NCBI GenBank assembly: GCA_021234155.1
Contig: JAJEKV010000003.1
Location: 22,473,569 to 22,537,568 of the forward strand
Source: Isoetes taiwanensis
Taxonomy: Eukaryota; Streptophyta; Lycopodiopsida; Isoetales; Isoetaceae
Length of the DNA: 64,000 nt
Direction: 5' to 3'
Position numbers and translations under genes: made by a program. Under the pieces are notes generated by a model, which saw only the letters and a program-made list of their open reading frames with translations, had not been told where the DNA came from and made no database searches. Every line of letters begins with the position of its first letter. The stretch's first letter is position 1. Of the stretch, positions 1 to 64,000 are shown in pieces.

Positions 1-2095
1 CTACTGTCAGCTATCACTGTCTTTCTTTTTTTCATATCAACCTTGATGCACTTCTTCTGGGGCACACTATTTCCTAATGATATGGCAATTGCCATCACTA
101 GGAAACCACAAAAAGAACATGGCAGTGGAAACTATAGCACTTGTGTAGACAGAGGATCTCAAAACACTATGAAATTGTTTGGATGCTTGAAAAGTGTACC
201 ACTTTCTGATTCGAATGAAATGGCTGCAAAGATCATTGATAAGAGCATTTAAGTATACCAAGGCATCACTTCTATACCTATGCTCCATATTTCTACAGAA
301 AATGGACCCATGGAGCCACACACACATACCAAAACAAGGTGTAAATCTTGCATCCACAGAAGGGATGAGGGTTGCTCTAATGAGGGCCTAAAAGGTCAGG
401 ACTGTTCTGAAAGTTGGGTTCTGAAGTTACTGGTTTCTAATCACTGTGACGACTTCTTTACGTCAATAAAATATATATATGAAAATTGGAACAAATTACA
501 ATCACCATTCGCAACAATTGAGGGTGCCCTGCTATATGCTGTAGAGTAGTTTGCACAATTTGACCATTTGGACATCAAATGTCTATTTTCAAGCAGATAT
601 CAATGTTGTTTTAGGATACAATAACAAACCAGAATCTACAGGAAGAGTGAGCAAGTCCCTCAAGGAAATTATGCTGAGAAGAAGACAGTGAACATACAAG
701 TTCCTCAAGGAACTATGTTGAGAAGACAGTGTGAACTTATTTTGAGAAGACAGTGATTTATAAGAACATCTCAAAGTGCATCCCAGGAAAATAGTTCCTT
801 TCATTGGCTCGATGAAACAAACGGAGCCAGGCCGGGCAGGTTCCAAGTGTGCAAGGCTTCATTACATACAGCCCGGCAATAAGGAAAATGCCACATGCTA
901 TTTAACACTTGGAATGTCCTACCTCGTATACTGTTTTGATTGTGAAAAAAGGGAGGCTAAACTTTAGAACTCAATATGGCTTATTGCATACAATGTTGAA
1001 AATTAAAGCATACTAGTTATGTTGAAAATTAAAACATACTAGTTATGGTGCCCGGCGTTACTAGTAACAATTTTAAAAGGTGGTTGTTTCATTGATGCTT
1101 TTGGAAAAGGGCATGTGCAGAGTTGTGACTCACCACAAAGTTGCTAGTGTCTTTTTTCTCCTTTGAATCTTTGTGAATAAGTAGACCTAATACTCATGTC
1201 AAAGATGCACCCCATGTGATGCAAAAGTCTCGCAGAAGTTAGACACCAAATTATTTGGAACTCATGACAGCCATAAGGAGGATGAAGCAAGTCTCCTCTA
1301 GCAGTAAGAATGTCTAACATGTGTTATCCCATGGCTTCGTTATCTACAATGCAATTGCAAAACAACTGCAACTCAGATTAGAGAGTAGTGTATAGTATGA
1401 AGAAGTAAAACACATCATAGACATGCAATGCACCGTGGGGTGCTATAAAAGTATGTAACAGGAAAAAGTAAGCACATCATAGACATGCAATGTGGGCTGC
1501 TATAAAAGGTTTAACACTCTGAAACTACATATTCACGTCGTTGAACAATAATGCTGAATAGTAATGGGGGTCATAAATTATTTGTCTTGGCTCCAGCTAC
1601 CATGACAATGATAGCAAAATGGTAGAAACTTTAGAAGAAGTTGTGCACATGCTTAATATGAAAAAGCAAGAGGGAGAAAAGAGAATTATATATTTAGAAA
1701 TAAATATGTTGTTTCATACTATGTCTTTTCTAAAATTGCATCTAAATTACATGGCAAATATGTAATCTTAGAAGTTCTGAGATTAACCTGCTAATCACAT
1801 ACCTATTTCAATCGGCCAACATGCAACTGCATTGGATAAGGAATAAGGCATTCAACCCAGAACAAAAAAACCTAAAATATGGGATTGATAAAAACCTTCT
1901 AATGCTTCTTGAGCAAAGACATGCTTCTATGTCTGATTTCATTATATCCATAATTATCATTGCCCTATGGTATAAGCTTTCCCAGTTCTTGCCCTGTATA
2001 TGCCCACTTCAATGTAAGTCAATGGACCTTTCTTCATGCATTTTGATGGCAGGCCTACACATGACTATAGAACTCAAGTTGGATGCTCCTAGTAT
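1..2095. other. AT-rich stretch without a recognisable gene
   Basis: I see no coding region with family resemblance here. The only structure is short local duplication: a roughly 28-bp unit twice near 990-1045 (both copies contain CATACTAGTTATG) and a roughly 62-bp unit twice near 1409-1510 (both contain ACATCATAGACATGCAATG and GCTATAAAAG). The open frames are short and without recognisable motifs. Confidence 0.5.
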
Positions 2096-2690
2096 ATCTA
2101 CTCCCTTGGATGCCATCACCTCAGTATCATTGCCACTCTATAACCCCAACCTTCCAGTTATTTGTATATTCACCTCCCCACTAGATAAACTGAGGTTGTT
2201 CCAAATATCCGAGTACATGCCTTAAAGACTTCTAATGGTAGTCCTTAAATCTCCTCAACCTAGCACGATATGAGTCAGCATAGGATTCTAGTGCTCTAGG
2301 ATTTTCCAACCTTCTGGCCATCAAATGAACAATTAACGCAGGACATTCACAAGCCATCAGGCAACTTTCATGGTAATTGGACGATCTATAAAATCAATTA
2401 ATCAACAACATTTCAATGTACTGCTTCTGCATGCCTTGGAATAATATTTGGCACAGTCGAGGAGCATAGAGATAAATCAAGGCAAGGCCCAATCCAAAGG
2501 AAATAAAAGGCATCACAAGACACGCAACAATAAAATATAAGTCCTTTTTTTTTACATTAAGTTTAAATCAACAACCTATAGCGCAAGTGCTCTGTCCCTC
2601 TTAACAGCAGGGTCCTGAGTCAAATCAACACCCCATTTTGTCTTTCGCCAAGACTACAATGGATCTCTTTAAGCACTAGCGTTTGTTTCA
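2096..2690. repeat. Direct repeat, copy 1 of about 590 bp
   Basis: This block is repeated at 3858-4446 in the same orientation with only scattered differences. The two copies flank about 1.17 kb of unrelated sequence. The ends lack TG..CA, and no primer-binding site or polypurine tract borders them, so they do not look like LTRs. A segmental duplication or a composite repeat is more likely. A short minus-strand coding-like frame is kept in both copies. Confidence 0.8.
2232..2357 (-). pseudogene. Short conserved frame in direct repeat (copy 1), unknown
   Basis: An uninterrupted minus-strand frame of about 41 codons starts MACECPALIVHLMARR and ends RRFKDYH before a stop. The same frame is kept in the second repeat copy with a few substitutions, which suggests a gene scrap carried by the repeat. 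I do not recognise the family. Copies this similar may be too young for conservation to mean much. Confidence 0.3.
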
Positions 2691-2696
2691 TTGACT

Positions 2697-3655
2697 TTTC
2701 CAGAACCTCGTGCAATGGGGACAAGTGATCCTGAAAGCTTGTTCTTAGAAATCACAAACTTTATTCCTGACTTTGGAGCCATCTTCTAGTTTTTGTTATT
2801 AATACATGATGGCAAAGATAGGTTCAAAACTCTGATCACAGAGTCTCAGTATGAAACGAAAAAATTAGAACCTCCGCTTACCTGGCTTCGAATCCATGTG
2901 TTTGTGTAATCACCAAAGTATTTCCTGCAAGGAAGAGCTGCTGAAGGGCATCAATCTTCCCTAATGGAAATGCGTCAAGAACTCCTACTATCGCCAAAAC
3001 TCTTCCTGTTTCTCGGAACGCGTAAAGAACTCCAAAAACTTTCAATAAATTTTGAGCTCAGTATGTACGTTGCACAGCATCGAAAATTCATATCGGTTAG
3101 CAGTTCGAACAGTAGCAACCGGCAACAAGGTGGCCGACATTTTACTGGAAACAACCAATTTGAAGCGATTTTTGATATATTCTAGTCATATTTCAACATA
3201 TATTTAGAATATGTCAAAAAAACCACATGAGCAAGGGTTTGCCCCTCTAAGGGCAATCCAAAAAGAGGTATTTGGCAAGGGAACAAATGAAAGATTTGCA
3301 CTGGAATTGCCAAAATCATAGATAAATTTAGAGCCAAGGCTGAGATCCTTTAGCAGTTATATACTCAACATGTGTCTATCAAGGTAGTCTTGACAAGTTT
3401 TCTTAGAGAAAACATCTGCATATTCACACGATCCTCTTCTTAATCTAGTCACATAAACATCCATAAAGAAAAAACTACTTACAACTCTGTATAAATGCAT
3501 GCAAAGTCGGATTCTTTGCTTGTCCCTCCTCCCTCCCCCCCCCCACCCCCCACCCCCAAAAAAAAAAAAAAAGAGAGAGAAAGAGATCTATACCTACAAC
3601 CATTTTGAGCCCTATCTTAATCCATTCTATCTACACAAAAAGGGCTTTGTTCTAT
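2697..3655 (-). pseudogene. Gene fragment with conserved splice sites; unsplit paralogue of the Helitron-split copy
   Basis: This block matches 32335-32833 joined directly to 38696-39140. On the minus strand a possible first exon (3140-3069) starts with ATG and encodes MSATLLPVATVRTANRYEF before a GT. A second open block (about 2995-2882) encodes GVLDAFPLGKIDALQQLF and ends at a clean donor, CCAG|GTAAGC. A third block encodes MAPKSGIKFVISK. The junction between exons 1 and 2 is unresolved. I do not recognise the protein. Its importance is positional: 3195-3215 holds the uninterrupted target site of the Helitron described at 32834-38695. Confidence 0.55.
3530..3575. repeat. Poly-C/poly-A low-complexity tract
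   Basis: A C-rich run is followed by about 14 A residues and a GA-rich stretch. The same tract, with different run lengths, lies at about 39032-39065 in the second copy of this repeat. Confidence 0.8.
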
Positions 3656-3857
3656 TCTGGCCCCAAGAAATAATTTTACTTCGTTCAAAACGAGCTCCAA
3701 TTGAGCTCTTTTTTCTCAATGAATAACGATGAAAACCAACCACAAAACTAGTTTGAGATAAATCCTCAGAGATTTGATGCTAAACTATAGCATGGACATG
3801 TAGCAGAACTAACAAGCTTGCATTATTCAATAAGCTCCCCATATCTTGTTCAATATC

Positions 3858-4446
3858 TACTCCCTTGGATGCCATCACCTCAGTATCATTGCCACTCTAT
3901 AATCCCAACCTTCCAGTTATTTGTATATTCACCTCCCCACTAGATATACTGAGGTTGTTCCAAATATCCAAGTACAGGCCTTAAAGACTTCTAATGGCAG
4001 TCCTTAAATCTCCTCAACTTAGCACGATATGAGTCAGCATAGGATTCTAGTGCTCTAGGATTTCCCGATCTTCTGGCCATCAAATGAACAATTAACGCAG
4101 GACATTCACAAGCCATCAGGCAACTTTCATGGTAATTGGCCAATCTATAAAATCAATTAATCAACAACATTTCACTCTACTGCTTTTGCAGGCCTTGGAA
4201 TAATATTTGGCATGGACGAGGATCATAGGGATAAATCAAGGCAAGGCCCAATCCAAAGGAAATAAAAGACATCACAAGACATGCAACAATCAAATATAAG
4301 TCCTTTTTTTTTACATTAAGTTTAAATCAACAACCTATAGCGCAAGTGCTCTGCCCCTCTTGACAACAAGGTCCTGAGTCAAATCAACACCCCACTTTGT
4401 CTTTTGCCAAGACTGCAATGGATCTCCTTAAACACTAGCGTTTGTA
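3858..4446. repeat. Direct repeat, copy 2 of about 590 bp
   Basis: Second copy of the block at 2096-2690, same orientation. It ends at the shared motif CACTAGCGTTTGT, after which the flanks diverge. Confidence 0.8.
3991..4116 (-). pseudogene. Short conserved frame in direct repeat (copy 2), unknown
   Basis: Equivalent of the frame at 2232-2357. It is still open, with substitutions such as LE to SG and Y to C near the end. Family unknown. Confidence 0.3.
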
Positions 4447-5330
4447 TATGAACCAAAAATTATATTTACAGAGAGAAATAAGTTTACAAATGCCATTGAC
4501 GCAACATGCAGAGGGTTAGAATGGAAGAAATTAATAAAAAGCTGAAGGCTTACATGCATCAAGAATCCAAGATCTAGGAGCTTACACATGAACTACTGCA
4601 AAGGCGTAACAATTACTTTCTATCTCTAAGAAGAAGCAACTTCAGGAGAATGTTCATAACAGATCGATTTACATAATAATTGATTTGGAAAAACCATGTC
4701 CAAGTACCACGTCTCCTCTCTCATCACAAAGACATGGTTTCCTGAAAAGACATCGCTTACAAAGTTTGGACTACTGGCATCTTGGGTTGAAAAAGATGCA
4801 TGCATGATGCGCTTGGCTAATTCTGAGCATCAGCGGAGGAGGGATCTATTAGATTGGGTTCTGAAAGTTAATCCAGACTTCCATGACAATCAGATGCAAT
4901 GGAGAGAATTAAGTAGGTCCATACCATGCCACATTCCTGCATATGCAAGATGATTTGTCTGACTTCATGCTGCTTCTAGAATTGAAGAAAATGTAATTAC
5001 CTGCAGTCCAAGACTCCATGGCTCTGCATGTACACCATGTTACATCAAGCTATGTTGATGGGTTGTCTCTGTTAGTAGGAATATGAATAAAACTAACCTT
5101 ATGGTATCTTTGATGGGATCTAGTATGCTAAAGAAGGATCAAAGCTCCTTAACCATATCCATGTTGCCTTCTCTATGCTTACACTTCATCTAAAACCCTA
5201 GAAACAAAAAATGGGCAGGTTAGGGTTTCCCTTCTTAAATAGACAAGGGGTTGGCTAGGGTTTCCAATTATCCCCTTTTGGCATGTGGGATAATTGGGAA
5301 TGGGCCCACTTGCCTTTAATGGCTAGGTGG
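4447..5330. other. No gene recognised
   Basis: The longest open frame (4696-4953, plus, 85 codons) has no motif I recognise and is not repeated elsewhere in the window. The stretch near 5090-5300 changes to a more GC-balanced composition and leads into the repeats that follow. Confidence 0.4.
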
Positions 5331-5334
5331 CAAA

Positions 5335-5495
5335 ATGTGCCCACATGGAAATGTGTGCCCACATTAATGTGTACATTGGTAAATGTGCACATTAATTGCA
5401 CACTTGGGTATGGCCCACTTGGCATAAAGTGTCCACATGGAAATGTGTGCCCACATTAATGTGTACATTGGTAAATGTGCACATTAATAAATGCA
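5335..5495. repeat. Tandem pair, about 95-bp period
   Basis: Two copies of a unit containing CACATGGAAATGTGTGCCC followed by ACATTAATGTGTACATTGG lie at about 5343 and 5438. The unit is itself rich in short inverted repeats (ACATT/AATGT). Confidence 0.75.
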
Positions 5496-5559
5496 CATAT
5501 TCGTTGCAAGTTGCCCCCTAGGGCTACCCACGTGGCTACACGTTAGCGTACACGTCAGT

Positions 5560-5640
5560 CGGGATGGCGTGTACAACGGGGCAGTACAGTATACGTTTTG
5601 GGACCGTATACTGTGCTGGAACGTCACACGTGCTGTCCTT
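5560..5640. repeat. Imperfect hairpin
   Basis: An arm CAGTACAGTATACG is followed after 8 bases by CGTATACTGTGCTG, giving a stem of about 14 bp with few mismatches. It lies just before the first AATTGGG repeat. No function can be assigned. Confidence 0.5.
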
Positions 5641-6796
5641 AAAGAGTAAATTGGGTGTCCGCCCAATTTGGTGTCAGGGAGAAGTTCGTTCTACTGCCCT
5701 TGAGAGTAGTTAAGATACCCCTCGTGATGGAAGGGTAGCCTACTGGAGAAAAAGGCCAATGTTCTGCAAAATTAAAGCCCCTCAGGGAAGCAATGGGGTG
5801 CCCTATGAGGTTCTGCATACAGGTATGCATTTGTGGGGACCAGTGAGGCATCTAGAAGATGTTAATTTGTCAGCCACAGCCCAATTTCCTCTAAGCAAAA
5901 GTGGGATACTCAATCAGGCAGGCGCTCAAGTTTATATTTAGATAATAGTCCAGCTTACCTTTTCCTCCTGTGGTGGGGTGAGATGCCATCAACTGCTAAG
6001 ATTCCTTGGTGCACAGGGGTTCCCAGGCGATAGGACAATGAACAGAGGAAGGCGCCAACAGGATGGCGACAAGCGGCCGAGAAACACAAGGCGCCAAGTG
6101 CTCGATCCGAAGCCGACAGCTGGTTCTGGAGTATAGTGCGGCGACAGGATAGGGATGAGAATGACTTTCCTGGGTAAAAAATATGAAGGCGACAGTGTTA
6201 AGCGGAGCAGAAAGCGCCAAGGAAGCACAGAATTTTCTAAAACTGCAGTCGAGGAGAATGAGGGGCTTTTAAAGGGTTATGGACCTTTCATGAGCCGAAG
6301 ACAAGTGTCGTGCATGTGAGAGTTTGGACTTTTCAAATAAAAATGGACCGTTGATGGGTTCGAGCGTGAGGAATTAATTGTGGACCTTATTAATAATTGC
6401 ACGGAGATTTTAAATTTCAAATCCGTCATTTAACGCCCGCCCAAATTTAATTCGAGTCATGCACGTGTCGCACGTGTTTTAGTCGGGAAGTTGTGTTTAA
6501 AAGTTCCGGGCTGGACATATTACTTCGAAATTAGGGGGGACATTTAACTTTCAAAATAGGGGGGAAATTACATTCAAATTTTGGGGGGAATTTATGTTTA
6601 AATGTAAATGCGCTTCAGACCTATTGTTTTTCTGGCACTGCTCTGTTTGGCCACTATCTTTTCTTCAAGACACAAACATCTTCAGCGCTTCATACTCATA
6701 GCCACGAAATCTCCAAAGGTTTGTGCTGCTCCTCAGTTTTATTCGCCATAGCTCGATATGTAATTGCTGCAAATGTAATCTGAAGGGATATAATCA

Positions 6797-6905
6797 TTCA
6801 CGCCTTTCCATTCACGGCTGTTCATTCGCACCTATTCAAGCACGCCTGTTCATTCACACCTCTTCATTCACGCCTGTTCATTCACACCTCTTCATTCACG
6901 CCTTT
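6797..6905. repeat. Short minisatellite, about 28-bp units
   Basis: TTCATTCACGCCTGTTC alternates with TTCATTCACACCTC. About four half-units are visible, giving a frame rich in His, Phe and Ser that is not a credible gene. Confidence 0.75.
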
Positions 6906-7339
6906 TCGATGGCGCCTGTTGATTTACTCCTCATCATTCACCGGGGTGGTAGTTCGGTCACATTGTTGAAGTTTGGACTTCGACAGCTACTGTCACATTT
7001 ACATAAACTCTAAGTTTCGATGCAGTCCTTCCTTTTCCTGAAATAGGTGTGCAAGAATTGTGTGCCTGCTGTTTTCTCCATGGGGGTTTGTTTGCCCCCA
7101 TGAACTACCCTGATAAGTCCACCCTTGTTTGTAGTCAGACCCTTCTAATGCTCGATTGTATTTGTTTTGGTAGCTCAATGATGGATTCCACTTAGGTGAC
7201 CAGTCCAACCGTCCCCCTTTCAATCGAAGGGGGTTCTTTTAGTGTCTGCCTCGTTCAGTTTCATTTACAAAAAGGGACAAATTGGGCGGTCCCTTTGTGT
7301 AGATGACGAGATAGGTGAAATTGGCCGGGTGGGCAAACT

Positions 7340-7840
7340 GTATCTCAAGTTGTGCATATTGTGCCTATTCTCAAGCTGTCACTCGAAGGGGTTTTCTCTA
7401 TGGCAGCTAAATTGGGCGGCCGCCGAGTCTCTGCCTACTTTACAGCTCTTCTACAACCTCGACCAAATTGGGCGGGCGCCCAATTTGTAAGCGGTCATGG
7501 CCTGTTCAGAGCGAGAACCTTTTCTTGTACCCATTGTGAGACTGACTGCATCAATACTAACCCTTTATAAGCGCCTCATTCGGTTGAAGTATCTCAAGTT
7601 GTGCCTATTGTGCCTATTCTCAAGTTGTCACTCGAATGTGTCTTCTCTATGGCAGCTAAATTGGGTGGGCGTCGAGTCTCTGCCTTCTTTACAGTTCTTC
7701 TACAACCACGACTAAATTGGGCGGGCGCCCATTTTGTCCGCGGTCATGGCCTGTTCAGAGCGAGAACCTTTCTTTGTACCCATTGTGAGACTGACTGCAT
7801 CAATACTAACCTTATATAAGCGCCTCATTCGGTTCAAATT
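7340..7840. repeat. Tandem duplication, about 249-bp period, two copies
   Basis: The stretch from the GTGCCTATTCTCAAG motif to the TATAAGCGCCTCATTCGGTT motif occurs twice. The same minus- and plus-strand frames recur at 7352-7570 and 7601-7819. Each copy carries AATTGGG palindromes. Confidence 0.85.
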
Positions 7841-8439
7841 GGGCGGCCGCCCAATTTGCAACAAGGGGAATCTAAAGACCTCATATGTAAAAAAGGGCAC
7901 CCGCTCAATTTCATTGTGCGTGCAACCATTGAATGGCCATCCACACTCACCCCGGTTTTTGGTCCACTGTTGAAAACATCAGTTTTGGTAGGTGTACATG
8001 TCCTGTTTTCAAAGAATCCTACATGTGGATTTGTGGAGGTATGGTTTTGTTCGATAATGGTGTTCTTTTTTCAGTGGACTAAAACATCCACTGTTGTTTT
8101 GTAGTTTCTTCTATTGTGACATGTCATTTTATAATACAATCCGGGTAAGAGCATGTTAGGGCCTACATGTTTTGGAAACTACCTGGAAAATACTCTGGGT
8201 AGTAAAAGATGATGATATATTTGAGTTCTTAACATCTTCTTGACATCACAAAGCACCTTACAACATGTATGTACTACTACTCTTGAATATAATACAATTT
8301 CTTTTAGTCAATCTTGTAGTCTAGGTACTTTAAAATACAATTATGTACTTGCACAGAAGTACACAGAAAAGTACCTTTTTGGTAATTTTTTATGTAGGCC
8401 CTAACATGCTTTCACCCATCCACTGTAGGAAAGAATATT

Positions 8440-8900
8440 TGAATTTCTACATGTCTAATAATTCTATTGTCACATGTCTTTATAGATGTAGGAAAGAATA
8501 TTTGATTCTCTACATGTCCTATACTTCCATTCACATGTCTTTATAGTAGTAGGACAAAGTACTTTATTTGGTAAGGCATTGTAGGAAAGAATACATGAAT
8601 TACGACATGTGTAATACTTCTATTGTCACATGTCTTTATAGAAGTAGGAAAGAATACTTGATTCTCTATATGTCGTATGCTTCCATGTCACATGTCTTTA
8701 TAGTAGTAGGACAGAGTACTTTATTTGCTAACGCATTGTAGGAAAGAATACATGAATTACGACATGTGTAATACTTCTATTGTCACATGTCTTTATAGAA
8801 GTAGGAAAGAATACTTGATTCTCTACATGTCCTATCCTTCCATATCACGGGTCTTTATAGTGGTAGGACAGAGTACTTGATTTGCTACGTGCACGATTTG
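8440..8900. repeat. Tandem repeat, about 157-bp period, roughly three copies
   Basis: CTATTGTCACATGTCTTTAT recurs at 8464, 8620 and 8777 within longer related units that also contain GTAGGAAAGAATAC and ACATGTCCTAT. This looks like a short satellite tract with no coding content. Confidence 0.85.
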
Positions 8901-8999
8901 CTGCACATGCACGATCACATGTCCTTATACTAGTATTCCATGTAAGACAAGTTACTTCAACTACTTCAATTACTTAACACCTATTTTTGCATAACAAAA

Positions 9000-9490
9000 C
9001 CATCAAGAATTTGATTTGTATTCCTTGAGGGAGTGCAGGACCGCTGCAACAAATCCCTAAGCATTAATGTCATAGGACCACGCAAAATCCTAACAATATC
9101 CTAACATTTTGGATATTGTTAGAGAAAGACCATTAAACCACGCCTACATTTTTGCATAACAACCCATTAAGAATTGTGAGATGTATTTTTTTATGGAGGA
9201 TAGGACCATTGCAACAAATCCCCAAGCATTAAAATGGCAAGACCATGCAATATCCTAACATTATTCCCCCATTTTGGATATCGTTAGTGGAACACCATTA
9301 AACCGTTCCTACATCTTGGTATAATTTAGACCATTAAGAATTTGAGATGTAATTGTTTATGGGGAATAGGACCATTGCAACAAATCCCCAAGCATTATAA
9401 AATGGCAAGACTATGCAATATCCTAACATTATCCCCCATTTTGGATATCATTAGTGGAACACCATTAAACCATGCCTACATCTAGTTGGT
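9000..9490. repeat. Tandem repeat, about 165-bp period, three copies
   Basis: The motif AACAAATCCCNAAGCATTA recurs near 9046, 9213 and 9378, each followed by ATATCCTAACATT and CCATTTTGGATATC. It differs from the 157-bp repeat just upstream. Confidence 0.85.
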
Positions 9491-9642
9491 ACTAAGGTTA
9501 AGCTATAGACAGTCCAATAGTTATCCACGCCATCCAATGGTTTTAATTGTATCTAATTTATCTTATCCAATGGTTCTTTCTAAGAATGCAATGGTTCTTT
9601 GAAAAACAAGATAACTTATTGCACTTAGGCGATTTGCACTAA

Positions 9643-12600
9643 GAACATATCAAACCGCAAAGTGTCATGCGGTCGGCCCCAGAAACCCAAGTGTTTTGTT
9701 GTTCGGGCAAAGACAAAGGCTCGAATGGAGATTTGACTTAGCCATGTTGTCCAAAACAAATGGCGAAATTACCCTAGGGACCAAGTTACCTGGGTCATTT
9801 TTTTTGCAACAAAAGAAACACAAACCCTCTACATGGCAAGATTACGCACCCTCCGCTAAGGCCAATTCACTACTGACGTGTTGGGCATGAGCTACTTTGG
9901 CGCTTCGAGGCGGGGGTGGTCTTCGCCCGCGAAACTTGGTCTCCGAGTAATGTCGATGTTTGAGTCCGTTGGCGAGTCGGATCACGCCCAGGTGGGAGAG
10001 TTGCCCGTCCGTGGCCAAAGACCTTCCGAGAGGACCTTTTGGGTCGAATCGCTACGAAAAAGGTTTTAGGGCTCTGTCTTCTGGCGTCAACGCCCTCCCA
10101 CTACCTCATGACATTATGCAAGCTCCTGGTCCAATCTGACTAGGGTATGGGCTCCAAAACGTAAACCCTGTGCCTTGCCAGCTTATTGTAGGGTTTACGT
10201 TATGGAGATCGGGCTTTGGTCCGTTGCACTTGGGATATATGGTCGGCATTGCGTTTGAAAACACGAGGCAAAGAGAAATTGCAAGAATGGGGTTTGGATT
10301 TATTCTCCTCCTAGTTTTACAATTAAAAGTGTAGAGCGCCTTATGCAGTAGCAAAATTGTTTGGGGTCACTCGGATTGGCGAATAGATCGAAACTCTGTT
10401 ATTTCAGTTCTCATGGCTCCCCATGTTTAGAAATGGTCCACCTAGTTATCAAAGAAGTCGACCACGTTTTGGCCTCCAAAACGTAAACCTTGTGCGTTGC
10501 TAGGTTATTGTAGGGTTTACGTTATGGAGGTCGAGTTTTATTCAGTTGCACTTGAGACATGGTTGAGAAGCTGCAGTTGAAAACAAGAAGCAATAAAAAC
10601 TGACGAAATGGGGTTTGGATTTATCGAGGCAGGCTTTCCTACCAGTGCTCCTCCGAGAGGGCAAATGCCAATGCATGCCTTCCCGGAGCCCGGTTTCCCT
10701 ATCCGACCGTTGAATTCTCCATTCAAGTAACTTGCTTCGAGCAGGTTCAAAAAAATTCAAGATCTGTCCAGGAGAACATATCAAACCGCAAAGTGTCCTG
10801 CAGTCGACCGTGTAGAAACCCAAGTGTTTTGTCGTTCGGGCAGTACAAAGGCTCCGGAATGGGGATTTGACTTCGCTATGTCGTCCAAAATAGCGAAATT
10901 ACCCTCGGGACCAAGTTACACGGTCATTTTTTGCAGCAAAAGAAGCACGAACCCTCTACATGGCAGTATTCTGCACCCTCTGCTAAGGCCAATTCACTAC
11001 GAACGTGTTGGACATGAGCTACTTTGGCGCTTCCTGGAGCAGGGGTGGTCTTCTGCCCACGAAACTTGGTCTCGAGGGTAATGTCGATGTTTCGAGTCCG
11101 TTGGCAGAGTCAGATCACAGTTCCGGGGTGGGAGAGTTGCCCGTCCGTGGCCAAGGACCTTCCAGAGAGGACCTTTTGGGTCGAACTGCTTCTGGAAGGT
11201 TTTAGGGCCCCGTCTTCTGGTGTCAACGCCCTCCCACTACCTCATGACATTGTGCAAGATCCTGGTCCAATCTGACTAGGGTATGGCCTCCAAAACGTAA
11301 ACCTTGTGCGTTGCTAGGCTATTGTAGGGTTTACGTTATGGAGGTCGAGTTTTATTCAGTTGCACTTGAGACATGGTTGAGAAGCTGCAGTTGAAAACAA
11401 GAAGCAATAAAAACTGACGAAATGGGGTTTGGATTTATCGAGGCAGGCTTTCCTACCAGTGCTCCTCCGAGAGGGCAAATGCCAATGCATGCCTTCCCGG
11501 AGCCCGGTTTCCCTATCCGACCGTTGAATTCTCCATTCAAGTAACTTGCTTCGAGCAGGTTCAAAAAAATTCAAGATCTGTCCAGGAGAACATATCAAAC
11601 CGCAAAGTGTCCTGCAGTCGACCGTGTAGAAACCCAAGTGTTTTGTCGTTCGGGCAATACAAAGGCTCCGGAATGGGGATTTGACTTCGCTATGTCGTCC
11701 AAAATAGCGAAATTACCCTCGGGACCAAGTTACACGGTCATTTTTTGCAGCAAAAGAAGCACGAACCCTCTACATGGCGATGTCAAAGACCCTCCGCTAA
11801 GGCCAATTCACTACTGAACGTGTTGGACATGAGCTACTTTGGCGCTTCCTCGAGGCGAGGGTGGTCTTACGCCCGCGAAACTTGGTCTCGGGGTAATGTC
11901 GATGTTTCGAGTTCGTTGGCGTCGTCGGATCACGCCCGGGGTGGGAGAGTTGCCCGTCCGTGGCGGGGACCTTCCGAGAGGACATTTTGGGTCGAACTGC
12001 TTCTGGAAGGTTTTATGGTTCCGTCTTAAAAGGTCAACGCCCTCCCACTACCTCATGACATTGTGCAAGATCCTGGTCCAATCGACTAGGGTATGGCCTC
12101 CAAAAACGTAAACCCCGTGCCTTGCCGTTATTGTAGGGTTTACGTTATGGAGGTCGAAGCTTTGGTCCGTTGCACTTGGGACATGGTCAAGCATTTGCGT
12201 TTTGAAAACACGAGGCAAGAGAGAAACCGCGGAATAGGGTTTGGATTTAATCTCCTCCTAGTTTTGCAATTAAAAATCTAGAGCGCCTTATGCAGTAGCA
12301 AAATTGTTTGGGATCACTCGGGTTGGCCAATAGATCGAAACTCTGTTATTTCAGTTCTCATGGCTCCCCATGCATGTTTAGAAATGGTCCACCTAGTTAT
12401 CAAAGAAGTCGACCACGTTTTGGCCTCCAAAACGTAAACCCTGTGTGTTGCTAGGTTATTGTAGGGTTTACGTTATGGAGGTCGAGTTTTATTCAGTTGC
12501 ACTTGAGACATGGTCGAGAAGCTGCAGTTGAAAACAAGAAGCAATAGAAACTGACGAAATGGGGTTTGGATTTACCCTCCTCCCAGTGTCGCAATTAGAG

Positions 12601-13196
12601 GTCAAGAACACATTTTGTAGTAGCAAAATTTTTTGGAATGATTCGGGATCGCCAATAGATCCAAACTCTGTTATTTCAGTTGCCATGGCTCTGCATGCAT
12701 GCTTGAAAAAGGTCACCAGGTCCCAAGTGCAATTGACCACGTTTTGGCCTCCGTAACGTAAACCCTACAATAACCTGGCAAGGCACAGGGTTTACGTTTT
12801 GGAGACCATACCCTAGCCAGATTGGACCAGGATCTTGCACAATGTCATGAGGTAGTGGGAGGGCGTTGACGCCTTAAGATCTGAGAGCCCCTAAACCTTC
12901 CGAAGTAGTTCGACCCAAAATGTCCTCTCGAAGGTCCCCTCGCCACCTTCGACGGGCAACTCTCCCGTGCGGATCCGACTCGCCAACTTAACTTCAAACA
13001 TCGACATTACCCCGGAGACCAAGTTTCGGTAGGCGTAAGACCCACCCCCCGCTCCAGAAAGCCAAAGTAGCTCATGTCCAACACGCTCAGTAGTGAAGTG
13101 GCCTTAGCGGAGGGTGCAGAATACTGCCATGTAGAGGGTTCGTGCTTCTTTTGCTGCAAAAAATGACCGTGTAACTTGGTCCCTAGGGTAATTTCG
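9643..13196. repeat. Composite repeat: long inverted arms around tandem 814-bp units
   Basis: The segment 9763-10215 reappears inverted at about 12752-13196, roughly 450-bp arms with moderate divergence. Between them lie two near-identical units offset by exactly 814 bp (10473-11286 and 11287-12100) and a partial third. Each unit holds a short inverted repeat, CCTCCAAAACGTAAACC and GGTTTACGTTATGGAGG, separated by about 24 bases. The frames shared by the units are duplicates of one another and resemble no gene. It may be a foldback transposon whose right end was cut by the minisatellite that starts at 13197. Confidence 0.8.
10473..12100. repeat. 814-bp tandem duplication
   Basis: Sequences at 10538-10823 and 11352-11637 are identical in translation, so this duplication is recent or homogenised. 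The flanking partial units at 9643 and 12100 are more diverged. Confidence 0.9.
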
Positions 13197-15003
13197 CATC
13201 TTGGAGCCTAGGTGGCATGTTTGAGCCACCTTGGCATGTTGGAGCTTAGGTAGCATGTTGGAGCCCGCATGGCATGTTTGAGCCACCTTGGCATTTTTTA
13301 GCCACCTTGGCATGTTGGAGCCTAGGTGGCATGTTGGAGCCATCTTGGCATGTTTGAGACACCTTGGCATGTAGGTGGCATGTTGGTGCCTAGGTGGCAT
13401 CACCTTGGCATGTTGGAGCCTAGGTGGCATGTTGGAGCCCAAATGGCATGTTTGAGCCACCTTCAAACATGCCATGTGGGCTCCAACATGCCACCTAGGC
13501 TCCAACATGGCAAGGTGTATCAAACATGCCACCTAAGCTTGCATGCCACCTTGGCTCAAACATGCCACCTACCTAGGCTCCAACATGCCAAGGTGGCTCA
13601 AACATGCCACCTAGGCTTCAACATGCCACCTTCGTTCAAACATGCCAAAGTGGTGCAAACATGCCAAGATGGCTCAAACATGCCACATGGGCTCCAACAT
13701 GCCAAGGTGGCTCACAACATGCCACCTAGGCTCCAACATGCCAAGGTGGCTCAAACATGCCACCTAGGCTCCAACAAGCCACCTTCGCTCAAACATGCCA
13801 AGATGGCTCAAACATGCCATGCGGGCTCCAACATGCCACATAGGCTCCAACATTCCAAGTTGGCTCAAACATGCCACAGGGGTTCCAACATGCCACTGAG
13901 GCTCTAACATTCCAAGGTGGCTCAAACATGACAAGGTGGCTCATACATGCCATGCGGGCTCCAACATGCCACCTAGGCTCCAACATGCCAAGGTGACTCA
14001 AACATACCACCTAGGCCGTAACATGCCAAGGTGGCTCAACATGCCATGTGGGATCCAACATGCCACCTAGGCTCCAACATGCCAAGGTGGCTCAAACATG
14101 CCACGTGGGCTCCCAACATGCCACCTAGGCTCCAACATGCCAAGGTGGCTCAAACATGCCACTTGGCTCAAACATGCCAAGGTGGCTCAAACATGCCACG
14201 CAGACTCAAACATGCCAAGGTGGCTCAAACATGCCACGTGGGCTCCAACATGCCAAGGTGGCTCAACATGCCATCTAGGCACCAACATGCCACCATGCCA
14301 CCTAGGCTCAAACATGCCACGATGGCTCAAACATGCCAGGGCTCCAACATGCCACCTAGGCTCCAACATGCCAAGGTGGCTCAAACATGCCAAGGTGGCT
14401 CAAGCATGCCAAGGTGGCTCAAGCATGCCAAGTGGCTCAAACATGCCACCCTAGCTCCAACATGCCAAGGTGGCTCAGATCTAGGTGGCATGTTTGATCC
14501 ATCTTGGCATGTTTGAGCCACCTTGGCATGTTTGAGCCTAGGTGGCATGTTTGGGCCACCTTGGCATGTTGGAGCCTAGGTGGCATGCTTGAGACACCTT
14601 GGCATGTTGGAGCCCACGTGGCATGCTTGAGCCAACTAGGTGGCATGTTGGAGCCCACGTGGCATGTTTGAGCCACCTTGGCATGTTGGAGCCTGCGTGG
14701 CATGTTGGAGCCCACATGGGATGTCTGAGCCACCTTGGCATGTTTGAGCCTAGGTAGCATGTTGAAGCCTAGGTGGCATGTTGGAGTTTGGGTGGCATGT
14801 CAGAGCCTAGGTGGCATGTCTGAGCCACCTTGACATGTTTGAGCCTAGGCGACATGTTGGAGCCTAGGCGGCATGTTGGAGTCTAAGTGGTATGTTGGAG
14901 CCTAGGTTGCATGTTTGAGCCACCTTGGCGTGTTTGAGCTTAGGTGGCGTGCTTGAGCTACCTTGGCATGTTTGAGCCTAGGTGGCATGTTGGAGTCTAG
15001 GTC
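13197..15003. repeat. Minisatellite with two internal orientation switches
   Basis: Units of about 19-25 bp built on GGAGCCTAGGTGGCATGTT (or its reverse complement CATGCCACCTAGGCTCC) fill 1.8 kb. The units read in one orientation from 13197 to about 13463, in the reverse from about 13464 to 14478, and in the first orientation again to about 15003. CCTAGG and CCAAGG variants tend to alternate. The long frames read from it (LKHAKVAQTCH-type) come from repeat periodicity and are not genes. Confidence 0.92.
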
Positions 15004-15490
15004 TAGTCAAAACTTAACCTTGCTTATTTGGCATGCCATATCACCACTTAGAGTGCCACATCATCTTTTCCATACTATTTGTTGGTGCTACAAGGGTAAC
15101 GACAGGCACTGTCAAATCCTGGCCACTTGTGGCAAGGGGAGCAGTCCATAATATGAACACTACAGTTTTTCCATTGAGATGGAGACAAACACGCCCAAGA
15201 GTTTGCATATGGTCATTATCATGTCCACATCACCCATATCTTACCACGTCATCAAAACTTTCCCACATCACCTTATGGAAAACTAAAGTTGCACATTTTT
15301 GGATTTTTTGGGCTAGTCAAAAGTTGGCCTTGCTTATTTGGCATGACATGTCAAATGGCATGCCACATCATCATGTGCATGTCAACTGTGACTTCTCAGC
15401 CTAGTCAAAATTTGATATTGCTTAGAGAGATAAGTTTGGTCAAAATTTGGTATTGCTTAGAGAGCTAAGTTTGGTAAGTGTACGCCTAAC
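15004..15490. repeat. Dispersed and tandem short repeats
   Basis: A block with TTGCTTATTTGGCATG occurs near 15020 and 15328. A roughly 36-bp unit containing GTCAAAATTTG and ATTGCTTAGAGAG is tandemly doubled at about 15400-15475. Confidence 0.65.
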
Positions 15491-17955
15491 TTAGATAAGG
15501 TTAGCTCAAATTAGCAATACTACATATATAAAGTTTCAACTTTGGTTTCGTCTTAAAATGATGGTTTAAGCAAACTTTTATCAGTTTATCAACATGATGG
15601 TTTATTTAGCCTTATTTTAATGGGATGTTTTCATCTTATTTTATGGGCCATTGATGGAGAGAATATTCGCTCTCATGTGCCACATCAATGGCCTCAGTTT
15701 TTTTTCCGCATTCAACCCATGAAAGGTTCAATGGTGCAAATCAAACGAAGAAGAAGTAATAGATCCAAGCACACATTGCACTAAAAAAATAAAGCCGAAG
15801 GTTTGAAGCGTGCTATGAAGGCTTGAAGCGCTTGAGGCGACAAACAGAGGCCGATTCCTGCTGCGACCAAACGGATTCCTCTTGCGGACAAACAGAGGCC
15901 CATCCAATTCTAATGCAATGCAATTTCATGCTATGTATTGAGATGCAGATTCAGAGCCAGAAAGAGGCAGCTTGCAGAAACATAGCGGAGATATGAAAGG
16001 AATGAAAACAGAGGCATCTTCCAAAGACATATTTCATCTCTCGGGCCTTCTTATTGAATCACAAGAATGCTAAAATTTATGGTAAAAATGCTGAAACTTA
16101 ACGAGCCAGTTTACAGTCGCTATATCACACAGATCACAATATTTCCTTCCAGCCAAAGCCTGGCACACAAATGTTTCCTTCGCAACTACAAACCCTTGGC
16201 CATATTTCTGTGTGGAATGCCCGGAATTTCCAGAAGCGAATGAAAGCAAGGCGGGAGGCAGGCATAGCCATGGCCAATCCGGCAGTCAGGCCTAACCTGT
16301 TGTACGCACAGAGATTCCGGTGCCCGCCCAGACTAAAAAAACCAGGGCTCCAAATAGAAACCACCGCGAGTTCTTATCCACGCCCATGAAATTCCGCTGC
16401 TTCCTTTTTCCAACCATGCCAAGAAAAACCAGCCACAATATACAACAATAAAAATTTTACATCTGAATGACAACAAGCTGCTCAAACATGCGAAAACATA
16501 CGGTTTTGCATACAATACGTGCCAGGAATCATAGTTCCCACCATTGCGAGAATACCCTCCCCCAATACCAAACGAATCGGGCAAACTTAATTATACATAG
16601 AAATTTTCTTTTATGCTTTGTGTTCTCTTTGTGCCAGATGATCCTTGCCATGACCTTGCTATCATATGACATGCACACGACAATGCCAAACACACATAAA
16701 CACATATAGAAAATTGTGTAAGACAAAGCCAATTAAAGAAAATACCATAGAAAATTGTGAGAAAGCCAATTAAAAAAAAAAACCCAAATAGACGGCCGAG
16801 ATGTGGTCTTATTTAACGGTTTGGATTTTGATCCAGAGCCTATTATTCTATTGGTCGGCCGAATTCCCGCCTTGCCGCTTTGCATGCCATGTCTGTTTCC
16901 CCCCTTCGACTTCCTCATCCTCCGTCATTCTTCATCCTCCTCTTCGGCCTCTGCATATCCGCCCTCTGCTGTGGTTGCTGGCTGCAAAGAATTCGGATTT
17001 TGCAAAGTAATCCGGCAGGATACTTCACAGCCGTTGGTCCTCTCTTATGATTCTTGTTTTTCACGGTAAAGCCATGCTTACCAGAAGCAAGGCCATCTTC
17101 CTGCGGTTCTTTGGCTTTTGATCTGAGTAAAAGTCCTCCTATAAGGATGCATATTATCTTGAAAGTCTTATCATGCTACCACATAAGATACAAGTTCCAT
17201 CTCAGTACATAGCATATAAAAAAAATGAAGAGAATTCGGGAAGATGGGTGGCCGGCAGAGGGTTTTTGTCAGCTGGAAAACAACCAAGCTCGGTCATTGT
17301 TGTAACTTGTTTGGAGCAAATAGAACAAGATGATTCAGGAGTAATCCGGCAGGCAAAGGTTCCAGAGTAAATCCGGCAGCTGAGCAAAGGTTCCAGGGCA
17401 TAGTGTTTGCAAAAGAAAGGCAGCTCTTCCTTCCCTTTTATTTTTTGTGATTTGCCGTCCTCCATTGTTTCTGCCTATCTAATCTAGAATGTTTTTCTTT
17501 TTTTAGGTTCTGTGGTCAAGATGAACCAATTATTCTGCCTGCTCTGCCCACAAATTTATGTTCATAGTCTGAACTCATCAAGCTTCAAAGGTAAGTGATG
17601 TTCTTGGTTGCAGACCCGATTCATTTTATTGCATTTGTTTCTTTTCTTTTACTTTGTCCTCCTTGTTTTGCGCAGAAGCATGGCGAGGCCAAGGTGTCTG
17701 TGATTCCCTTGCTGGTTTATGACACTGGTAGCGTATAATGGAGGTATTTTCCCTTAATACCTGCTGCTGGCAAAGCCACAATCGATGGGGTAGAGGTTCA
17801 TTCCTACAGGTTAAATTCCTCCTGCCATTCTTGTTTGGTGTTGCTAAAAAGCTTCTGCCAGAAGTCTTTTCCTATGTTGTACCGCATATGCAGATAGATT
17901 TATATTTAGTGTTCCAAACTTTTTATTGTATGGGGAACTGATCCTCTTCTTTCTG
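15491..17955. other. No gene recognised
   Basis: Open frames such as 16134-16364 (minus) and 16803-17069 (plus) are short and without motifs I know. A roughly 30-bp phrase containing AAGCCAATTAAA occurs twice near 16722-16775. The phrase ATCCGGCAG recurs near 17010, 17345 and 17376. Confidence 0.35.
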
Positions 17956-17958
17956 CAG

Positions 17959-18079
17959 TTCTTTATCTGATGGTTACTCTACTTTTGCTGGGAACCGAGA
18001 TCTACAGCAACTACCCCCTCAGCCAAAGAAGAGCTTCTTGTTTGAAGCAGATGGGCTACACAAGTTGCTGTTGCAGTAG
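17959..18079 (+). pseudogene. Possible terminal exon of an unknown gene
   Basis: A strong acceptor (CTCTTCTTTCTGCAG) is followed by 39 open codons ending in a stop, including RDLQQLPPQPKKSFLF. Composition looks coding but I recognise no family and cannot find matching upstream exons with confidence. It could be chance. Confidence 0.22.
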
Positions 18080-19384
18080 CAGCCAAGCCTGTTCACAGAT
18101 CATTGAAGAAGTAATTTACTCTTATAAAATTGTAATTCTATATTGATTTGGAGATCCCAATCTGTGGTGAATGGAAGTATAAAATATAAATCTATGTCAT
18201 ACTATAAATCTATGTCCTCTCCTGAAGCCCGGGGACATTCTACACCAAGAGGTTTGATCAAAGCCCACACTGTCAATTATGCTACGTTGTTTTTAACCAC
18301 GACCATTAATTAATTCAATTGTTTTAAACCTTAACCATTGAATGCTATAATCTGACGTTAAAATTTAGATTGCAATCCATCAGTATTGTATAAATGAGAA
18401 TGGAGATAACATGAATATATATTATGCTTTATGGACTTGTTTGGGTTCGATTCCCAAAAGGCTTTTTTTTTAACAATTAAAAAGATCCAATGCAAAATTC
18501 ATAATATATTTAGCTTTTAAATTGTGGTTTATAGTAATTTTTTTTATTTTAATGTGTGCGATGTGTCAACATTTGATTTGATAGAAGATTTTTTTTCTAC
18601 ATGTAATAATAATGCTTTTTTTATTTCAAAAGTATGCCACGTGTCCATATTTGATTAGCTAGAATAATGTTTTTTTATTTAAAAAGTATGCCACGTGTCA
18701 ATATCTCATTAGTTAAACAACCACATTAGAAACACACAATTTTTCTACATGGTATAATATTATCTTTTACATGTCCTTATTTTAGGAAAACTATAGCTAG
18801 ATTTCAATAACACATGTAGGGTTTCGTAAATTAAAAAAAGGCCATACATGATATTTTTTTAATTTTGCAAAAACAACACTTGAAACAACATGTCCATATT
18901 GTGAAATAGAACACTTGAAAACATCAATTTTCTATTTCCTACGTGTTCTTTTCTTTGTAGTGTTTTATTTCTAGTGTTGTAATTTAGTTTTTCAGGTGTA
19001 GTAAAATTAAAATCTACACGTGCTATTTTAAAGCTAAACAATGCATGGTTCCGCCAAAAAACAACAGTGAAGGAAAAAAGTACACGTTGACAAAAATTCA
19101 CAAAAACCATGTCAATTTTTTCTACGTGTGGATTTTTCTGCCAAAAGACCACAGTGGGAAATTTCTGCCAAAAAAACCACTGTCTCTTTGTGCAAATCCG
19201 GATAAACGGGCCACGTGGACTTTTGGGGCCATTTTGGTGTTGTTTTTGGCATAAAACAACACTTCCGTACAACTAAAAAACAACTGTGGACCAAAAATTG
19301 GGGTCAGTGTGATCCCCCCATGTCCTTTGCATTGCTTTCTCGTCTTCCTTACTCGATTTTAACACTACTGAAATCCTTGTGCAG
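18080..19384. other. AT-rich intergenic stretch
   Basis: No coding region is recognised. The phrase AAGTATGCCACGTGTC occurs twice (about 18632 and 18688). Near 19040-19290 there is a series of related phrases built on CCAAAAA(G)ACCAC. Confidence 0.4.
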
Positions 19385-22300
19385 GTTGTGTATCTCTTCC
19401 TTAATGAATATCTAGTAGCAAAGGGAGTTGTGGGGCAGATGACACAATGCCACTTCAAGGAGATATCGAATGGAGTAGTGAGCGTAGGTATGGAGGAAGT
19501 GTTCGAAGGCCACCATACCCTTCCTTGGCCAACTCCAGATGCAAACACAATAGCAGAAGCCAGGGGGCTCATTCGTTCTCTGGAGAAGCGAAGATGTTCG
19601 TGAGTCATCTGCTAATCACGTCCCCAGCAAAAGACAGCGGACAGAGGTGGGAAAAGAGACACAACCGCTGACTAGATATACCCTTCTTGAAAAGGATTGT
19701 GAGATATGGCACTCCTGTGACTCCATTATCGCCGGAAAGGGATTCATATCTTTCACTGGCCCCGATGATGCAGTTTGTGACCAGTTTCTGGGTTTCAAGT
19801 TTGTGGGAGTATCTGTAACTGAAGGTTTCCCTCCCCTTTCTGAAGTGAACATCCGTTGCCAGGGTTGCTTGTAGCTGCCGAAACCGGGGATGCTCGTGAG
19901 ATGAAGCAATGACCTCGTCCTTGTTGATGGAGTAAAGGTCTCGGAGATATTGACCGCAGCACCGCAACAGGAAGCAGATATTGTGTCCAGCCAGGGGAGC
20001 TCAGAGCATCAGAAGCACCCAAATTATGAGAAACGACATTACACTTTTCATTCCCGACAGCCCAGGAAGGTTGTAAGGCCACCAAAGCTTGCTCGTCTCA
20101 CCACTCAGAATGCTATCCTCAGTTACAGGAGGACCTTGTGTTGCAAGAATAGGTGTTGCGTCAAGTTCTCTACGAATCAAGTTGTTAACATGCGAAAGGA
20201 ATTCCTTGCCATGACATCAAGTGATAGGGTTACTTTTGTTTATGACATGTTCGCCAACAACATGAAAGGTCGAAGAGTGGGACGACTAGTGCTGCAAGGG
20301 AATCTCGTTTGCGAAAGGGCGTGGTACCTTGGTCTCGGGATCTCAAAGTCGGCGTATCTGAAATGGAAGGCCCAATTTCTTGAGGGTGCACGCAAGGCCG
20401 AACATGGTAACTGTGGAACCTTGAAGCCTCGCTCCTCGACGTTGGCATGTGAGGCCGTGTTTTCCATGTTTGTGAGGGAGAACGGTGAATCCTTGCCCCA
20501 CCGCAGCAGGAGAAACGAGGAGGGGATAAGAGAGAATGTCGAAGTCGCCTCGCAATGTTTACGAAGTCCAAAGATTCTAGAAGAGGTTAATGCGAGGGTT
20601 GTGGCATTGACTGGCAAGAAGGTATCACCGACAGGTTTTCATAGAACGTGGAGGCGGAGCTTCCGGGACGTCAGTATCGCAAAGAAAATTGCATTCTCCA
20701 AATGCGATACATGTGAGGTGATCCGTACGAAGTTACTGAAGACCAAAGATGAAGGAGAGAGGAGGATGTTGCATGATGAAAGAAGAGCGCATAGACTGAG
20801 AGCAGGCCTCGTGGTCGCACACACCTGCGATCTTGGTCGTGGAGATTATACTCCCACGTATCCCGGCCAATATCTTTGTATTATTCACGACAAAATGGAT
20901 CAAGCGAAACAATGATTCCAAAATTGCAACAATCTGTGAAGTCTCTCGGAGACTTGACAAGCTCAAAAACGACATTGACGGTGCATTGACTCATGGTCAT
21001 GGGAATGGATCCTATGAAAACTTTGCCCCGGACTTATGGCCGATGACTCTAACTTCCATGTAGGTTCTTTGAATAGCATCTTGAAGAGATTAGAGATAGG
21101 GCACGCAGTATGCGGGAGGCCACCGTCGATTCACCTGAATCATCTGCTCCAAAATGGGTCTTCTCATTCGAGACCACGGCGGCCTTGGAGTCAAAGTTGT
21201 CACTATCCAATACCAAAGCATACTCGCTAATTTGCCACAGGCGAGGGGACCATCATTGAAGCCTCTGCCCAAGATACTTTATTTGCAAACTGGACAACGA
21301 TCCGGACGAGAACAAGAATAGGTAATGCTTCTCCTATCTTTCTTACCTAGTATATCTTGGTGTGTTTGAAGAGATTGAGCTAGGGTTCATGATGCCCTCC
21401 ACACACACGTGATGATATCGATGCCTTGTTTGGTAACTTCTCTACATCTTTAAAGAAGGCTGAGGTGCTCACAATGCCAGAACTACTGTATGAATTCCAC
21501 AAATGCAACTTGAATACACCTATGCCCTATGTTGTTGACAAAGTTCCGGATTGGAAGGGTTTTATAGAAGGCTACATACCGGATGGGGATGATAGATTGA
21601 CAGTCATACCACCCCTCTAACTTTCCAGATTCGCTATGAATGGTGATTGGCCAGTCATGTATTACAAAACTAGACCCACTTACTTGGATTGGTTGCCTGC
21701 TGGTGGAATAAAGATGTGGAAAGAAAAAGAGGACGGGAAGCCCATGATGCCAGTTGGATATCCTAAGCTGCCTCCTCCCAAGAAATCGGTGAAGGACCTT
21801 GGCCTGCTGCGAAACAGTATCCACAAGCATATATTGCATTGGGTTGCTTGTTCAACTAGTAACAAGGGTGCTCGAACCGCCAAGTACTCTCGGCGCAGTT
21901 CACGTCCACGATTGAATATTGGATGAAACTCTTGCAAGAACTTCGGGAACATCAGCAGTGATGAAGGCACTTATAATGATGACTTAAGCCACGTACTAGG
22001 CAAGCACAAGCTCCACCTCATGTAGCTGTAGTGGTGGAGCCAATTGCTACTATCACTCCTCCTTACGTCGGCCCCTGGAAGGACAAACCTGTACTGGAAT
22101 TCAACCCATACAAAGATTTGAAGAAAGGTATGTTTATTATGGCACGCCCTGATGATGTGTTGTGCCCAACTTGGGTGGGCCTAGCTACTGAGGACCCACA
22201 AATGGATGATAAGAAGGAGAACTTTGAGACTATTCTGGTGACTTGGTGGGAGCCAATCCCAGTGAGGAACCAAGTCTACCCAGCTAATTATGCCAATTGC

Positions 22301-22462
22301 TGGAAGAAGAGATGGAGGCCAACGACTGCAAGTGACCGCATAGACGTGGAGACTATCGACTATGCTTGGGAGCCATCAAACAAGAAGAAGATACCTAATA
22401 CTATTAAGATACCCGTGCATGCTGCTAAGGCATATGCAGCACTCGCAGGGGATGTCACCTAG
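19385..22462 (+). pseudogene. Decayed DDE-type transposase gene (LDN-NKN / HTH-DDID family)
   Basis: Several open blocks in shifting frames together resemble one eukaryotic transposase family. The longest (19950-20915, 321 codons) carries a Cys-rich patch CCKNRCC, then VCERAWYLGLGISKSAYLKW, and ends at DKMDQAK. A one-base loss near 20908 breaks the frame there; the next frame continues TMIPKLQQS. Further pieces are DSNFHVGSLNSILKRLE (about 21042), LDNDPDENKN (21290-21319) and HTRDDIDALFGNFS (about 21402). A C-terminal block at 22031-22462 is intact (143 codons) and may be a BAH-like fold. An upstream exon-like piece starts after an acceptor at 19384. At least three frame breaks make this a pseudogene unless introns explain some. 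Family placement rests on the spaced DKMD, LDN..NKN and DDID motifs as I know them from plant and animal transposases. Confidence 0.7.
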
Positions 22463-22603
22463 TGTATGAAAATGAGTCATTCATCCAAGTGTACTAAAAA
22501 ATGGTCCACAAATTCAGGTATTGTCCATAATTAATGAAATTGTGCTTCTCCTTGCAATGCTTTTCAGTTCCCAGCTGTTCTGCAGAAATTAAGAGACCCA
22601 CAG

Positions 22604-23105
22604 TGACAAGGCGCTGTGGTGTCCCATTATCAGAAGCCACAGCGGCTTATTAATAATTTGATACAGTGGTCTCGCCCTGGAGACTGGATCTTAGATGCCT
22701 TTTCTGGATCAGGCACCACAGCAGTTTGCGCCCTTAAGCAGGGGCGCAATGTCGTGTCCGTCGACATAGACCCAGATAAAGTAAGTTTCATCAGGACCAG
22801 GATAAGCTCTTGTGAATCCTTTCCTGATGAAAATGAGGAACTGGGAGCAAAGAATGGTGCCAGCGATGTTAAAGGCACTTATACAGAAATACAGCCTCCA
22901 CTTACAGGAAGAAAAGATGAGGAGGTGGAGTTTGTCGACTTGGAGCCCCGTGGTGCCTCGAGCTGCAGAAACCGCCGTGCGGCGGTATGACTTCGAATCG
23001 AAGGGAGGCGAGCGCGCTCTGGCATTGTAAGCTCGCAAGAGCCAGATCCTAAGGGGTATGAGAGTCCTGTGGACTGGGAAGAGCCACCTCCCCCACCTCT
23101 CGTAT
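22604..23105 (+). pseudogene. DNA-methyltransferase-like C-terminal half (SAM-binding core)
   Basis: The frame 22616-22990 has no ATG; an in-frame stop lies just upstream at 22604 and an acceptor-like ACCCACAG ends at 22603. It contains HYQKPQRLINNLIQWSRPGD followed by WILDAFSGSGTTAVCAL and VVSVDID. This is the order seen at the C-terminal end of beta-class N4-cytosine/N6-adenine DNA methyltransferases: motif X (K-P-x-x-L) then motif I (D-x-F-x-G-x-G). The catalytic DPPY-type motif would lie upstream and I do not see it. A proline-rich tail, DWEEPPPPP, is readable in another frame at about 23070-23105. It starts about 140 bp after the transposase block and may be its partner gene or its C-terminal domain. 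The fold call is fairly secure; DNA as substrate is inference. Confidence 0.6.
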
Positions 23106-24235
23106 AAATTTATACAGACAGAGTTCTTAACTACTTCCATTGTAAACTATGTGCTAAGTATTATTATAATTTATTTTGATGAAGATTTTTAATTTGAAAG
23201 CTTTGTCTCTTCAACAATACTTAATTAAAACAACTCTTTCTTGCTCCATGATTTCACACTCTTTGTCTTTCCAATGTTTGATTTTCTTAGTACTTATATT
23301 AAGCTTGCAAAAAGACAAACTATATTTCCTTCTGTTTTTAACAATAAATACTTACTGCGTTATCAAAATTAATGTCTCTCTCCTCAAAACAAGCATTTTT
23401 TTTTTGCCTCTTTTAAAAATGTAAAGGCTTCAAAAATGTTGTTTTTTTGGAGGGATTCCGAATGTTAATTGCTCAACAATCTATTTTGCTCCCTATTTTG
23501 TGTGTTTTTTTCAAGTTTTCCATTTTTATAAAGGAATCTTTCAAACGCACTTCTTAAATAAGTGCGTTTCATTTTAAACCTTGTTCGAGCTAGACCAAGT
23601 ACAAAAGGGTCAGAAATCATTGTTCTTTAGTTGTGGTTAGACCACATCCCAGACTGGATAACGATCAGCCTCTAGCTCAGCTATATAAGCTTTGGCAAGC
23701 AAAAGTAAGTCTCATTTCTAGGCCGCACTCTGCACCTTGCTCAGAAATTAGCTATAGTGGAATGCCCGATTACTTTGACATCATAAATAAGCATTCTGCT
23801 CGATGTCTTAAACATCGTCAATGGCCTGAAACAAAAATATTCAATTCAAGATCCTAATATAAGTGCTAGTTTTTGGGTTGCTCAAAGGGAAAATCCCAGG
23901 TGAATTTGGAATATACTTTTAATATGTATGATGAATGGCATAGATTAGGATGTAGGAAGGAATAAGGAGAGAATATCCCAAGTGAAGGGCCATAGATAGT
24001 AGAAAAGAAAAAAGATATTGTATTAGCAGTTTCCACATCGGGCTCGCCCGAATATGCATGGGAAGTCTCAAATTGCATGAGCTGACGCGGTGATCGATTG
24101 GAGAGGAGGAGTTCAGGGATGAGAACTCGCGAACCTACAAACTACTGTTCTACATCAGTTTCCGACAGCCTCTGTGTCTGTAAGGGTTTAACTTCGGTTT
24201 TTAAGTCGATCTTCTTCTTGAGTCCCTTATCTACC
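23106..24235. other. No gene recognised
   Basis: AT-rich, with long T-runs near 23395 and 23440. Short open frames at 23176-23424 and 23633-23857 have no recognisable motif. Confidence 0.4.
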
Positions 24236-24400
24236 ATGCTTTTGGTTAATGGAGTTCGTGAAAAGTTATACTGGTGCCTCAATATCAGAGATAGACATGG
24301 TGGAACTGTTGCAAATGTAAGACCAAAGGAATCTCAAGAGGCCAAGCAGAGGTTGCTGAATGCCTTCAAGGAATGGGAACTTGCAAATCAAATAATCCAG
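24236..24400 (+). pseudogene. Exon-like block of an unrecognised gene
   Basis: ATG followed by 55 open codons ends exactly at ATCCAG|GTCTCT, a plausible splice donor. The block is charged and helical-looking (EAKQRLLNAFKEWELANQ). I cannot name the family. A tandemly duplicated block at 24527-25086 downstream may hold later exons of the same scrap. Confidence 0.35.
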
Positions 24401-24526
24401 GTCTCTTATTCCCCACTAGTTTATTTGGTTGAACCTAATGACAATCTAACTCAATTGTCTACTAGAGTACGGAACCAAAGTTGATGCTTAAAAGGAGAGT
24501 ACTTGATGTGCTCGTGCTTCCATGGT

Positions 24527-25086
24527 ACAAAAGTTCTGTAGTGCTTTTGGGAGGTATCAAAATATATGCTGAATGTGTTCCTTTTCTTGACAAGCAAGCA
24601 ATCAATATTCTTGCGTCTTAGATGTTGTGTATGCAATATTTCCTTCCCTTGGACAAGGAGCCAATCTTGCATTTCAAGATGGAGACGAATTTGCTTTCCA
24701 ACTTCCATCTTCAACAGACCTTAGGTTAAAAAGATAAAACAGTGATTTTTCATGTTGTATGGATAACTTGATTGAGCTTTAAAGCATTTGTTTCAGGAAT
24801 GCATTACAAAAGTTCTGTAGTGCTTTTGGGAGGTATCAAAATATATGCTGAATGTGTTCCTTTTCTTGACAAGCAAGCAGTCAATATTCTTGCGTCTTAG
24901 ATGTTGTGTATGTTATATCTCCTTCCCTTGGACAAGGAGCCTATCTTGCATTTCAAGATGGAGACGAATTTGCTTTCCAACTTCCATCTTCAACAGATCT
25001 CAGGTTAAAAAGATAAAACAATGATTTTTCATGTTGTATGGATGACTTTGATTGAGCTATAAAGCATTTGTTTCAGGAACGCATTA
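24527..25086 (+). repeat. 279-bp tandem duplication of a gene-like scrap
   Basis: 24527-24805 is repeated at 24806-25086 with a handful of substitutions. Each copy contains a frame reading GGIKIYAECVPFLDKQA that ends at a stop, and a second piece with FHLQQ. The doubled acceptor-like TTTCAGGAA(C/T)GCATTA ends each copy. This looks like unequal exchange within a decayed gene fragment. Confidence 0.8.
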
Positions 25087-25089
25087 TCT

Positions 25090-26280
25090 AATTACCAAGA
25101 GAAACGACTTCAATAACTGCATGCTAAGAAGATATGGCTGGAGCAGTCATACGTCAATACCTTGTCTGGGCAGGCTGTCTCTGCATTCTTACAGTATATT
25201 ATTATAGAAGATGTAAATTATGGCACAAACAAACATTGTTCCTGCCATTCAATTTGTGCTTTTGCACACTGTTACTTGTCTCTTAGAATAAACACCTACC
25301 AGAACAACTTAAGTCCCACCAAACAGCAAAAATGGTGTATTGCAAAATAGTATATTACAACAAGTTGTAGTCCTACTTAGGCATTGAGGCATTGAGTATA
25401 CTTTGTGTCACGCACATCAAAAGTCGTTACCACAAAAAGAGTACTTGTATTACAGCTCATGGAAAAGGATCTGATAAAAAAAAAATTGAGACAACAGCTT
25501 CGCCACTGATACCAGCACTTGATGCTATGCTATAAATTCCCAAACCAATGAGGCACTTGCACTCTTTGAACCTGATATACTGGGACTTCAAGCCTCAAAC
25601 TTAAGACTATTGAAAATTCTAAATTTAATTGAAACTGTGACAAACAAGTGATTTTGTCCTCTCAAAGAATTTGTGATTACAATTTTGAGGAGCCTGGTTA
25701 CTGCTATTTTCTATTTTCTCCATTTCCAAAAAACTGAACAAGCTATCAGATAAACCACATTTTCTATCATATGCAAAGATATGAATCCTGATTACTCAAG
25801 TAGTGCATATATGGTGGGGGGTTTAAAGTAGAAATTTTCATTCCACATGGTTTGATTTAAGCCACTTTATCCTCAGGAAACTGGAGGGCAACCCTCTGTG
25901 CGTAAGCACCTTGTTTATATAGGGGCCCTGACCGTATGCAAATTTTGTAAATGTTGGCGTCGACCCATTTTCAAGCTGGTCGATTGACCATATCAAATTT
26001 TAGTAAAGACATTACGGTATAATAGATCTAAAAAGTTATAGTTACACCCCCCTTGTCTGTGTACTACCTATATTTGCTGCCTTCTACAAATGAGGAACAA
26101 GAAATACCTTCATGGTTAAAGATAACACAGATAATAAGGCTATTTGTATTGAATTGAATCTGCAACATTGGGTGAAGGCGGCAGGAGTGCTTTCCAATTT
26201 AGGGGAGTTGGATGGTTTGTGCTCCCTATATACCTTGGGTAGAACAAAGATGATTCACTTGAGGGGGGTGGTATACCTTC
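25090..26280. other. No gene recognised
   Basis: No repeats or coding motifs of note; AT-rich with short open frames only. Confidence 0.45.
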
Positions 26281-26282
26281 GA

Positions 26283-26545
26283 AAGGGGCTACTTGAAATG
26301 TGGCCCGGCCAAAAGCTGTAGAGAAAATATGATAAGAATGATAGTGTATCATCATCACACAACCACGACAGTGTATGAAATGGTCCCTCAACTATGGCAA
26401 GCTGGAATGCGATATGTTGGGGCCATTCCAAGGACTAAGCCAAACTCTAAAAGTGGAACTTTTGGGCTTCTAGCAGGAATAATGCTAAGGTCAATGGTTA
26501 AAACATATGGGCATTATGGAAAGGTTTGGATTCATAAAAATGGAA
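26283..26545. repeat. Dispersed repeat, copy 1 (second copy at 39450-39715)
   Basis: About 260 bp matches 39450-39715 in the same orientation at high identity. Both contain ATGATAAGAATGATAGTGTA and GGGCTTCTNGCAGGAATAAT. Flanks differ on both sides. It may be part of a non-LTR retrotransposon body, since a LINE scrap follows at 26630-26720. Confidence 0.8.
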
Positions 26546-26629
26546 CCACGTGTTGATGCGCGGAAGGGTCCTGGAAGCCAACAGATCAATGAAGGCATAT
26601 ATTATGCTTTGACAGGAGCACTGACTTCC

Positions 26630-26720
26630 AGATTTTGCGGCAAGATGTATTGGCAATTGGGTAGATAACGACTACTCCTCATTTACCTGTGCGGCCAGGG
26701 GTACCAAAGGAGGTACCTAC
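26630..26720 (+). pseudogene. LINE endonuclease-region scrap
   Basis: This block matches 60063-60145 in nucleotides, including GGCCAGGGGTACCAAAGGAG-like sequence; there it encodes FEARSISNWVGNN next to an endonuclease-like QEPR. Here the frame is broken by stops. It is a remnant of the same retrotransposon family. Confidence 0.55.
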
Positions 26721-26759
26721 CATGAGTAACCTACTAAGAAATAATATTTTAAGGATTTT

Positions 26760-28100
26760 CTATTTAACAAAAATACATTGGTATATCCCTTTTAATTAAA
26801 AGATCTTGGAGTGGGGTTCTCAAAATTACAATAATGATTTTTTCCACTATGTTGCTTCTTGGATTTTGCAAGTGCATTAACCACCTACAATCTATTAAAG
26901 AAATTCAACAATTAATGGCAGAAGTATGTTTTAGATGCAATGTTGAATATAAATGCACTATTGTATAGTCCTTCTCCATATAAAGTGGCATCGATCATGG
27001 CAACCTCATTGCCATTCCAGGGCTGTGAGAGCATGGTAGATGCATGCATTGCATGCAGTTTTGTAGTCGATAGATCTTCTAGCAGATCTGCTTACCTTAA
27101 GGTTTCTATACTAGAATCTATTGGTAGTTTCTCTTCCCTCAGCAATTCCTCTACTCTTATTTCCTTGATCTTATGGAAGGGAGAGGCTTCTTCTTGCATG
27201 CTTACCATTGTTGGCACATGTTTTTTCATTTATTTGGCCTCTTCTAGCATGGCCTTATTTGTCATGATTCAGACAATTCCTCTAGCATTTTCTTTGGACC
27301 TAGCTTGTGGATAAAACTAAAAGTTCTCTTCCTATCAAGAGTTTTTAGTTCTATTCATGAGAGCTTGTACTTCCTATCGAGAGTTTTTAATTCTATTCAT
27401 GAGAGCTTGTACTATAATGGCAACAATTCAGCTAATTGAATTGCCATTTTAGACTATTTATTGAACACAAAGTAGCGTTTAAAAGTATGTAATGCAAGTC
27501 TCACCTCATTGAGTGGATTGAGAAACATATAAAGCCAAGCATTTATGATAATGTCATGCATCTCCAATGCCAAACAATGGAAATGAAACTTGCATTCCAA
27601 AAACTCTAGTATAAAGAACTAGCTATTAATTTGAGAATATGGTTATCATGCAAGCAATTCAAGCATCTATTAGGTATATTTAATTTTGTGGCTAGAACTT
27701 ATACAGTTATAATTACCAAAAATGAAGTGTATGACATATGTATGAAGTAACAGACATGTCAATAACAGTCAACACCAAATTAGCTTGTCGTCACATCATA
27801 TGTCTTACTAGGCGAGGTAAACAAACAACAAGAATAGCAATAATTTCAAGCATCTTTTGTGGCATAAGAATATATGTCAAGGATCTTTTCTTAGGGGATA
27901 GGATAATCTCTTGGACTAAGTTGAAAAAAAAAAAAAAAGAATGATTTTTTATCGTCCATTGAGACCAATTGGCCTATGGGACCCAGAAGGAGCGCAGCAA
28001 ACGTATTACTGTCCGGGTTAAAAAAACCCCGTCCCGAAGGGTTTTCGAGGGAAAAACCATGGCAGTACATTATCATGAAATAAATATCAATGATATATTT
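26760..28100. other. No gene recognised
   Basis: A 46-bp unit containing GAGTTTTTAGTTCTATTCATG is doubled at about 27335-27420. A 15-base A-run starts near 27924. The 124-codon frame at 26940-27314 has no motif I recognise. Confidence 0.4.
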
Positions 28101-28107
28101 ATAGGTA

Positions 28108-28155
28108 CAAGAAATTTATCGCGGCGGCCAAGGCCACCGCGAACATTTCTTTTGT
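28108..28155. repeat. GC-rich imperfect palindrome, copy 1
   Basis: An inverted repeat built from AGAAATTTATCGCGGCGGCC, a central AA, and GGCCACCGCGAACATTTCT can fold into a roughly 20-bp stem with a 2-base loop. Its reverse complement occurs at 35461-35505. The surroundings are AT-rich, so the GC core stands out. Confidence 0.8.
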
Positions 28156-28677
28156 TCCAACCCTGCGAAATTGGATTTACCATAAGTTTCAGACCTTATT
28201 TAGTAATAGATTTGTGACAGTTCAAAATGTGCAAAACAAAAGGCATTCTTGGTAACATTGATTTGAATTGGTAATTTCTATTTGGTTAACATGTGGATTG
28301 CATATCTTTTAGCTTCTTTTCTTGAGTGTCCACATGGATACCTCCTATTATTATTGAAGAGCTTGGCATGTAAACACTTCATATTTATAATGTCGTTCTT
28401 AATTGTTGTATTACCTCTGAAACGAGGTTAAGATACTGTAAGCTATCTGCATGCTACTACTTTAAAATGAAGGTTGCCATTGTGTATTAGACTTCTCAAA
28501 GATGCTCCATCGAGAGATGGGAAATGTCACCATTATATAGCTCAAGTCGTTCTGATAATAAAAGATACAATTGCAACATTTCTCTTTACCAAAATCTTGG
28601 AGTAAAGAATTTCTCATATTCACCTCACACGATTTTGGAGAAGAGCAATTCCAATCACTACATCATACATATGTGTT

Positions 28678-28716
28678 AGAACATGCAGGATTTGAACCTG
28701 CGTTCCTATGTTCTAG
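28678..28716 (-). repeat. tRNA-like minihelix (acceptor-type stem plus T-arm)
   Basis: Read on the minus strand: TAGAACAT, 6 bases, then GCAGGTTCAAATCCTGC (a perfect T-arm with TTCAAAT loop), then ATGTTCTA, which pairs fully with the first 8 bases. A D-arm and anticodon arm are missing. It may be a tRNA-derived SINE head or chance decay of a tRNA gene. Confidence 0.5.
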
Positions 28717-28719
28717 TGC

Positions 28720-28995
28720 CTGTACAATAGAAGGATGCTGATCATAGTGACTATATGATTCCCACTATGTAGTCCCATTTATTATTTTAACCATGTCACG
28801 CAATGATAACCAGTGGGTTTTGAACCTGGGCGGGGCACACCCGTATCCAATGGTCTAACCACTCGATTATGATCACCGTGAATAGAGATCATTCATGCCA
28901 TCCAATGATAGCCAGTGGGATTTGAGCTTGGGCGGGGCACACCCGTAACCAATAGCCTAACCACTAGACTACCAATGCGATAAGCTTTTCTTCCA
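28720..28995 (-). repeat. Dimer of tRNA-like units, copy 1
   Basis: Two related units, about 28804-28878 and 28906-28977 on the minus strand, each have a box A-like stretch (AGTGGTTAGACC; TCTAGTGGTTAGG), GGGTGTGCCCCGCCC and a box B-like stretch (GGTTCAAAACC; AGCTCAAATCC). The acceptor ends do not pair properly, so these are not functional tRNA genes. A tRNA-derived SINE or decayed tRNA cluster fits best. Confidence 0.6.
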
Positions 28996-29134
28996 AACTG
29001 CATGTAAGGGGAATCATATAGTAACCATATAGCATACCATCTATTGCACGGGCTTAGAGGATATGTACATATATATGTGCATATATTTGTTTGAATATCA
29101 AAGATAACGTACTTCAGTGAACTTTATAGTGCAT

Positions 29135-29405
29135 GTACAACAGAAAGATACTGATCATAGTGACTATATGATTCCCACTTTGTAGTCCCATTTATTTTTT
29201 TGACCATGTCACGTAATGATAACCAGTGGGGTTTGAACCTGGGCGGGGCACACCCGTATCCAATGGTCTAACCACTCGATTATGATCACCATGAACAGAG
29301 ATCATTCATGCCATCCAATGATAGTCAGTGGGATTTGAGCATGGGCGGGGCACACCCGTAACCAATAGCCTAACCACTAGACCATCACTGCGATAAGCTT
29401 TGCTT
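29135..29405 (-). repeat. Dimer of tRNA-like units, copy 2
   Basis: Direct repeat of 28720-28995, offset by about 417 bp, with the same two tRNA-like units (about 29217-29290 and 29318-29390). A further partial unit is visible near 29530-29575. The spacing suggests duplication of the whole dimer block. Confidence 0.65.
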
Positions 29406-29875
29406 CCAAATTGCACACGCTTAAAATGGAATAAGCCCAATGCATAAATCATGGAGAAGATTAAGACTGCAAAACAACAATTGAATTTCAAATGTTTGTA
29501 ATACCTTCATTAGTAAAGTCATCACGCAATGATAATAAGTGGGTTTCGAACCTGGACAGGGGGCACCCGTATGGAAATAGTACATCAAACAAAAAAAAGA
29601 AAATGGCTTATGCACACAATTGTGTCAAAAGCAAAGATAACATACCTTATCAATATATAATCGTACTGGTGGCCACACGATATCCCCTAAAGATCTTATA
29701 ATTTATTGATGTTACTTAGTGAAGTTCTATGAATCAAAGACAATGCACCTTAGCGATAAACCACATGCTATCTACTGAGGACTATTCATTTCTTTCCACA
29801 AAGAAAGGATAATGTAGCTCGACAGTACTCCCACCTAAGAGTAGATATAACATACCTATATAACATACCTTAATG

Positions 29876-31271
29876 TTAAAGCAGTTCTTTGTAGACGAGG
29901 TTCACCGTGCTTCTCGTCGTATTCTCCGGTGAGAGGAGTATCAACACGTCTTGCCTGTTTCGTACACGAGTAAAGGCTGTATACAATTGACCATGCGCAA
30001 AAACATTCGTGCGAAGATCAATAACCACTCGATCGAGTGTTAAACCTTGGCAGCTATTAAATGTGGTCGAGTATGATAGACGGAGCGGTAGTTGTCGTCT
30101 ATGAATAGTCCATGGGCGATTTTCTGGTTGATAGAAGAAATCCGTCCTCGAAATTGGGTAAGTGTTCCCTTCTGGATCACCTAAGACTCTTACCATTACA
30201 AACTTCGTATGCATCGATTCAATTACAACTCTGGCATTCTTCACAAGGCCTTTCTCCATATCTAATCGTTTCATCACGTGGCATATTGCCCCCACTTTAA
30301 GCCTAAGTTCATGGTTAGGAATCCCAGAGTATGTGAAATTGTTTAGAAAATCCGAAGTTGCATATGGATGATCATGGATAAGTTCATCTCGCTCGGTGAT
30401 ATGGTCATGGCTATAGTAGGGCTTATCTTCACTAGGAACCCTGTTTAATATACGACCATTAAAATCATCGACATGCTTGTTGATCGGAGCAAGGGAAACT
30501 CGTTTGTCACATTCAGGTGGATTGCAAAGAATCTCTGGTGGATAAAGAAAGTTGACTGTATCTGCGATGTTAGTAGTTATGTTAAATAAATCCAACGACA
30601 CCGTGGTTTGTTCCCAATTCTCCCCAATGTTATCAACAAAATGCATGAGTTCCGAATCTCCTGCATTTCGTATCGGTTGATGGAGCCTCAACACGCGAAA
30701 AACTCTCCATAACGATGATGATTTTATAGATGCATTGAATGCTGCAATTCTCCCTCCTCCCTTCACAACAGGCGCAACTTGCCTAAAATCGCCAGCGGCT
30801 ATGAAATGTTTTCCACCAAAAGGAAGGTTGTTTCCACACAACCGTTGGAGGAGGTAATTCACGCTTTCTATAACAGCCTTGTTGGCCATTGGAAACTCAT
30901 CCCAAATAATGATCTTCGCTTCAATGATGAGCTGTGCTGCTCCTGAATCATGTTCTAACATTGAATGAAGTCCGGCGTTGTTTTCGACCACAGGGATTTG
31001 GAACAGGAAATGTGTTGTTCGCCCGCCTGCATATAAGCGGGCAGCTAGAGCTGTCGTGCCACATGGAAGGACTATACCTCTATTACTGCGTATGAGAAAA
31101 CATATACAGTTCAAGAGAAACGTTTTTCCTGTACCTGCTTTTCCATCTACGAAGATAGGTTCAGTGCTTTGGGAAGATTCTAACCATTGTTGTATAACGT
31201 TGTATAATTCTAAGTTCCAAAGTACATGTTTAATACCTACATGCGAAACCCAACTTGGGACTTTTTTTGAT
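29876..31271 (-). CDS. PIF1-family DNA helicase, Helitron type, truncated at N-terminus
   Basis: The open frame runs from 31271 (just after an in-frame stop) to 29876, about 464 codons; the first Met is at 31114, downstream of the ATP-binding motif, so the true start is missing or in another exon. Walker A GKAGTGKT lies at 31121-31144. Walker B follows as IIWDEFPM, then AAGDFRQVAPVVK, and the C-terminal helicase motifs FNSCQGLTLDRVV and HGQLYTAFTRVRNR. This is a near-complete superfamily 1B helicase core of the kind encoded by Helitrons, where it is fused to a Rep/HUH nuclease. No Rep domain is visible upstream. It lies 1.6 kb from the 32834-38695 Helitron but on the other strand and outside it, so it belongs to another copy or a domesticated gene. 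Confidence 0.8.
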
Positions 31272-32185
31272 GTTGACTTTTAGAGCAAAAAAGGTATGTA
31301 CAAGACTAATAGCAAGAGGCCACATTGATGAAAACAACTAGCATATTGAGACTAAGAAAAGTTACACATAAAAATAGTAATGCAGTCTATATGATTGCAA
31401 ATTGCAATGGAAAACAGTAAAATCTCTTAAGTTTAGCTTGAAGAGAGTTTTTTACATCTATATATGACACTAAATGGTCTAAGAGGAAGAATGACTTGTA
31501 TTGAGGAAGCTCTCCATTAAAGACGTGGATAAGTGTTTTGAGTTTCCTCTAAAGCCAAAGTCATGGACTTGCAAGCAGAAGTGAAGTTGGTCGATCCACC
31601 AATTGTTACTTCTCACTAATAATTTAGTAAAACCATTCAAGGCATCCCTCGTATTGCACATATCCACACATGCACACATCAATTCTTGTAATACATAAAC
31701 AATTTTGTCATTGAATTAATTAAGTCTTCTTCCCATAAACAAGACTGCATATTCAAATGATCAACTTATGTGAACACACTAACGTGTCTATTGTAATTAA
31801 GCATATCTCTATTTGCATTTTCTTCTCTGACTTTCAATTGAATACAACCCAAGTTGCTTACGTTTAAGCCCAAGCTATTTCTAAAGTACACAAGTTGTGA
31901 TGTTTCAAAGTGCAATAAAGCATAAGAACGAAGAACTTGAGAAAGTACCCAACATGTGATGCTTGCGATGTGCAAAATGCAAGCAAGCACTTTACAAAAT
32001 TGACTACATACTTATTATTGCATTTTGGGTGCATGTAATAATCTCGATATGAAAGCCCAGTACGAGAAACCCAAATCGAAAACCAATTTTTTGGGTTGCC
32101 CCTAGGGGGGCAAACCCTTGTTTATGTGGGTTTATGGCATATCCTAGGTATATGCTAGAATATACCTAGGATATGCTGATGACTG
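31272..32185. other. No gene recognised between helicase and next fragment
   Basis: No Rep/HUH nuclease motif (two His with a Tyr) could be found in frames upstream of the helicase. A palindrome containing CCTAGGTATA lies near 32140-32175 (ATATCCTAGGTATATGCTAG). Confidence 0.4.
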
Positions 32186-32833
32186 CTAAAAACCTACTAT
32201 TCGCTGTAAATGCTCGGTCACCTGCGTTCTGAATCCAGGATGCTCCAACCGAGTAACTGGCAGGTTCCCAAACTCCCGAGCAACGCTTGTTTGCAAATCG
32301 GAAGAATCTGTCACGCTATCGAAGCATGTGCTCCTTTTCTTTTCTGAACCTCGTGCAATGGGGACAAGTGATCCTGATAGCTTGATCTTAGAAATCACAA
32401 ACTTTATTCCTGACTTTGGAGCCATCTTCAAGTTTTTGTTATTAATACATGATAGCAAAGATAGGTTCAAAACTTTGATCACAGAGTCTCAGTATGAAAC
32501 GAAAAAATTAGAACCCCCGCTTACCTGGCTTCAAATCCATGTGTTTGTGGAATCACCAAAGTATTTCCTGCAAGGAAGGGCTGCTGAGGGCATCAATCTT
32601 CCCTAATGGAAATGCGTCAAGAACTCCTACAACGCTCTTCCTGTTTCTCGAAAGGCATAAAGAACTCCAAAAGCTTTCAATAAATTTTGAGCCCAGTACG
32701 TACCTTGCATAGCATCGAAAATTCATATCGGTTAGCAGTTCGAACAGTAGCAACCGGCAACCAGGTGGCTGACAGTTTACTGGAAACAACCAATTTGAAC
32801 CAGTTTTTGATATATTCTAATCATATTTCGACA
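32186..32833 (-). pseudogene. Gene fragment split by Helitron, copy 2 (downstream part)
   Basis: Homologue of 2697-3195. A block at 32786-32715 (minus) ends at GCAAG|GTACGTAC, a strong donor; its ATG is CTG here. The second block, ending at CCAG|GTAAGC (about 32525), has lost one base relative to copy 1, shifting KIDALQQLF out of frame. The third open block (32482-32186, 98 codons) includes MAPKSGIKFVISK and EFGNLPVTRLEHPGFRTQV. The protein is unknown to me. The Helitron at 32834 separates this fragment from its upstream sequence, which resumes at 38696. Confidence 0.6.
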
Positions 32834-35460
32834 TCTATCTATATATAGTAATAAAAGCAAAATGTAGTTTGTGCAGAGCATCTCGGCCGTCAATTTCTTT
32901 TCCCACAACTTTCATTTTGGACCGTCAGATCATGACTATTCTTATTGTTAATCTTGGCCGTTAATTTCGTTATCTCTAATATATAATTCTAATATGGAGG
33001 ATTAGGGGGCAGCTTGCATTTAGTTTGGTTAATATTTTTTCTATGTGAAGGAGTGTATACGTGTAAGCATCTAAATATTTGGGAAGAATGGAGGCCTTTC
33101 TAGAAGCTACTCTGGAACGTGCCCCGTTCGTCTCTAGAGTCATCGATTTTAGAGGTCTGGAATAATCTAGAGGGTTCGTCATGTTGGTATAAAAAGGAGC
33201 AAGCGCCAGTTGAGCGCATCGATTACTTTGGTTGACAGTTTATAAGGAGTTGAAAGTCGGAAGTCAGAAAGGATAAGTTTGATCTTTCGTAGTGCGGCGC
33301 CTGGATTCACGGCCAGATTTGGGAAGTCGGGATGTTTGGCGGCATTGGGAAGTCGCAAAGCAAAGTCCGGGTTTCAGTTTGGAGTAGCAGTATTTCTTTT
33401 TTGTGGGCGATTTGATGGAGCGTCTGTATTTTCCACTATAGGTTTTATTTTCTGCCAGAAAATCATTGGTACTCAATCTTTATTTGGTGTTTGTTTTGGT
33501 ATGCGCCTTTGGCGATTCTATTTGTTGCCAGAAGGTCTTAAAAGCTTTCTTGAATCAGGCTAAAACGACGAAGATTGTTAATAGCCTGGGAGGATTAAAT
33601 GCGCTAAGACAGGAGCAAGCCATTCATTCTCACACATATTGCAGGTTCTGAAGATTTTGGCACTTGAGGAAAAGGTTTGTGAGATAGAATAGAAGGAGCC
33701 GAAAGGCGCAGAAGAACAGCTAGCAGGTTTCCTGGCGTGTTGTTCTATGGCAACTGCGAGTTGGTTTACTTAGTGGAAGCTGCTGCAGAAGGTTTTGGAG
33801 GGTGCAAGTTTTCTTAGTTTTGCCGTCTCAGGTCTAGAAGGCCTTTGGACACATTTTCAGCATAATTTTTCTGGTGAATTTTTTTCTCTTCATTCTATAT
33901 AATTCATTCTATATAAGAAGGAAAATGCAGATCTCTCGACCATGGCATATGAGGTCACTGTCTGTTCCTGAGCACGATATGCTGAAGTACCTAGGTACTT
34001 TTTCCATTCTATACTGCAAATGCATCTGCAACAGGAGCTTGTGATGGGCCACCAAGATAACAATGTCAGATTGTTTGCCCTTTTGTAGGATTCGGTCCGT
34101 CTAGATACTTCACATCCTTCAAAAGTAGGAAAAAGGGTATTCCTCCCTGCCGGGATCATGTTTTACTAGGCTTAATTTTGCTCGTTTTTAAGCGCAGGCG
34201 GCCAGAGTTGGTTATATGTGGATTTTTTACTTGATCTTTTCTTTTGTTACTGATGTTCCATAACAAGAGGATATAAGATTCTATTGTTACTGATGTTCCA
34301 TAACAAGAGGATATGAGATATGAGATTCTTTGTTGAAACTGAACCAAAGGCCTCAAGATCGTCTATGCAGGTAGTTAGTTTTACCTCTCTTTCTTTCTTT
34401 ATGCTGTTGTATTTTCTTTCCGGGTGGCCAATTTTAGTTGTTGTTAATTAGTAGAACATTCGTTGTGAATGAGTCTACCAAGCGACTTCCAGCTTCTCTG
34501 CATTTTATTTTATTCAAATGTTTTACTGTATTGTTTATGGGTTGTTATCTTCTGCTTATGGGTTATCTTCCGCTGAAGTATAGATGTGCCACGTTAAAAT
34601 GTTGTAGTGCATTTTTACCTTAGAAAACTTTAGAGGTATAACAATGCAAAATTCAATGCAAAATGAAAGGCTAAAGGAAAAATGTTGTACCAATATCTCT
34701 TTCTTTGTTGAAACAACGAAAAATGAGTAATTAAATGCATATCATCGTGTCAAATCCTGGCACTACATGCAACAAGAAGCCATAGCTGGTTATAAATTGC
34801 TCATATGAAGATCATATAACTCAAAATGTTTTATAAGCATATAATGTCACATCCAAATAGGAATAAGATATAGATGAAGCAATATTGCTCAAACTCTTCA
34901 TTTGTGCATCACTCAAGGCTGCTAATGCCAAATAAGTATTGCTTTTCAAAGACTTTAAAAGAATTTTAAACTAGCAATGTGGCATAATGTTTATGAGATT
35001 TTTAAGCTAAGGATGGCGCATTGCACGAAGTCTTAAATCAAATGATTACTTACCCCTTTGTTTATGTGATGCACATATTGCACAAAAAATGGGACCTTGC
35101 CATTTCTCGTGCTTATGTCATTCAGTCACAAACATGCATATCAATATCCTCTATATATGCAATTTAGAACATGACATAAATTAAATATGGCATCTTGGCC
35201 CTATTATAAACCCCTTCAAGTGTGCGCTGAATGTGTAACTTCTTTAATGCGAAAGGATTATGTTGCCCCTTATTTTCTCACATTTGACATTTGTAAGAGA
35301 ATCTTGAAAGATTTTGGAAATATTAGGAATATTGTTTAAGATAATAGGAGAATCCTAAACCTAAGCAAGTCTAGAAGGGATGTTCATGGTGGAGGGTCTT
35401 AAATTAAATGCAATATTAAATGTTAGATAGTAGTGAGTTCAATCCAATGAATCACTAGAG

Positions 35461-35505
35461 AGAAATGTTTGCGGCGGCCTTGGCCGCCGCGATAAATTTC
35501 TTGTA
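35461..35505. repeat. GC-rich imperfect palindrome, copy 2
   Basis: Reverse-complement copy of 28108-28155, here with perfect 9-bp core arms GCGGCGGCC/GGCCGCCGC around TT and outer pairing AGAAAT/ATTTCT. It lies inside the Helitron. Confidence 0.8.
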
Positions 35506-36266
35506 TTCTATAATTTTTATTATAATCCATTAGATTAAAAGCGGTTGGAAAAGTTGCGCCTTCCTTTTTGGCCATAGCCTCCCCTAATTTCATTTCTTCT
35601 CTGATATTGATGTGCATGTGCGTTCTGTTGATCGCATTCGATATCTTCTTCCGCCATGGTTTGCCTCGGCCCCTCTTGTAAATCCAAACGCATTCCGACG
35701 AATTTCTTTTGACGATTGCCTGCTTAACAACGGCAGACCTCTCAAGCACAACGAGATTATTCGTTTCCAGTATGCTAACTCCTTCGTATACCCTCTAAGA
35801 TTTAAATCGGCACAGTTTTGCTAGATCTGCGAAGGTCCTGATACTAAATTTTGATCTTTTACCATGTTTCGGTTTAAAAGATATTGGCATTTCGCAGAGG
35901 CAGGGCAATTCCTGAATACCATCATTTGCAAGGATTGATAAACATTTGAAGACATAATCTGGCTTCTGGATAACAGGGTAAGTCCTAAATGCTGAATATT
36001 ATCTCTGATGTAGACAAGTTGGAGAACAGATAAGTTTTCATATTGATGTGGCCTTGCAACTATGAGAGTGCAACTATGAGAGAGCCCTAGGTTTCATTAG
36101 GCATGAGTTTAACTTCTGTATATTTGCTCAGGTTTTTCTTCTCTGTTCAATTCTATTCAATCGCATAAATGTTCTTTAAGGCATCTGGAATTTTTCTTGT
36201 GGATTATCTTCATGAAAAGTGATTACATCTGCTGATAGCATCAACTTCTGCATTGTGTTTATGCAG

Positions 36267-36353
36267 GCGGTCAAGGCAATGCAAAACTTTGGAAAAAGAA
36301 CCCACAGAGATGAGTTTGTGTCTGATGAAACTTATATGTGTGAATCTACTTAA
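36267..36353 (+). pseudogene. Possible captured terminal exon inside Helitron
   Basis: An acceptor (TGTTTATGCAG) is followed by 28 codons, AVKAMQNFGKRTHRDEFVSD and so on, then TAA. It looks like a last exon but the gene is not recognised. Helitrons are known to capture gene pieces, which is the main reason to list it. Confidence 0.28.
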
Positions 36354-36927
36354 AATTGATTGTTTTAGCAGTTGTTCACTTAAGTAAGGCTATTGACAGA
36401 TGCTGCCTTACGAGGAAGGATGTCATAAATACTGACTGCAGACTGCAGTAGAAGCTATTTTAGCAAACAAGTTTATCTTGCTGAGCCTTGGCTGTGTGCC
36501 TTTGTGGCCTTTATATGCTAATTGACATATCTGGGTATGTATTATATGTTTCGAAGAAGCGGAGAGTAGATTTGATTACTTCACAGCTAAGAATATTGGA
36601 TTATGGAGTGCAACGATTGCAGCACATATGTAGGATTTTGAAGATTGCCTTGCACGAATAGCCATGGAAGAATGTTCACATTGCAGTATATGTACTGGCA
36701 GGAAAGTGAACTTGTCATGTCAGATAGATAGACATGTGGTTGTAGAGGAGTCGCATCCTTATATCTTCTGCTTCATTTAAATGCCTGTATGGCGAAGAGC
36801 TACTCTGGCAGTAACATGATTGATACCCAACGTATGCCATTATCTTAGAGTTTCAAACAAAAGTGCTCTCATCTGCAATAGATAAATACTGTAGGGATCG
36901 ACCTATATGTTATGTCATCCACCACAA

Positions 36928-37164
36928 TTACAAAATTTTGCATGTTTCTAAATCATTGCACATCCTTACATCACCAGGTTGAGCATATCCTGGAACCATT
37001 GCCCCTTTTTTTGTGGATGCTTTGCTTTCTGCTATATCTCCCAGTAGTGCTACAGACCTTTTGACTTTTTCAAGCTTTATCTGATTAATTACACCTTGCA
37101 AAATATTGTCCTTATCTTGAATATTTATGCTGATGCACAATTGGAAGGGCATTGTATAAAGCAT
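36928..37164 (-). pseudogene. Coding-like frame of unknown origin inside Helitron
   Basis: A 78-codon minus-strand frame includes INQIKLEKVKRSVALLGDI and KKGAMVPGYAQPGDV. The composition (charged, then Gly/Pro-rich) looks more coding than its neighbours. No family recognised; it could be a captured exon or chance. Confidence 0.25.
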
Positions 37165-38484
37165 CAGACTCTAGATTTCCAGGCACCTAGGTGCATAATT
37201 GAAGATTTTCATGTTTGCCATGGAAATTTTCTTACGACCAAGAACTTGCTAATCATAGGCTTATCAGAGCGCAATTGTTGCATTTTCATTGCGAAGACTA
37301 CCAAGAGTGAATATTAGAAGGGGCTGCATCCTGTGCTATGGCTAACTTGTAAATTTTCGTTGAAAATTGATGAGCTTTTTGCAATTGCTTGATATTTTAG
37401 CGAATAAGGTGAAAGCCATTCGAATATTGAGGGAATTGCTTACTACTAAACTTTCATCAGGGACTTTTCTTGCGAAGGTATGGACTTAAAACATGATTGC
37501 CTTTTTTCTTCTGTTGGTGCAATTAAATTGTAGCTAAGATTATATGCTGTCTATGTTGAAATATAGGAACCTTTTTAGAGCTGTAATCTACATCCATTTC
37601 ATTTAATGTTTTAATCATGCTGAATGGCAGCTCAATCTTCTATTTCTCATATATTTTTGCAGCTCATTCTTTTGTTTGTCATATTGGATATTTTTCATAA
37701 TTTACCGCACCGTCGTATACTTCACAAGTTTATATTCAGGATAACTTGCACCACAGACGGTCTATTTTTGACAATTATCACTTTCTTTGAAGTTCTTTTT
37801 AAGAGAAGGTAATAATCTGATGCATTGTATATTTTTAATGTTGGACAAAAGAACAATGCACTCTTATGATTGTATCTTCTAAACTCTAATCCAATTGTAA
37901 GTGCAAGCACATGCAAATACAACATTTCTTCATAGCATTAGCCATATATAGCTTCAAAGTGACATCCCTTACCTGCAAAGTATATTCATTTTTAGACTTC
38001 TTGTAGATTACTATATGAGCTCCATAGTCATGGATTTAAGCTAGATCATTAGAATCAAAATCAAGAACATATTGGTTTCAAAAGCATTCACAAGCTTAAC
38101 TCCCTTTATAGAGAAATGTAATTCATTTGTAATGTATGGCATCTACAATCAAGGATTCTTAAACACTTTTTTTTTTTTGGAAGTCAATGCTTTGCCTGTA
38201 GGTATGGCATCTACTTGCAAAGCAATTTTTTTGAGATCAACATTAGGTTTTTATTTTTACGTTAGGGCTATTACAATATATTATTTGCATGTTGATTGAT
38301 TGTGCTAATCGTGTAAACTATCTTTGATAAAGTATATTGAGGCATTGACTTCTAAAATTCTCTATGGACAATGCAGCTTGTTCATTCACAAAAGTTTTTT
38401 TAAGCAACTCATTCACATCTTGATGTAACACCATTCACAATGTCATCCTAAATAGTTTTGATACACTTTAAACAACCATATGTC

Positions 38485-38614
38485 ATCTTTGATATATTTC
38501 TACTCTTGTTGGGGTAGACTGAAGGTCTACGAATAGGCACTAAGCAGTAATCTTTGATATATTTCTACTCTTGTTGGGGTAGACTGAAGGTCTACGAATA
38601 GGCACTAAGTAGTA
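38485..38614. repeat. 65-bp tandem duplication near the Helitron 3' end
   Basis: ATCTTTGATATATTTCTACT and the following hairpin GTAGAC-TGAAG-GTCTAC occur twice with a 65-bp offset, ending about 80 bp before the 3' terminus. Confidence 0.85.
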
Positions 38615-38667
38615 CTTTCCATGCATATTCATAATGCATATTATCTTTTGAATTATGCTTAAAAAAA

Positions 38668-38695
38668 GCCCAGCAACGCTGGGCACTTTTTCTAG
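38668..38695 (+). repeat. Helitron 3' terminal hairpin and CTAG end
   Basis: A 7-bp perfect stem (GCCCAGC/GCTGGGC), a 3-base loop, then 11 bases ending in CTAG. In Helitrons this hairpin acts as the transposition end signal. Confidence 0.92.
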
Positions 38696-39140
38696 TATAT
38701 TTAGAATATGTCAAAAAAACCACATGAGCAAGGGTTTGTCCCTCTAAGGGTAATCCAAAAAGAGGTATTTGGCAAGGGAACAAATGAAAGATTTGCACTG
38801 GAATTGTCAAAATCATAGATAAATTTAGAGCCAAAGCTGAGATCCTTTAGCAGTTATATACTCAACATGCGTCTATCAAGGTAGTCTTGACAAGTTTTCT
38901 TAGAGCAAACATCTGCATATTCACATGGTCCTCTTCTTAATCCAGTCATATAAAATCCATAAAGAAAAAACTACTTACAACTCTGTATAAATGCATGCAA
39001 AGTCGGGTTCTTTGCTTGTCCCTCCTCCCTCCCCATCCCCCCCCCCCCAAAAAAAAAAAAAAGGAAAGAGATCTGTACCTACAACCATTTTGAGCCCTAT
39101 CTTAATCAATTCTGTCTCACAAAAAGGGCTTTGTTCTTCA
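38696..39140. repeat. Upstream part of the Helitron-split repeat
   Basis: Homologous to 3204-3655; contains the same C-run/A-run tract (about 39032-39065). Similarity stops near AAAGGGCTTTGTTCT. Confidence 0.85.
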
Positions 39141-39449
39141 TTGACAATTGAAGATCGTCCATTTTGAGCTCTCCATTCGACCAGCATCATAATGGCTTTC
39201 AATCTGTAGATGCAGGATACAAGTTGCCAAAACTCAACCCTCTTCTAATGTCATATATATGACACAATTTATGGATATGCACAGATACGACGAGCTTTAC
39301 ACCATTGCGTCTGTGCCAGAGCTATGGCCCATGTTATGATCTGGATTTATTTGTTCACAGGTCCTTAAAAGCATCAACGATCTGGCTTAATAATTTTGCT
39401 ACTAAGATTTGCTCAACACTGGGTGGTCATAATTAATGCTATAGCAACT

Positions 39450-39715
39450 CGTAAGGGGCTACTTGAAATGTGGTCCAGCCAAAAGCTGTAGAGCAAACAT
39501 GATAAGAATGATAGTGTATCATCATCACACAACTACAACAGTGTATGAAATGGTCCTTCAAGTCCGACAAGCTAGAATGAGATATGTTGGAGCCATTCGA
39601 AGAACTAAGCCAAACTCTAAAAGTGAAACCCTTGGGCTTCTGGCAGGAATAATGCTAAGGTCATTGGTTAAAACCTATGGGCCCTAGGAAAGGTTTGGAT
39701 TCATAAAAATGGCTT
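39450..39715. repeat. Dispersed repeat, copy 2 (first copy at 26283-26545)
   Basis: See copy 1. About 90 percent identical by eye. The downstream 39720-40250 has several short open frames that could belong to a LINE body, but I cannot identify a domain. Confidence 0.75.
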
Positions 39716-40650
39716 CATGCATTTAGAAAAGGGACTCTTTGGATGTACTATCTCAATGTGTGGGTCCCTAAGAGAGTTATGGGTCCATAAAGGGGAAAAA
39801 ATTTGGGGTGGTATGATTTGTTACAAGACAAGGTGAGGCAAAGGTACACGATGATTGGCATTCATGCTCCAGAAATGTATTTTCCAGATGCTCATTCAAA
39901 ATGGGGTGTATCCTGACATGGGACCCCTTGTCAGAAGGGATGCTGCGGTCTCTAATCATTGGAGAAAGATATTCCACCACAATAAAGCTTCTTTACTCCA
40001 ATCTTTTAGGTGGATCTGAGTGGCCCAAGTGGAGGCAAAGGACATTGACTCTTTTTGCTACATGAAGATTGCCTCTTAGAACCTTCATGGAATAAAAGGA
40101 GTGTTGAAGAGTGGAAGGATGTTGGCAGCCATCAGAATGAATTCAGACGGGGGAAACTTAGATGTGGTTTTTTTCCGAAGTGTTTTGGGTGTTTTTTTCC
40201 AAAAATTGAGATATTCCCGGCAACAAACTGGAATATTAAGTCACATTAATTCACTGGATCATTGCCGATTGGATCAATGTAGATGCAGACGAAACTGCAT
40301 GTAGACCAGTGATTCTTCACTTTTTGTTCATGATTTGTTTTAACAGTTCATGACATACAAAGTTAAAATATATTTGCAAACATTACTTGTTTTTGATAAT
40401 TTCTTTTAATAGTTCATATAACATAAAGTCTACAAATATTTGTCATTCTTTTTCTGCCTCGTCATCTACATAAATGCATCGTCTTATCCTTTTTTTTGCT
40501 GGTAACAAAATTGATGACTCCATCAGCTCCATAAGGTAGGCTGCTTGAGCTGCATAAGGTGGCAGCATGCTGTTGGCAATGGCAGATCAGTTAGTAATAT
40601 ATGTGAAAAAAAAAATATGAAAGTAATTGAAATATTTCTGAATGAAATAC
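39716..40650. other. No gene recognised; possible retrotransposon debris
   Basis: Short overlapping plus-strand frames (39900-40250) without recognisable motifs, followed by AT-rich sequence that would be the 3' flank of the minus-strand gene ending at 40654. Confidence 0.35.
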
Positions 40651-40653
40651 CAA

Positions 40654-43600
40654 CTAGTCATCTGGTTCATCCACATCCTCGGCCACAATGTCTGCTTCAT
40701 CAACATTTCCAGGAATATCTTCAAAGGCATGTTCTTTGACAATTATCTCCTCATTGTTTGCGTGTTTGTATGAAAGACGATTGTCTTTGACATCTTCATA
40801 CATGTCTCGGTCTTGCTCTAGGCCATAATAATGTCTACCACGAATGGCAGATGCCTCCATGAGTGAACCAATACCAGGCATTAGATCTAACACCAATGAA
40901 TTTGCGGGGGAAAAGCTGGATACAATGAACTCCATGAAACAGACTGATTTTTCAAGATTACACCTGTCATTTTTTTTCTTCGATACAAATAACTTCTGTT
41001 CATCTGGCAGGTAATGCACAAGTGTCGATGCATGCTGATTAAGGTCTGCACTGCTGAAGACATTCTTAGTGATCCGTGGTATTTTCAGCCCTGCCCTGGA
41101 ATACACTGTTAAGCGGAGGTGGTTATTGTTAATTGTACCAAGTTCATCTGTAGTGACACCGAAGGGTGTGGAACTGTATATATGGTACAGTCTCCTTTTC
41201 TGCAAATTTCTTTTCTTTGCATTGTAATCGATACGAGGTAGCTGATCATCCGTGCATATGACTATGAAGAAGCCATTGTCATCCATACATAGGTTGGCAA
41301 TGGCAGTGATGTTTTCAATGAAAACGGGGTTGCAGGAATTCCACTATGGAATTGTGGAATGACCACTTGTTGGTAATTGATTTGTAGGAAGATCATAAAA
41401 AACAATGTGGCAGCCCCAATCCCTGTACCATTCCTTTTGTAAGCATGTTCAGCTAATCTATTCTGTTTTCCAAATTCTCGAAGTACCTTAAAAATTGATG
41501 TCTCAGAATCTGATGTGAAACTTGATGTTAAAGCAGATGCACTTGCCCATACATAACCTATAGAGCAATCACTATAGTTTACAGAATCATGCTCAGTAGG
41601 ATTTCCGTATCCTGCTACTATAGAGACCTTACTAAATCTGTTGACGTTTACATCTAGGGTATCGTTATTATCTTCCAAATTCTCGACATTCTCTTCATCT
41701 GGAATGAGAATTTCACGTCTATTTTTTTGTTTTTTTTTTTAACTTCTCCTTGCGTTTTCTTTTTGGATTTTCCGTCTCTGGACTTGACACATCTTTAGAA
41801 TTTGATGGCTTGTTTGAGTCTATATCTGTTTGAGAACATATTGCCCATCTATCCTTCTCTTCCTTTGGATACTCACTTTCTGAAAAATCTAACGACCAGG
41901 GACACTCTTCAATTTCAAATTCTACTAACCTTGTATTGAATCTCATGTTGAGATTAGCTGAGTAGATCCATCCTTGATCATCAGTTTGCTTCCATGGCAA
42001 GACAGCACTTGGTAGTTTGTCCACGTATTTCCTCTGAATAGCATGCTTGATGTACCTGGAATTGCCAATAAATAATAACTGTTAGTGAAGCAATAAGTAT
42101 ACAATGAACACAATGAAGACCGTTCTTTTTGCACAATTAAGAAGATCATGAGCATTATCGTAATCAACAGTGTGGGACATGTGCTTTTCATTGTTCACGG
42201 ATATTTTTTTCCTGTACTCCATTTTCATGTAACGGAACCAGGTATGAACAGTTTCTGTGGTGTTCTCTAAATGAACAAATTCAGGTTCATCCTCTTGTAT
42301 GGCAGTTAGAAGTTCCTTGCTTTTTTTTAGTAAATGCTCCAACCAAGTTTCTTTTTTGATCCATTCATGGAAATCCCTGTCATTACCTGGCATTCTGTAG
42401 CTATTCAACAGGTTTGACTCAGTTGTGATTAGCAATATCCAAATGTTTCTAACATCATTGTCTACTGTTGCCTTGGCCATATCATACAACTTCTCTAGTG
42501 TCAGCTTAAAATCTTTTGTGCTCACATCTTTGGAGGTTACTGCTTTAAGCCATGTGGGTCCCAAGCTAGGGCAAACAATTGCCAAGTACTTATGCAGCTT
42601 ATTTGTCCATCTTCTTCTAACTTCCTTCTCGGATTTTTCTCGTGCTTTTAATTCTGGCATTTTCTGTGTGTGGACCTTCAGCAACAGTTCAATGTCATTT
42701 TCAATATTAGCCTGCACATAGTTGCTGTCAGTTCCCACAACAATCAATAAATTATTTCAGTATCAGATTTAACTTACTTTGTATAAGATTTGTGCTAGCA
42801 TGAATCTAGTCAGAGGGTACCAAGGTTCCTCTCCTAGGACTTTCACTTCTTTTGCTCTAGCTTTTGCTATTTCTTCTTCTGTCACTTCCTTGGTAAACAT
42901 TCTCAAGTCCCTGGTTGCCACCTTGTGCACTGCATACAAAATATCCTTAAGTGTCTCTCATACAACTCCTTTTTCGTTAAGTCTACATGGAAAAAGCATT
43001 CATTTAGTACAAGTAATGGGAAATGAATGATGACTAGTTCCAATTCTTAACTTACTCATTAATTCTTCTCATTGCGGTTACGAGTTCAGCCTCTCTTTTT
43101 CTATCGACCTCCACAAAGGTTGCCTGAGGCATATGTGTATCTCCTATGCATTGGTACGATGGTTCCCGTCTCAGCACAACTGATAGATCAGACCAATGCG
43201 GATTATTGGAAAGTTCCTGCTCAAAGTTTTCGTTCTCCACTTGCCAATTGTCATCCCAAGAACTGATCAATTCCTTGGTAACATGAGTCTCTTTACCCTT
43301 AGGTCCCTTTATAGACAATATGAATTGTCCCTTTTGCATAATATAACCATCTCTTCGTAGAGTATCACGCAGCTGTTGGCAGTTTGGTGTAACCATTCTC
43401 ACAGCCTCATATATTTGTATTCTGCACAATGGAATAAGGGGTAGAGGAGATTCCCTGTTAATCTCCAGCACCTTTAATGTCTGTGATACTTGATTAACAA
43501 TGAATGAAGCCGGTAGCTCATCATTGTCTCCTTCACATTGTTGTGTGGCCTCAACACTCTCCCCTCCCTGTTGTTGCATGACATCAATGGTTTTACCTTT

Positions 43601-43927
43601 ACCTTCATCCGAGTTTACCACATTATCATCTTCCTGAATTTCACAATTATGGGGAGTAGCCACATGAAGATGAGGTTCAGTAGCATCTACGTCATCATAG
43701 TTAGTACTATGGGAGGCCATGTCTGTGCCAACTTCAGTAGCCTCTGAAGTCATCTTTCTGTCAGTAACAATAGAATCAGACTGGGCGATAATCAGAGATT
43801 GAGAATTGTCTCCAGAGTTTGTTGTTGTTGTCTTTTGTTTTCGAGGCTTTCTTGGTGGAGTTCTCATGCGCTCAAAGACGGGACCTTTGTAATCAAGATT
43901 CTTGCGGGTGAAATACATAACCTTCAA
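40654..43927 (-). CDS. Multi-exon gene ending in a DNA-methyltransferase-like domain
   Basis: Minus-strand open blocks joined by plausible introns: 43927-43052 (acceptor TTGCTGCAG; first Met 43918; donor GA|GTAAGTT), about 42950-42780 (donor AAG|TAAG region), 42735-42110, 42024-41719, 41706-41430, and 41330-40654. The first exon has a basic linker (PPRKPRKQK) and, near its end, a region that might be a degenerate ParB-like fold (weak). The fifth ends in a Lys-rich tract whose T-run may hide an indel. The last exon carries GFFIVICTDDQL, then KSVCFMEFIVSSFSP and the motif-I-like LVLDLMPGIGS (residues 131-141 from 41286), RGRHYYGLEQD, and an acidic tail (PGNVDEADIVAEDVDEPDD). Motif X then motif I fits a beta-class DNA N4/N6 methyltransferase C-terminus. 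No DPPY-like motif is visible, so activity is doubtful. It is divergent from the transposase gene at 45207. Confidence 0.55.
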
Positions 43928-43993
43928 CTGCAGCAACATTAAGTCATCAGGAAAAAAAAAAAACATCAGGAATGCAGAAAAATACTCAGTCAA

Positions 43994-44870
43994 AACCAGA
44001 ATTTAAACTGCAAAATGTTGAACGGCACCATTCAAGATAATGTCGACCATAAAACTCATCAATGAAAACTTCAACGGGACCATTCAAGAATATGTCGATA
44101 CATTGGATCTGATAATTCGAACACAAAACTATAGAATGAAAACTCGAACAATACCGTTCAGGAATTTGTGGATAGATTGAATAGGCTAATTCGAACACAA
44201 GACTCTACAATGAAAACTCAAACGGTACCGTTCAGGAATTTGTGGATAGATCGAATAGGCTAATTCAAACACAAGACTCTGTAATGAAAACTCGAACGGT
44301 ACCGTTCACGAAATTGTGGACAGATTGAATAGGTTAATTCGAACACAATACTATGCAATGAAAACTCGAACGGTACCGTTCAAGAATTTGTGGACAGATT
44401 GAATAGGCTAATTCGAACACAATACTATGCAATGAAAACTCGAACGGTACCGTTCAAGAATTTGTGGACAGATTGAATAGGCTAATTCGAACACAATACT
44501 ATGCAATGAAAACTCGAACGGTACCGTTCAAGAAATTATGAACACATTGAATAGGCTAATTAGAACAGGAAACTCTGCAGCGAACAGAAATTTGGAGCGG
44601 CACCGTTCAAGAAATTGTGGACAGATTGAATAAGCTAATTAGCGCAGGAAACTCTGCATTCAAATTTGGAACGGCACCGTTCAAGAAATTGTGGACGGAT
44701 TGAATAGGCTTATTCGAACATAAATCTGTATCGTGAAAACTCGAATGGCACCGTTCGAGAAAGTGTGAATCGTTTGAATAGGCTTTCGCGAAGATAAAAC
44801 TGTATCATGTAAACTTGAACGGCACCGTTGAAGAAATGAATGAACATGAGAAAACTTGCGAATGAAAATG
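43994..44870. repeat. 74-bp tandem array, about 11 units, each with a GGTACC palindrome
   Basis: Units start at about 44076, 44150, 44224, 44298, 44372, 44446 and 44520, exactly 74 bp apart, with more diverged units on both sides. Most contain the 14-bp palindrome GAACGGTACCGTTC, then TTTGTGGACAGATTGAATAG and TAATTCGAACAC. The outer units have GGCACCGTTC variants. The array lies in the 5' part of the minus-strand gene, between its putative first exon (44959-44908) and second exon, and about 0.4-1.2 kb from the divergent transposase start. A clustered protein-binding array is possible. Confidence 0.92.
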
Positions 44871-44907
44871 TTCGCATTGCAGTAGAAAGAAAAAAAGTGA
44901 TACCAAC

Positions 44908-44959
44908 CTGTGTTCTTGCTCTCTGGCCTTGGTGACGGATCAATCGAAGAGCACATCAT
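44908..44959 (-). CDS. Possible first exon of the methyltransferase-like gene
   Basis: ATG at 44959 followed by 17 codons (MMCSSIDPSPRPESKNT) ends at ACACAG|GTTGGT, a good donor. The reading phase does not fit the exon starting at 43927, so it may instead be 5' untranslated sequence or a short separate frame. Confidence 0.3.
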
Positions 44960-45206
44960 CCGCTTCGGGTATAAGATTTACTGTTCAACCGATTCAAACG
45001 TTTTAATGAAAATACCCACTTATTATAATTAGGTGAGAACACTAAAATGCATTATTGCTTGGTTAGTGGGATTGAAATTCGCTAGCCGTTGGCTATGTAA
45101 CTGACAGTAGTGCACCCTTGAATTACGCAAACATAATTTGTAATTAACCGTTGGAACTGTCATATTAAAATGAGTTTAAAGGGGAGTACAAATTTTACTT
45201 TGCCAT
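44960..45206. promoter_or_regulatory. Divergent intergenic region between transposase and methyltransferase-like genes
   Basis: Only 247 bp separate the first ATG of the plus-strand transposase gene from the putative minus-strand first exon. It is AT-rich without a TATA box I would trust. If both genes are real it must hold both promoters, possibly with the 74-bp array next to it. Confidence 0.35.
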
Positions 45207-45955
45207 ATGGCGTCTTATCTTACAGCGAAAGCTTCAGGTGTACAACAAATACTGTTGCTTCCTTTCCAAAACGGAGTATGTGAGGTTAGTACAGCAGATT
45301 TGTCTAGAACTTTCAATGTACTACCTAGCAATTTATATATGATTCAAAGTTCGACAGATGTGGAATCCAATGTAGCTAGCACTGTGGTTGTTGAATCTGT
45401 TAGTGCTTCTGGACTAGGAATTTTTAAGGTTGAGGAAAGAAATGGCACGGTTGTGGAGGTACATGGTATTCCTGCTGAAGGCAAATCTCCTCTATGTCCA
45501 GTTGTCCTTGATTCACCCACTACTACAAAAATAGGTAGAAATGGCACAAAAGTGACCTTTATGCTCCGCCTTTTTACAGAGCATAAACGTCACTTTTGTG
45601 CCATTTATGACATTTGTGCTCCCCAAATGGCACAAAAGTGACGTTTATGCTTCGTAAAAGGGCGGAGCATAAAGGTCACTTTTGTGCCATTTCTACCTAT
45701 TTTTGTAGTAGTGACCCCATTCTTCTAATGGAGCAACTACATCCCAATGCACCTCTACATACTTAAAGATAATATCATGTCCCATTAACAACAAACTTAA
45801 AAAATTGTTAATGAAAATTGGAAAACCAAGACAGGTGGATTGTTTGCCACAATATTATAATGGAAAAATTGTTTTTGAGTTGCCAGGTCAGTCCATCAGT
45901 AAAACCCCGATGGAAGATATGCAACATTCGGTTGATCCACACGTATGGATGCATG
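45207..45955 (+). pseudogene. Mutator-like transposase gene, N-terminal part, broken by two insertions
   Basis: The frame starts at ATG 45207 (MASYLTAKASGVQQILLL) and runs open to 45517, where the 196-bp CACTA-type element begins. It resumes at 45714, reads through SSNGATTSQC, KPRQVDCLPQYYNGK and ELPGQSISKTPMED, and reaches DPHVWMHA at 45955, where the 9-kb element begins. Removing each insertion with one target-site copy keeps a single frame that continues at 54961 into the zinc-finger part. No domain is recognised in this N-terminal section itself. The assignment to the transposase gene rests on the exact frame continuity across both insertions. Confidence 0.72.
45518..45713. mobile_element. 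CACTA-type miniature element (MITE), 196 bp, TSD ACC
   Basis: Ends are CACTACTACAAAAATAGG and its reverse complement. A 3-bp target duplication ACC lies at 45515-45517 and 45714-45716. The superfamily is known for CACTA termini and 3-bp duplications. The arms pair over about 90 bp. Each arm is also self-complementary, because GGCACAAAAGTGAC and its complement alternate four times, so the element can fold as one long hairpin or as two smaller ones. It has no coding capacity. Confidence 0.92.
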
Positions 45956-46009
45956 CACATCAAAAATGATGCCCATATCCTCCTTAAAATCCTCCAAAAA
46001 AAACCCCTT

Positions 46010-46435
46010 AAAATCCCCATTTTCGTGGAATGGACATGATTTTCAGAAACGGGGTATTTGGCCACAATCCCCCCGTTGTGATTTTGTTGATTAATATCCC
46101 CTTATTTGAATTTTTTTTATATCCCCCATTGCCATATGCAATGGTCATATCCCTTTTCTCACAAATAATGTTCATACCCCTTTCTAGAAACAATCCCCCT
46201 TTGCGATTTTGTAGTTTAATATACCCTTATTCCGTTCATACCCCTCTTCTCAACCATCCTCCTTTTATGTTTAATATCCCCTTATGTTTAATATCCTCTT
46301 ATGTTTAATATCCCTTATTCCGTTCATACTCCTTTTATGTTTATACTCCTTTACCATTCATACTCCTTTTATGTTTAATATCCCCTTATTCCGTTCATAC
46401 CCCTCTTCTCAACCATCCTCCTTTAAGCCTTAAAT
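46010..46435. repeat. Left subterminal C-rich repeats of the TIR element
   Basis: Imperfect repeats of TTTAATATCCCCTTATTCCG and TTCATACCCCTCTTCTCAAC fill about 400 bp next to the left terminus. Subterminal repeats bind transposase in several DNA transposons. Confidence 0.75.
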
Positions 46436-47164
46436 TGAGAGATATGATGCATTTTTGCAAGTAAAAAGTATAATCATACACTCAACTTTTTCAACAACAA
46501 TATAATTTCAAACGCATCTTTTCAAATTGGACATTCATATGTTTGTAGAAGAGAATTCCACACATTGTGTTCATTATATCTTGGATAAATTCTCAAACTG
46601 CTTAGATACATTTTATATGCAGATAGACTACAAGCTTGATTAAAACAAACTCCCATTCTTTACTTGCTCTGTAACCACCATCTCTAGTCATGTCGTTTGG
46701 CTTCACATGCATGTTTCTCTATAGTTTCTGCAAGACAAAAATATAACACAAACATAAAACATCAATGTTTATCATATATAACAAAATTAATTGCATCTGT
46801 GCTGTTTTTTTGCAAAAAAGGACTGCCCTGAATTGTACATAAATAGTAGCTGTTCACTTATAGCAATTCATGTCTGTGATTTCGTCCCTAGTAGACAAGG
46901 ATAAAATTGTCTCATTCCTTATTCTTTCATTCTAACCTTTTTAGAAGAAGCAGCATTCCATTGTACTCAACCTTTGAGCCATGACCGCTTCTGCAAATGC
47001 ATCCACAAGAGAGGAAGGAGACGTTGCAATCAATCATGAGATAGTATCGAGTTTGAGTAACTTGATGGAAGAGGTCATACATTGAAGTATTCATAATAAG
47101 GAAGGGCGAAAAAACCTAAACGACAGCCTGTTTCCCTTGTATGGGGTGAATGATTAAGCTTAAC

Positions 47165-47411
47165 TGAAAATAAGAGAGCTTGATATTGAAAAGCAATAGC
47201 AGAAATAACAAGGCATAAAGAAATAAGGGCCATCCCAGAACCAAGGAAGCGGCAAAGCGGCAACCAAGATATCCTGAGGTGTCCTCTTATCCTGAAGGCA
47301 TGCCAAATTTGGCTGCTGAACTTTAGGGCTCTGGAACACTAATAGGCAGATAACATCACAGACTATTTTTGTTACGTCTGTTTGTTATAACCTTTACAGC
47401 ATGTTCCAACA
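47165..47411 (-). repeat. Copia 3' LTR
   Basis: 247 bp, identical to 51853-52099; on the element strand it starts TGTTGGAACATG and ends CTTATTTTCA. Confidence 0.97.
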
Positions 47412-47426
47412 CTCCCCCTCAAATCA
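47412..47426 (-). other. Polypurine tract of the copia element
   Basis: TTTGAGGGGGAG on the element strand directly precedes the 3' LTR; it primes plus-strand DNA synthesis during reverse transcription. Confidence 0.9.
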
Positions 47427-47567
47427 GACTTAACAAAACAAATCTAACAACTATCAATGACAGAACATGAAACTGCTCCCCCTCAAATGAAAGTGCAGTA
47501 TGTTTAACTTTACAACAAGAAAACTGAAACTGAACTGCTCCTCTTCATGAAATTACTTCTTGCATGG

Positions 47568-50500
47568 TTATGCGGTGGTCATGCCTAGTTCTGCAATGCA
47601 CCTGCAGAAAGGTTTTTGTCCCAAAGGCTTAGTAAACATATCAGCGGTCATTTTATCTGTCCTGAGATATTCCACAACAATCTTTCCTTCCGCTATCTTT
47701 TCCCTTGTGAAATGGTGCTGAACCTGTATGTGCTTAGCCTTGGAAAAGTTAGTAGGATTCTTTGCAAGTGACAGAGCTGCTTTATTGTCATTGAATATGA
47801 CTGTGGCTTGTGTTTGAGTGGTATTAAGCTCCTTAAGAATCCTTCGAAGCCATATAGCTTCCTTAGTTGCTGATGCTAGTGCAATATATTCTGATTCACA
47901 GCTGGACACGGCGGTTGACTTTTGCTTTTTGCTGGACCATGACACTGCTCCCCCTTGCAGCACAAAGCAAAATCCACTTCGAGATTTTCTGTCTGTATGA
48001 TCCCCTGCATGATCAGCATCAGCATACCCTTCAAGTATAAGTGAACTCCCTGCATGAAATGTGATCCCAAGACTCTGTGTGCCTTGGAGGTATCGAAGCA
48101 AGCGTTTCAACCCTTGCCAATGCTGTGGCTGGGGTTTTTCCAAATGTTGACTTAAGCTTATCACTGCTTGTGAAATATCAGGCCTTGTACAAACCATGAA
48201 GTGCATCAATGAGCCCACTATGCTTCTGTACCCAATGGCTTGCATTTCAGAATTTATGCCTTTTAAAGAGTTTACACATTGAATGGTAGCAGGGGTTGTA
48301 ACAGACTTACTTGAGTCCATGTTACATTTGTAGAGTAGGGACTGTATAGCTTTGTTTTGATGCAACGTGATGCTACAAGTGGCTGGATCCCTGCATACCT
48401 GTATTCCAAGAAAGTACCTTAGTGTCCCAAGGTCTGTCATGTGAAAGCGTTGGTTGAGGGCAGCTTGGGTGTCCTGCATCAATGTCTTACAGTTGCTGGC
48501 CAGGATCAGATCATCCACGTAAAGAACTATAAGCAACATTTTGGATCCATCAAACTTAAAGTATATGTTCCAGTCTGCTTGACTGCGAGAAAAGCCCATT
48601 TGAGTAAAGAATTGATGAATCGTGTGGTACCACTGTCGTGATGATTGCCTGAGTCCATAAATGGCCCTTTTAAGCTTGTACACTAACTGTTCTTGTCCCT
48701 TTTGAACAAACCCTGCTGCTTGCTTCATGTAGACTTCTTCCTTAAGTTTGCCATTGAGGAAGGCAGTCTTGACGTCCATTTGTTGTAAGTCTAGGCCATG
48801 GGCTACAGCTAAGGCGATGACCAATCTAACAGAGGTGAGGCGTGCAACCGGAGCAAAAGTTTCGTGAAAGTCTATGCCTGGTACTTGTGAGTATCCTTTG
48901 GCTACCAAGCGTGCCTTGAATCTATCAATGTTCCCTTGTTCATCATATTTTACCTTGTAAACCCATTTGCAAGCAACAGCCTTTCTATTAGCAGGAAGAT
49001 GGCACAAGTCCCAAGTATCATTGTCCAATAAGGACTGATATTCTTCAGTCATGGCATTGTGCCATTCTTTATGATGCATGCTGGCCATTGCCTCTCGAAA
49101 GTGGACAGGCTCATCTACTGGTGCATTACTATGAAAAGCAATGTAAGAGGCAGTTTTACCTGATCGGGATTCGATATAAGCTTGCATTCGATCTGTGATC
49201 TGCCTGCTCCTTGTGGACCTCCTTAATGGCACAGCAGAGAGCTCCTCATTGTCTTCAAGGTCAGTCTCCTCTGGTTCAGAAGGGATATCTTCCATGTCAT
49301 TAGCATCAGCTTCTTCTAGTGGGACACCATGCTTTTGGTCTGCATCTTCTTTAGCTTCATCATCTGCATTTGCCTCATACCATTCAAGCTTGCTTGATTT
49401 CTCCTTCTTTCCAAAGAAGAACGTGTGTTCATCAAACTCAACACTTCGTCTCACTATGATTTTCTTCGTGAGTGGAACATACAAGCGATATCCTTTTGTG
49501 TGATCATCATAGCCGACAAACATGCATTCTACTGCCCTCATGGAGAGTTTACCTCGAGGGCGTTCTTGCTGGCTCAAGTGTGCATACGCCCTGCAGCCGA
49601 AGATCTTCAATTCATGCACATCCGGTTTGTGGCCTGACCACATTTCTTCGGGAACCACATTTGGGTTGGCTTTAGTGGGTATGCGATTGAGCAGGTAGCA
49701 TGCCGTGTGTACCGCTTCAGCCCAAAAGATTGGATCAATTCCTCTTCCATGGATCATTGCACGAGCACATTCCAATATGGTGCGGTTTTTTCTCTCAACC
49801 ACACCGTTTTGTTGATGTTCATAGGCCACTGACTTTTGGTGGTGGATTCCAGCATCTTGTAGAAAGGTGCTGAACTTGGTATTGAGAAATTCCCTGCCCT
49901 GATCAGTTCTGATGGTTTTGACCACCTGTTCGATTTGCTTTTCCACCTCCCTCTTCCATTTGATGAAAGTATTGAAAGCCTCTGATTTGTGTTTAAGGAA
50001 GAACACCCAGTTCTTCCTACTAAAGTCATCGATCACCAGCATGAAGTATTTGGATCCTCCAAGTGATTTTACACTGGCTGGTCCCCACAAATCGATGTGC
50101 AACAGTTCCAACTGTTTGGTTGCCCTTTTTGTTTTCTCCTTCTTATAGGGTTTCCGTTTGAGCTTACCCAATACACACCCTTCACAAATGACATGAGGCT
50201 TGGAAATCTTTGGTAGACCAGTGACTAATTCCTGCGCCTTCATCTGTTTGATGAGAGGATAGTTAGCATGCCCTAATCGTTCATGCCATGTCTTGGCCTT
50301 TTGCAGTTCTACTGCTGTCAGTGCTGTGCTAGAGTTGGCAGTCCAACTAAGCTGGTATATGTTGCCGGCCCTTGTCCCTGTGGCAATGATTTCCTTCCTG
50401 TCCTTCACAATGCATCTGCCATTGCCAAAATTGATATGAAATCCCGCATCATCCATTTTTGATATGGAAAGCAAGTTCGCCTCAAGGTCAGGCACGTGAA

Positions 50501-51785
50501 GGACATTCTTTAGGTGCAACGACCCCTGTGGCAAACTGAGCTTTACACTCCCAACTCCTGCAATGTTCAGTTTTCCCTTGCCTATTCTCACTTTTCTCCC
50601 TGTCTTATTGGGCTGGTAATCCAGAAACAACTCCTTTTGTCGGGTCATGTGGTCGCTTGCACCTGAGTCTAGATACCAGACTCCCTGAATTATGTCACTT
50701 GCAATAAGACATGAGGCTGTGGCACTTGTGCATCTCCACATAATATACATTACTATGGCTTGCAGCACACTAAACAAATATGGAAATATGAACGTGAATT
50801 TGCCAAGTCTGCTAGCTGTAGATTCTGTTGTTGCAAAAAATGCCCTTCCAGCCGAAACAATTGAATCATCATCTGATGATTCTGAATTCTCTTCTTCTGA
50901 GGAGCTGCTTTTGCTTGCTTTATGTGCCCTCGGATCTTCCTTTTTCTTCTTGGATAGTCCCCTTTCTTTCTCCTGGCTGCGTTCTTTTCCTTTGTCTCGT
51001 GAAGCTTTAGGTTCAGACTTCCTCTTTCTCCTATCTGGCTCAGGACAATTCCTTCCTATATGCCCAACTTTGTTGCAATTAAAGCATTTTCTTGAATCCT
51101 CACGATTCCCCATAAATGCCTGGTTTTCCTTGTGTCCAGGTTTCTTGTTGCCTCCCTGATTTCTTTCTTCAAGAATGAGTTGTTGACATGCCCACTCTAA
51201 TTCAACCTTTTCAGCTGAGCCAATAATGTTCTTCACATTATTGTAGGTTGGAGGAAGACCTAGCAGCAATGCTCCTACAATAACATCTTCATCAAGAGTT
51301 TTCTTCATGCCCTGTAACTGCTTGGCTGCTTGGCGTATGATACCCATGTACTCTTCCATGGAGTCACAATCCTTGAGCTTGGTGGTGAACACTACACTAT
51401 ACAGATTTGCTTGGACAGAAAAATGCCCTTTAATGTATGATTTCTTGAGTTGTTCCCATGCTTCTCTTGCAGATGCAGCTTCTGCAACCTGTGGCATAAG
51501 AGTATCATCAAGATACTTGAGGATTCTACTCTTAGCTGTCCAGTCTTTCTGCAACCACTTGGCTAAAGCTTGCCTTTCAGCTTCTGTCTTTACAGAATCT
51601 TCAGCTGCAGCTTCTCCCTTAACCACTTGCGCTGTCGTTGGCACCGTGGTTGTGCCTTTTGCACGCATATGAGGTCTGGGCTCATCTCCTGATACAATCC
51701 CCCATAATCCCTTTTCACAGAGCTTCGTCTGCACCTTGAGAAACCAGTGATAGGAATTGGTGTGGTTTAGTGGCTCAATCCTCAT
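47568..51785 (-). CDS. Ty1/copia gag-pol polyprotein
   Basis: 1,405 codons from ATG 51785, chosen because upstream in-frame ATGs lie in the LTR and the frame after 51785 starts with the usual gag opening (EPLNHTNSYHW). Domains in order, numbered from that Met: gag; zinc knuckle CFNCNKVGHIGRNC (234-247); Lys/Ser-rich linker; protease WYLDSGASDH (370-379); pre-integrase HHCC (about 499-541); integrase with D565, D628 and E664; reverse transcriptase ending with YVDD (1089-1092); RNase H with YADADHAG and SSCESEY. No stop or frameshift is seen, so it looks competent. An odd feature is a hydrophobic stretch of about 40 residues (FTFIFPYLFSVLQAIVMYIM) just before the protease, possibly an intron or an inserted segment. 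Copia elements move through virus-like particles in the cytoplasm. Confidence 0.96.
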   Translation of the reverse strand: MRIEPLNHTNSYHWFLKVQTKLCEKGLWGIVSGDEPRPHMRAKGTTTVPTTAQVVKGEAAAEDSVKTEAERQALAKWLQKDWTAKSRILKYLDDTLMPQVAEAASAREAWEQLKKSYIKGHFSVQANLYSVVFTTKLKDCDSMEEYMGIIRQAAKQLQGMKKTLDEDVIVGALLLGLPPTYNNVKNIIGSAEKVELEWACQQLILEERNQGGNKKPGHKENQAFMGNREDSRKCFNCNKVGHIGRNCPEPDRRKRKSEPKASRDKGKERSQEKERGLSKKKKEDPRAHKASKSSSSEEENSESSDDDSIVSAGRAFFATTESTASRLGKFTFIFPYLFSVLQAIVMYIMWRCTSATASCLIASDIIQGVWYLDSGASDHMTRQKELFLDYQPNKTGRKVRIGKGKLNIAGVGSVKLSLPQGSLHLKNVLHVPDLEANLLSISKMDDAGFHINFGNGRCIVKDRKEIIATGTRAGNIYQLSWTANSSTALTAVELQKAKTWHERLGHANYPLIKQMKAQELVTGLPKISKPHVICEGCVLGKLKRKPYKKEKTKRATKQLELLHIDLWGPASVKSLGGSKYFMLVIDDFSRKNWVFFLKHKSEAFNTFIKWKREVEKQIEQVVKTIRTDQGREFLNTKFSTFLQDAGIHHQKSVAYEHQQNGVVERKNRTILECARAMIHGRGIDPIFWAEAVHTACYLLNRIPTKANPNVVPEEMWSGHKPDVHELKIFGCRAYAHLSQQERPRGKLSMRAVECMFVGYDDHTKGYRLYVPLTKKIIVRRSVEFDEHTFFFGKKEKSSKLEWYEANADDEAKEDADQKHGVPLEEADANDMEDIPSEPEETDLEDNEELSAVPLRRSTRSRQITDRMQAYIESRSGKTASYIAFHSNAPVDEPVHFREAMASMHHKEWHNAMTEEYQSLLDNDTWDLCHLPANRKAVACKWVYKVKYDEQGNIDRFKARLVAKGYSQVPGIDFHETFAPVARLTSVRLVIALAVAHGLDLQQMDVKTAFLNGKLKEEVYMKQAAGFVQKGQEQLVYKLKRAIYGLRQSSRQWYHTIHQFFTQMGFSRSQADWNIYFKFDGSKMLLIVLYVDDLILASNCKTLMQDTQAALNQRFHMTDLGTLRYFLGIQVCRDPATCSITLHQNKAIQSLLYKCNMDSSKSVTTPATIQCVNSLKGINSEMQAIGYRSIVGSLMHFMVCTRPDISQAVISLSQHLEKPQPQHWQGLKRLLRYLQGTQSLGITFHAGSSLILEGYADADHAGDHTDRKSRSGFCFVLQGGAVSWSSKKQKSTAVSSCESEYIALASATKEAIWLRRILKELNTTQTQATVIFNDNKAALSLAKNPTNFSKAKHIQVQHHFTREKIAEGKIVVEYLRTDKMTADMFTKPLGQKPFCRCIAELGMTTA

Positions 51786-51840
51786 GATTAGAGCACAGCT
51801 TAGCCTGCCTTTCAACTTCCTCGGGCCCCGGATCGTGGCC

Positions 51841-51852
51841 GCTCTGATACCA
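51841..51852 (-). other. Primer-binding site, initiator Met tRNA
   Basis: TGGTATCAGAGC directly follows the 5' LTR on the element strand. It is the classic plant copia site, complementary to the 3' end of initiator methionine tRNA. Confidence 0.95.
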
Positions 51853-52099
51853 TGAAAATAAGAGAGCTTGATATTGAAAAGCAATAGCAGAAATAACAAG
51901 GCATAAAGAAATAAGGGCCATCCCAGAACCAAGGAAGCGGCAAAGCGGCAACCAAGATATCCTGAGGTGTCCTCTTATCCTGAAGGCATGCCAAATTTGG
52001 CTGCTGAACTTTAGGGCTCTGGAACACTAATAGGCAGATAACATCACAGACTATTTTTGTTACGTCTGTTTGTTATAACCTTTACAGCATGTTCCAACA
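51853..52099 (-). repeat. Copia 5' LTR
   Basis: 247 bp, identical to the 3' LTR by eye. The gag-pol frame happens to remain open into this LTR. Confidence 0.97.
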
Positions 52100-52104
52100 T
52101 TAAC

Positions 52105-52874
52105 TATGGTCAGTTATGGAGATGTTCTGCAAGGAGGAGAAGAAACCACAGACGCATCTACGGCAAAACTCAAAAAGCCACTTGTTAAGTCATATGTCCA
52201 TAGCTAGTGCATTTGGGGCTCGTTCAGGTTTTTATAAAAAACTGGATATAAGATAAGTTAATGAAATGCCGTGGACTTGTGTCCGTGATCGAACCTGAAT
52301 AGGCAAAAAATTTGGCACTAAAACAAATAGTTCTTCTTGCTTTTACGCACTGCTATATTGCATGAAAAAGGAGAGGGACAAGCTACAGGTGCCAAGTAAA
52401 AAAGCACAGAAAGGCCCTCCAAAAAAAGAGAACTGGGTACAAAATTACAGGGAACGGAAAGAAGCTGATTTGGTCTGTGTTCATAAAATGGAGATTTTGG
52501 ATGGATCTAAAAGGCCTGATTCAAAACCAAATGATAATATCTAAAAGAGATGGACTACAGGTAACTTATCTCTCCCATTCACAGAATAGCAACAAAAAAA
52601 GAAAAGTCTTCCCATATTTTCAACGCCTCAACAGACAGGCCTCAAGACAATTCACTAAACAGAAATGTGATTTACATATCTGCAGATCGATTCAAGGTCA
52701 TATACTTCGATGTAAATGTGGCATCTCTCAGAGTCCCAATGAATCTGCAATGTGATCTGTGTAAGAAAAGAAATCGACTAGATGAAGGCCAAGAAGATGA
52801 CATTCAAAAATATACAAATCAAGAAGATGAAGGCCAAGAAGATGACATTCAAGAAGATGACAAATCGGGAGCAG
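52105..52874. other. Interior of the TIR element, no recognised gene
   Basis: A Lys-rich plus-strand frame (52362-52544) and a short tandem motif containing AAGAAGATGACATTCAA (about 52780-52860) are visible. Short hairpins of the type CACGGACTTGAGTCCGTG recur near 52272, 53526 and 53642. Confidence 0.35.
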
Positions 52875-52940
52875 AGCCTTTGTGCCTTCAGAAACAACGT
52901 GCTTAGCAAGCTCACCAGGAAAGATAAACCTTACAGCATT
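52875..52940 (-). pseudogene. Histone H2B C-terminal fragment
   Basis: Within a minus-strand frame (53174-52728) the residues NAVRFIFPGELAKHVVSEGT match the C-terminal helix region of plant histone H2B (AVR, PGELAKH, VSEGTKA are hallmark) at about 17 of 22 positions. Resemblance starts and stops abruptly; neither the histone fold upstream nor the TKFTS end is present. It is probably a captured exon piece in the TIR element, not a working histone. Confidence 0.75.
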
Positions 52941-53179
52941 TTTTGCAATGGCCGCATGCTTCTCCGCGGCCCTGGGTTCCTTGGCAGCTTCCGCTCTGAA
53001 TCTGCGGCAGATTTGTGCGCCACAGGGAAGCTTGAATCTCGGCGGCAACAAGAAAAAAAATGGTCGCAAAAAAGCTCGGAAAACGGAGAAGGCAACACCA
53101 GATTCGTGCAAAAGAACATTTTTCCAGCGGAAAAAAGGTAGGTCTCTTTTTTGTTTGTCTTTCTTCTCTAACAAAATAA

Positions 53180-54235
53180 AACATTAACTACAACATTCGA
53201 TTATCCCAATGTTTATAGATCCCATGTGTGGAGCCAAGGTGATGCACTAACGTTTTCTTGGACCTCATTCAACCATGCCCTTTATTTCTATTTAGGTAGC
53301 CAAAATGATGCTCAATGTTTTGTTTTAATGGGTCAACTTCTAGGATTCTTAGACAAGACGAGACAGCACAAATTTTATGGTTCTATAACTATAATTTGTA
53401 GTGTTTGATTCCATCACTATAATGGGGTGTCTCTTATTAAATCCCCCCACCCCCATGAAACTAAAATGAAAGCTAGTCTTATGATGGGCTTCATATAGAC
53501 GGCAAATGATGGGCTACATATAATTCACGGGCTTGAGTCCGTGAATTAAGCTTTGCATACGATCATGCCCACCCCACATAAACAGGGGAACGCCATAGCA
53601 ATTTGTAATTAAGCGACATGCCATCTAAGATTTAGGTAAAGTTCACGGACTTGAGTCCGTGGTCTGGTAGTGGGAATGCCAATTAAGCTTTGAGTTGATT
53701 CATGGGTTTGAGTTTTTCATTTTAGCTAGTTCACCCTTCATGGAATGAAACTCTAGCTTGAGGTTATGTCTAGACCTATGGTTCATATACTTGAGTCTAC
53801 ATAAGTATAGACATAAGTTACCAACCTCATGTGAATTGCTCAAGCAACTTGCTTATCTTGGTTAATGCTTATATATTATATGATTCTCATAGGGATGTGC
53901 TAGTGTTGGAGAGCTGAAGAGTTACTACAAGGCAAACTACTTCTATCGAGGTAACAAAGATCCATTTACAAAGGCATGGATCCTTTCCTTAGATATAATA
54001 TAGCCTTTGGAAAGACCAGGTTTATTAACTATTTAGTTCAAAAGTTCATCCATGTGCCATACGATGATACAAAGATTCTAGGGTATGAGCTAATTCAATC
54101 ACTTACGGACCAACATGTAATCTTTTGACTGGTATAATAAGTATTAATAAGATTATAGCAAAGGTTTAAATGTTATTATTTACATTAATGGTGTTCAGCA
54201 ACACCCACTTTCTAAAGCAAGAATCACTGAAATAT
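53180..54235. other. Interior of the TIR element, AT-rich
   Basis: No gene recognised. It contains two of the CACGGACTTGAGTCCGTG-type hairpins (53526-53544 and 53642-53660). Confidence 0.45.
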
Positions 54236-54239
54236 CAAC

Positions 54240-54905
54240 TTAAATATAATCCTCATCCTCCTTTTCCTTCATTCCCTTTTTATGTGAATCCCCATTTCTC
54301 CTCGTCCCCCCATTCTAAATTGCAATTCCCCCATTAGGCCCTCATTACCCTTACTAATCGTATCCCCCATTCTAAATTGCAATTCCCCATTGTAAATTGC
54401 AATCCTCCATTGCTCCCTCATTACCCCTACTAACCCTGACTACCCCATTTCTCCTCATCCCCCATTCTTCATTTTTTTAGTAGAAATCCCCATATTCTAA
54501 ATTGCAATCCTCCTATTACTCATTCATTACCCCCAGTAGCCCTGACTACCCCATTTCTCTGCATCCCCCATTTTTCATCTCTTACAGAAAATCCCCATGT
54601 TCTAAAATTGCAATCCCCATTACTCCCTTACCCCTACTAACCCTAACTACCCCGTTTCTCCTCATCCCCTATTCTTTATTTTTGTTTTAAGGAATCCCCA
54701 TGTTCTAAATTGCAATCCCCTTATTATTCCATCATTATCCCTAGTACCCCTGACTACCCCATTTCTCCTCATCCTCCATTCTTCATTTTTTTATAGAAAA
54801 TCCCCGTGTTGTAAATTGCAATCCCCCTATTACTCCCTCAACACCCCTAACATAGAACTAAAATCCTCTTCTTCTCAAAAAATTATCCTTTGCTCGTCAA
54901 TCCCC
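54240..54905. repeat. Right subterminal C-rich repeats, about 105-bp units
   Basis: Units containing CTGACTACCCCATTTCTC (54436, 54542, 54643, 54750) and TCTAAATTGCAATCC recur every 101-107 bp. They are C-rich on the same strand as the left subterminal repeats, so the two arrays are not inverted copies. Confidence 0.85.
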
Positions 54906-54957
54906 CATTTCCAGAAGGGGGTATTTTAAGGAGGATGTGGGCATCATTTTTGATGTG

Positions 54958-57580
54958 ATGCCAACAGGACTGACATACCTAGTTTTGATGGGACAGTCAG
55001 GTTGTCATATTGTGGTGGTCACTTGCAATGTAAAAACATGTCTTGTGATCATTTATTGACTAAAGGCAACCACAATGAGTTGCACTGGAGAGGTGCATTG
55101 CAGAGAAGACCTGAGATTGGTGAACTAACTTCATTCCATGGATCTATAAGTTGTGAATACTGTCATCTGCCACCTACTTGTGTGGCACGTTGTTTAGTAT
55201 CCACGTACTATTGTTTGCCTAACAGAATCTCTGAAACAAGACTAGCTGTCCATACTGGTGAGCACACACATCCCATTAAAAAGGCAGAATGCAGAAGTCA
55301 AGTCAAGCGAATGAGGGACCTAGTTAACTCATACACAACCTTACATCTTGGTGGGCCTAGACATAAACAGAATGAATTAGCTATGGATGAAATTGTTCGT
55401 TCAATTATGGGCTCCTCAGATGGAGACAGTGTTGAGAAGATGGATACAGATCAAATAAACGAGTTGTTGACAAGGTTGGAACCATTATGCAATCAGAGAA
55501 GGTATGACATTGATATTACGTAATAAATTACATTAACAAGTTATTTGATAAGGAGAATATTGCTTGTGTAGGTTGAAGAGATGGATTGATGATGCGAGAA
55601 GAAGAAATAGGCAATGTTCAGATGATATTTCTGGTTTATTGGAGTTAAAGAAAAGAAGCAAATATGAATATTTCCATGGATCTAAATTCCCTTACCAGCT
55701 TCATGATCCGCTAAATGAACGCTGTTACATTTTTAAAATGTCTACAACTGGTCCTGGATCAGGGGTTGATTTGGTCAACAGGATGAGACCAACAGGTGAT
55801 CTTAGCAACAGTTGGGTGCATTTTGATCACGTCAAACGAATTCAAGGGTGGACAACCTTAGCTTGTCATGTGTATGATCACAAGTAAGCGGTTTGCGAAA
55901 ATCAAATGAAAAAAGTTCATTGATAAGTTTTTAACAATCTTGTTTTACGTGCAGAATTAAAGCCTTGTTGACAATTGCGATTTGTGACATGAAGACAGAG
56001 GATGCAGAGGTACAGAAAAAGTTTTGGAGGAAGTTTAATAAGGTCATGGTAGCAAAAGGTTATTCAAAAGCTGAGTTTTTTGCGTTCATGGCAGACGAAG
56101 CTCAACCTAATTGGATTGCAGTCAGGGAAGTTTTCTTCAATGGGGAAACTAGACCCGAAAAAGAGCATTCCTATTACTTCCATTTCGAGCAATGCATGAT
56201 CGATATACAGAAAGACACTTGCCAAAGGAATATTGGGACGCCCATAAGGATCTGTGTAGAAAATGGCATCAATCAGCAACTGAGGAGGAAGCAGATAAAA
56301 TATACCACTCCATAATGGATTGGTGGGTGGGCAAGACTACAGATAATCATATTAAAGTTTTGAGTTTTTGGCCATCATGGTGGCATCATAGGATAAGCAG
56401 ATGGGGTAGGTTTATGGTCAACAAACAGAATTGGCAGACAGCAATACATATTCCACAAACAAACTTATCAGAGACAAAGCACAGGAGTTGGTTTTCAGAA
56501 AACAAGAATAATTTTTCCTTGTATGATGCCTCCCTCTTTGATCTCACAGAAGCTGTACTTCAGAGTACCAAGTACAAATCATTTCTAGACTGCAACTATT
56601 TAGGACTGGTCCAGGTGTATCAGATCTTTTTAGTAGACTGCAAAATCGTCAAAGCAGTGGTGCCAAGGCTAAGGAGGTAACCAACATCATAAAGTTGGAA
56701 GCAGAAATGGCAGGCTTTGAAGAGCATGACAGCGGTGCAGGAGGTAACTTGAAGACTGTATACAAGAAGCAACGTTCCATAGACACAGTTGATCTCACAG
56801 CAGAATCAGGAACTCATCGTCCCGACAAACATGCAACTAATGTTAGCAGAGTACGTAAGGATGATCCTGTGGTGAGGACTCTTTTCAATGATTCTTTAGA
56901 AGAGAAGACTGTGCACAGGTCTCTTTGGGCTATTCGAAGAACAGAAGCAAGTAGTAAGGTCAGGTGTCAAGGGAGGAAGTCAGAACATGGAAAAAAATGT
57001 AATAATCCAATTAACGTGGGTATACAACCAACAGTTGCTTCTTGCTTTTATGGGTTAAGAGAATTCCGGGGACAACGAGTGTCATAAATGATGTGGTTCT
57101 GTCCTACTACAGTTGAATGCACATGGTTTCCAGATAAGTCTTTGGTGTGTCCCCCACAAAGACCACCATTGTGGCCTGTGGATAAAGATACTGACTTGAC
57201 GAATGAAGAGATTGAGAAACTCAGAGCAGCGAGGTTTTTGTTGGGTGGTAGATCTCAATCTAGCTTGACTGCAGCCAATGCAGCCTCGAGTATGCAAGCA
57301 CGTAGATCCACCATGGCAGGGTCTGCTAGCTCTGTAAGGAGCAGAACTAAAATGACAAGGAAGGGGAAGGTTGTGAATTATAGGAAGGAAATGAATGGAG
57401 AGACGAAGGTCAGATTTGAGCATCAAAGAGAATGAAGGTGGATTTTGTGCAAGAGAAGACCTACTCAAAAAATAAACATGTGGACTATGTAGTCAAACGT
57501 GAAGATAGCACATACATTGTATCCATTAAGGATGAGCCAGAATGCAGTTGTCCGGATTTCATCCACATGGAAAGGTGTTG
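54958..57580 (+). pseudogene. Mutator-like transposase gene: zinc finger, DDE region and SWIM-type finger
   Basis: Continues the frame broken at 45955. Exon to 55501 has a Cys patch (SYCGGHLQCKNMSCDH), then CEYCHLPPTC, ARC and TRLAVHTGEHTHPI, a C..C..H.H arrangement ending in GEHTHP as in WRKY-GCM1 fingers. Canonical introns follow at 55502-55571 and 55884-55954; both keep phase. The DDE-like region reads WVHFDHVKRIQGWTTLACHVYD, then LLTIAICDMKTED and FMADEAQPNW. Frameshifts occur near 56195 and 56610, perhaps also near 57080 and 57430. The block 57432-57580 has ECSCPDFIHMERC followed by a stop, a SWIM finger lacking its final Cys-x-His. This order is typical of Mutator-like transposases. The present copy is inactive. 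Confidence 0.75.
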
Positions 57581-59235
57581 ATCCAAGATTTGCATCTTGA
57601 TCAACACCCAGATATAAATACTTGTGGTCTGGACCTCCAGAGTTGTTTGATGGCACAACTCAGCCTTTCAAAAGACAACTCAACCGTAAACGAACAATTC
57701 AAGCTCCTTGCACAGCTTGTTTGCAAGGAGATCAGTTTGATGCGGATGAAGGAAAATAATAATAAAATAGATGAAAATGCTCAATAAGTTTTGAGCTAGA
57801 TTTAGGCTTTAAAAGGATTGAAGAAACAAACAACCGATCTTTTATATTCCATACAAAAATAATGGGATTATCAAAGCACTGGATCAACAATAATTTTTAT
57901 AGACCAAGGCAACTGAATTTCAAAAAAGGATGGATAATAACAAAGTATTTATTCTCCGACAAAGCTACAATGCAAGACCTCTTGCAGAATGGCCCGTGAG
58001 TTTTTCTTTCTCATCAACCTGCTTTATGCGTTTTCAAGCACCGTAAACGAAACCGAAACCGACCTCATCTTACGCCGTTCAATCTTGCCCCTTGTTTGGA
58101 TATACCTAAATTTGGACATCTCATTCTAGGCTTTCCCCAAATAAATAGCATTTTTTCTTGGCACGGAACATGGCTAAATGCATTTGTCTCTACGCTTTCT
58201 CAAACATCTTCATTTCGCGAGCGTAGTTGCATGGACAAGTTCTTGTAGGTCTTGGGGAGAGAAATGGAGAAAGAAATATGAATAGAACTAGAAAAAATTT
58301 GTGCAATAGTGGAAACCGAATTTGCCAACAATGGGTCCAATTGAAGAAAAATGTGAGGCAACGCACAATTGAAAAAACAGAGGATGTTGGCCACGAAAGT
58401 AGGCCAACAAAAGGATAAGAGGATTCATACCTTGCAAGCACTTGTTGTACGTATACAATCAAGTGCTTAGAATCGATCCAGTATCCGACCCTGCAGTGAT
58501 CCAGCCAATGCTAACTGAAGCTTTGTTAGAGCGTATACTCCCGAAGTAGTTGTCAGTAGTAGATAAGTATATGCATTGTTATTCTTTATTCACTTTGGTT
58601 TACAGTTCGAGAACAGTTGTGACGTAAGTTGGCTGAGTTTATAAGTGTCATGTTATGATGTCTTATTAATGAAAAGTAGTGACCATGTGAATCAATTTAA
58701 CAATTGCAAAGACGTCTGTCATTTTCTCTGCAGCATTTTTTTTACTTAAAACATTCTGGTTGTTTCATGTACAATTCTGGTACAGCAAATAACCAATCAT
58801 AAAATTGCATACTCCCATACAATTCAAATCCATTCATAAAATTTATACAATTGCCTACATTCATCCAATTTTAATCCATTCACACAATTACCTGCACTAG
58901 CTGCCCTTGTCATATACACAAATCCTATAAGCGCCAAAACATGTACAGTAAAAAAATAAGTTAGGTATTAAAATGGAAGTAGAAGCAAAAACTTTTTTAC
59001 ATTCAAAATATTTTCGTGGCCGTTTGGCCTTACATCATAACATCCTTTTGGAAATTTCAATGCCCGGAGGCTTCAACTATTCACAATAAAAAAGCCCGAA
59101 GGCTTGCAGTCATATGGTAAAAAAAAAGCCCGTAGGCATGTACATTCCGGAGGCAAGTTGGTATGAAGCTGGAGGCTAAGCAAGAAAAAAAAAAAAAAAA
59201 AAAACGTGCTCTGCCCTAACAAATTTCATTCATTT
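57581..59235. other. 3' flank of the transposase gene, no recognised gene
   Basis: A short frame (57542-57787) may be a last remnant of the gene. Further on is AT-rich sequence, three AAAGCCCGNAGGC-type phrases (about 59058-59140) and a 20-base A-run near 59186. I looked for an inverted match to the 40.3-40.65 kb region that would mark element ends and saw none. Confidence 0.4.
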
Positions 59236-59601
59236 GCATCACCATCTGCAACACAAAGAATCAAGAAGTAACTGTTAGTTGATTGTTTAAGAAAACAAAT
59301 AAAACATGCATGTACCATTTATCAGCACCATGAACTCTTCAAAATCAGCGGATTCGTCTTCAATTTCTTCATCTTCTTCCTAGCCTTCAAGAACACCTGT
59401 GACAAACTCCTGCTCCGAAATTTCCTCTGATTCCTCATTTTCTGATTCCTCATCAGAGGAATCAGAGGTATCAGACGAATCGGAAGCATTCCTAGCAAGT
59501 AAAGTGGGCAGCGGAGGGAACAGCGGAGGGAACACCTCTTCCATGCCTAGTAGGCGCCTCTTGGAGGACACCTCCGGCTCCTCACTAGCTGCTCGCTTCA
59601 T
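59236..59601 (-). pseudogene. Small acidic Ser/Glu-rich protein gene, one in-frame stop
   Basis: ATG 59601 opens MKRAASEEPEVSSKRRLLGM (two basic clusters that could act in nuclear import), then FPPLFPPLPTLLA and a long Ser/Asp/Glu tract. A TAG at about 59380 interrupts; the frame then continues EEDEEIEDESADFEEFM to a donor-like AAATG|GTACATG (about 59318). A short final exon after TGTTGCAG (59246) would read GDANE-stop. Both the tract and the splice signals suggest a real small gene that has picked up a nonsense change. Function unknown; acidic tails of this kind occur in chromatin-associated proteins. Confidence 0.4.
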
Positions 59602-59955
59602 GGCGAAGGAATTGGGCGAAGGAATTGAAATTGGACGGAGGAATTGGGTGAAGGATTAGGCGGACAATGGGCAGAGAATGGGTGCCAAAATAGGGTGGAA
59701 TAGATATAGGCTGGATTAGACGTGAAAATCGTAGGAATGATTCGAATTCCAGTCCTATCAACCGTCATTAAATGCCATTATGTGCATGTCTCGAAATTTG
59801 AGCCATGCATAATGCCATAAATATCCAATATCTTCCTTTTTTAACCTTATTCCTAAACCTATATGATTTGAGTTTAACCTAAAAATGAACACTGATATAA
59901 TTCGAATTGAACATACAATTTAATACCACAATGCTACGTCACACTATGTCGATAA

Positions 59956-60850
59956 TTGGGATTTAATAAAAAAACACTCCAAACCCTCCTCGAGAAAAAC
60001 CACGTAAGTGCCGACCTCAATTCAGACATTGTGCTTTTACAGGAGCCCCGACTTCAAGATTTTGAGGCAAGATCTATTAGCAATTGGGTAGGTAACAATT
60101 TATCCTCATTTACCTCTGCAGCCAGGGGTACCAAAGGAGGTACCCCTCCTGGGACATCCCCAGTAATGACAAGGATTCTTCAGGCCTGGAAGGAAGTACA
60201 ACACATATTTATCCCTATGAATCCTCCTAGATGAGTTGGAGGATTTAGTATTTTCTGGAACACAAAGATTTGGGAAAGGGGAGGGCTTCCCTTAGCACTC
60301 TCCCATCTTCGCATCTTGATTAAGTGGAAGAATGCAGGTATCATACGGTTACAACACCTGTGGTTAAATGGCAGATGGACTAGTTGGACGAAGCACAAGC
60401 AGAGAATTCCCTCCGCCGAGGAAGGTGACAGGATAATGTTATGGAGATCCTGGAGAATGTCACTTATGTGTCAGGAGTTGTTGGGCCGCAAGAAAGGTGG
60501 CTACTCAATGGATATCAACATTATAGTGTGTCAAAGATATGTTAATCTCTAGGTCAAGACGTTCCTTAAAAGCGGAGATAAGACTAGGAATGAGTAACGT
60601 CGTGGCTAAAGCAGTTTTAGCCAATTCTTGGAAATCCATATGTTCCAAGAAATTTCAATTCTTCAGATGGCTGGCCCTTGAAGGGGGGCTAAGTACAAAT
60701 GGGAGTTTATATAACAAGGGTATAACAGATGTAGACAGATGTTCACATGGATGTTCGATTGGATGCCCAATGGATCATGTTCTTTTGCCCCATGATCATG
60801 GAGTACTGGCATTGGGTTAGCCCCATCATTCGTTTGTCTGTCCTCGAATT
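59956..60850 (+). pseudogene. LINE (non-LTR retrotransposon) with internal deletion
   Basis: The first block (59956-60234) has SDIVLLQEPRLQDFEARSIS, like the N-terminal endonuclease of plant L1-type elements. The last block (60539-60820) has FFRWLALEGGLSTNGSLYNK followed by GITDVDRC, HGC and a DH pair, like the zf-RVT finger after the reverse transcriptase. The reverse transcriptase itself is missing; under 500 bp separates regions normally more than 2 kb apart. Stops and shifts are frequent. A related scrap lies at 26630-26720. Confidence 0.6.
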
Positions 60851-61104
60851 AGAATGGTCAGGACTGATATCAGATAGAAGTTGTATTGATGCCTCACTGG
60901 TGAACATTGCTCTTTGGGTGGTCTAGAAATACCGTTGTGATTTATGCATTGGAGGACTTGAGCTTTCTATTGCAAAACTGAAAACCATGTTTAATCTGGA
61001 AGTAGCATTGATGGATTTATCGCACCATAGGTAGAAGGGTAGGAGATATAATAAAACACTTGATAGACTAGATGCTTTGGAAGGATTATATTCCTTCTTC
61101 ATTA
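60851..61104. other. LINE 3' flank
   Basis: No features recognised. Confidence 0.4.
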
Positions 61105-61643
61105 GGGTTTTTTTGAGATTAAAAAGGGGCCTTCAAAACATGCCAACTAAGCCAAATGAAGATAAATGAACCACCAATCCGAAATCAGAGCCTGAAGGGT
61201 CCAGTCAGCAAAACAGTTATAACTAACTGACTGGATCACATTTTCTAGCATAAGTGTTGATAGAAAAGTCCAAATGAACTCTCGTTTAGTGAAATAGATA
61301 GATCTCATTGAGATCTTTCAATCTTAGGTGTTTTGCACATATTTTAACCACTTATGATTGTTAAAATTCCAAAAAAATATAGTTTTTACCATTTTTTACT
61401 ATCCTACGGGCTAAAAGATATGCAAACCACCCAAGGTTGGAAAGATCTCAATGAGATCTATCTATTGCACCAAACAAGAGCTCATTTGGACTTTTCTATC
61501 AACACTTATGCTAGAAAATGTGATCCAGTCAGTTAGTTATAACTGTTTTGCTGACTGGATTACCAGTTCTGTTTTCTTATTGGTAGTTCATATAGCTTAG
61601 TCAGGAGTTCTTAGAAGGCCCTTTTATGATCTCAAAAAATCCC
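61105..61643. mobile_element. Foldback MITE, 539 bp, TA target duplication
   Basis: Starts GGGTTTTTTTGAGAT and ends with the near-complement ATCTCAAAAAATCCC. It is flanked by TA (61103-61104 and 61644-61645). The inner arms, about 61195-61315 and 61436-61562, are strongly complementary over some 120 bp; the right arm has about 50 extra bases near 61565-61610. A TA duplication suggests a Tc1/mariner-related (Stowaway-like) origin. The arms could give a long double-stranded transcript. Confidence 0.75.
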
Positions 61644-61645
61644 TA

Positions 61646-62960
61646 ATGTTAGATGCCATTTGCTCAATAAGGATGGGATAGAGGAAAATGATGCCGATAA
61701 TGTTGCTGCAAATGTGGTAATTATTTAATATTAACTATATCGAGTATCAAGTGGGGTTCTAGGTGTGGAAACGGAGTTGCCTCTCTCTATAGTACCTACC
61801 CTTTGGAGAAGATTCGTGATCCCCATATAGTACCCACATTGTGGGGGAGAAAAGATGATGCTCTCTTGAGTACTGCATTGGTAAAACCCTCCATATTTAG
61901 CCGCAATTCGTTCTATCTTCCTCTACAAGGGGACCATGTATTTTATATTATAATTTAATCTAATCTCTTACCCTCAAAAAGAAAAAACAAAAAAGGAAAA
62001 ATTAACGCAAACTATGCTCGCAAAGATTTAATACAAACTGAAACTATCCTTCAGATTGTGAAGATCCTAGGGCATATATTATTACAGAAAAAAATGTTTT
62101 ATAGTTGACTAATTACACAAAGGTTTACGTTAAGTCTGTAGTCAACCTTTTGGTCATATGTCTGTCTTCGTGGTTACTTATAGGTAGCCAACAGTTGTGT
62201 ATGATTTACCCAAGCAAGAAAAACACTTAAATGTATGATTTACCCCTGCAAGAAAAACACTTTTTGCACACACTAAAAATACTTACAACAAAGATTTTTC
62301 CCACAGGTTAAAATTCCTGGTCGGAAGCACATTCCGAGGCAAATAGATATGCACTGTACACCCGCTTCGGCTTGTATACTGGGAAAGCTTTGCAAACATT
62401 TGAAGGTAAAAGATCTTGCCAAAAGAATCATTTTCACTCTCCAGTACGCACATATGTTGTTTTAATATCTTCTTGCTATTGTTTTGATACCTTTTGCCCT
62501 GTAAAAACTAAAGGTGAATCTAGAACAAGAAACCATATATTGCAACTCATTTTGCTATGTGGATGAACCAAAAACAAATGATGGTGTTCAAAAGATCACA
62601 GAAGAGCATGCATCAACAAGCAATGTATCATTTTGATATCTGAAAATCTATCAAGCCTGTCTTCCATTCTAGATACATGCATGTGCAATGTGAAGGGCAT
62701 ATTTTTCATGCCCATTGAGGCCTATCAAAGGTAATGCTTCACTAGACTTGCAAGAAAACTACTGCTTTCAAGCTAATTTCCAAGATCTCAGTACCATGGC
62801 TAAACGAGATGGTTTTGTTTCTAAGTTTACATTGCAGCCGAGGAATAGACATGGGTAAAGAGGTTTCAAATACATTCGTGGCATAGATGTTCACAAGCAA
62901 TGCATCAGTTCCACGTCCTATCATATGTTAACTGAATTCGTAAGTTTGCACTTGCAAAAC
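61646..62960. other. No gene recognised
   Basis: AT-rich sequence. The phrase TGTATGATTTACCC(A/C) with GCAAGAAAAACACTT occurs twice at about 62200-62260. Confidence 0.4.
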
Positions 62961-62967
62961 ACATCAT

Positions 62968-63728
62968 TTTAAAGTGGCAACTCTTATGCACAGGTTGCAG
63001 CAATTAGGGGCATTGCAGCAATGCCAGAAAAGGCTTCCTTGAATAGCCCTTAAGTTTTGGAGAGGCCTATATATGAAAGGCACCAAAACAATAACTTCAT
63101 ATTAGATCTGACTTGTTTTGGTTTCAAAACATGAATGCTAGAGAAAATAATAAATTAGTGTGGAATGGAGATTCTGACATGTATTATAGCTATTATGTGA
63201 AATAACTAATCATGTTGATTTCTCTATGCACTTGGTCTTCACAAAAGCCAAGTTTTTATTATTGAATTATAATATTAAAAGGAGCCTCATTGTTGTTAGG
63301 CTAAAGGTGGTTACATATCAAAGTAGCCCATTCATTCCAATGTTGCTTGATTGGCAAAGGTTTTCCTTTTAGCTGAGATATAAAGCCTTTAGCAAGTCCA
63401 CAGGGAACATCCATTTGTTCAAGTCCTCGTTGTTCAGATTATCATGGTACTTGCGGAGCTATAGGGGTATGTTTTTTATTGTAATATGCATCTTGCTTCT
63501 TTTGACAAGTATCAAGATGCACATCCTATCAGTGTAACTCAATCCGTAGCTTTTCCCTTGCACACGAGCACAATCTTTCAAGTGATACCTCTTATGCATA
63601 TGCTGCAACAACGAGAGGCATAGCAGAAATACCAGAAAAGTTCGAATGGTACCTCTTATGTACAGCTTGCAGCAATTAGGGACATAGCAGAAAGACCAGA
63701 AAACACTTCCTTGGCTAGCCTTTAAGTG
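62968..63728. repeat. Three diverged copies of an about 80-bp repeat
   Basis: A unit containing CTCTTATGCACAGGTTGCAG, then ATAGCAGAAA and CCAGAAAAG, is recognisable at about 62973-63053, 63585-63640 and 63645-63725. No coding content is evident. Confidence 0.6.
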
Positions 63729-64000
63729 CAAAGAATCGGATGTGTAACTACTGAAATCTTTTCACACCCATCTGCTTCTAGCAATAGACCATGATTCTAT
63801 TGAAAGTCAAAGAATTGCTGATTACGCTTATTGCAAGCATAAACAACTCAAAGAGCGAAAGGGACTTTGCTGAGACCAGTCTCGTTATGGCAACGAAAGT
63901 GCAAGTTTGTACCTTTATCCACATCATTTGCATTTGCAAAAAAGCCAAAGTAAGAGATAGTTAACTTAAATGGGTTGTTTTACAGTGCACACTTGATTTA
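63729..64000. other. No gene recognised at right edge
   Basis: Nothing supportable seen. Confidence 0.5.

Follow-up and report, generated by a model that had tools for sequence, protein, structure and literature searches.

A CACAT-ended DNA transposon with a nested copia retrotransposon in exon 1 of a repeated transposase gene of Isoetes taiwanensis

Within a 64,000-nucleotide stretch of the Isoetes taiwanensis genome (the window; contig JAJEKV010000003.1), exon 1 of a repeated transposase gene is split by a 9,002-bp insert that has inverted ends and is flanked on both sides by the trinucleotide ATG. Very probably, a non-autonomous CACTA-like transposon inserted into the first exon of this SWIM-finger transposase gene, and was later itself hit by a copia retrotransposon. 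We propose that a CAC-ended DNA transposon of 4,062 bp would have entered exon 1 by cut-and-paste, moved in trans by a transposase, putatively of the CACTA kind, that made a 3-bp staggered cut and thereby duplicated ATG. A later copia insertion brought the element to 9,002 bp, and the interrupted gene may have undergone neutral decay after the first insertion.

The composite insert and its empty sites

The insert and its parts are as follows.

45956-54957, unstranded: composite insert, 9,002 bp (CAC...GTG element of 4,062 bp, nested copia element of 4,935 bp and copia's 5-bp duplication)
45956-45990, + strand: left terminal inverted repeat of the insert, 35 bp
54923-54957, - strand: right terminal inverted repeat of the insert, 35 bp
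45953-45955 and 54958-54960, unstranded: left and right copies of the ATG target duplication
46214-46433, unstranded: left subterminal repeats, with units of 17, 34 and 70 bp
54305-54849, unstranded: right subterminal repeats, with units of about 106 bp
47165-52099, - strand: Ty1/copia LTR retrotransposon, 4,935 bp, with identical 247-bp LTRs, primer site TGGTATCAGAGC and copia Pfam domains
47160-47164 and 52100-52104, unstranded: left and right copies of copia's TTAAC target duplication

An earlier, sequence-only reading had described a 9,002-bp element with 35-bp inverted termini and a 3-bp duplication inside a transposase frame, and this observation is confirmed: the ends are exact, 34 of the outer 35 positions pair, ATG stands on both sides, and paralogs in the same genome hold the empty site. 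Between 44000 and 58500 there are four inverted pairs of at least 25 bp, three of which are arms of one small palindrome while the fourth is the insert's own termini. Removing the insert and one ATG leaves TGG ATG CAT GCC AAC AGG, with no stop at the junction. An Rfam scan of the window at gathering thresholds returned no match.

A 120-bp query across the right junction, searched against the window's own genome, gave 426 first-look candidates, of which 40 were scored. Only the window itself spans both insert and host; of the others, 26 are confined to the host side and 13 to the insert side. In 24 of the 26 host-only matches the alignment begins precisely where ATG starts, at query base 49, and in the other two at bases 50 and 59. 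All six paralogs that we fetched (L029-L034) carry a single ATG and a direct join with no insert, and five of them continue with CCAAC as the window does, L032 reading CAAAC. At the protein level, 12 of the listed matches extend across the junction, aligning 205 or more of 207 residues with identities of 89-96%; eight of these 12 contain stops within the junction stretch, which means that the majority of sister copies are damaged as well. The empty sites compared here are paralogous rather than allelic. Nested insertion is a textbook event, yet with this many sister copies lacking the insert and nearly all matching from the first base of ATG, the present case is unusually well supported. Two host copies whose protein matches start near the junction (C945 and C1094) were suspected of carrying the insert; in the junction search their matches end at ATG like the others.

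The copia element has LTRs with TG...CA ends, a 5-bp duplication, a tRNA-iMet primer site and integrase ahead of reverse transcriptase; its polyprotein is a single open frame within 47571-51974, in which Pfam listed no separate protease domain. The nesting order is established: copia is younger than the 4,062-bp element that hosts it, making the order of one nesting step readable at this locus. The retrotransposon, which accounts for over half of the 9-kb insert, had been overlooked in the sequence-only reading.

The interrupted gene and its other damage

The pieces of the transposase gene, and the other inserts that break it, are the following.

45207-45517, + strand: exon 1, first piece, from the start codon to the MITE
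45518-45713, unstranded: CACTA-type MITE, 196 bp, with terminus CACTACTACAAAAATAGG and arms complementary at 86 of 89 positions
45515-45517 and 45714-45716, unstranded: left and right copies of the MITE's ACC target duplication
45714-45955, + strand: exon 1, second piece, through the left ATG copy
54961-55501, + strand: exon 1, remainder
55572-55884, + strand: exon 2, with 71% identity to the matching frame of the relative L036
55953-58540, + strand: last exon with the SWIM region at its end, split by the 57576-58409 insert and in several frames relative to L036
57576-58409, unstranded: solo-LTR-like insert, 834 bp, TG...CA, with AAAGG on both sides
60000-60018, + strand: right edge of the interrupted host transposon, where similarity to c1018 and c1025 ends in both

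The gene belongs to a family under coding constraint. Over the junction exon, dN/dS is below 1 in all 21 pairs compared (range 0.22-0.89; the six pairs that involve L034, the most distant copy, give 0.22-0.32), which argues for a selected coding frame in the transposase family. Across 44711-45516 the window and paralog L035 share 96.5% identity. The label "Mutator-like" given to the gene earlier is unproven. The SWIM finger passes the Pfam cut-off of 19.6 bits in L035 (23.3 bits) and falls below it in the window piece (14.4 bits) and in L036 (16.1 bits). Like MULE transposases, the gene has its SWIM finger near the C end, and by eye we take its acidic-residue spacing and a CxFHFxQ-like stretch to resemble theirs; unlike them, it lacks a Pfam MULE match in the window (E up to 1) and in L035 and L036 (E up to 10). 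Mutator elements have target duplications of 9-11 bp and long terminal inverted repeats. A search for the left end and target duplication of the interrupted host transposon found neither, and located only the right edge at 60018.

The idea that removal of the 9-kb element restores the frame holds locally, across the junction, but not for the gene as a whole, which is still broken by the MITE, by the solo-LTR-like insert and by shifts of frame within the last exon. With the 9-kb insert alone taken out, the open frame runs from 45715, where stops at the end of the 196-bp MITE close it, to the intron start at 55,502. For the start codon at 45207 to enter this frame, the MITE and one ACC must be removed as well. 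The MITE lies 240 bp upstream of the 9-kb insertion point and is absent from all three aligned paralogs (c1018, c1025 and c1048). With its CACTACTACAAAAA terminus, 3-bp duplication and near-palindromic structure it resembles CACTA MITEs, from which it shows no notable difference. The insert in the SWIM region has the TG...CA ends and 5-bp duplication of a solo LTR, and is absent from c1018 and c1025, c1048 being uninformative at this place. Both are events separate from the 9-kb insertion, and their order relative to it is not readable. The sequence-only reading had taken the junction as proof of insertion into a then-intact frame; because the sequence does not tell whether the MITE, the solo-LTR-like insert and the frame changes came before or after the 9-kb insert, that intactness is unproven. 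The earlier interpretation is partly supported.

Two other accounts of this locus bear on what the insertion means. Under the first, no insertion took place, and the 9 kb would be either an intron or a long-established portion of the transposase gene. This would fit the frame being open on both sides of it, and is nonetheless highly improbable: the 26 other scored host copies lack it, the six fetched paralogs join directly, and no scored or fetched gene copy contains the same 9 kb at the same point. The 9 kb also bears inverted ends of its own and is flanked by a target duplication; its terminus is matched exactly at 129 places in the genome, and it runs CAC...GTG rather than GT...AG. The second account, to which we give slightly less than an even chance, accepts the insertion but holds that it struck a gene already killed by the MITE, the frame changes or the solo LTR, in which case it would be uninformative about how a working transposase was lost. 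This possibility is favoured by three further kinds of damage in the same copy, in no readable order. Against it, the joined window copy is free of stops over the compared stretch (45800-45955 plus 54961-55460), and in c1025 and c1018 the last exon changes frame at different positions, which makes the changes in the window look private and late.

A CACAT-ended, CACTA-like family

The insertion of a mobile element, our preferred reading, draws further evidence from its relatives. The insert belongs to a multi-copy family with ends CACATCAAAAATGATGCCC, whose 19-nt terminus occurs 129 times exactly in the genome against 0 for a reversed control. Of 39 other copies listed, 21 were fetched; 10 of these are incomplete, and 11 have both ends inside the fetched DNA. 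Ten of the 11 two-ended copies show an exact 3-bp duplication (TTA, ACA, ACC, ATA, ATA, TCT, TTA, GTA, TGT and TAC), where the probability of at least 10 of 11 by chance is 3e-17; the copies with TGT and TAC were chosen because both ends were already listed in the terminus search. The remaining copy, L022, has no 3-bp match and carries TAGA on both sides. Other copies thus share the ends seen in the window, none with different ends being found, and the locus gives a clean anatomy of a CACAT-ended family.

We file the 4,062-bp element as CACTA-like only, on its CAC-starting inverted ends, 3-bp duplications and subterminal repeats. Like non-autonomous CACTA (EnSpm) members, the family combines CAC...GTG inverted ends and 3-bp duplications with zones of subterminal repeats several hundred bp long and variable interiors that hold gene pieces, such as a P450 piece in L010. 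It differs in its termini, which read CACAT instead of the name-giving CACTA, for which CACTG is a known alternative, and in its coding content. A Transposase_21 profile, derived from ten stretches of this domain in the same genome and run against all ORFs of at least 25 aa, found no such gene in the fetched DNA of the 21 copies (10 of them incomplete) or in the window core, with nothing below E 0.23; Pfam likewise gave no Transposase_21 match on ten ORFs from family copies. The domain is abundant elsewhere in the same genome.

The lack of a Transposase_21 gene found with these termini, together with the CACAT start, leaves some room for an element from another superfamily with 3-bp duplications, such as PIF/Harbinger, which we consider unlikely. 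PIF/Harbinger target duplications are expected to be of the TWA type. Only two of the 11 matched duplications are (TTA twice), the rest being ATG, ACA, ACC, ATA, ATA, TCT, GTA, TGT and TAC. CAC...GTG ends with long subterminal repeat zones, moreover, match the description of CACTA elements in the part of the source consulted (PMC8978399). By eye, an ORF in family copy L025 (4003-4449) resembles a distant transposase; it had no Pfam match at 0.1 and was missed by the Transposase_21 profile.

The methylase-like second gene

The interrupted host transposon carries a second, divergent gene.

40657-44002, - strand: second gene of the interrupted transposon, in pieces, the last of which (40657-41343) matches N6_N4_Mtase

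This by-product of the analysis may matter more than the nested insertion. We put at about even odds the reading that the host is a lycophyte two-gene DNA transposon, in which a SWIM-finger transposase is accompanied by an N6/N4 DNA-methylase-like gene transcribed divergently from it, and that several kinds of transposon, this one and CACTA elements among them, spread hundreds of such genes through the genome, perhaps marking or protecting their own DNA. All 150 scored genome matches to the N6/N4-methylase domain (PF01555) pass the family cut-off and some adjoin transposases, which would make 4mC or 6mA marks on plant transposons directly testable.

A comparable arrangement is found in Sola1-1_Ec32 of Ectocarpus, a DNA transposon that, in the part of its description consulted (PMC12477816), likewise bears an N4/N6 methyltransferase gene on the strand opposite the transposase. 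Compared with what that part reports, the window transposon has a different transposase and a land plant as host, its methylase family reads DLPT or DFPT at the place of motif IV, and the domain search listed no ParB-like domain for its methylase-like gene. The predicted fold of the window's methylase-like ORF is uninformative (mean pLDDT 31). A homologue of the gene in L041 has longer open frames.

A composite insert in a transposase exon

Comparison with other genomic copies bears out the sequence-only reading that a 9-kb element has inserted into a transposase exon. The interrupted gene has three exons, and alignment of the window with a further paralog, L035, reveals three inserts rather than one, the largest of which carries a retrotransposon of its own.

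Inserts in the interrupted gene (window positions)
45956-54957: the 9,002-bp insert, recognized by end pairing and ATG on each flank
47165-52099, minus strand: copia retrotransposon nested in that insert, recognized by LTRs, duplication, primer site and domains
45518-45713: CACTA MITE, 196 bp, ACC on both sides
57576-58409: TG...CA insert, 834 bp, AAAGG on both sides

The termini of the 9,002-bp insert are complementary at 34 of 35 positions, ATG flanks both sides, and when the flanks are joined without it there is no stop at the junction and the frame reads on. We searched the species' own genome (1,658,258,908 bases in 1110 contigs) with a 120-bp right-junction query comprising 48 bases of element and 72 bases of host, which gave 40 scored matches out of 426 first-look candidates. 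The window alone (1/40) covers the full query, and the same 9 kb is absent from other transposase copies among these matches. Another 26 are host copies free of the insert, 24 of them starting precisely at the first base of ATG, and the other 13 are element copies elsewhere. All six paralogs fetched and aligned to the joined flanks (92.5-97.5% identity) have a single ATG with nothing in between. This is a commonplace case of one transposon nested in another.

The protein read across the junction has 12 matches at 89-96% identity, each covering at least 205 of 207 residues, and four are stop-free in that stretch. Over the junction exon, every one of the 21 pairings among seven sequences gives a dN/dS below 1 (range 0.22-0.89, over 204-213 codons with stop- or gap-containing codons dropped), including 0.22-0.32 in the six pairs that involve the most distant copy; the family thus had a coding frame under selection here. 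This stretch contains a single stop in each of two of the six paralogs and none in the joined window copy. That the element entered a then-intact frame is probable within exon 1 itself but falls short of proof for the gene as a whole, because the MITE, the 9-kb element, the 834-bp TG...CA insert (which resembles a solo LTR) and the frame changes could have come in any order. These frame changes, several in number, appear when the window's last exon is compared with L036, a relative of the transposase; two other genomic copies of the host transposon, c1025 and c1018, carry their own at other places than the window.

The CACAT-ended family

Within the insert, the copia element has 247-bp LTRs identical to each other, is flanked by TTAAC at either end and has the primer site TGGTATCAGAGC; its single open frame includes domains for gag, integrase and reverse transcriptase. 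The nesting order shows that copia arrived after its host element, which without copia and copia's duplication measures 4,062 bp. Repeat zones lie inward of both element termini, and the one interior open frame scanned (window:52731-53183) has no Pfam match.

The element's exact 19-nt terminus occurs 129 times in the genome, against 0 for a reversed control. We fetched 21 of the 39 other listed copies; 11 have both ends inside the fetched DNA (length 3.8-12.6 kb), and 10 of these have an exact 3-bp target duplication. The lone exception, L022, is flanked by TAGA at either end, which would fit a 4-bp duplication. The remaining 10 have no right end inside the ~9.4 kb fetched. At least the left 230 bp is common to the window element and all 20 copies compared, ~470 bp to most, and the last 0.5-1 kb to eight of nine copies with a right end; the ninth, L021, has no right-end match to the window element in that comparison. 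The window copy's interior recurs in L011 and L023 at 92-94%, the interiors of others differ, and some members contain foreign sequence, for instance part of a P450 gene in L010. A profile made with ten Transposase_21 sequences taken from this genome finds none in the fetched DNA of family copies, although Transposase_21 is common in the genome (2311 first-look candidates), and we therefore call the element CACTA-like without assigning it to CACTA.

Two members hold open frames of their own. In the 12.5-kb member L009/L046 (C1045:947482-960013), a nested frame resembles, by eye, a transposase of the Mutator type, SWIM finger included. The frame at L025:4003-4449 is distantly transposase-like by eye, with no Pfam match at 0.1.

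The host transposon and its methylase-like gene

The label Mutator-like is a tentative one. Pfam's SWIM finger scores above cut-off in L035, but falls below it in the window and in L036, an apparently intact relative with ~50% identity to the interrupted gene, and Pfam lists no MULE domain for any of the three. On visual inspection, acidic residues are spaced in a way reminiscent of Mutator-like transposases, which may serve as a lead. In the window the repeated unit reaches to 40851 or beyond on the left and to about 60018 on the right; three copies agree on the right edge, and a search for the left edge found none. A second gene, oriented divergently from the transposase, is repeated along with it.

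Second-gene features
40657-44002, minus strand: pieces of the second gene in the window
L041:6461-9665, minus strand: homologue whose open frames are longer, placed and oriented alike, in the DNA beside L036

Similarity to another host copy, c1048, starts at 40851 and so takes in most of the methylase-like part; in c1018 it starts only at 41695. Between the two divergent genes lie 74-bp tandem repeats (43969-44885), also present in c1018 and c1048.

The final part of the second gene matches Pfam N6_N4_Mtase (PF01555) at 29.3 bits in the window and 36.8 bits in L041 (cut-off 26.7). Methylase activity in this second-gene family appears doubtful, because the motif IV place reads DLPT in the window and DFPT in L041, and a stop lies near it in the window copy. 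A genome search with PF01555 gave 150 scored places, all above cut-off, among 1442 first-look candidates. We read the motifs in two: L060 has ADLPYG and AFSGSGTT, with two stops in frame, and L059 has AFSGSGTT, motifs close to those of working enzymes in this class. A Transposase_21 hit lies 1.6 kb from L059 on the same strand. Of the best 150 PF01555 places, three have one of 150 listed Transposase_21 places less than 10 kb away (0.27 expected) and none has one of 147 listed SWIM transposase places that close (0.27 expected; this last list leaves out a few second pieces of loci already counted, and all three lists are of limited length). The top-scoring methylases therefore mostly belong to elements other than the window's host. 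Algae, whether brown, green or red, offer a precedent for a transposon-borne methylase gene (PMC12477816); a literature search mostly outside subscription journals found none in land plants. The methylase-like partner gene is the part worth following.

Elsewhere in the window, a 467-aa open frame (29879-31279, minus strand) has a PIF1 helicase domain, and a 19-bp unit forms long arrays in both orientations at 13155-15042.
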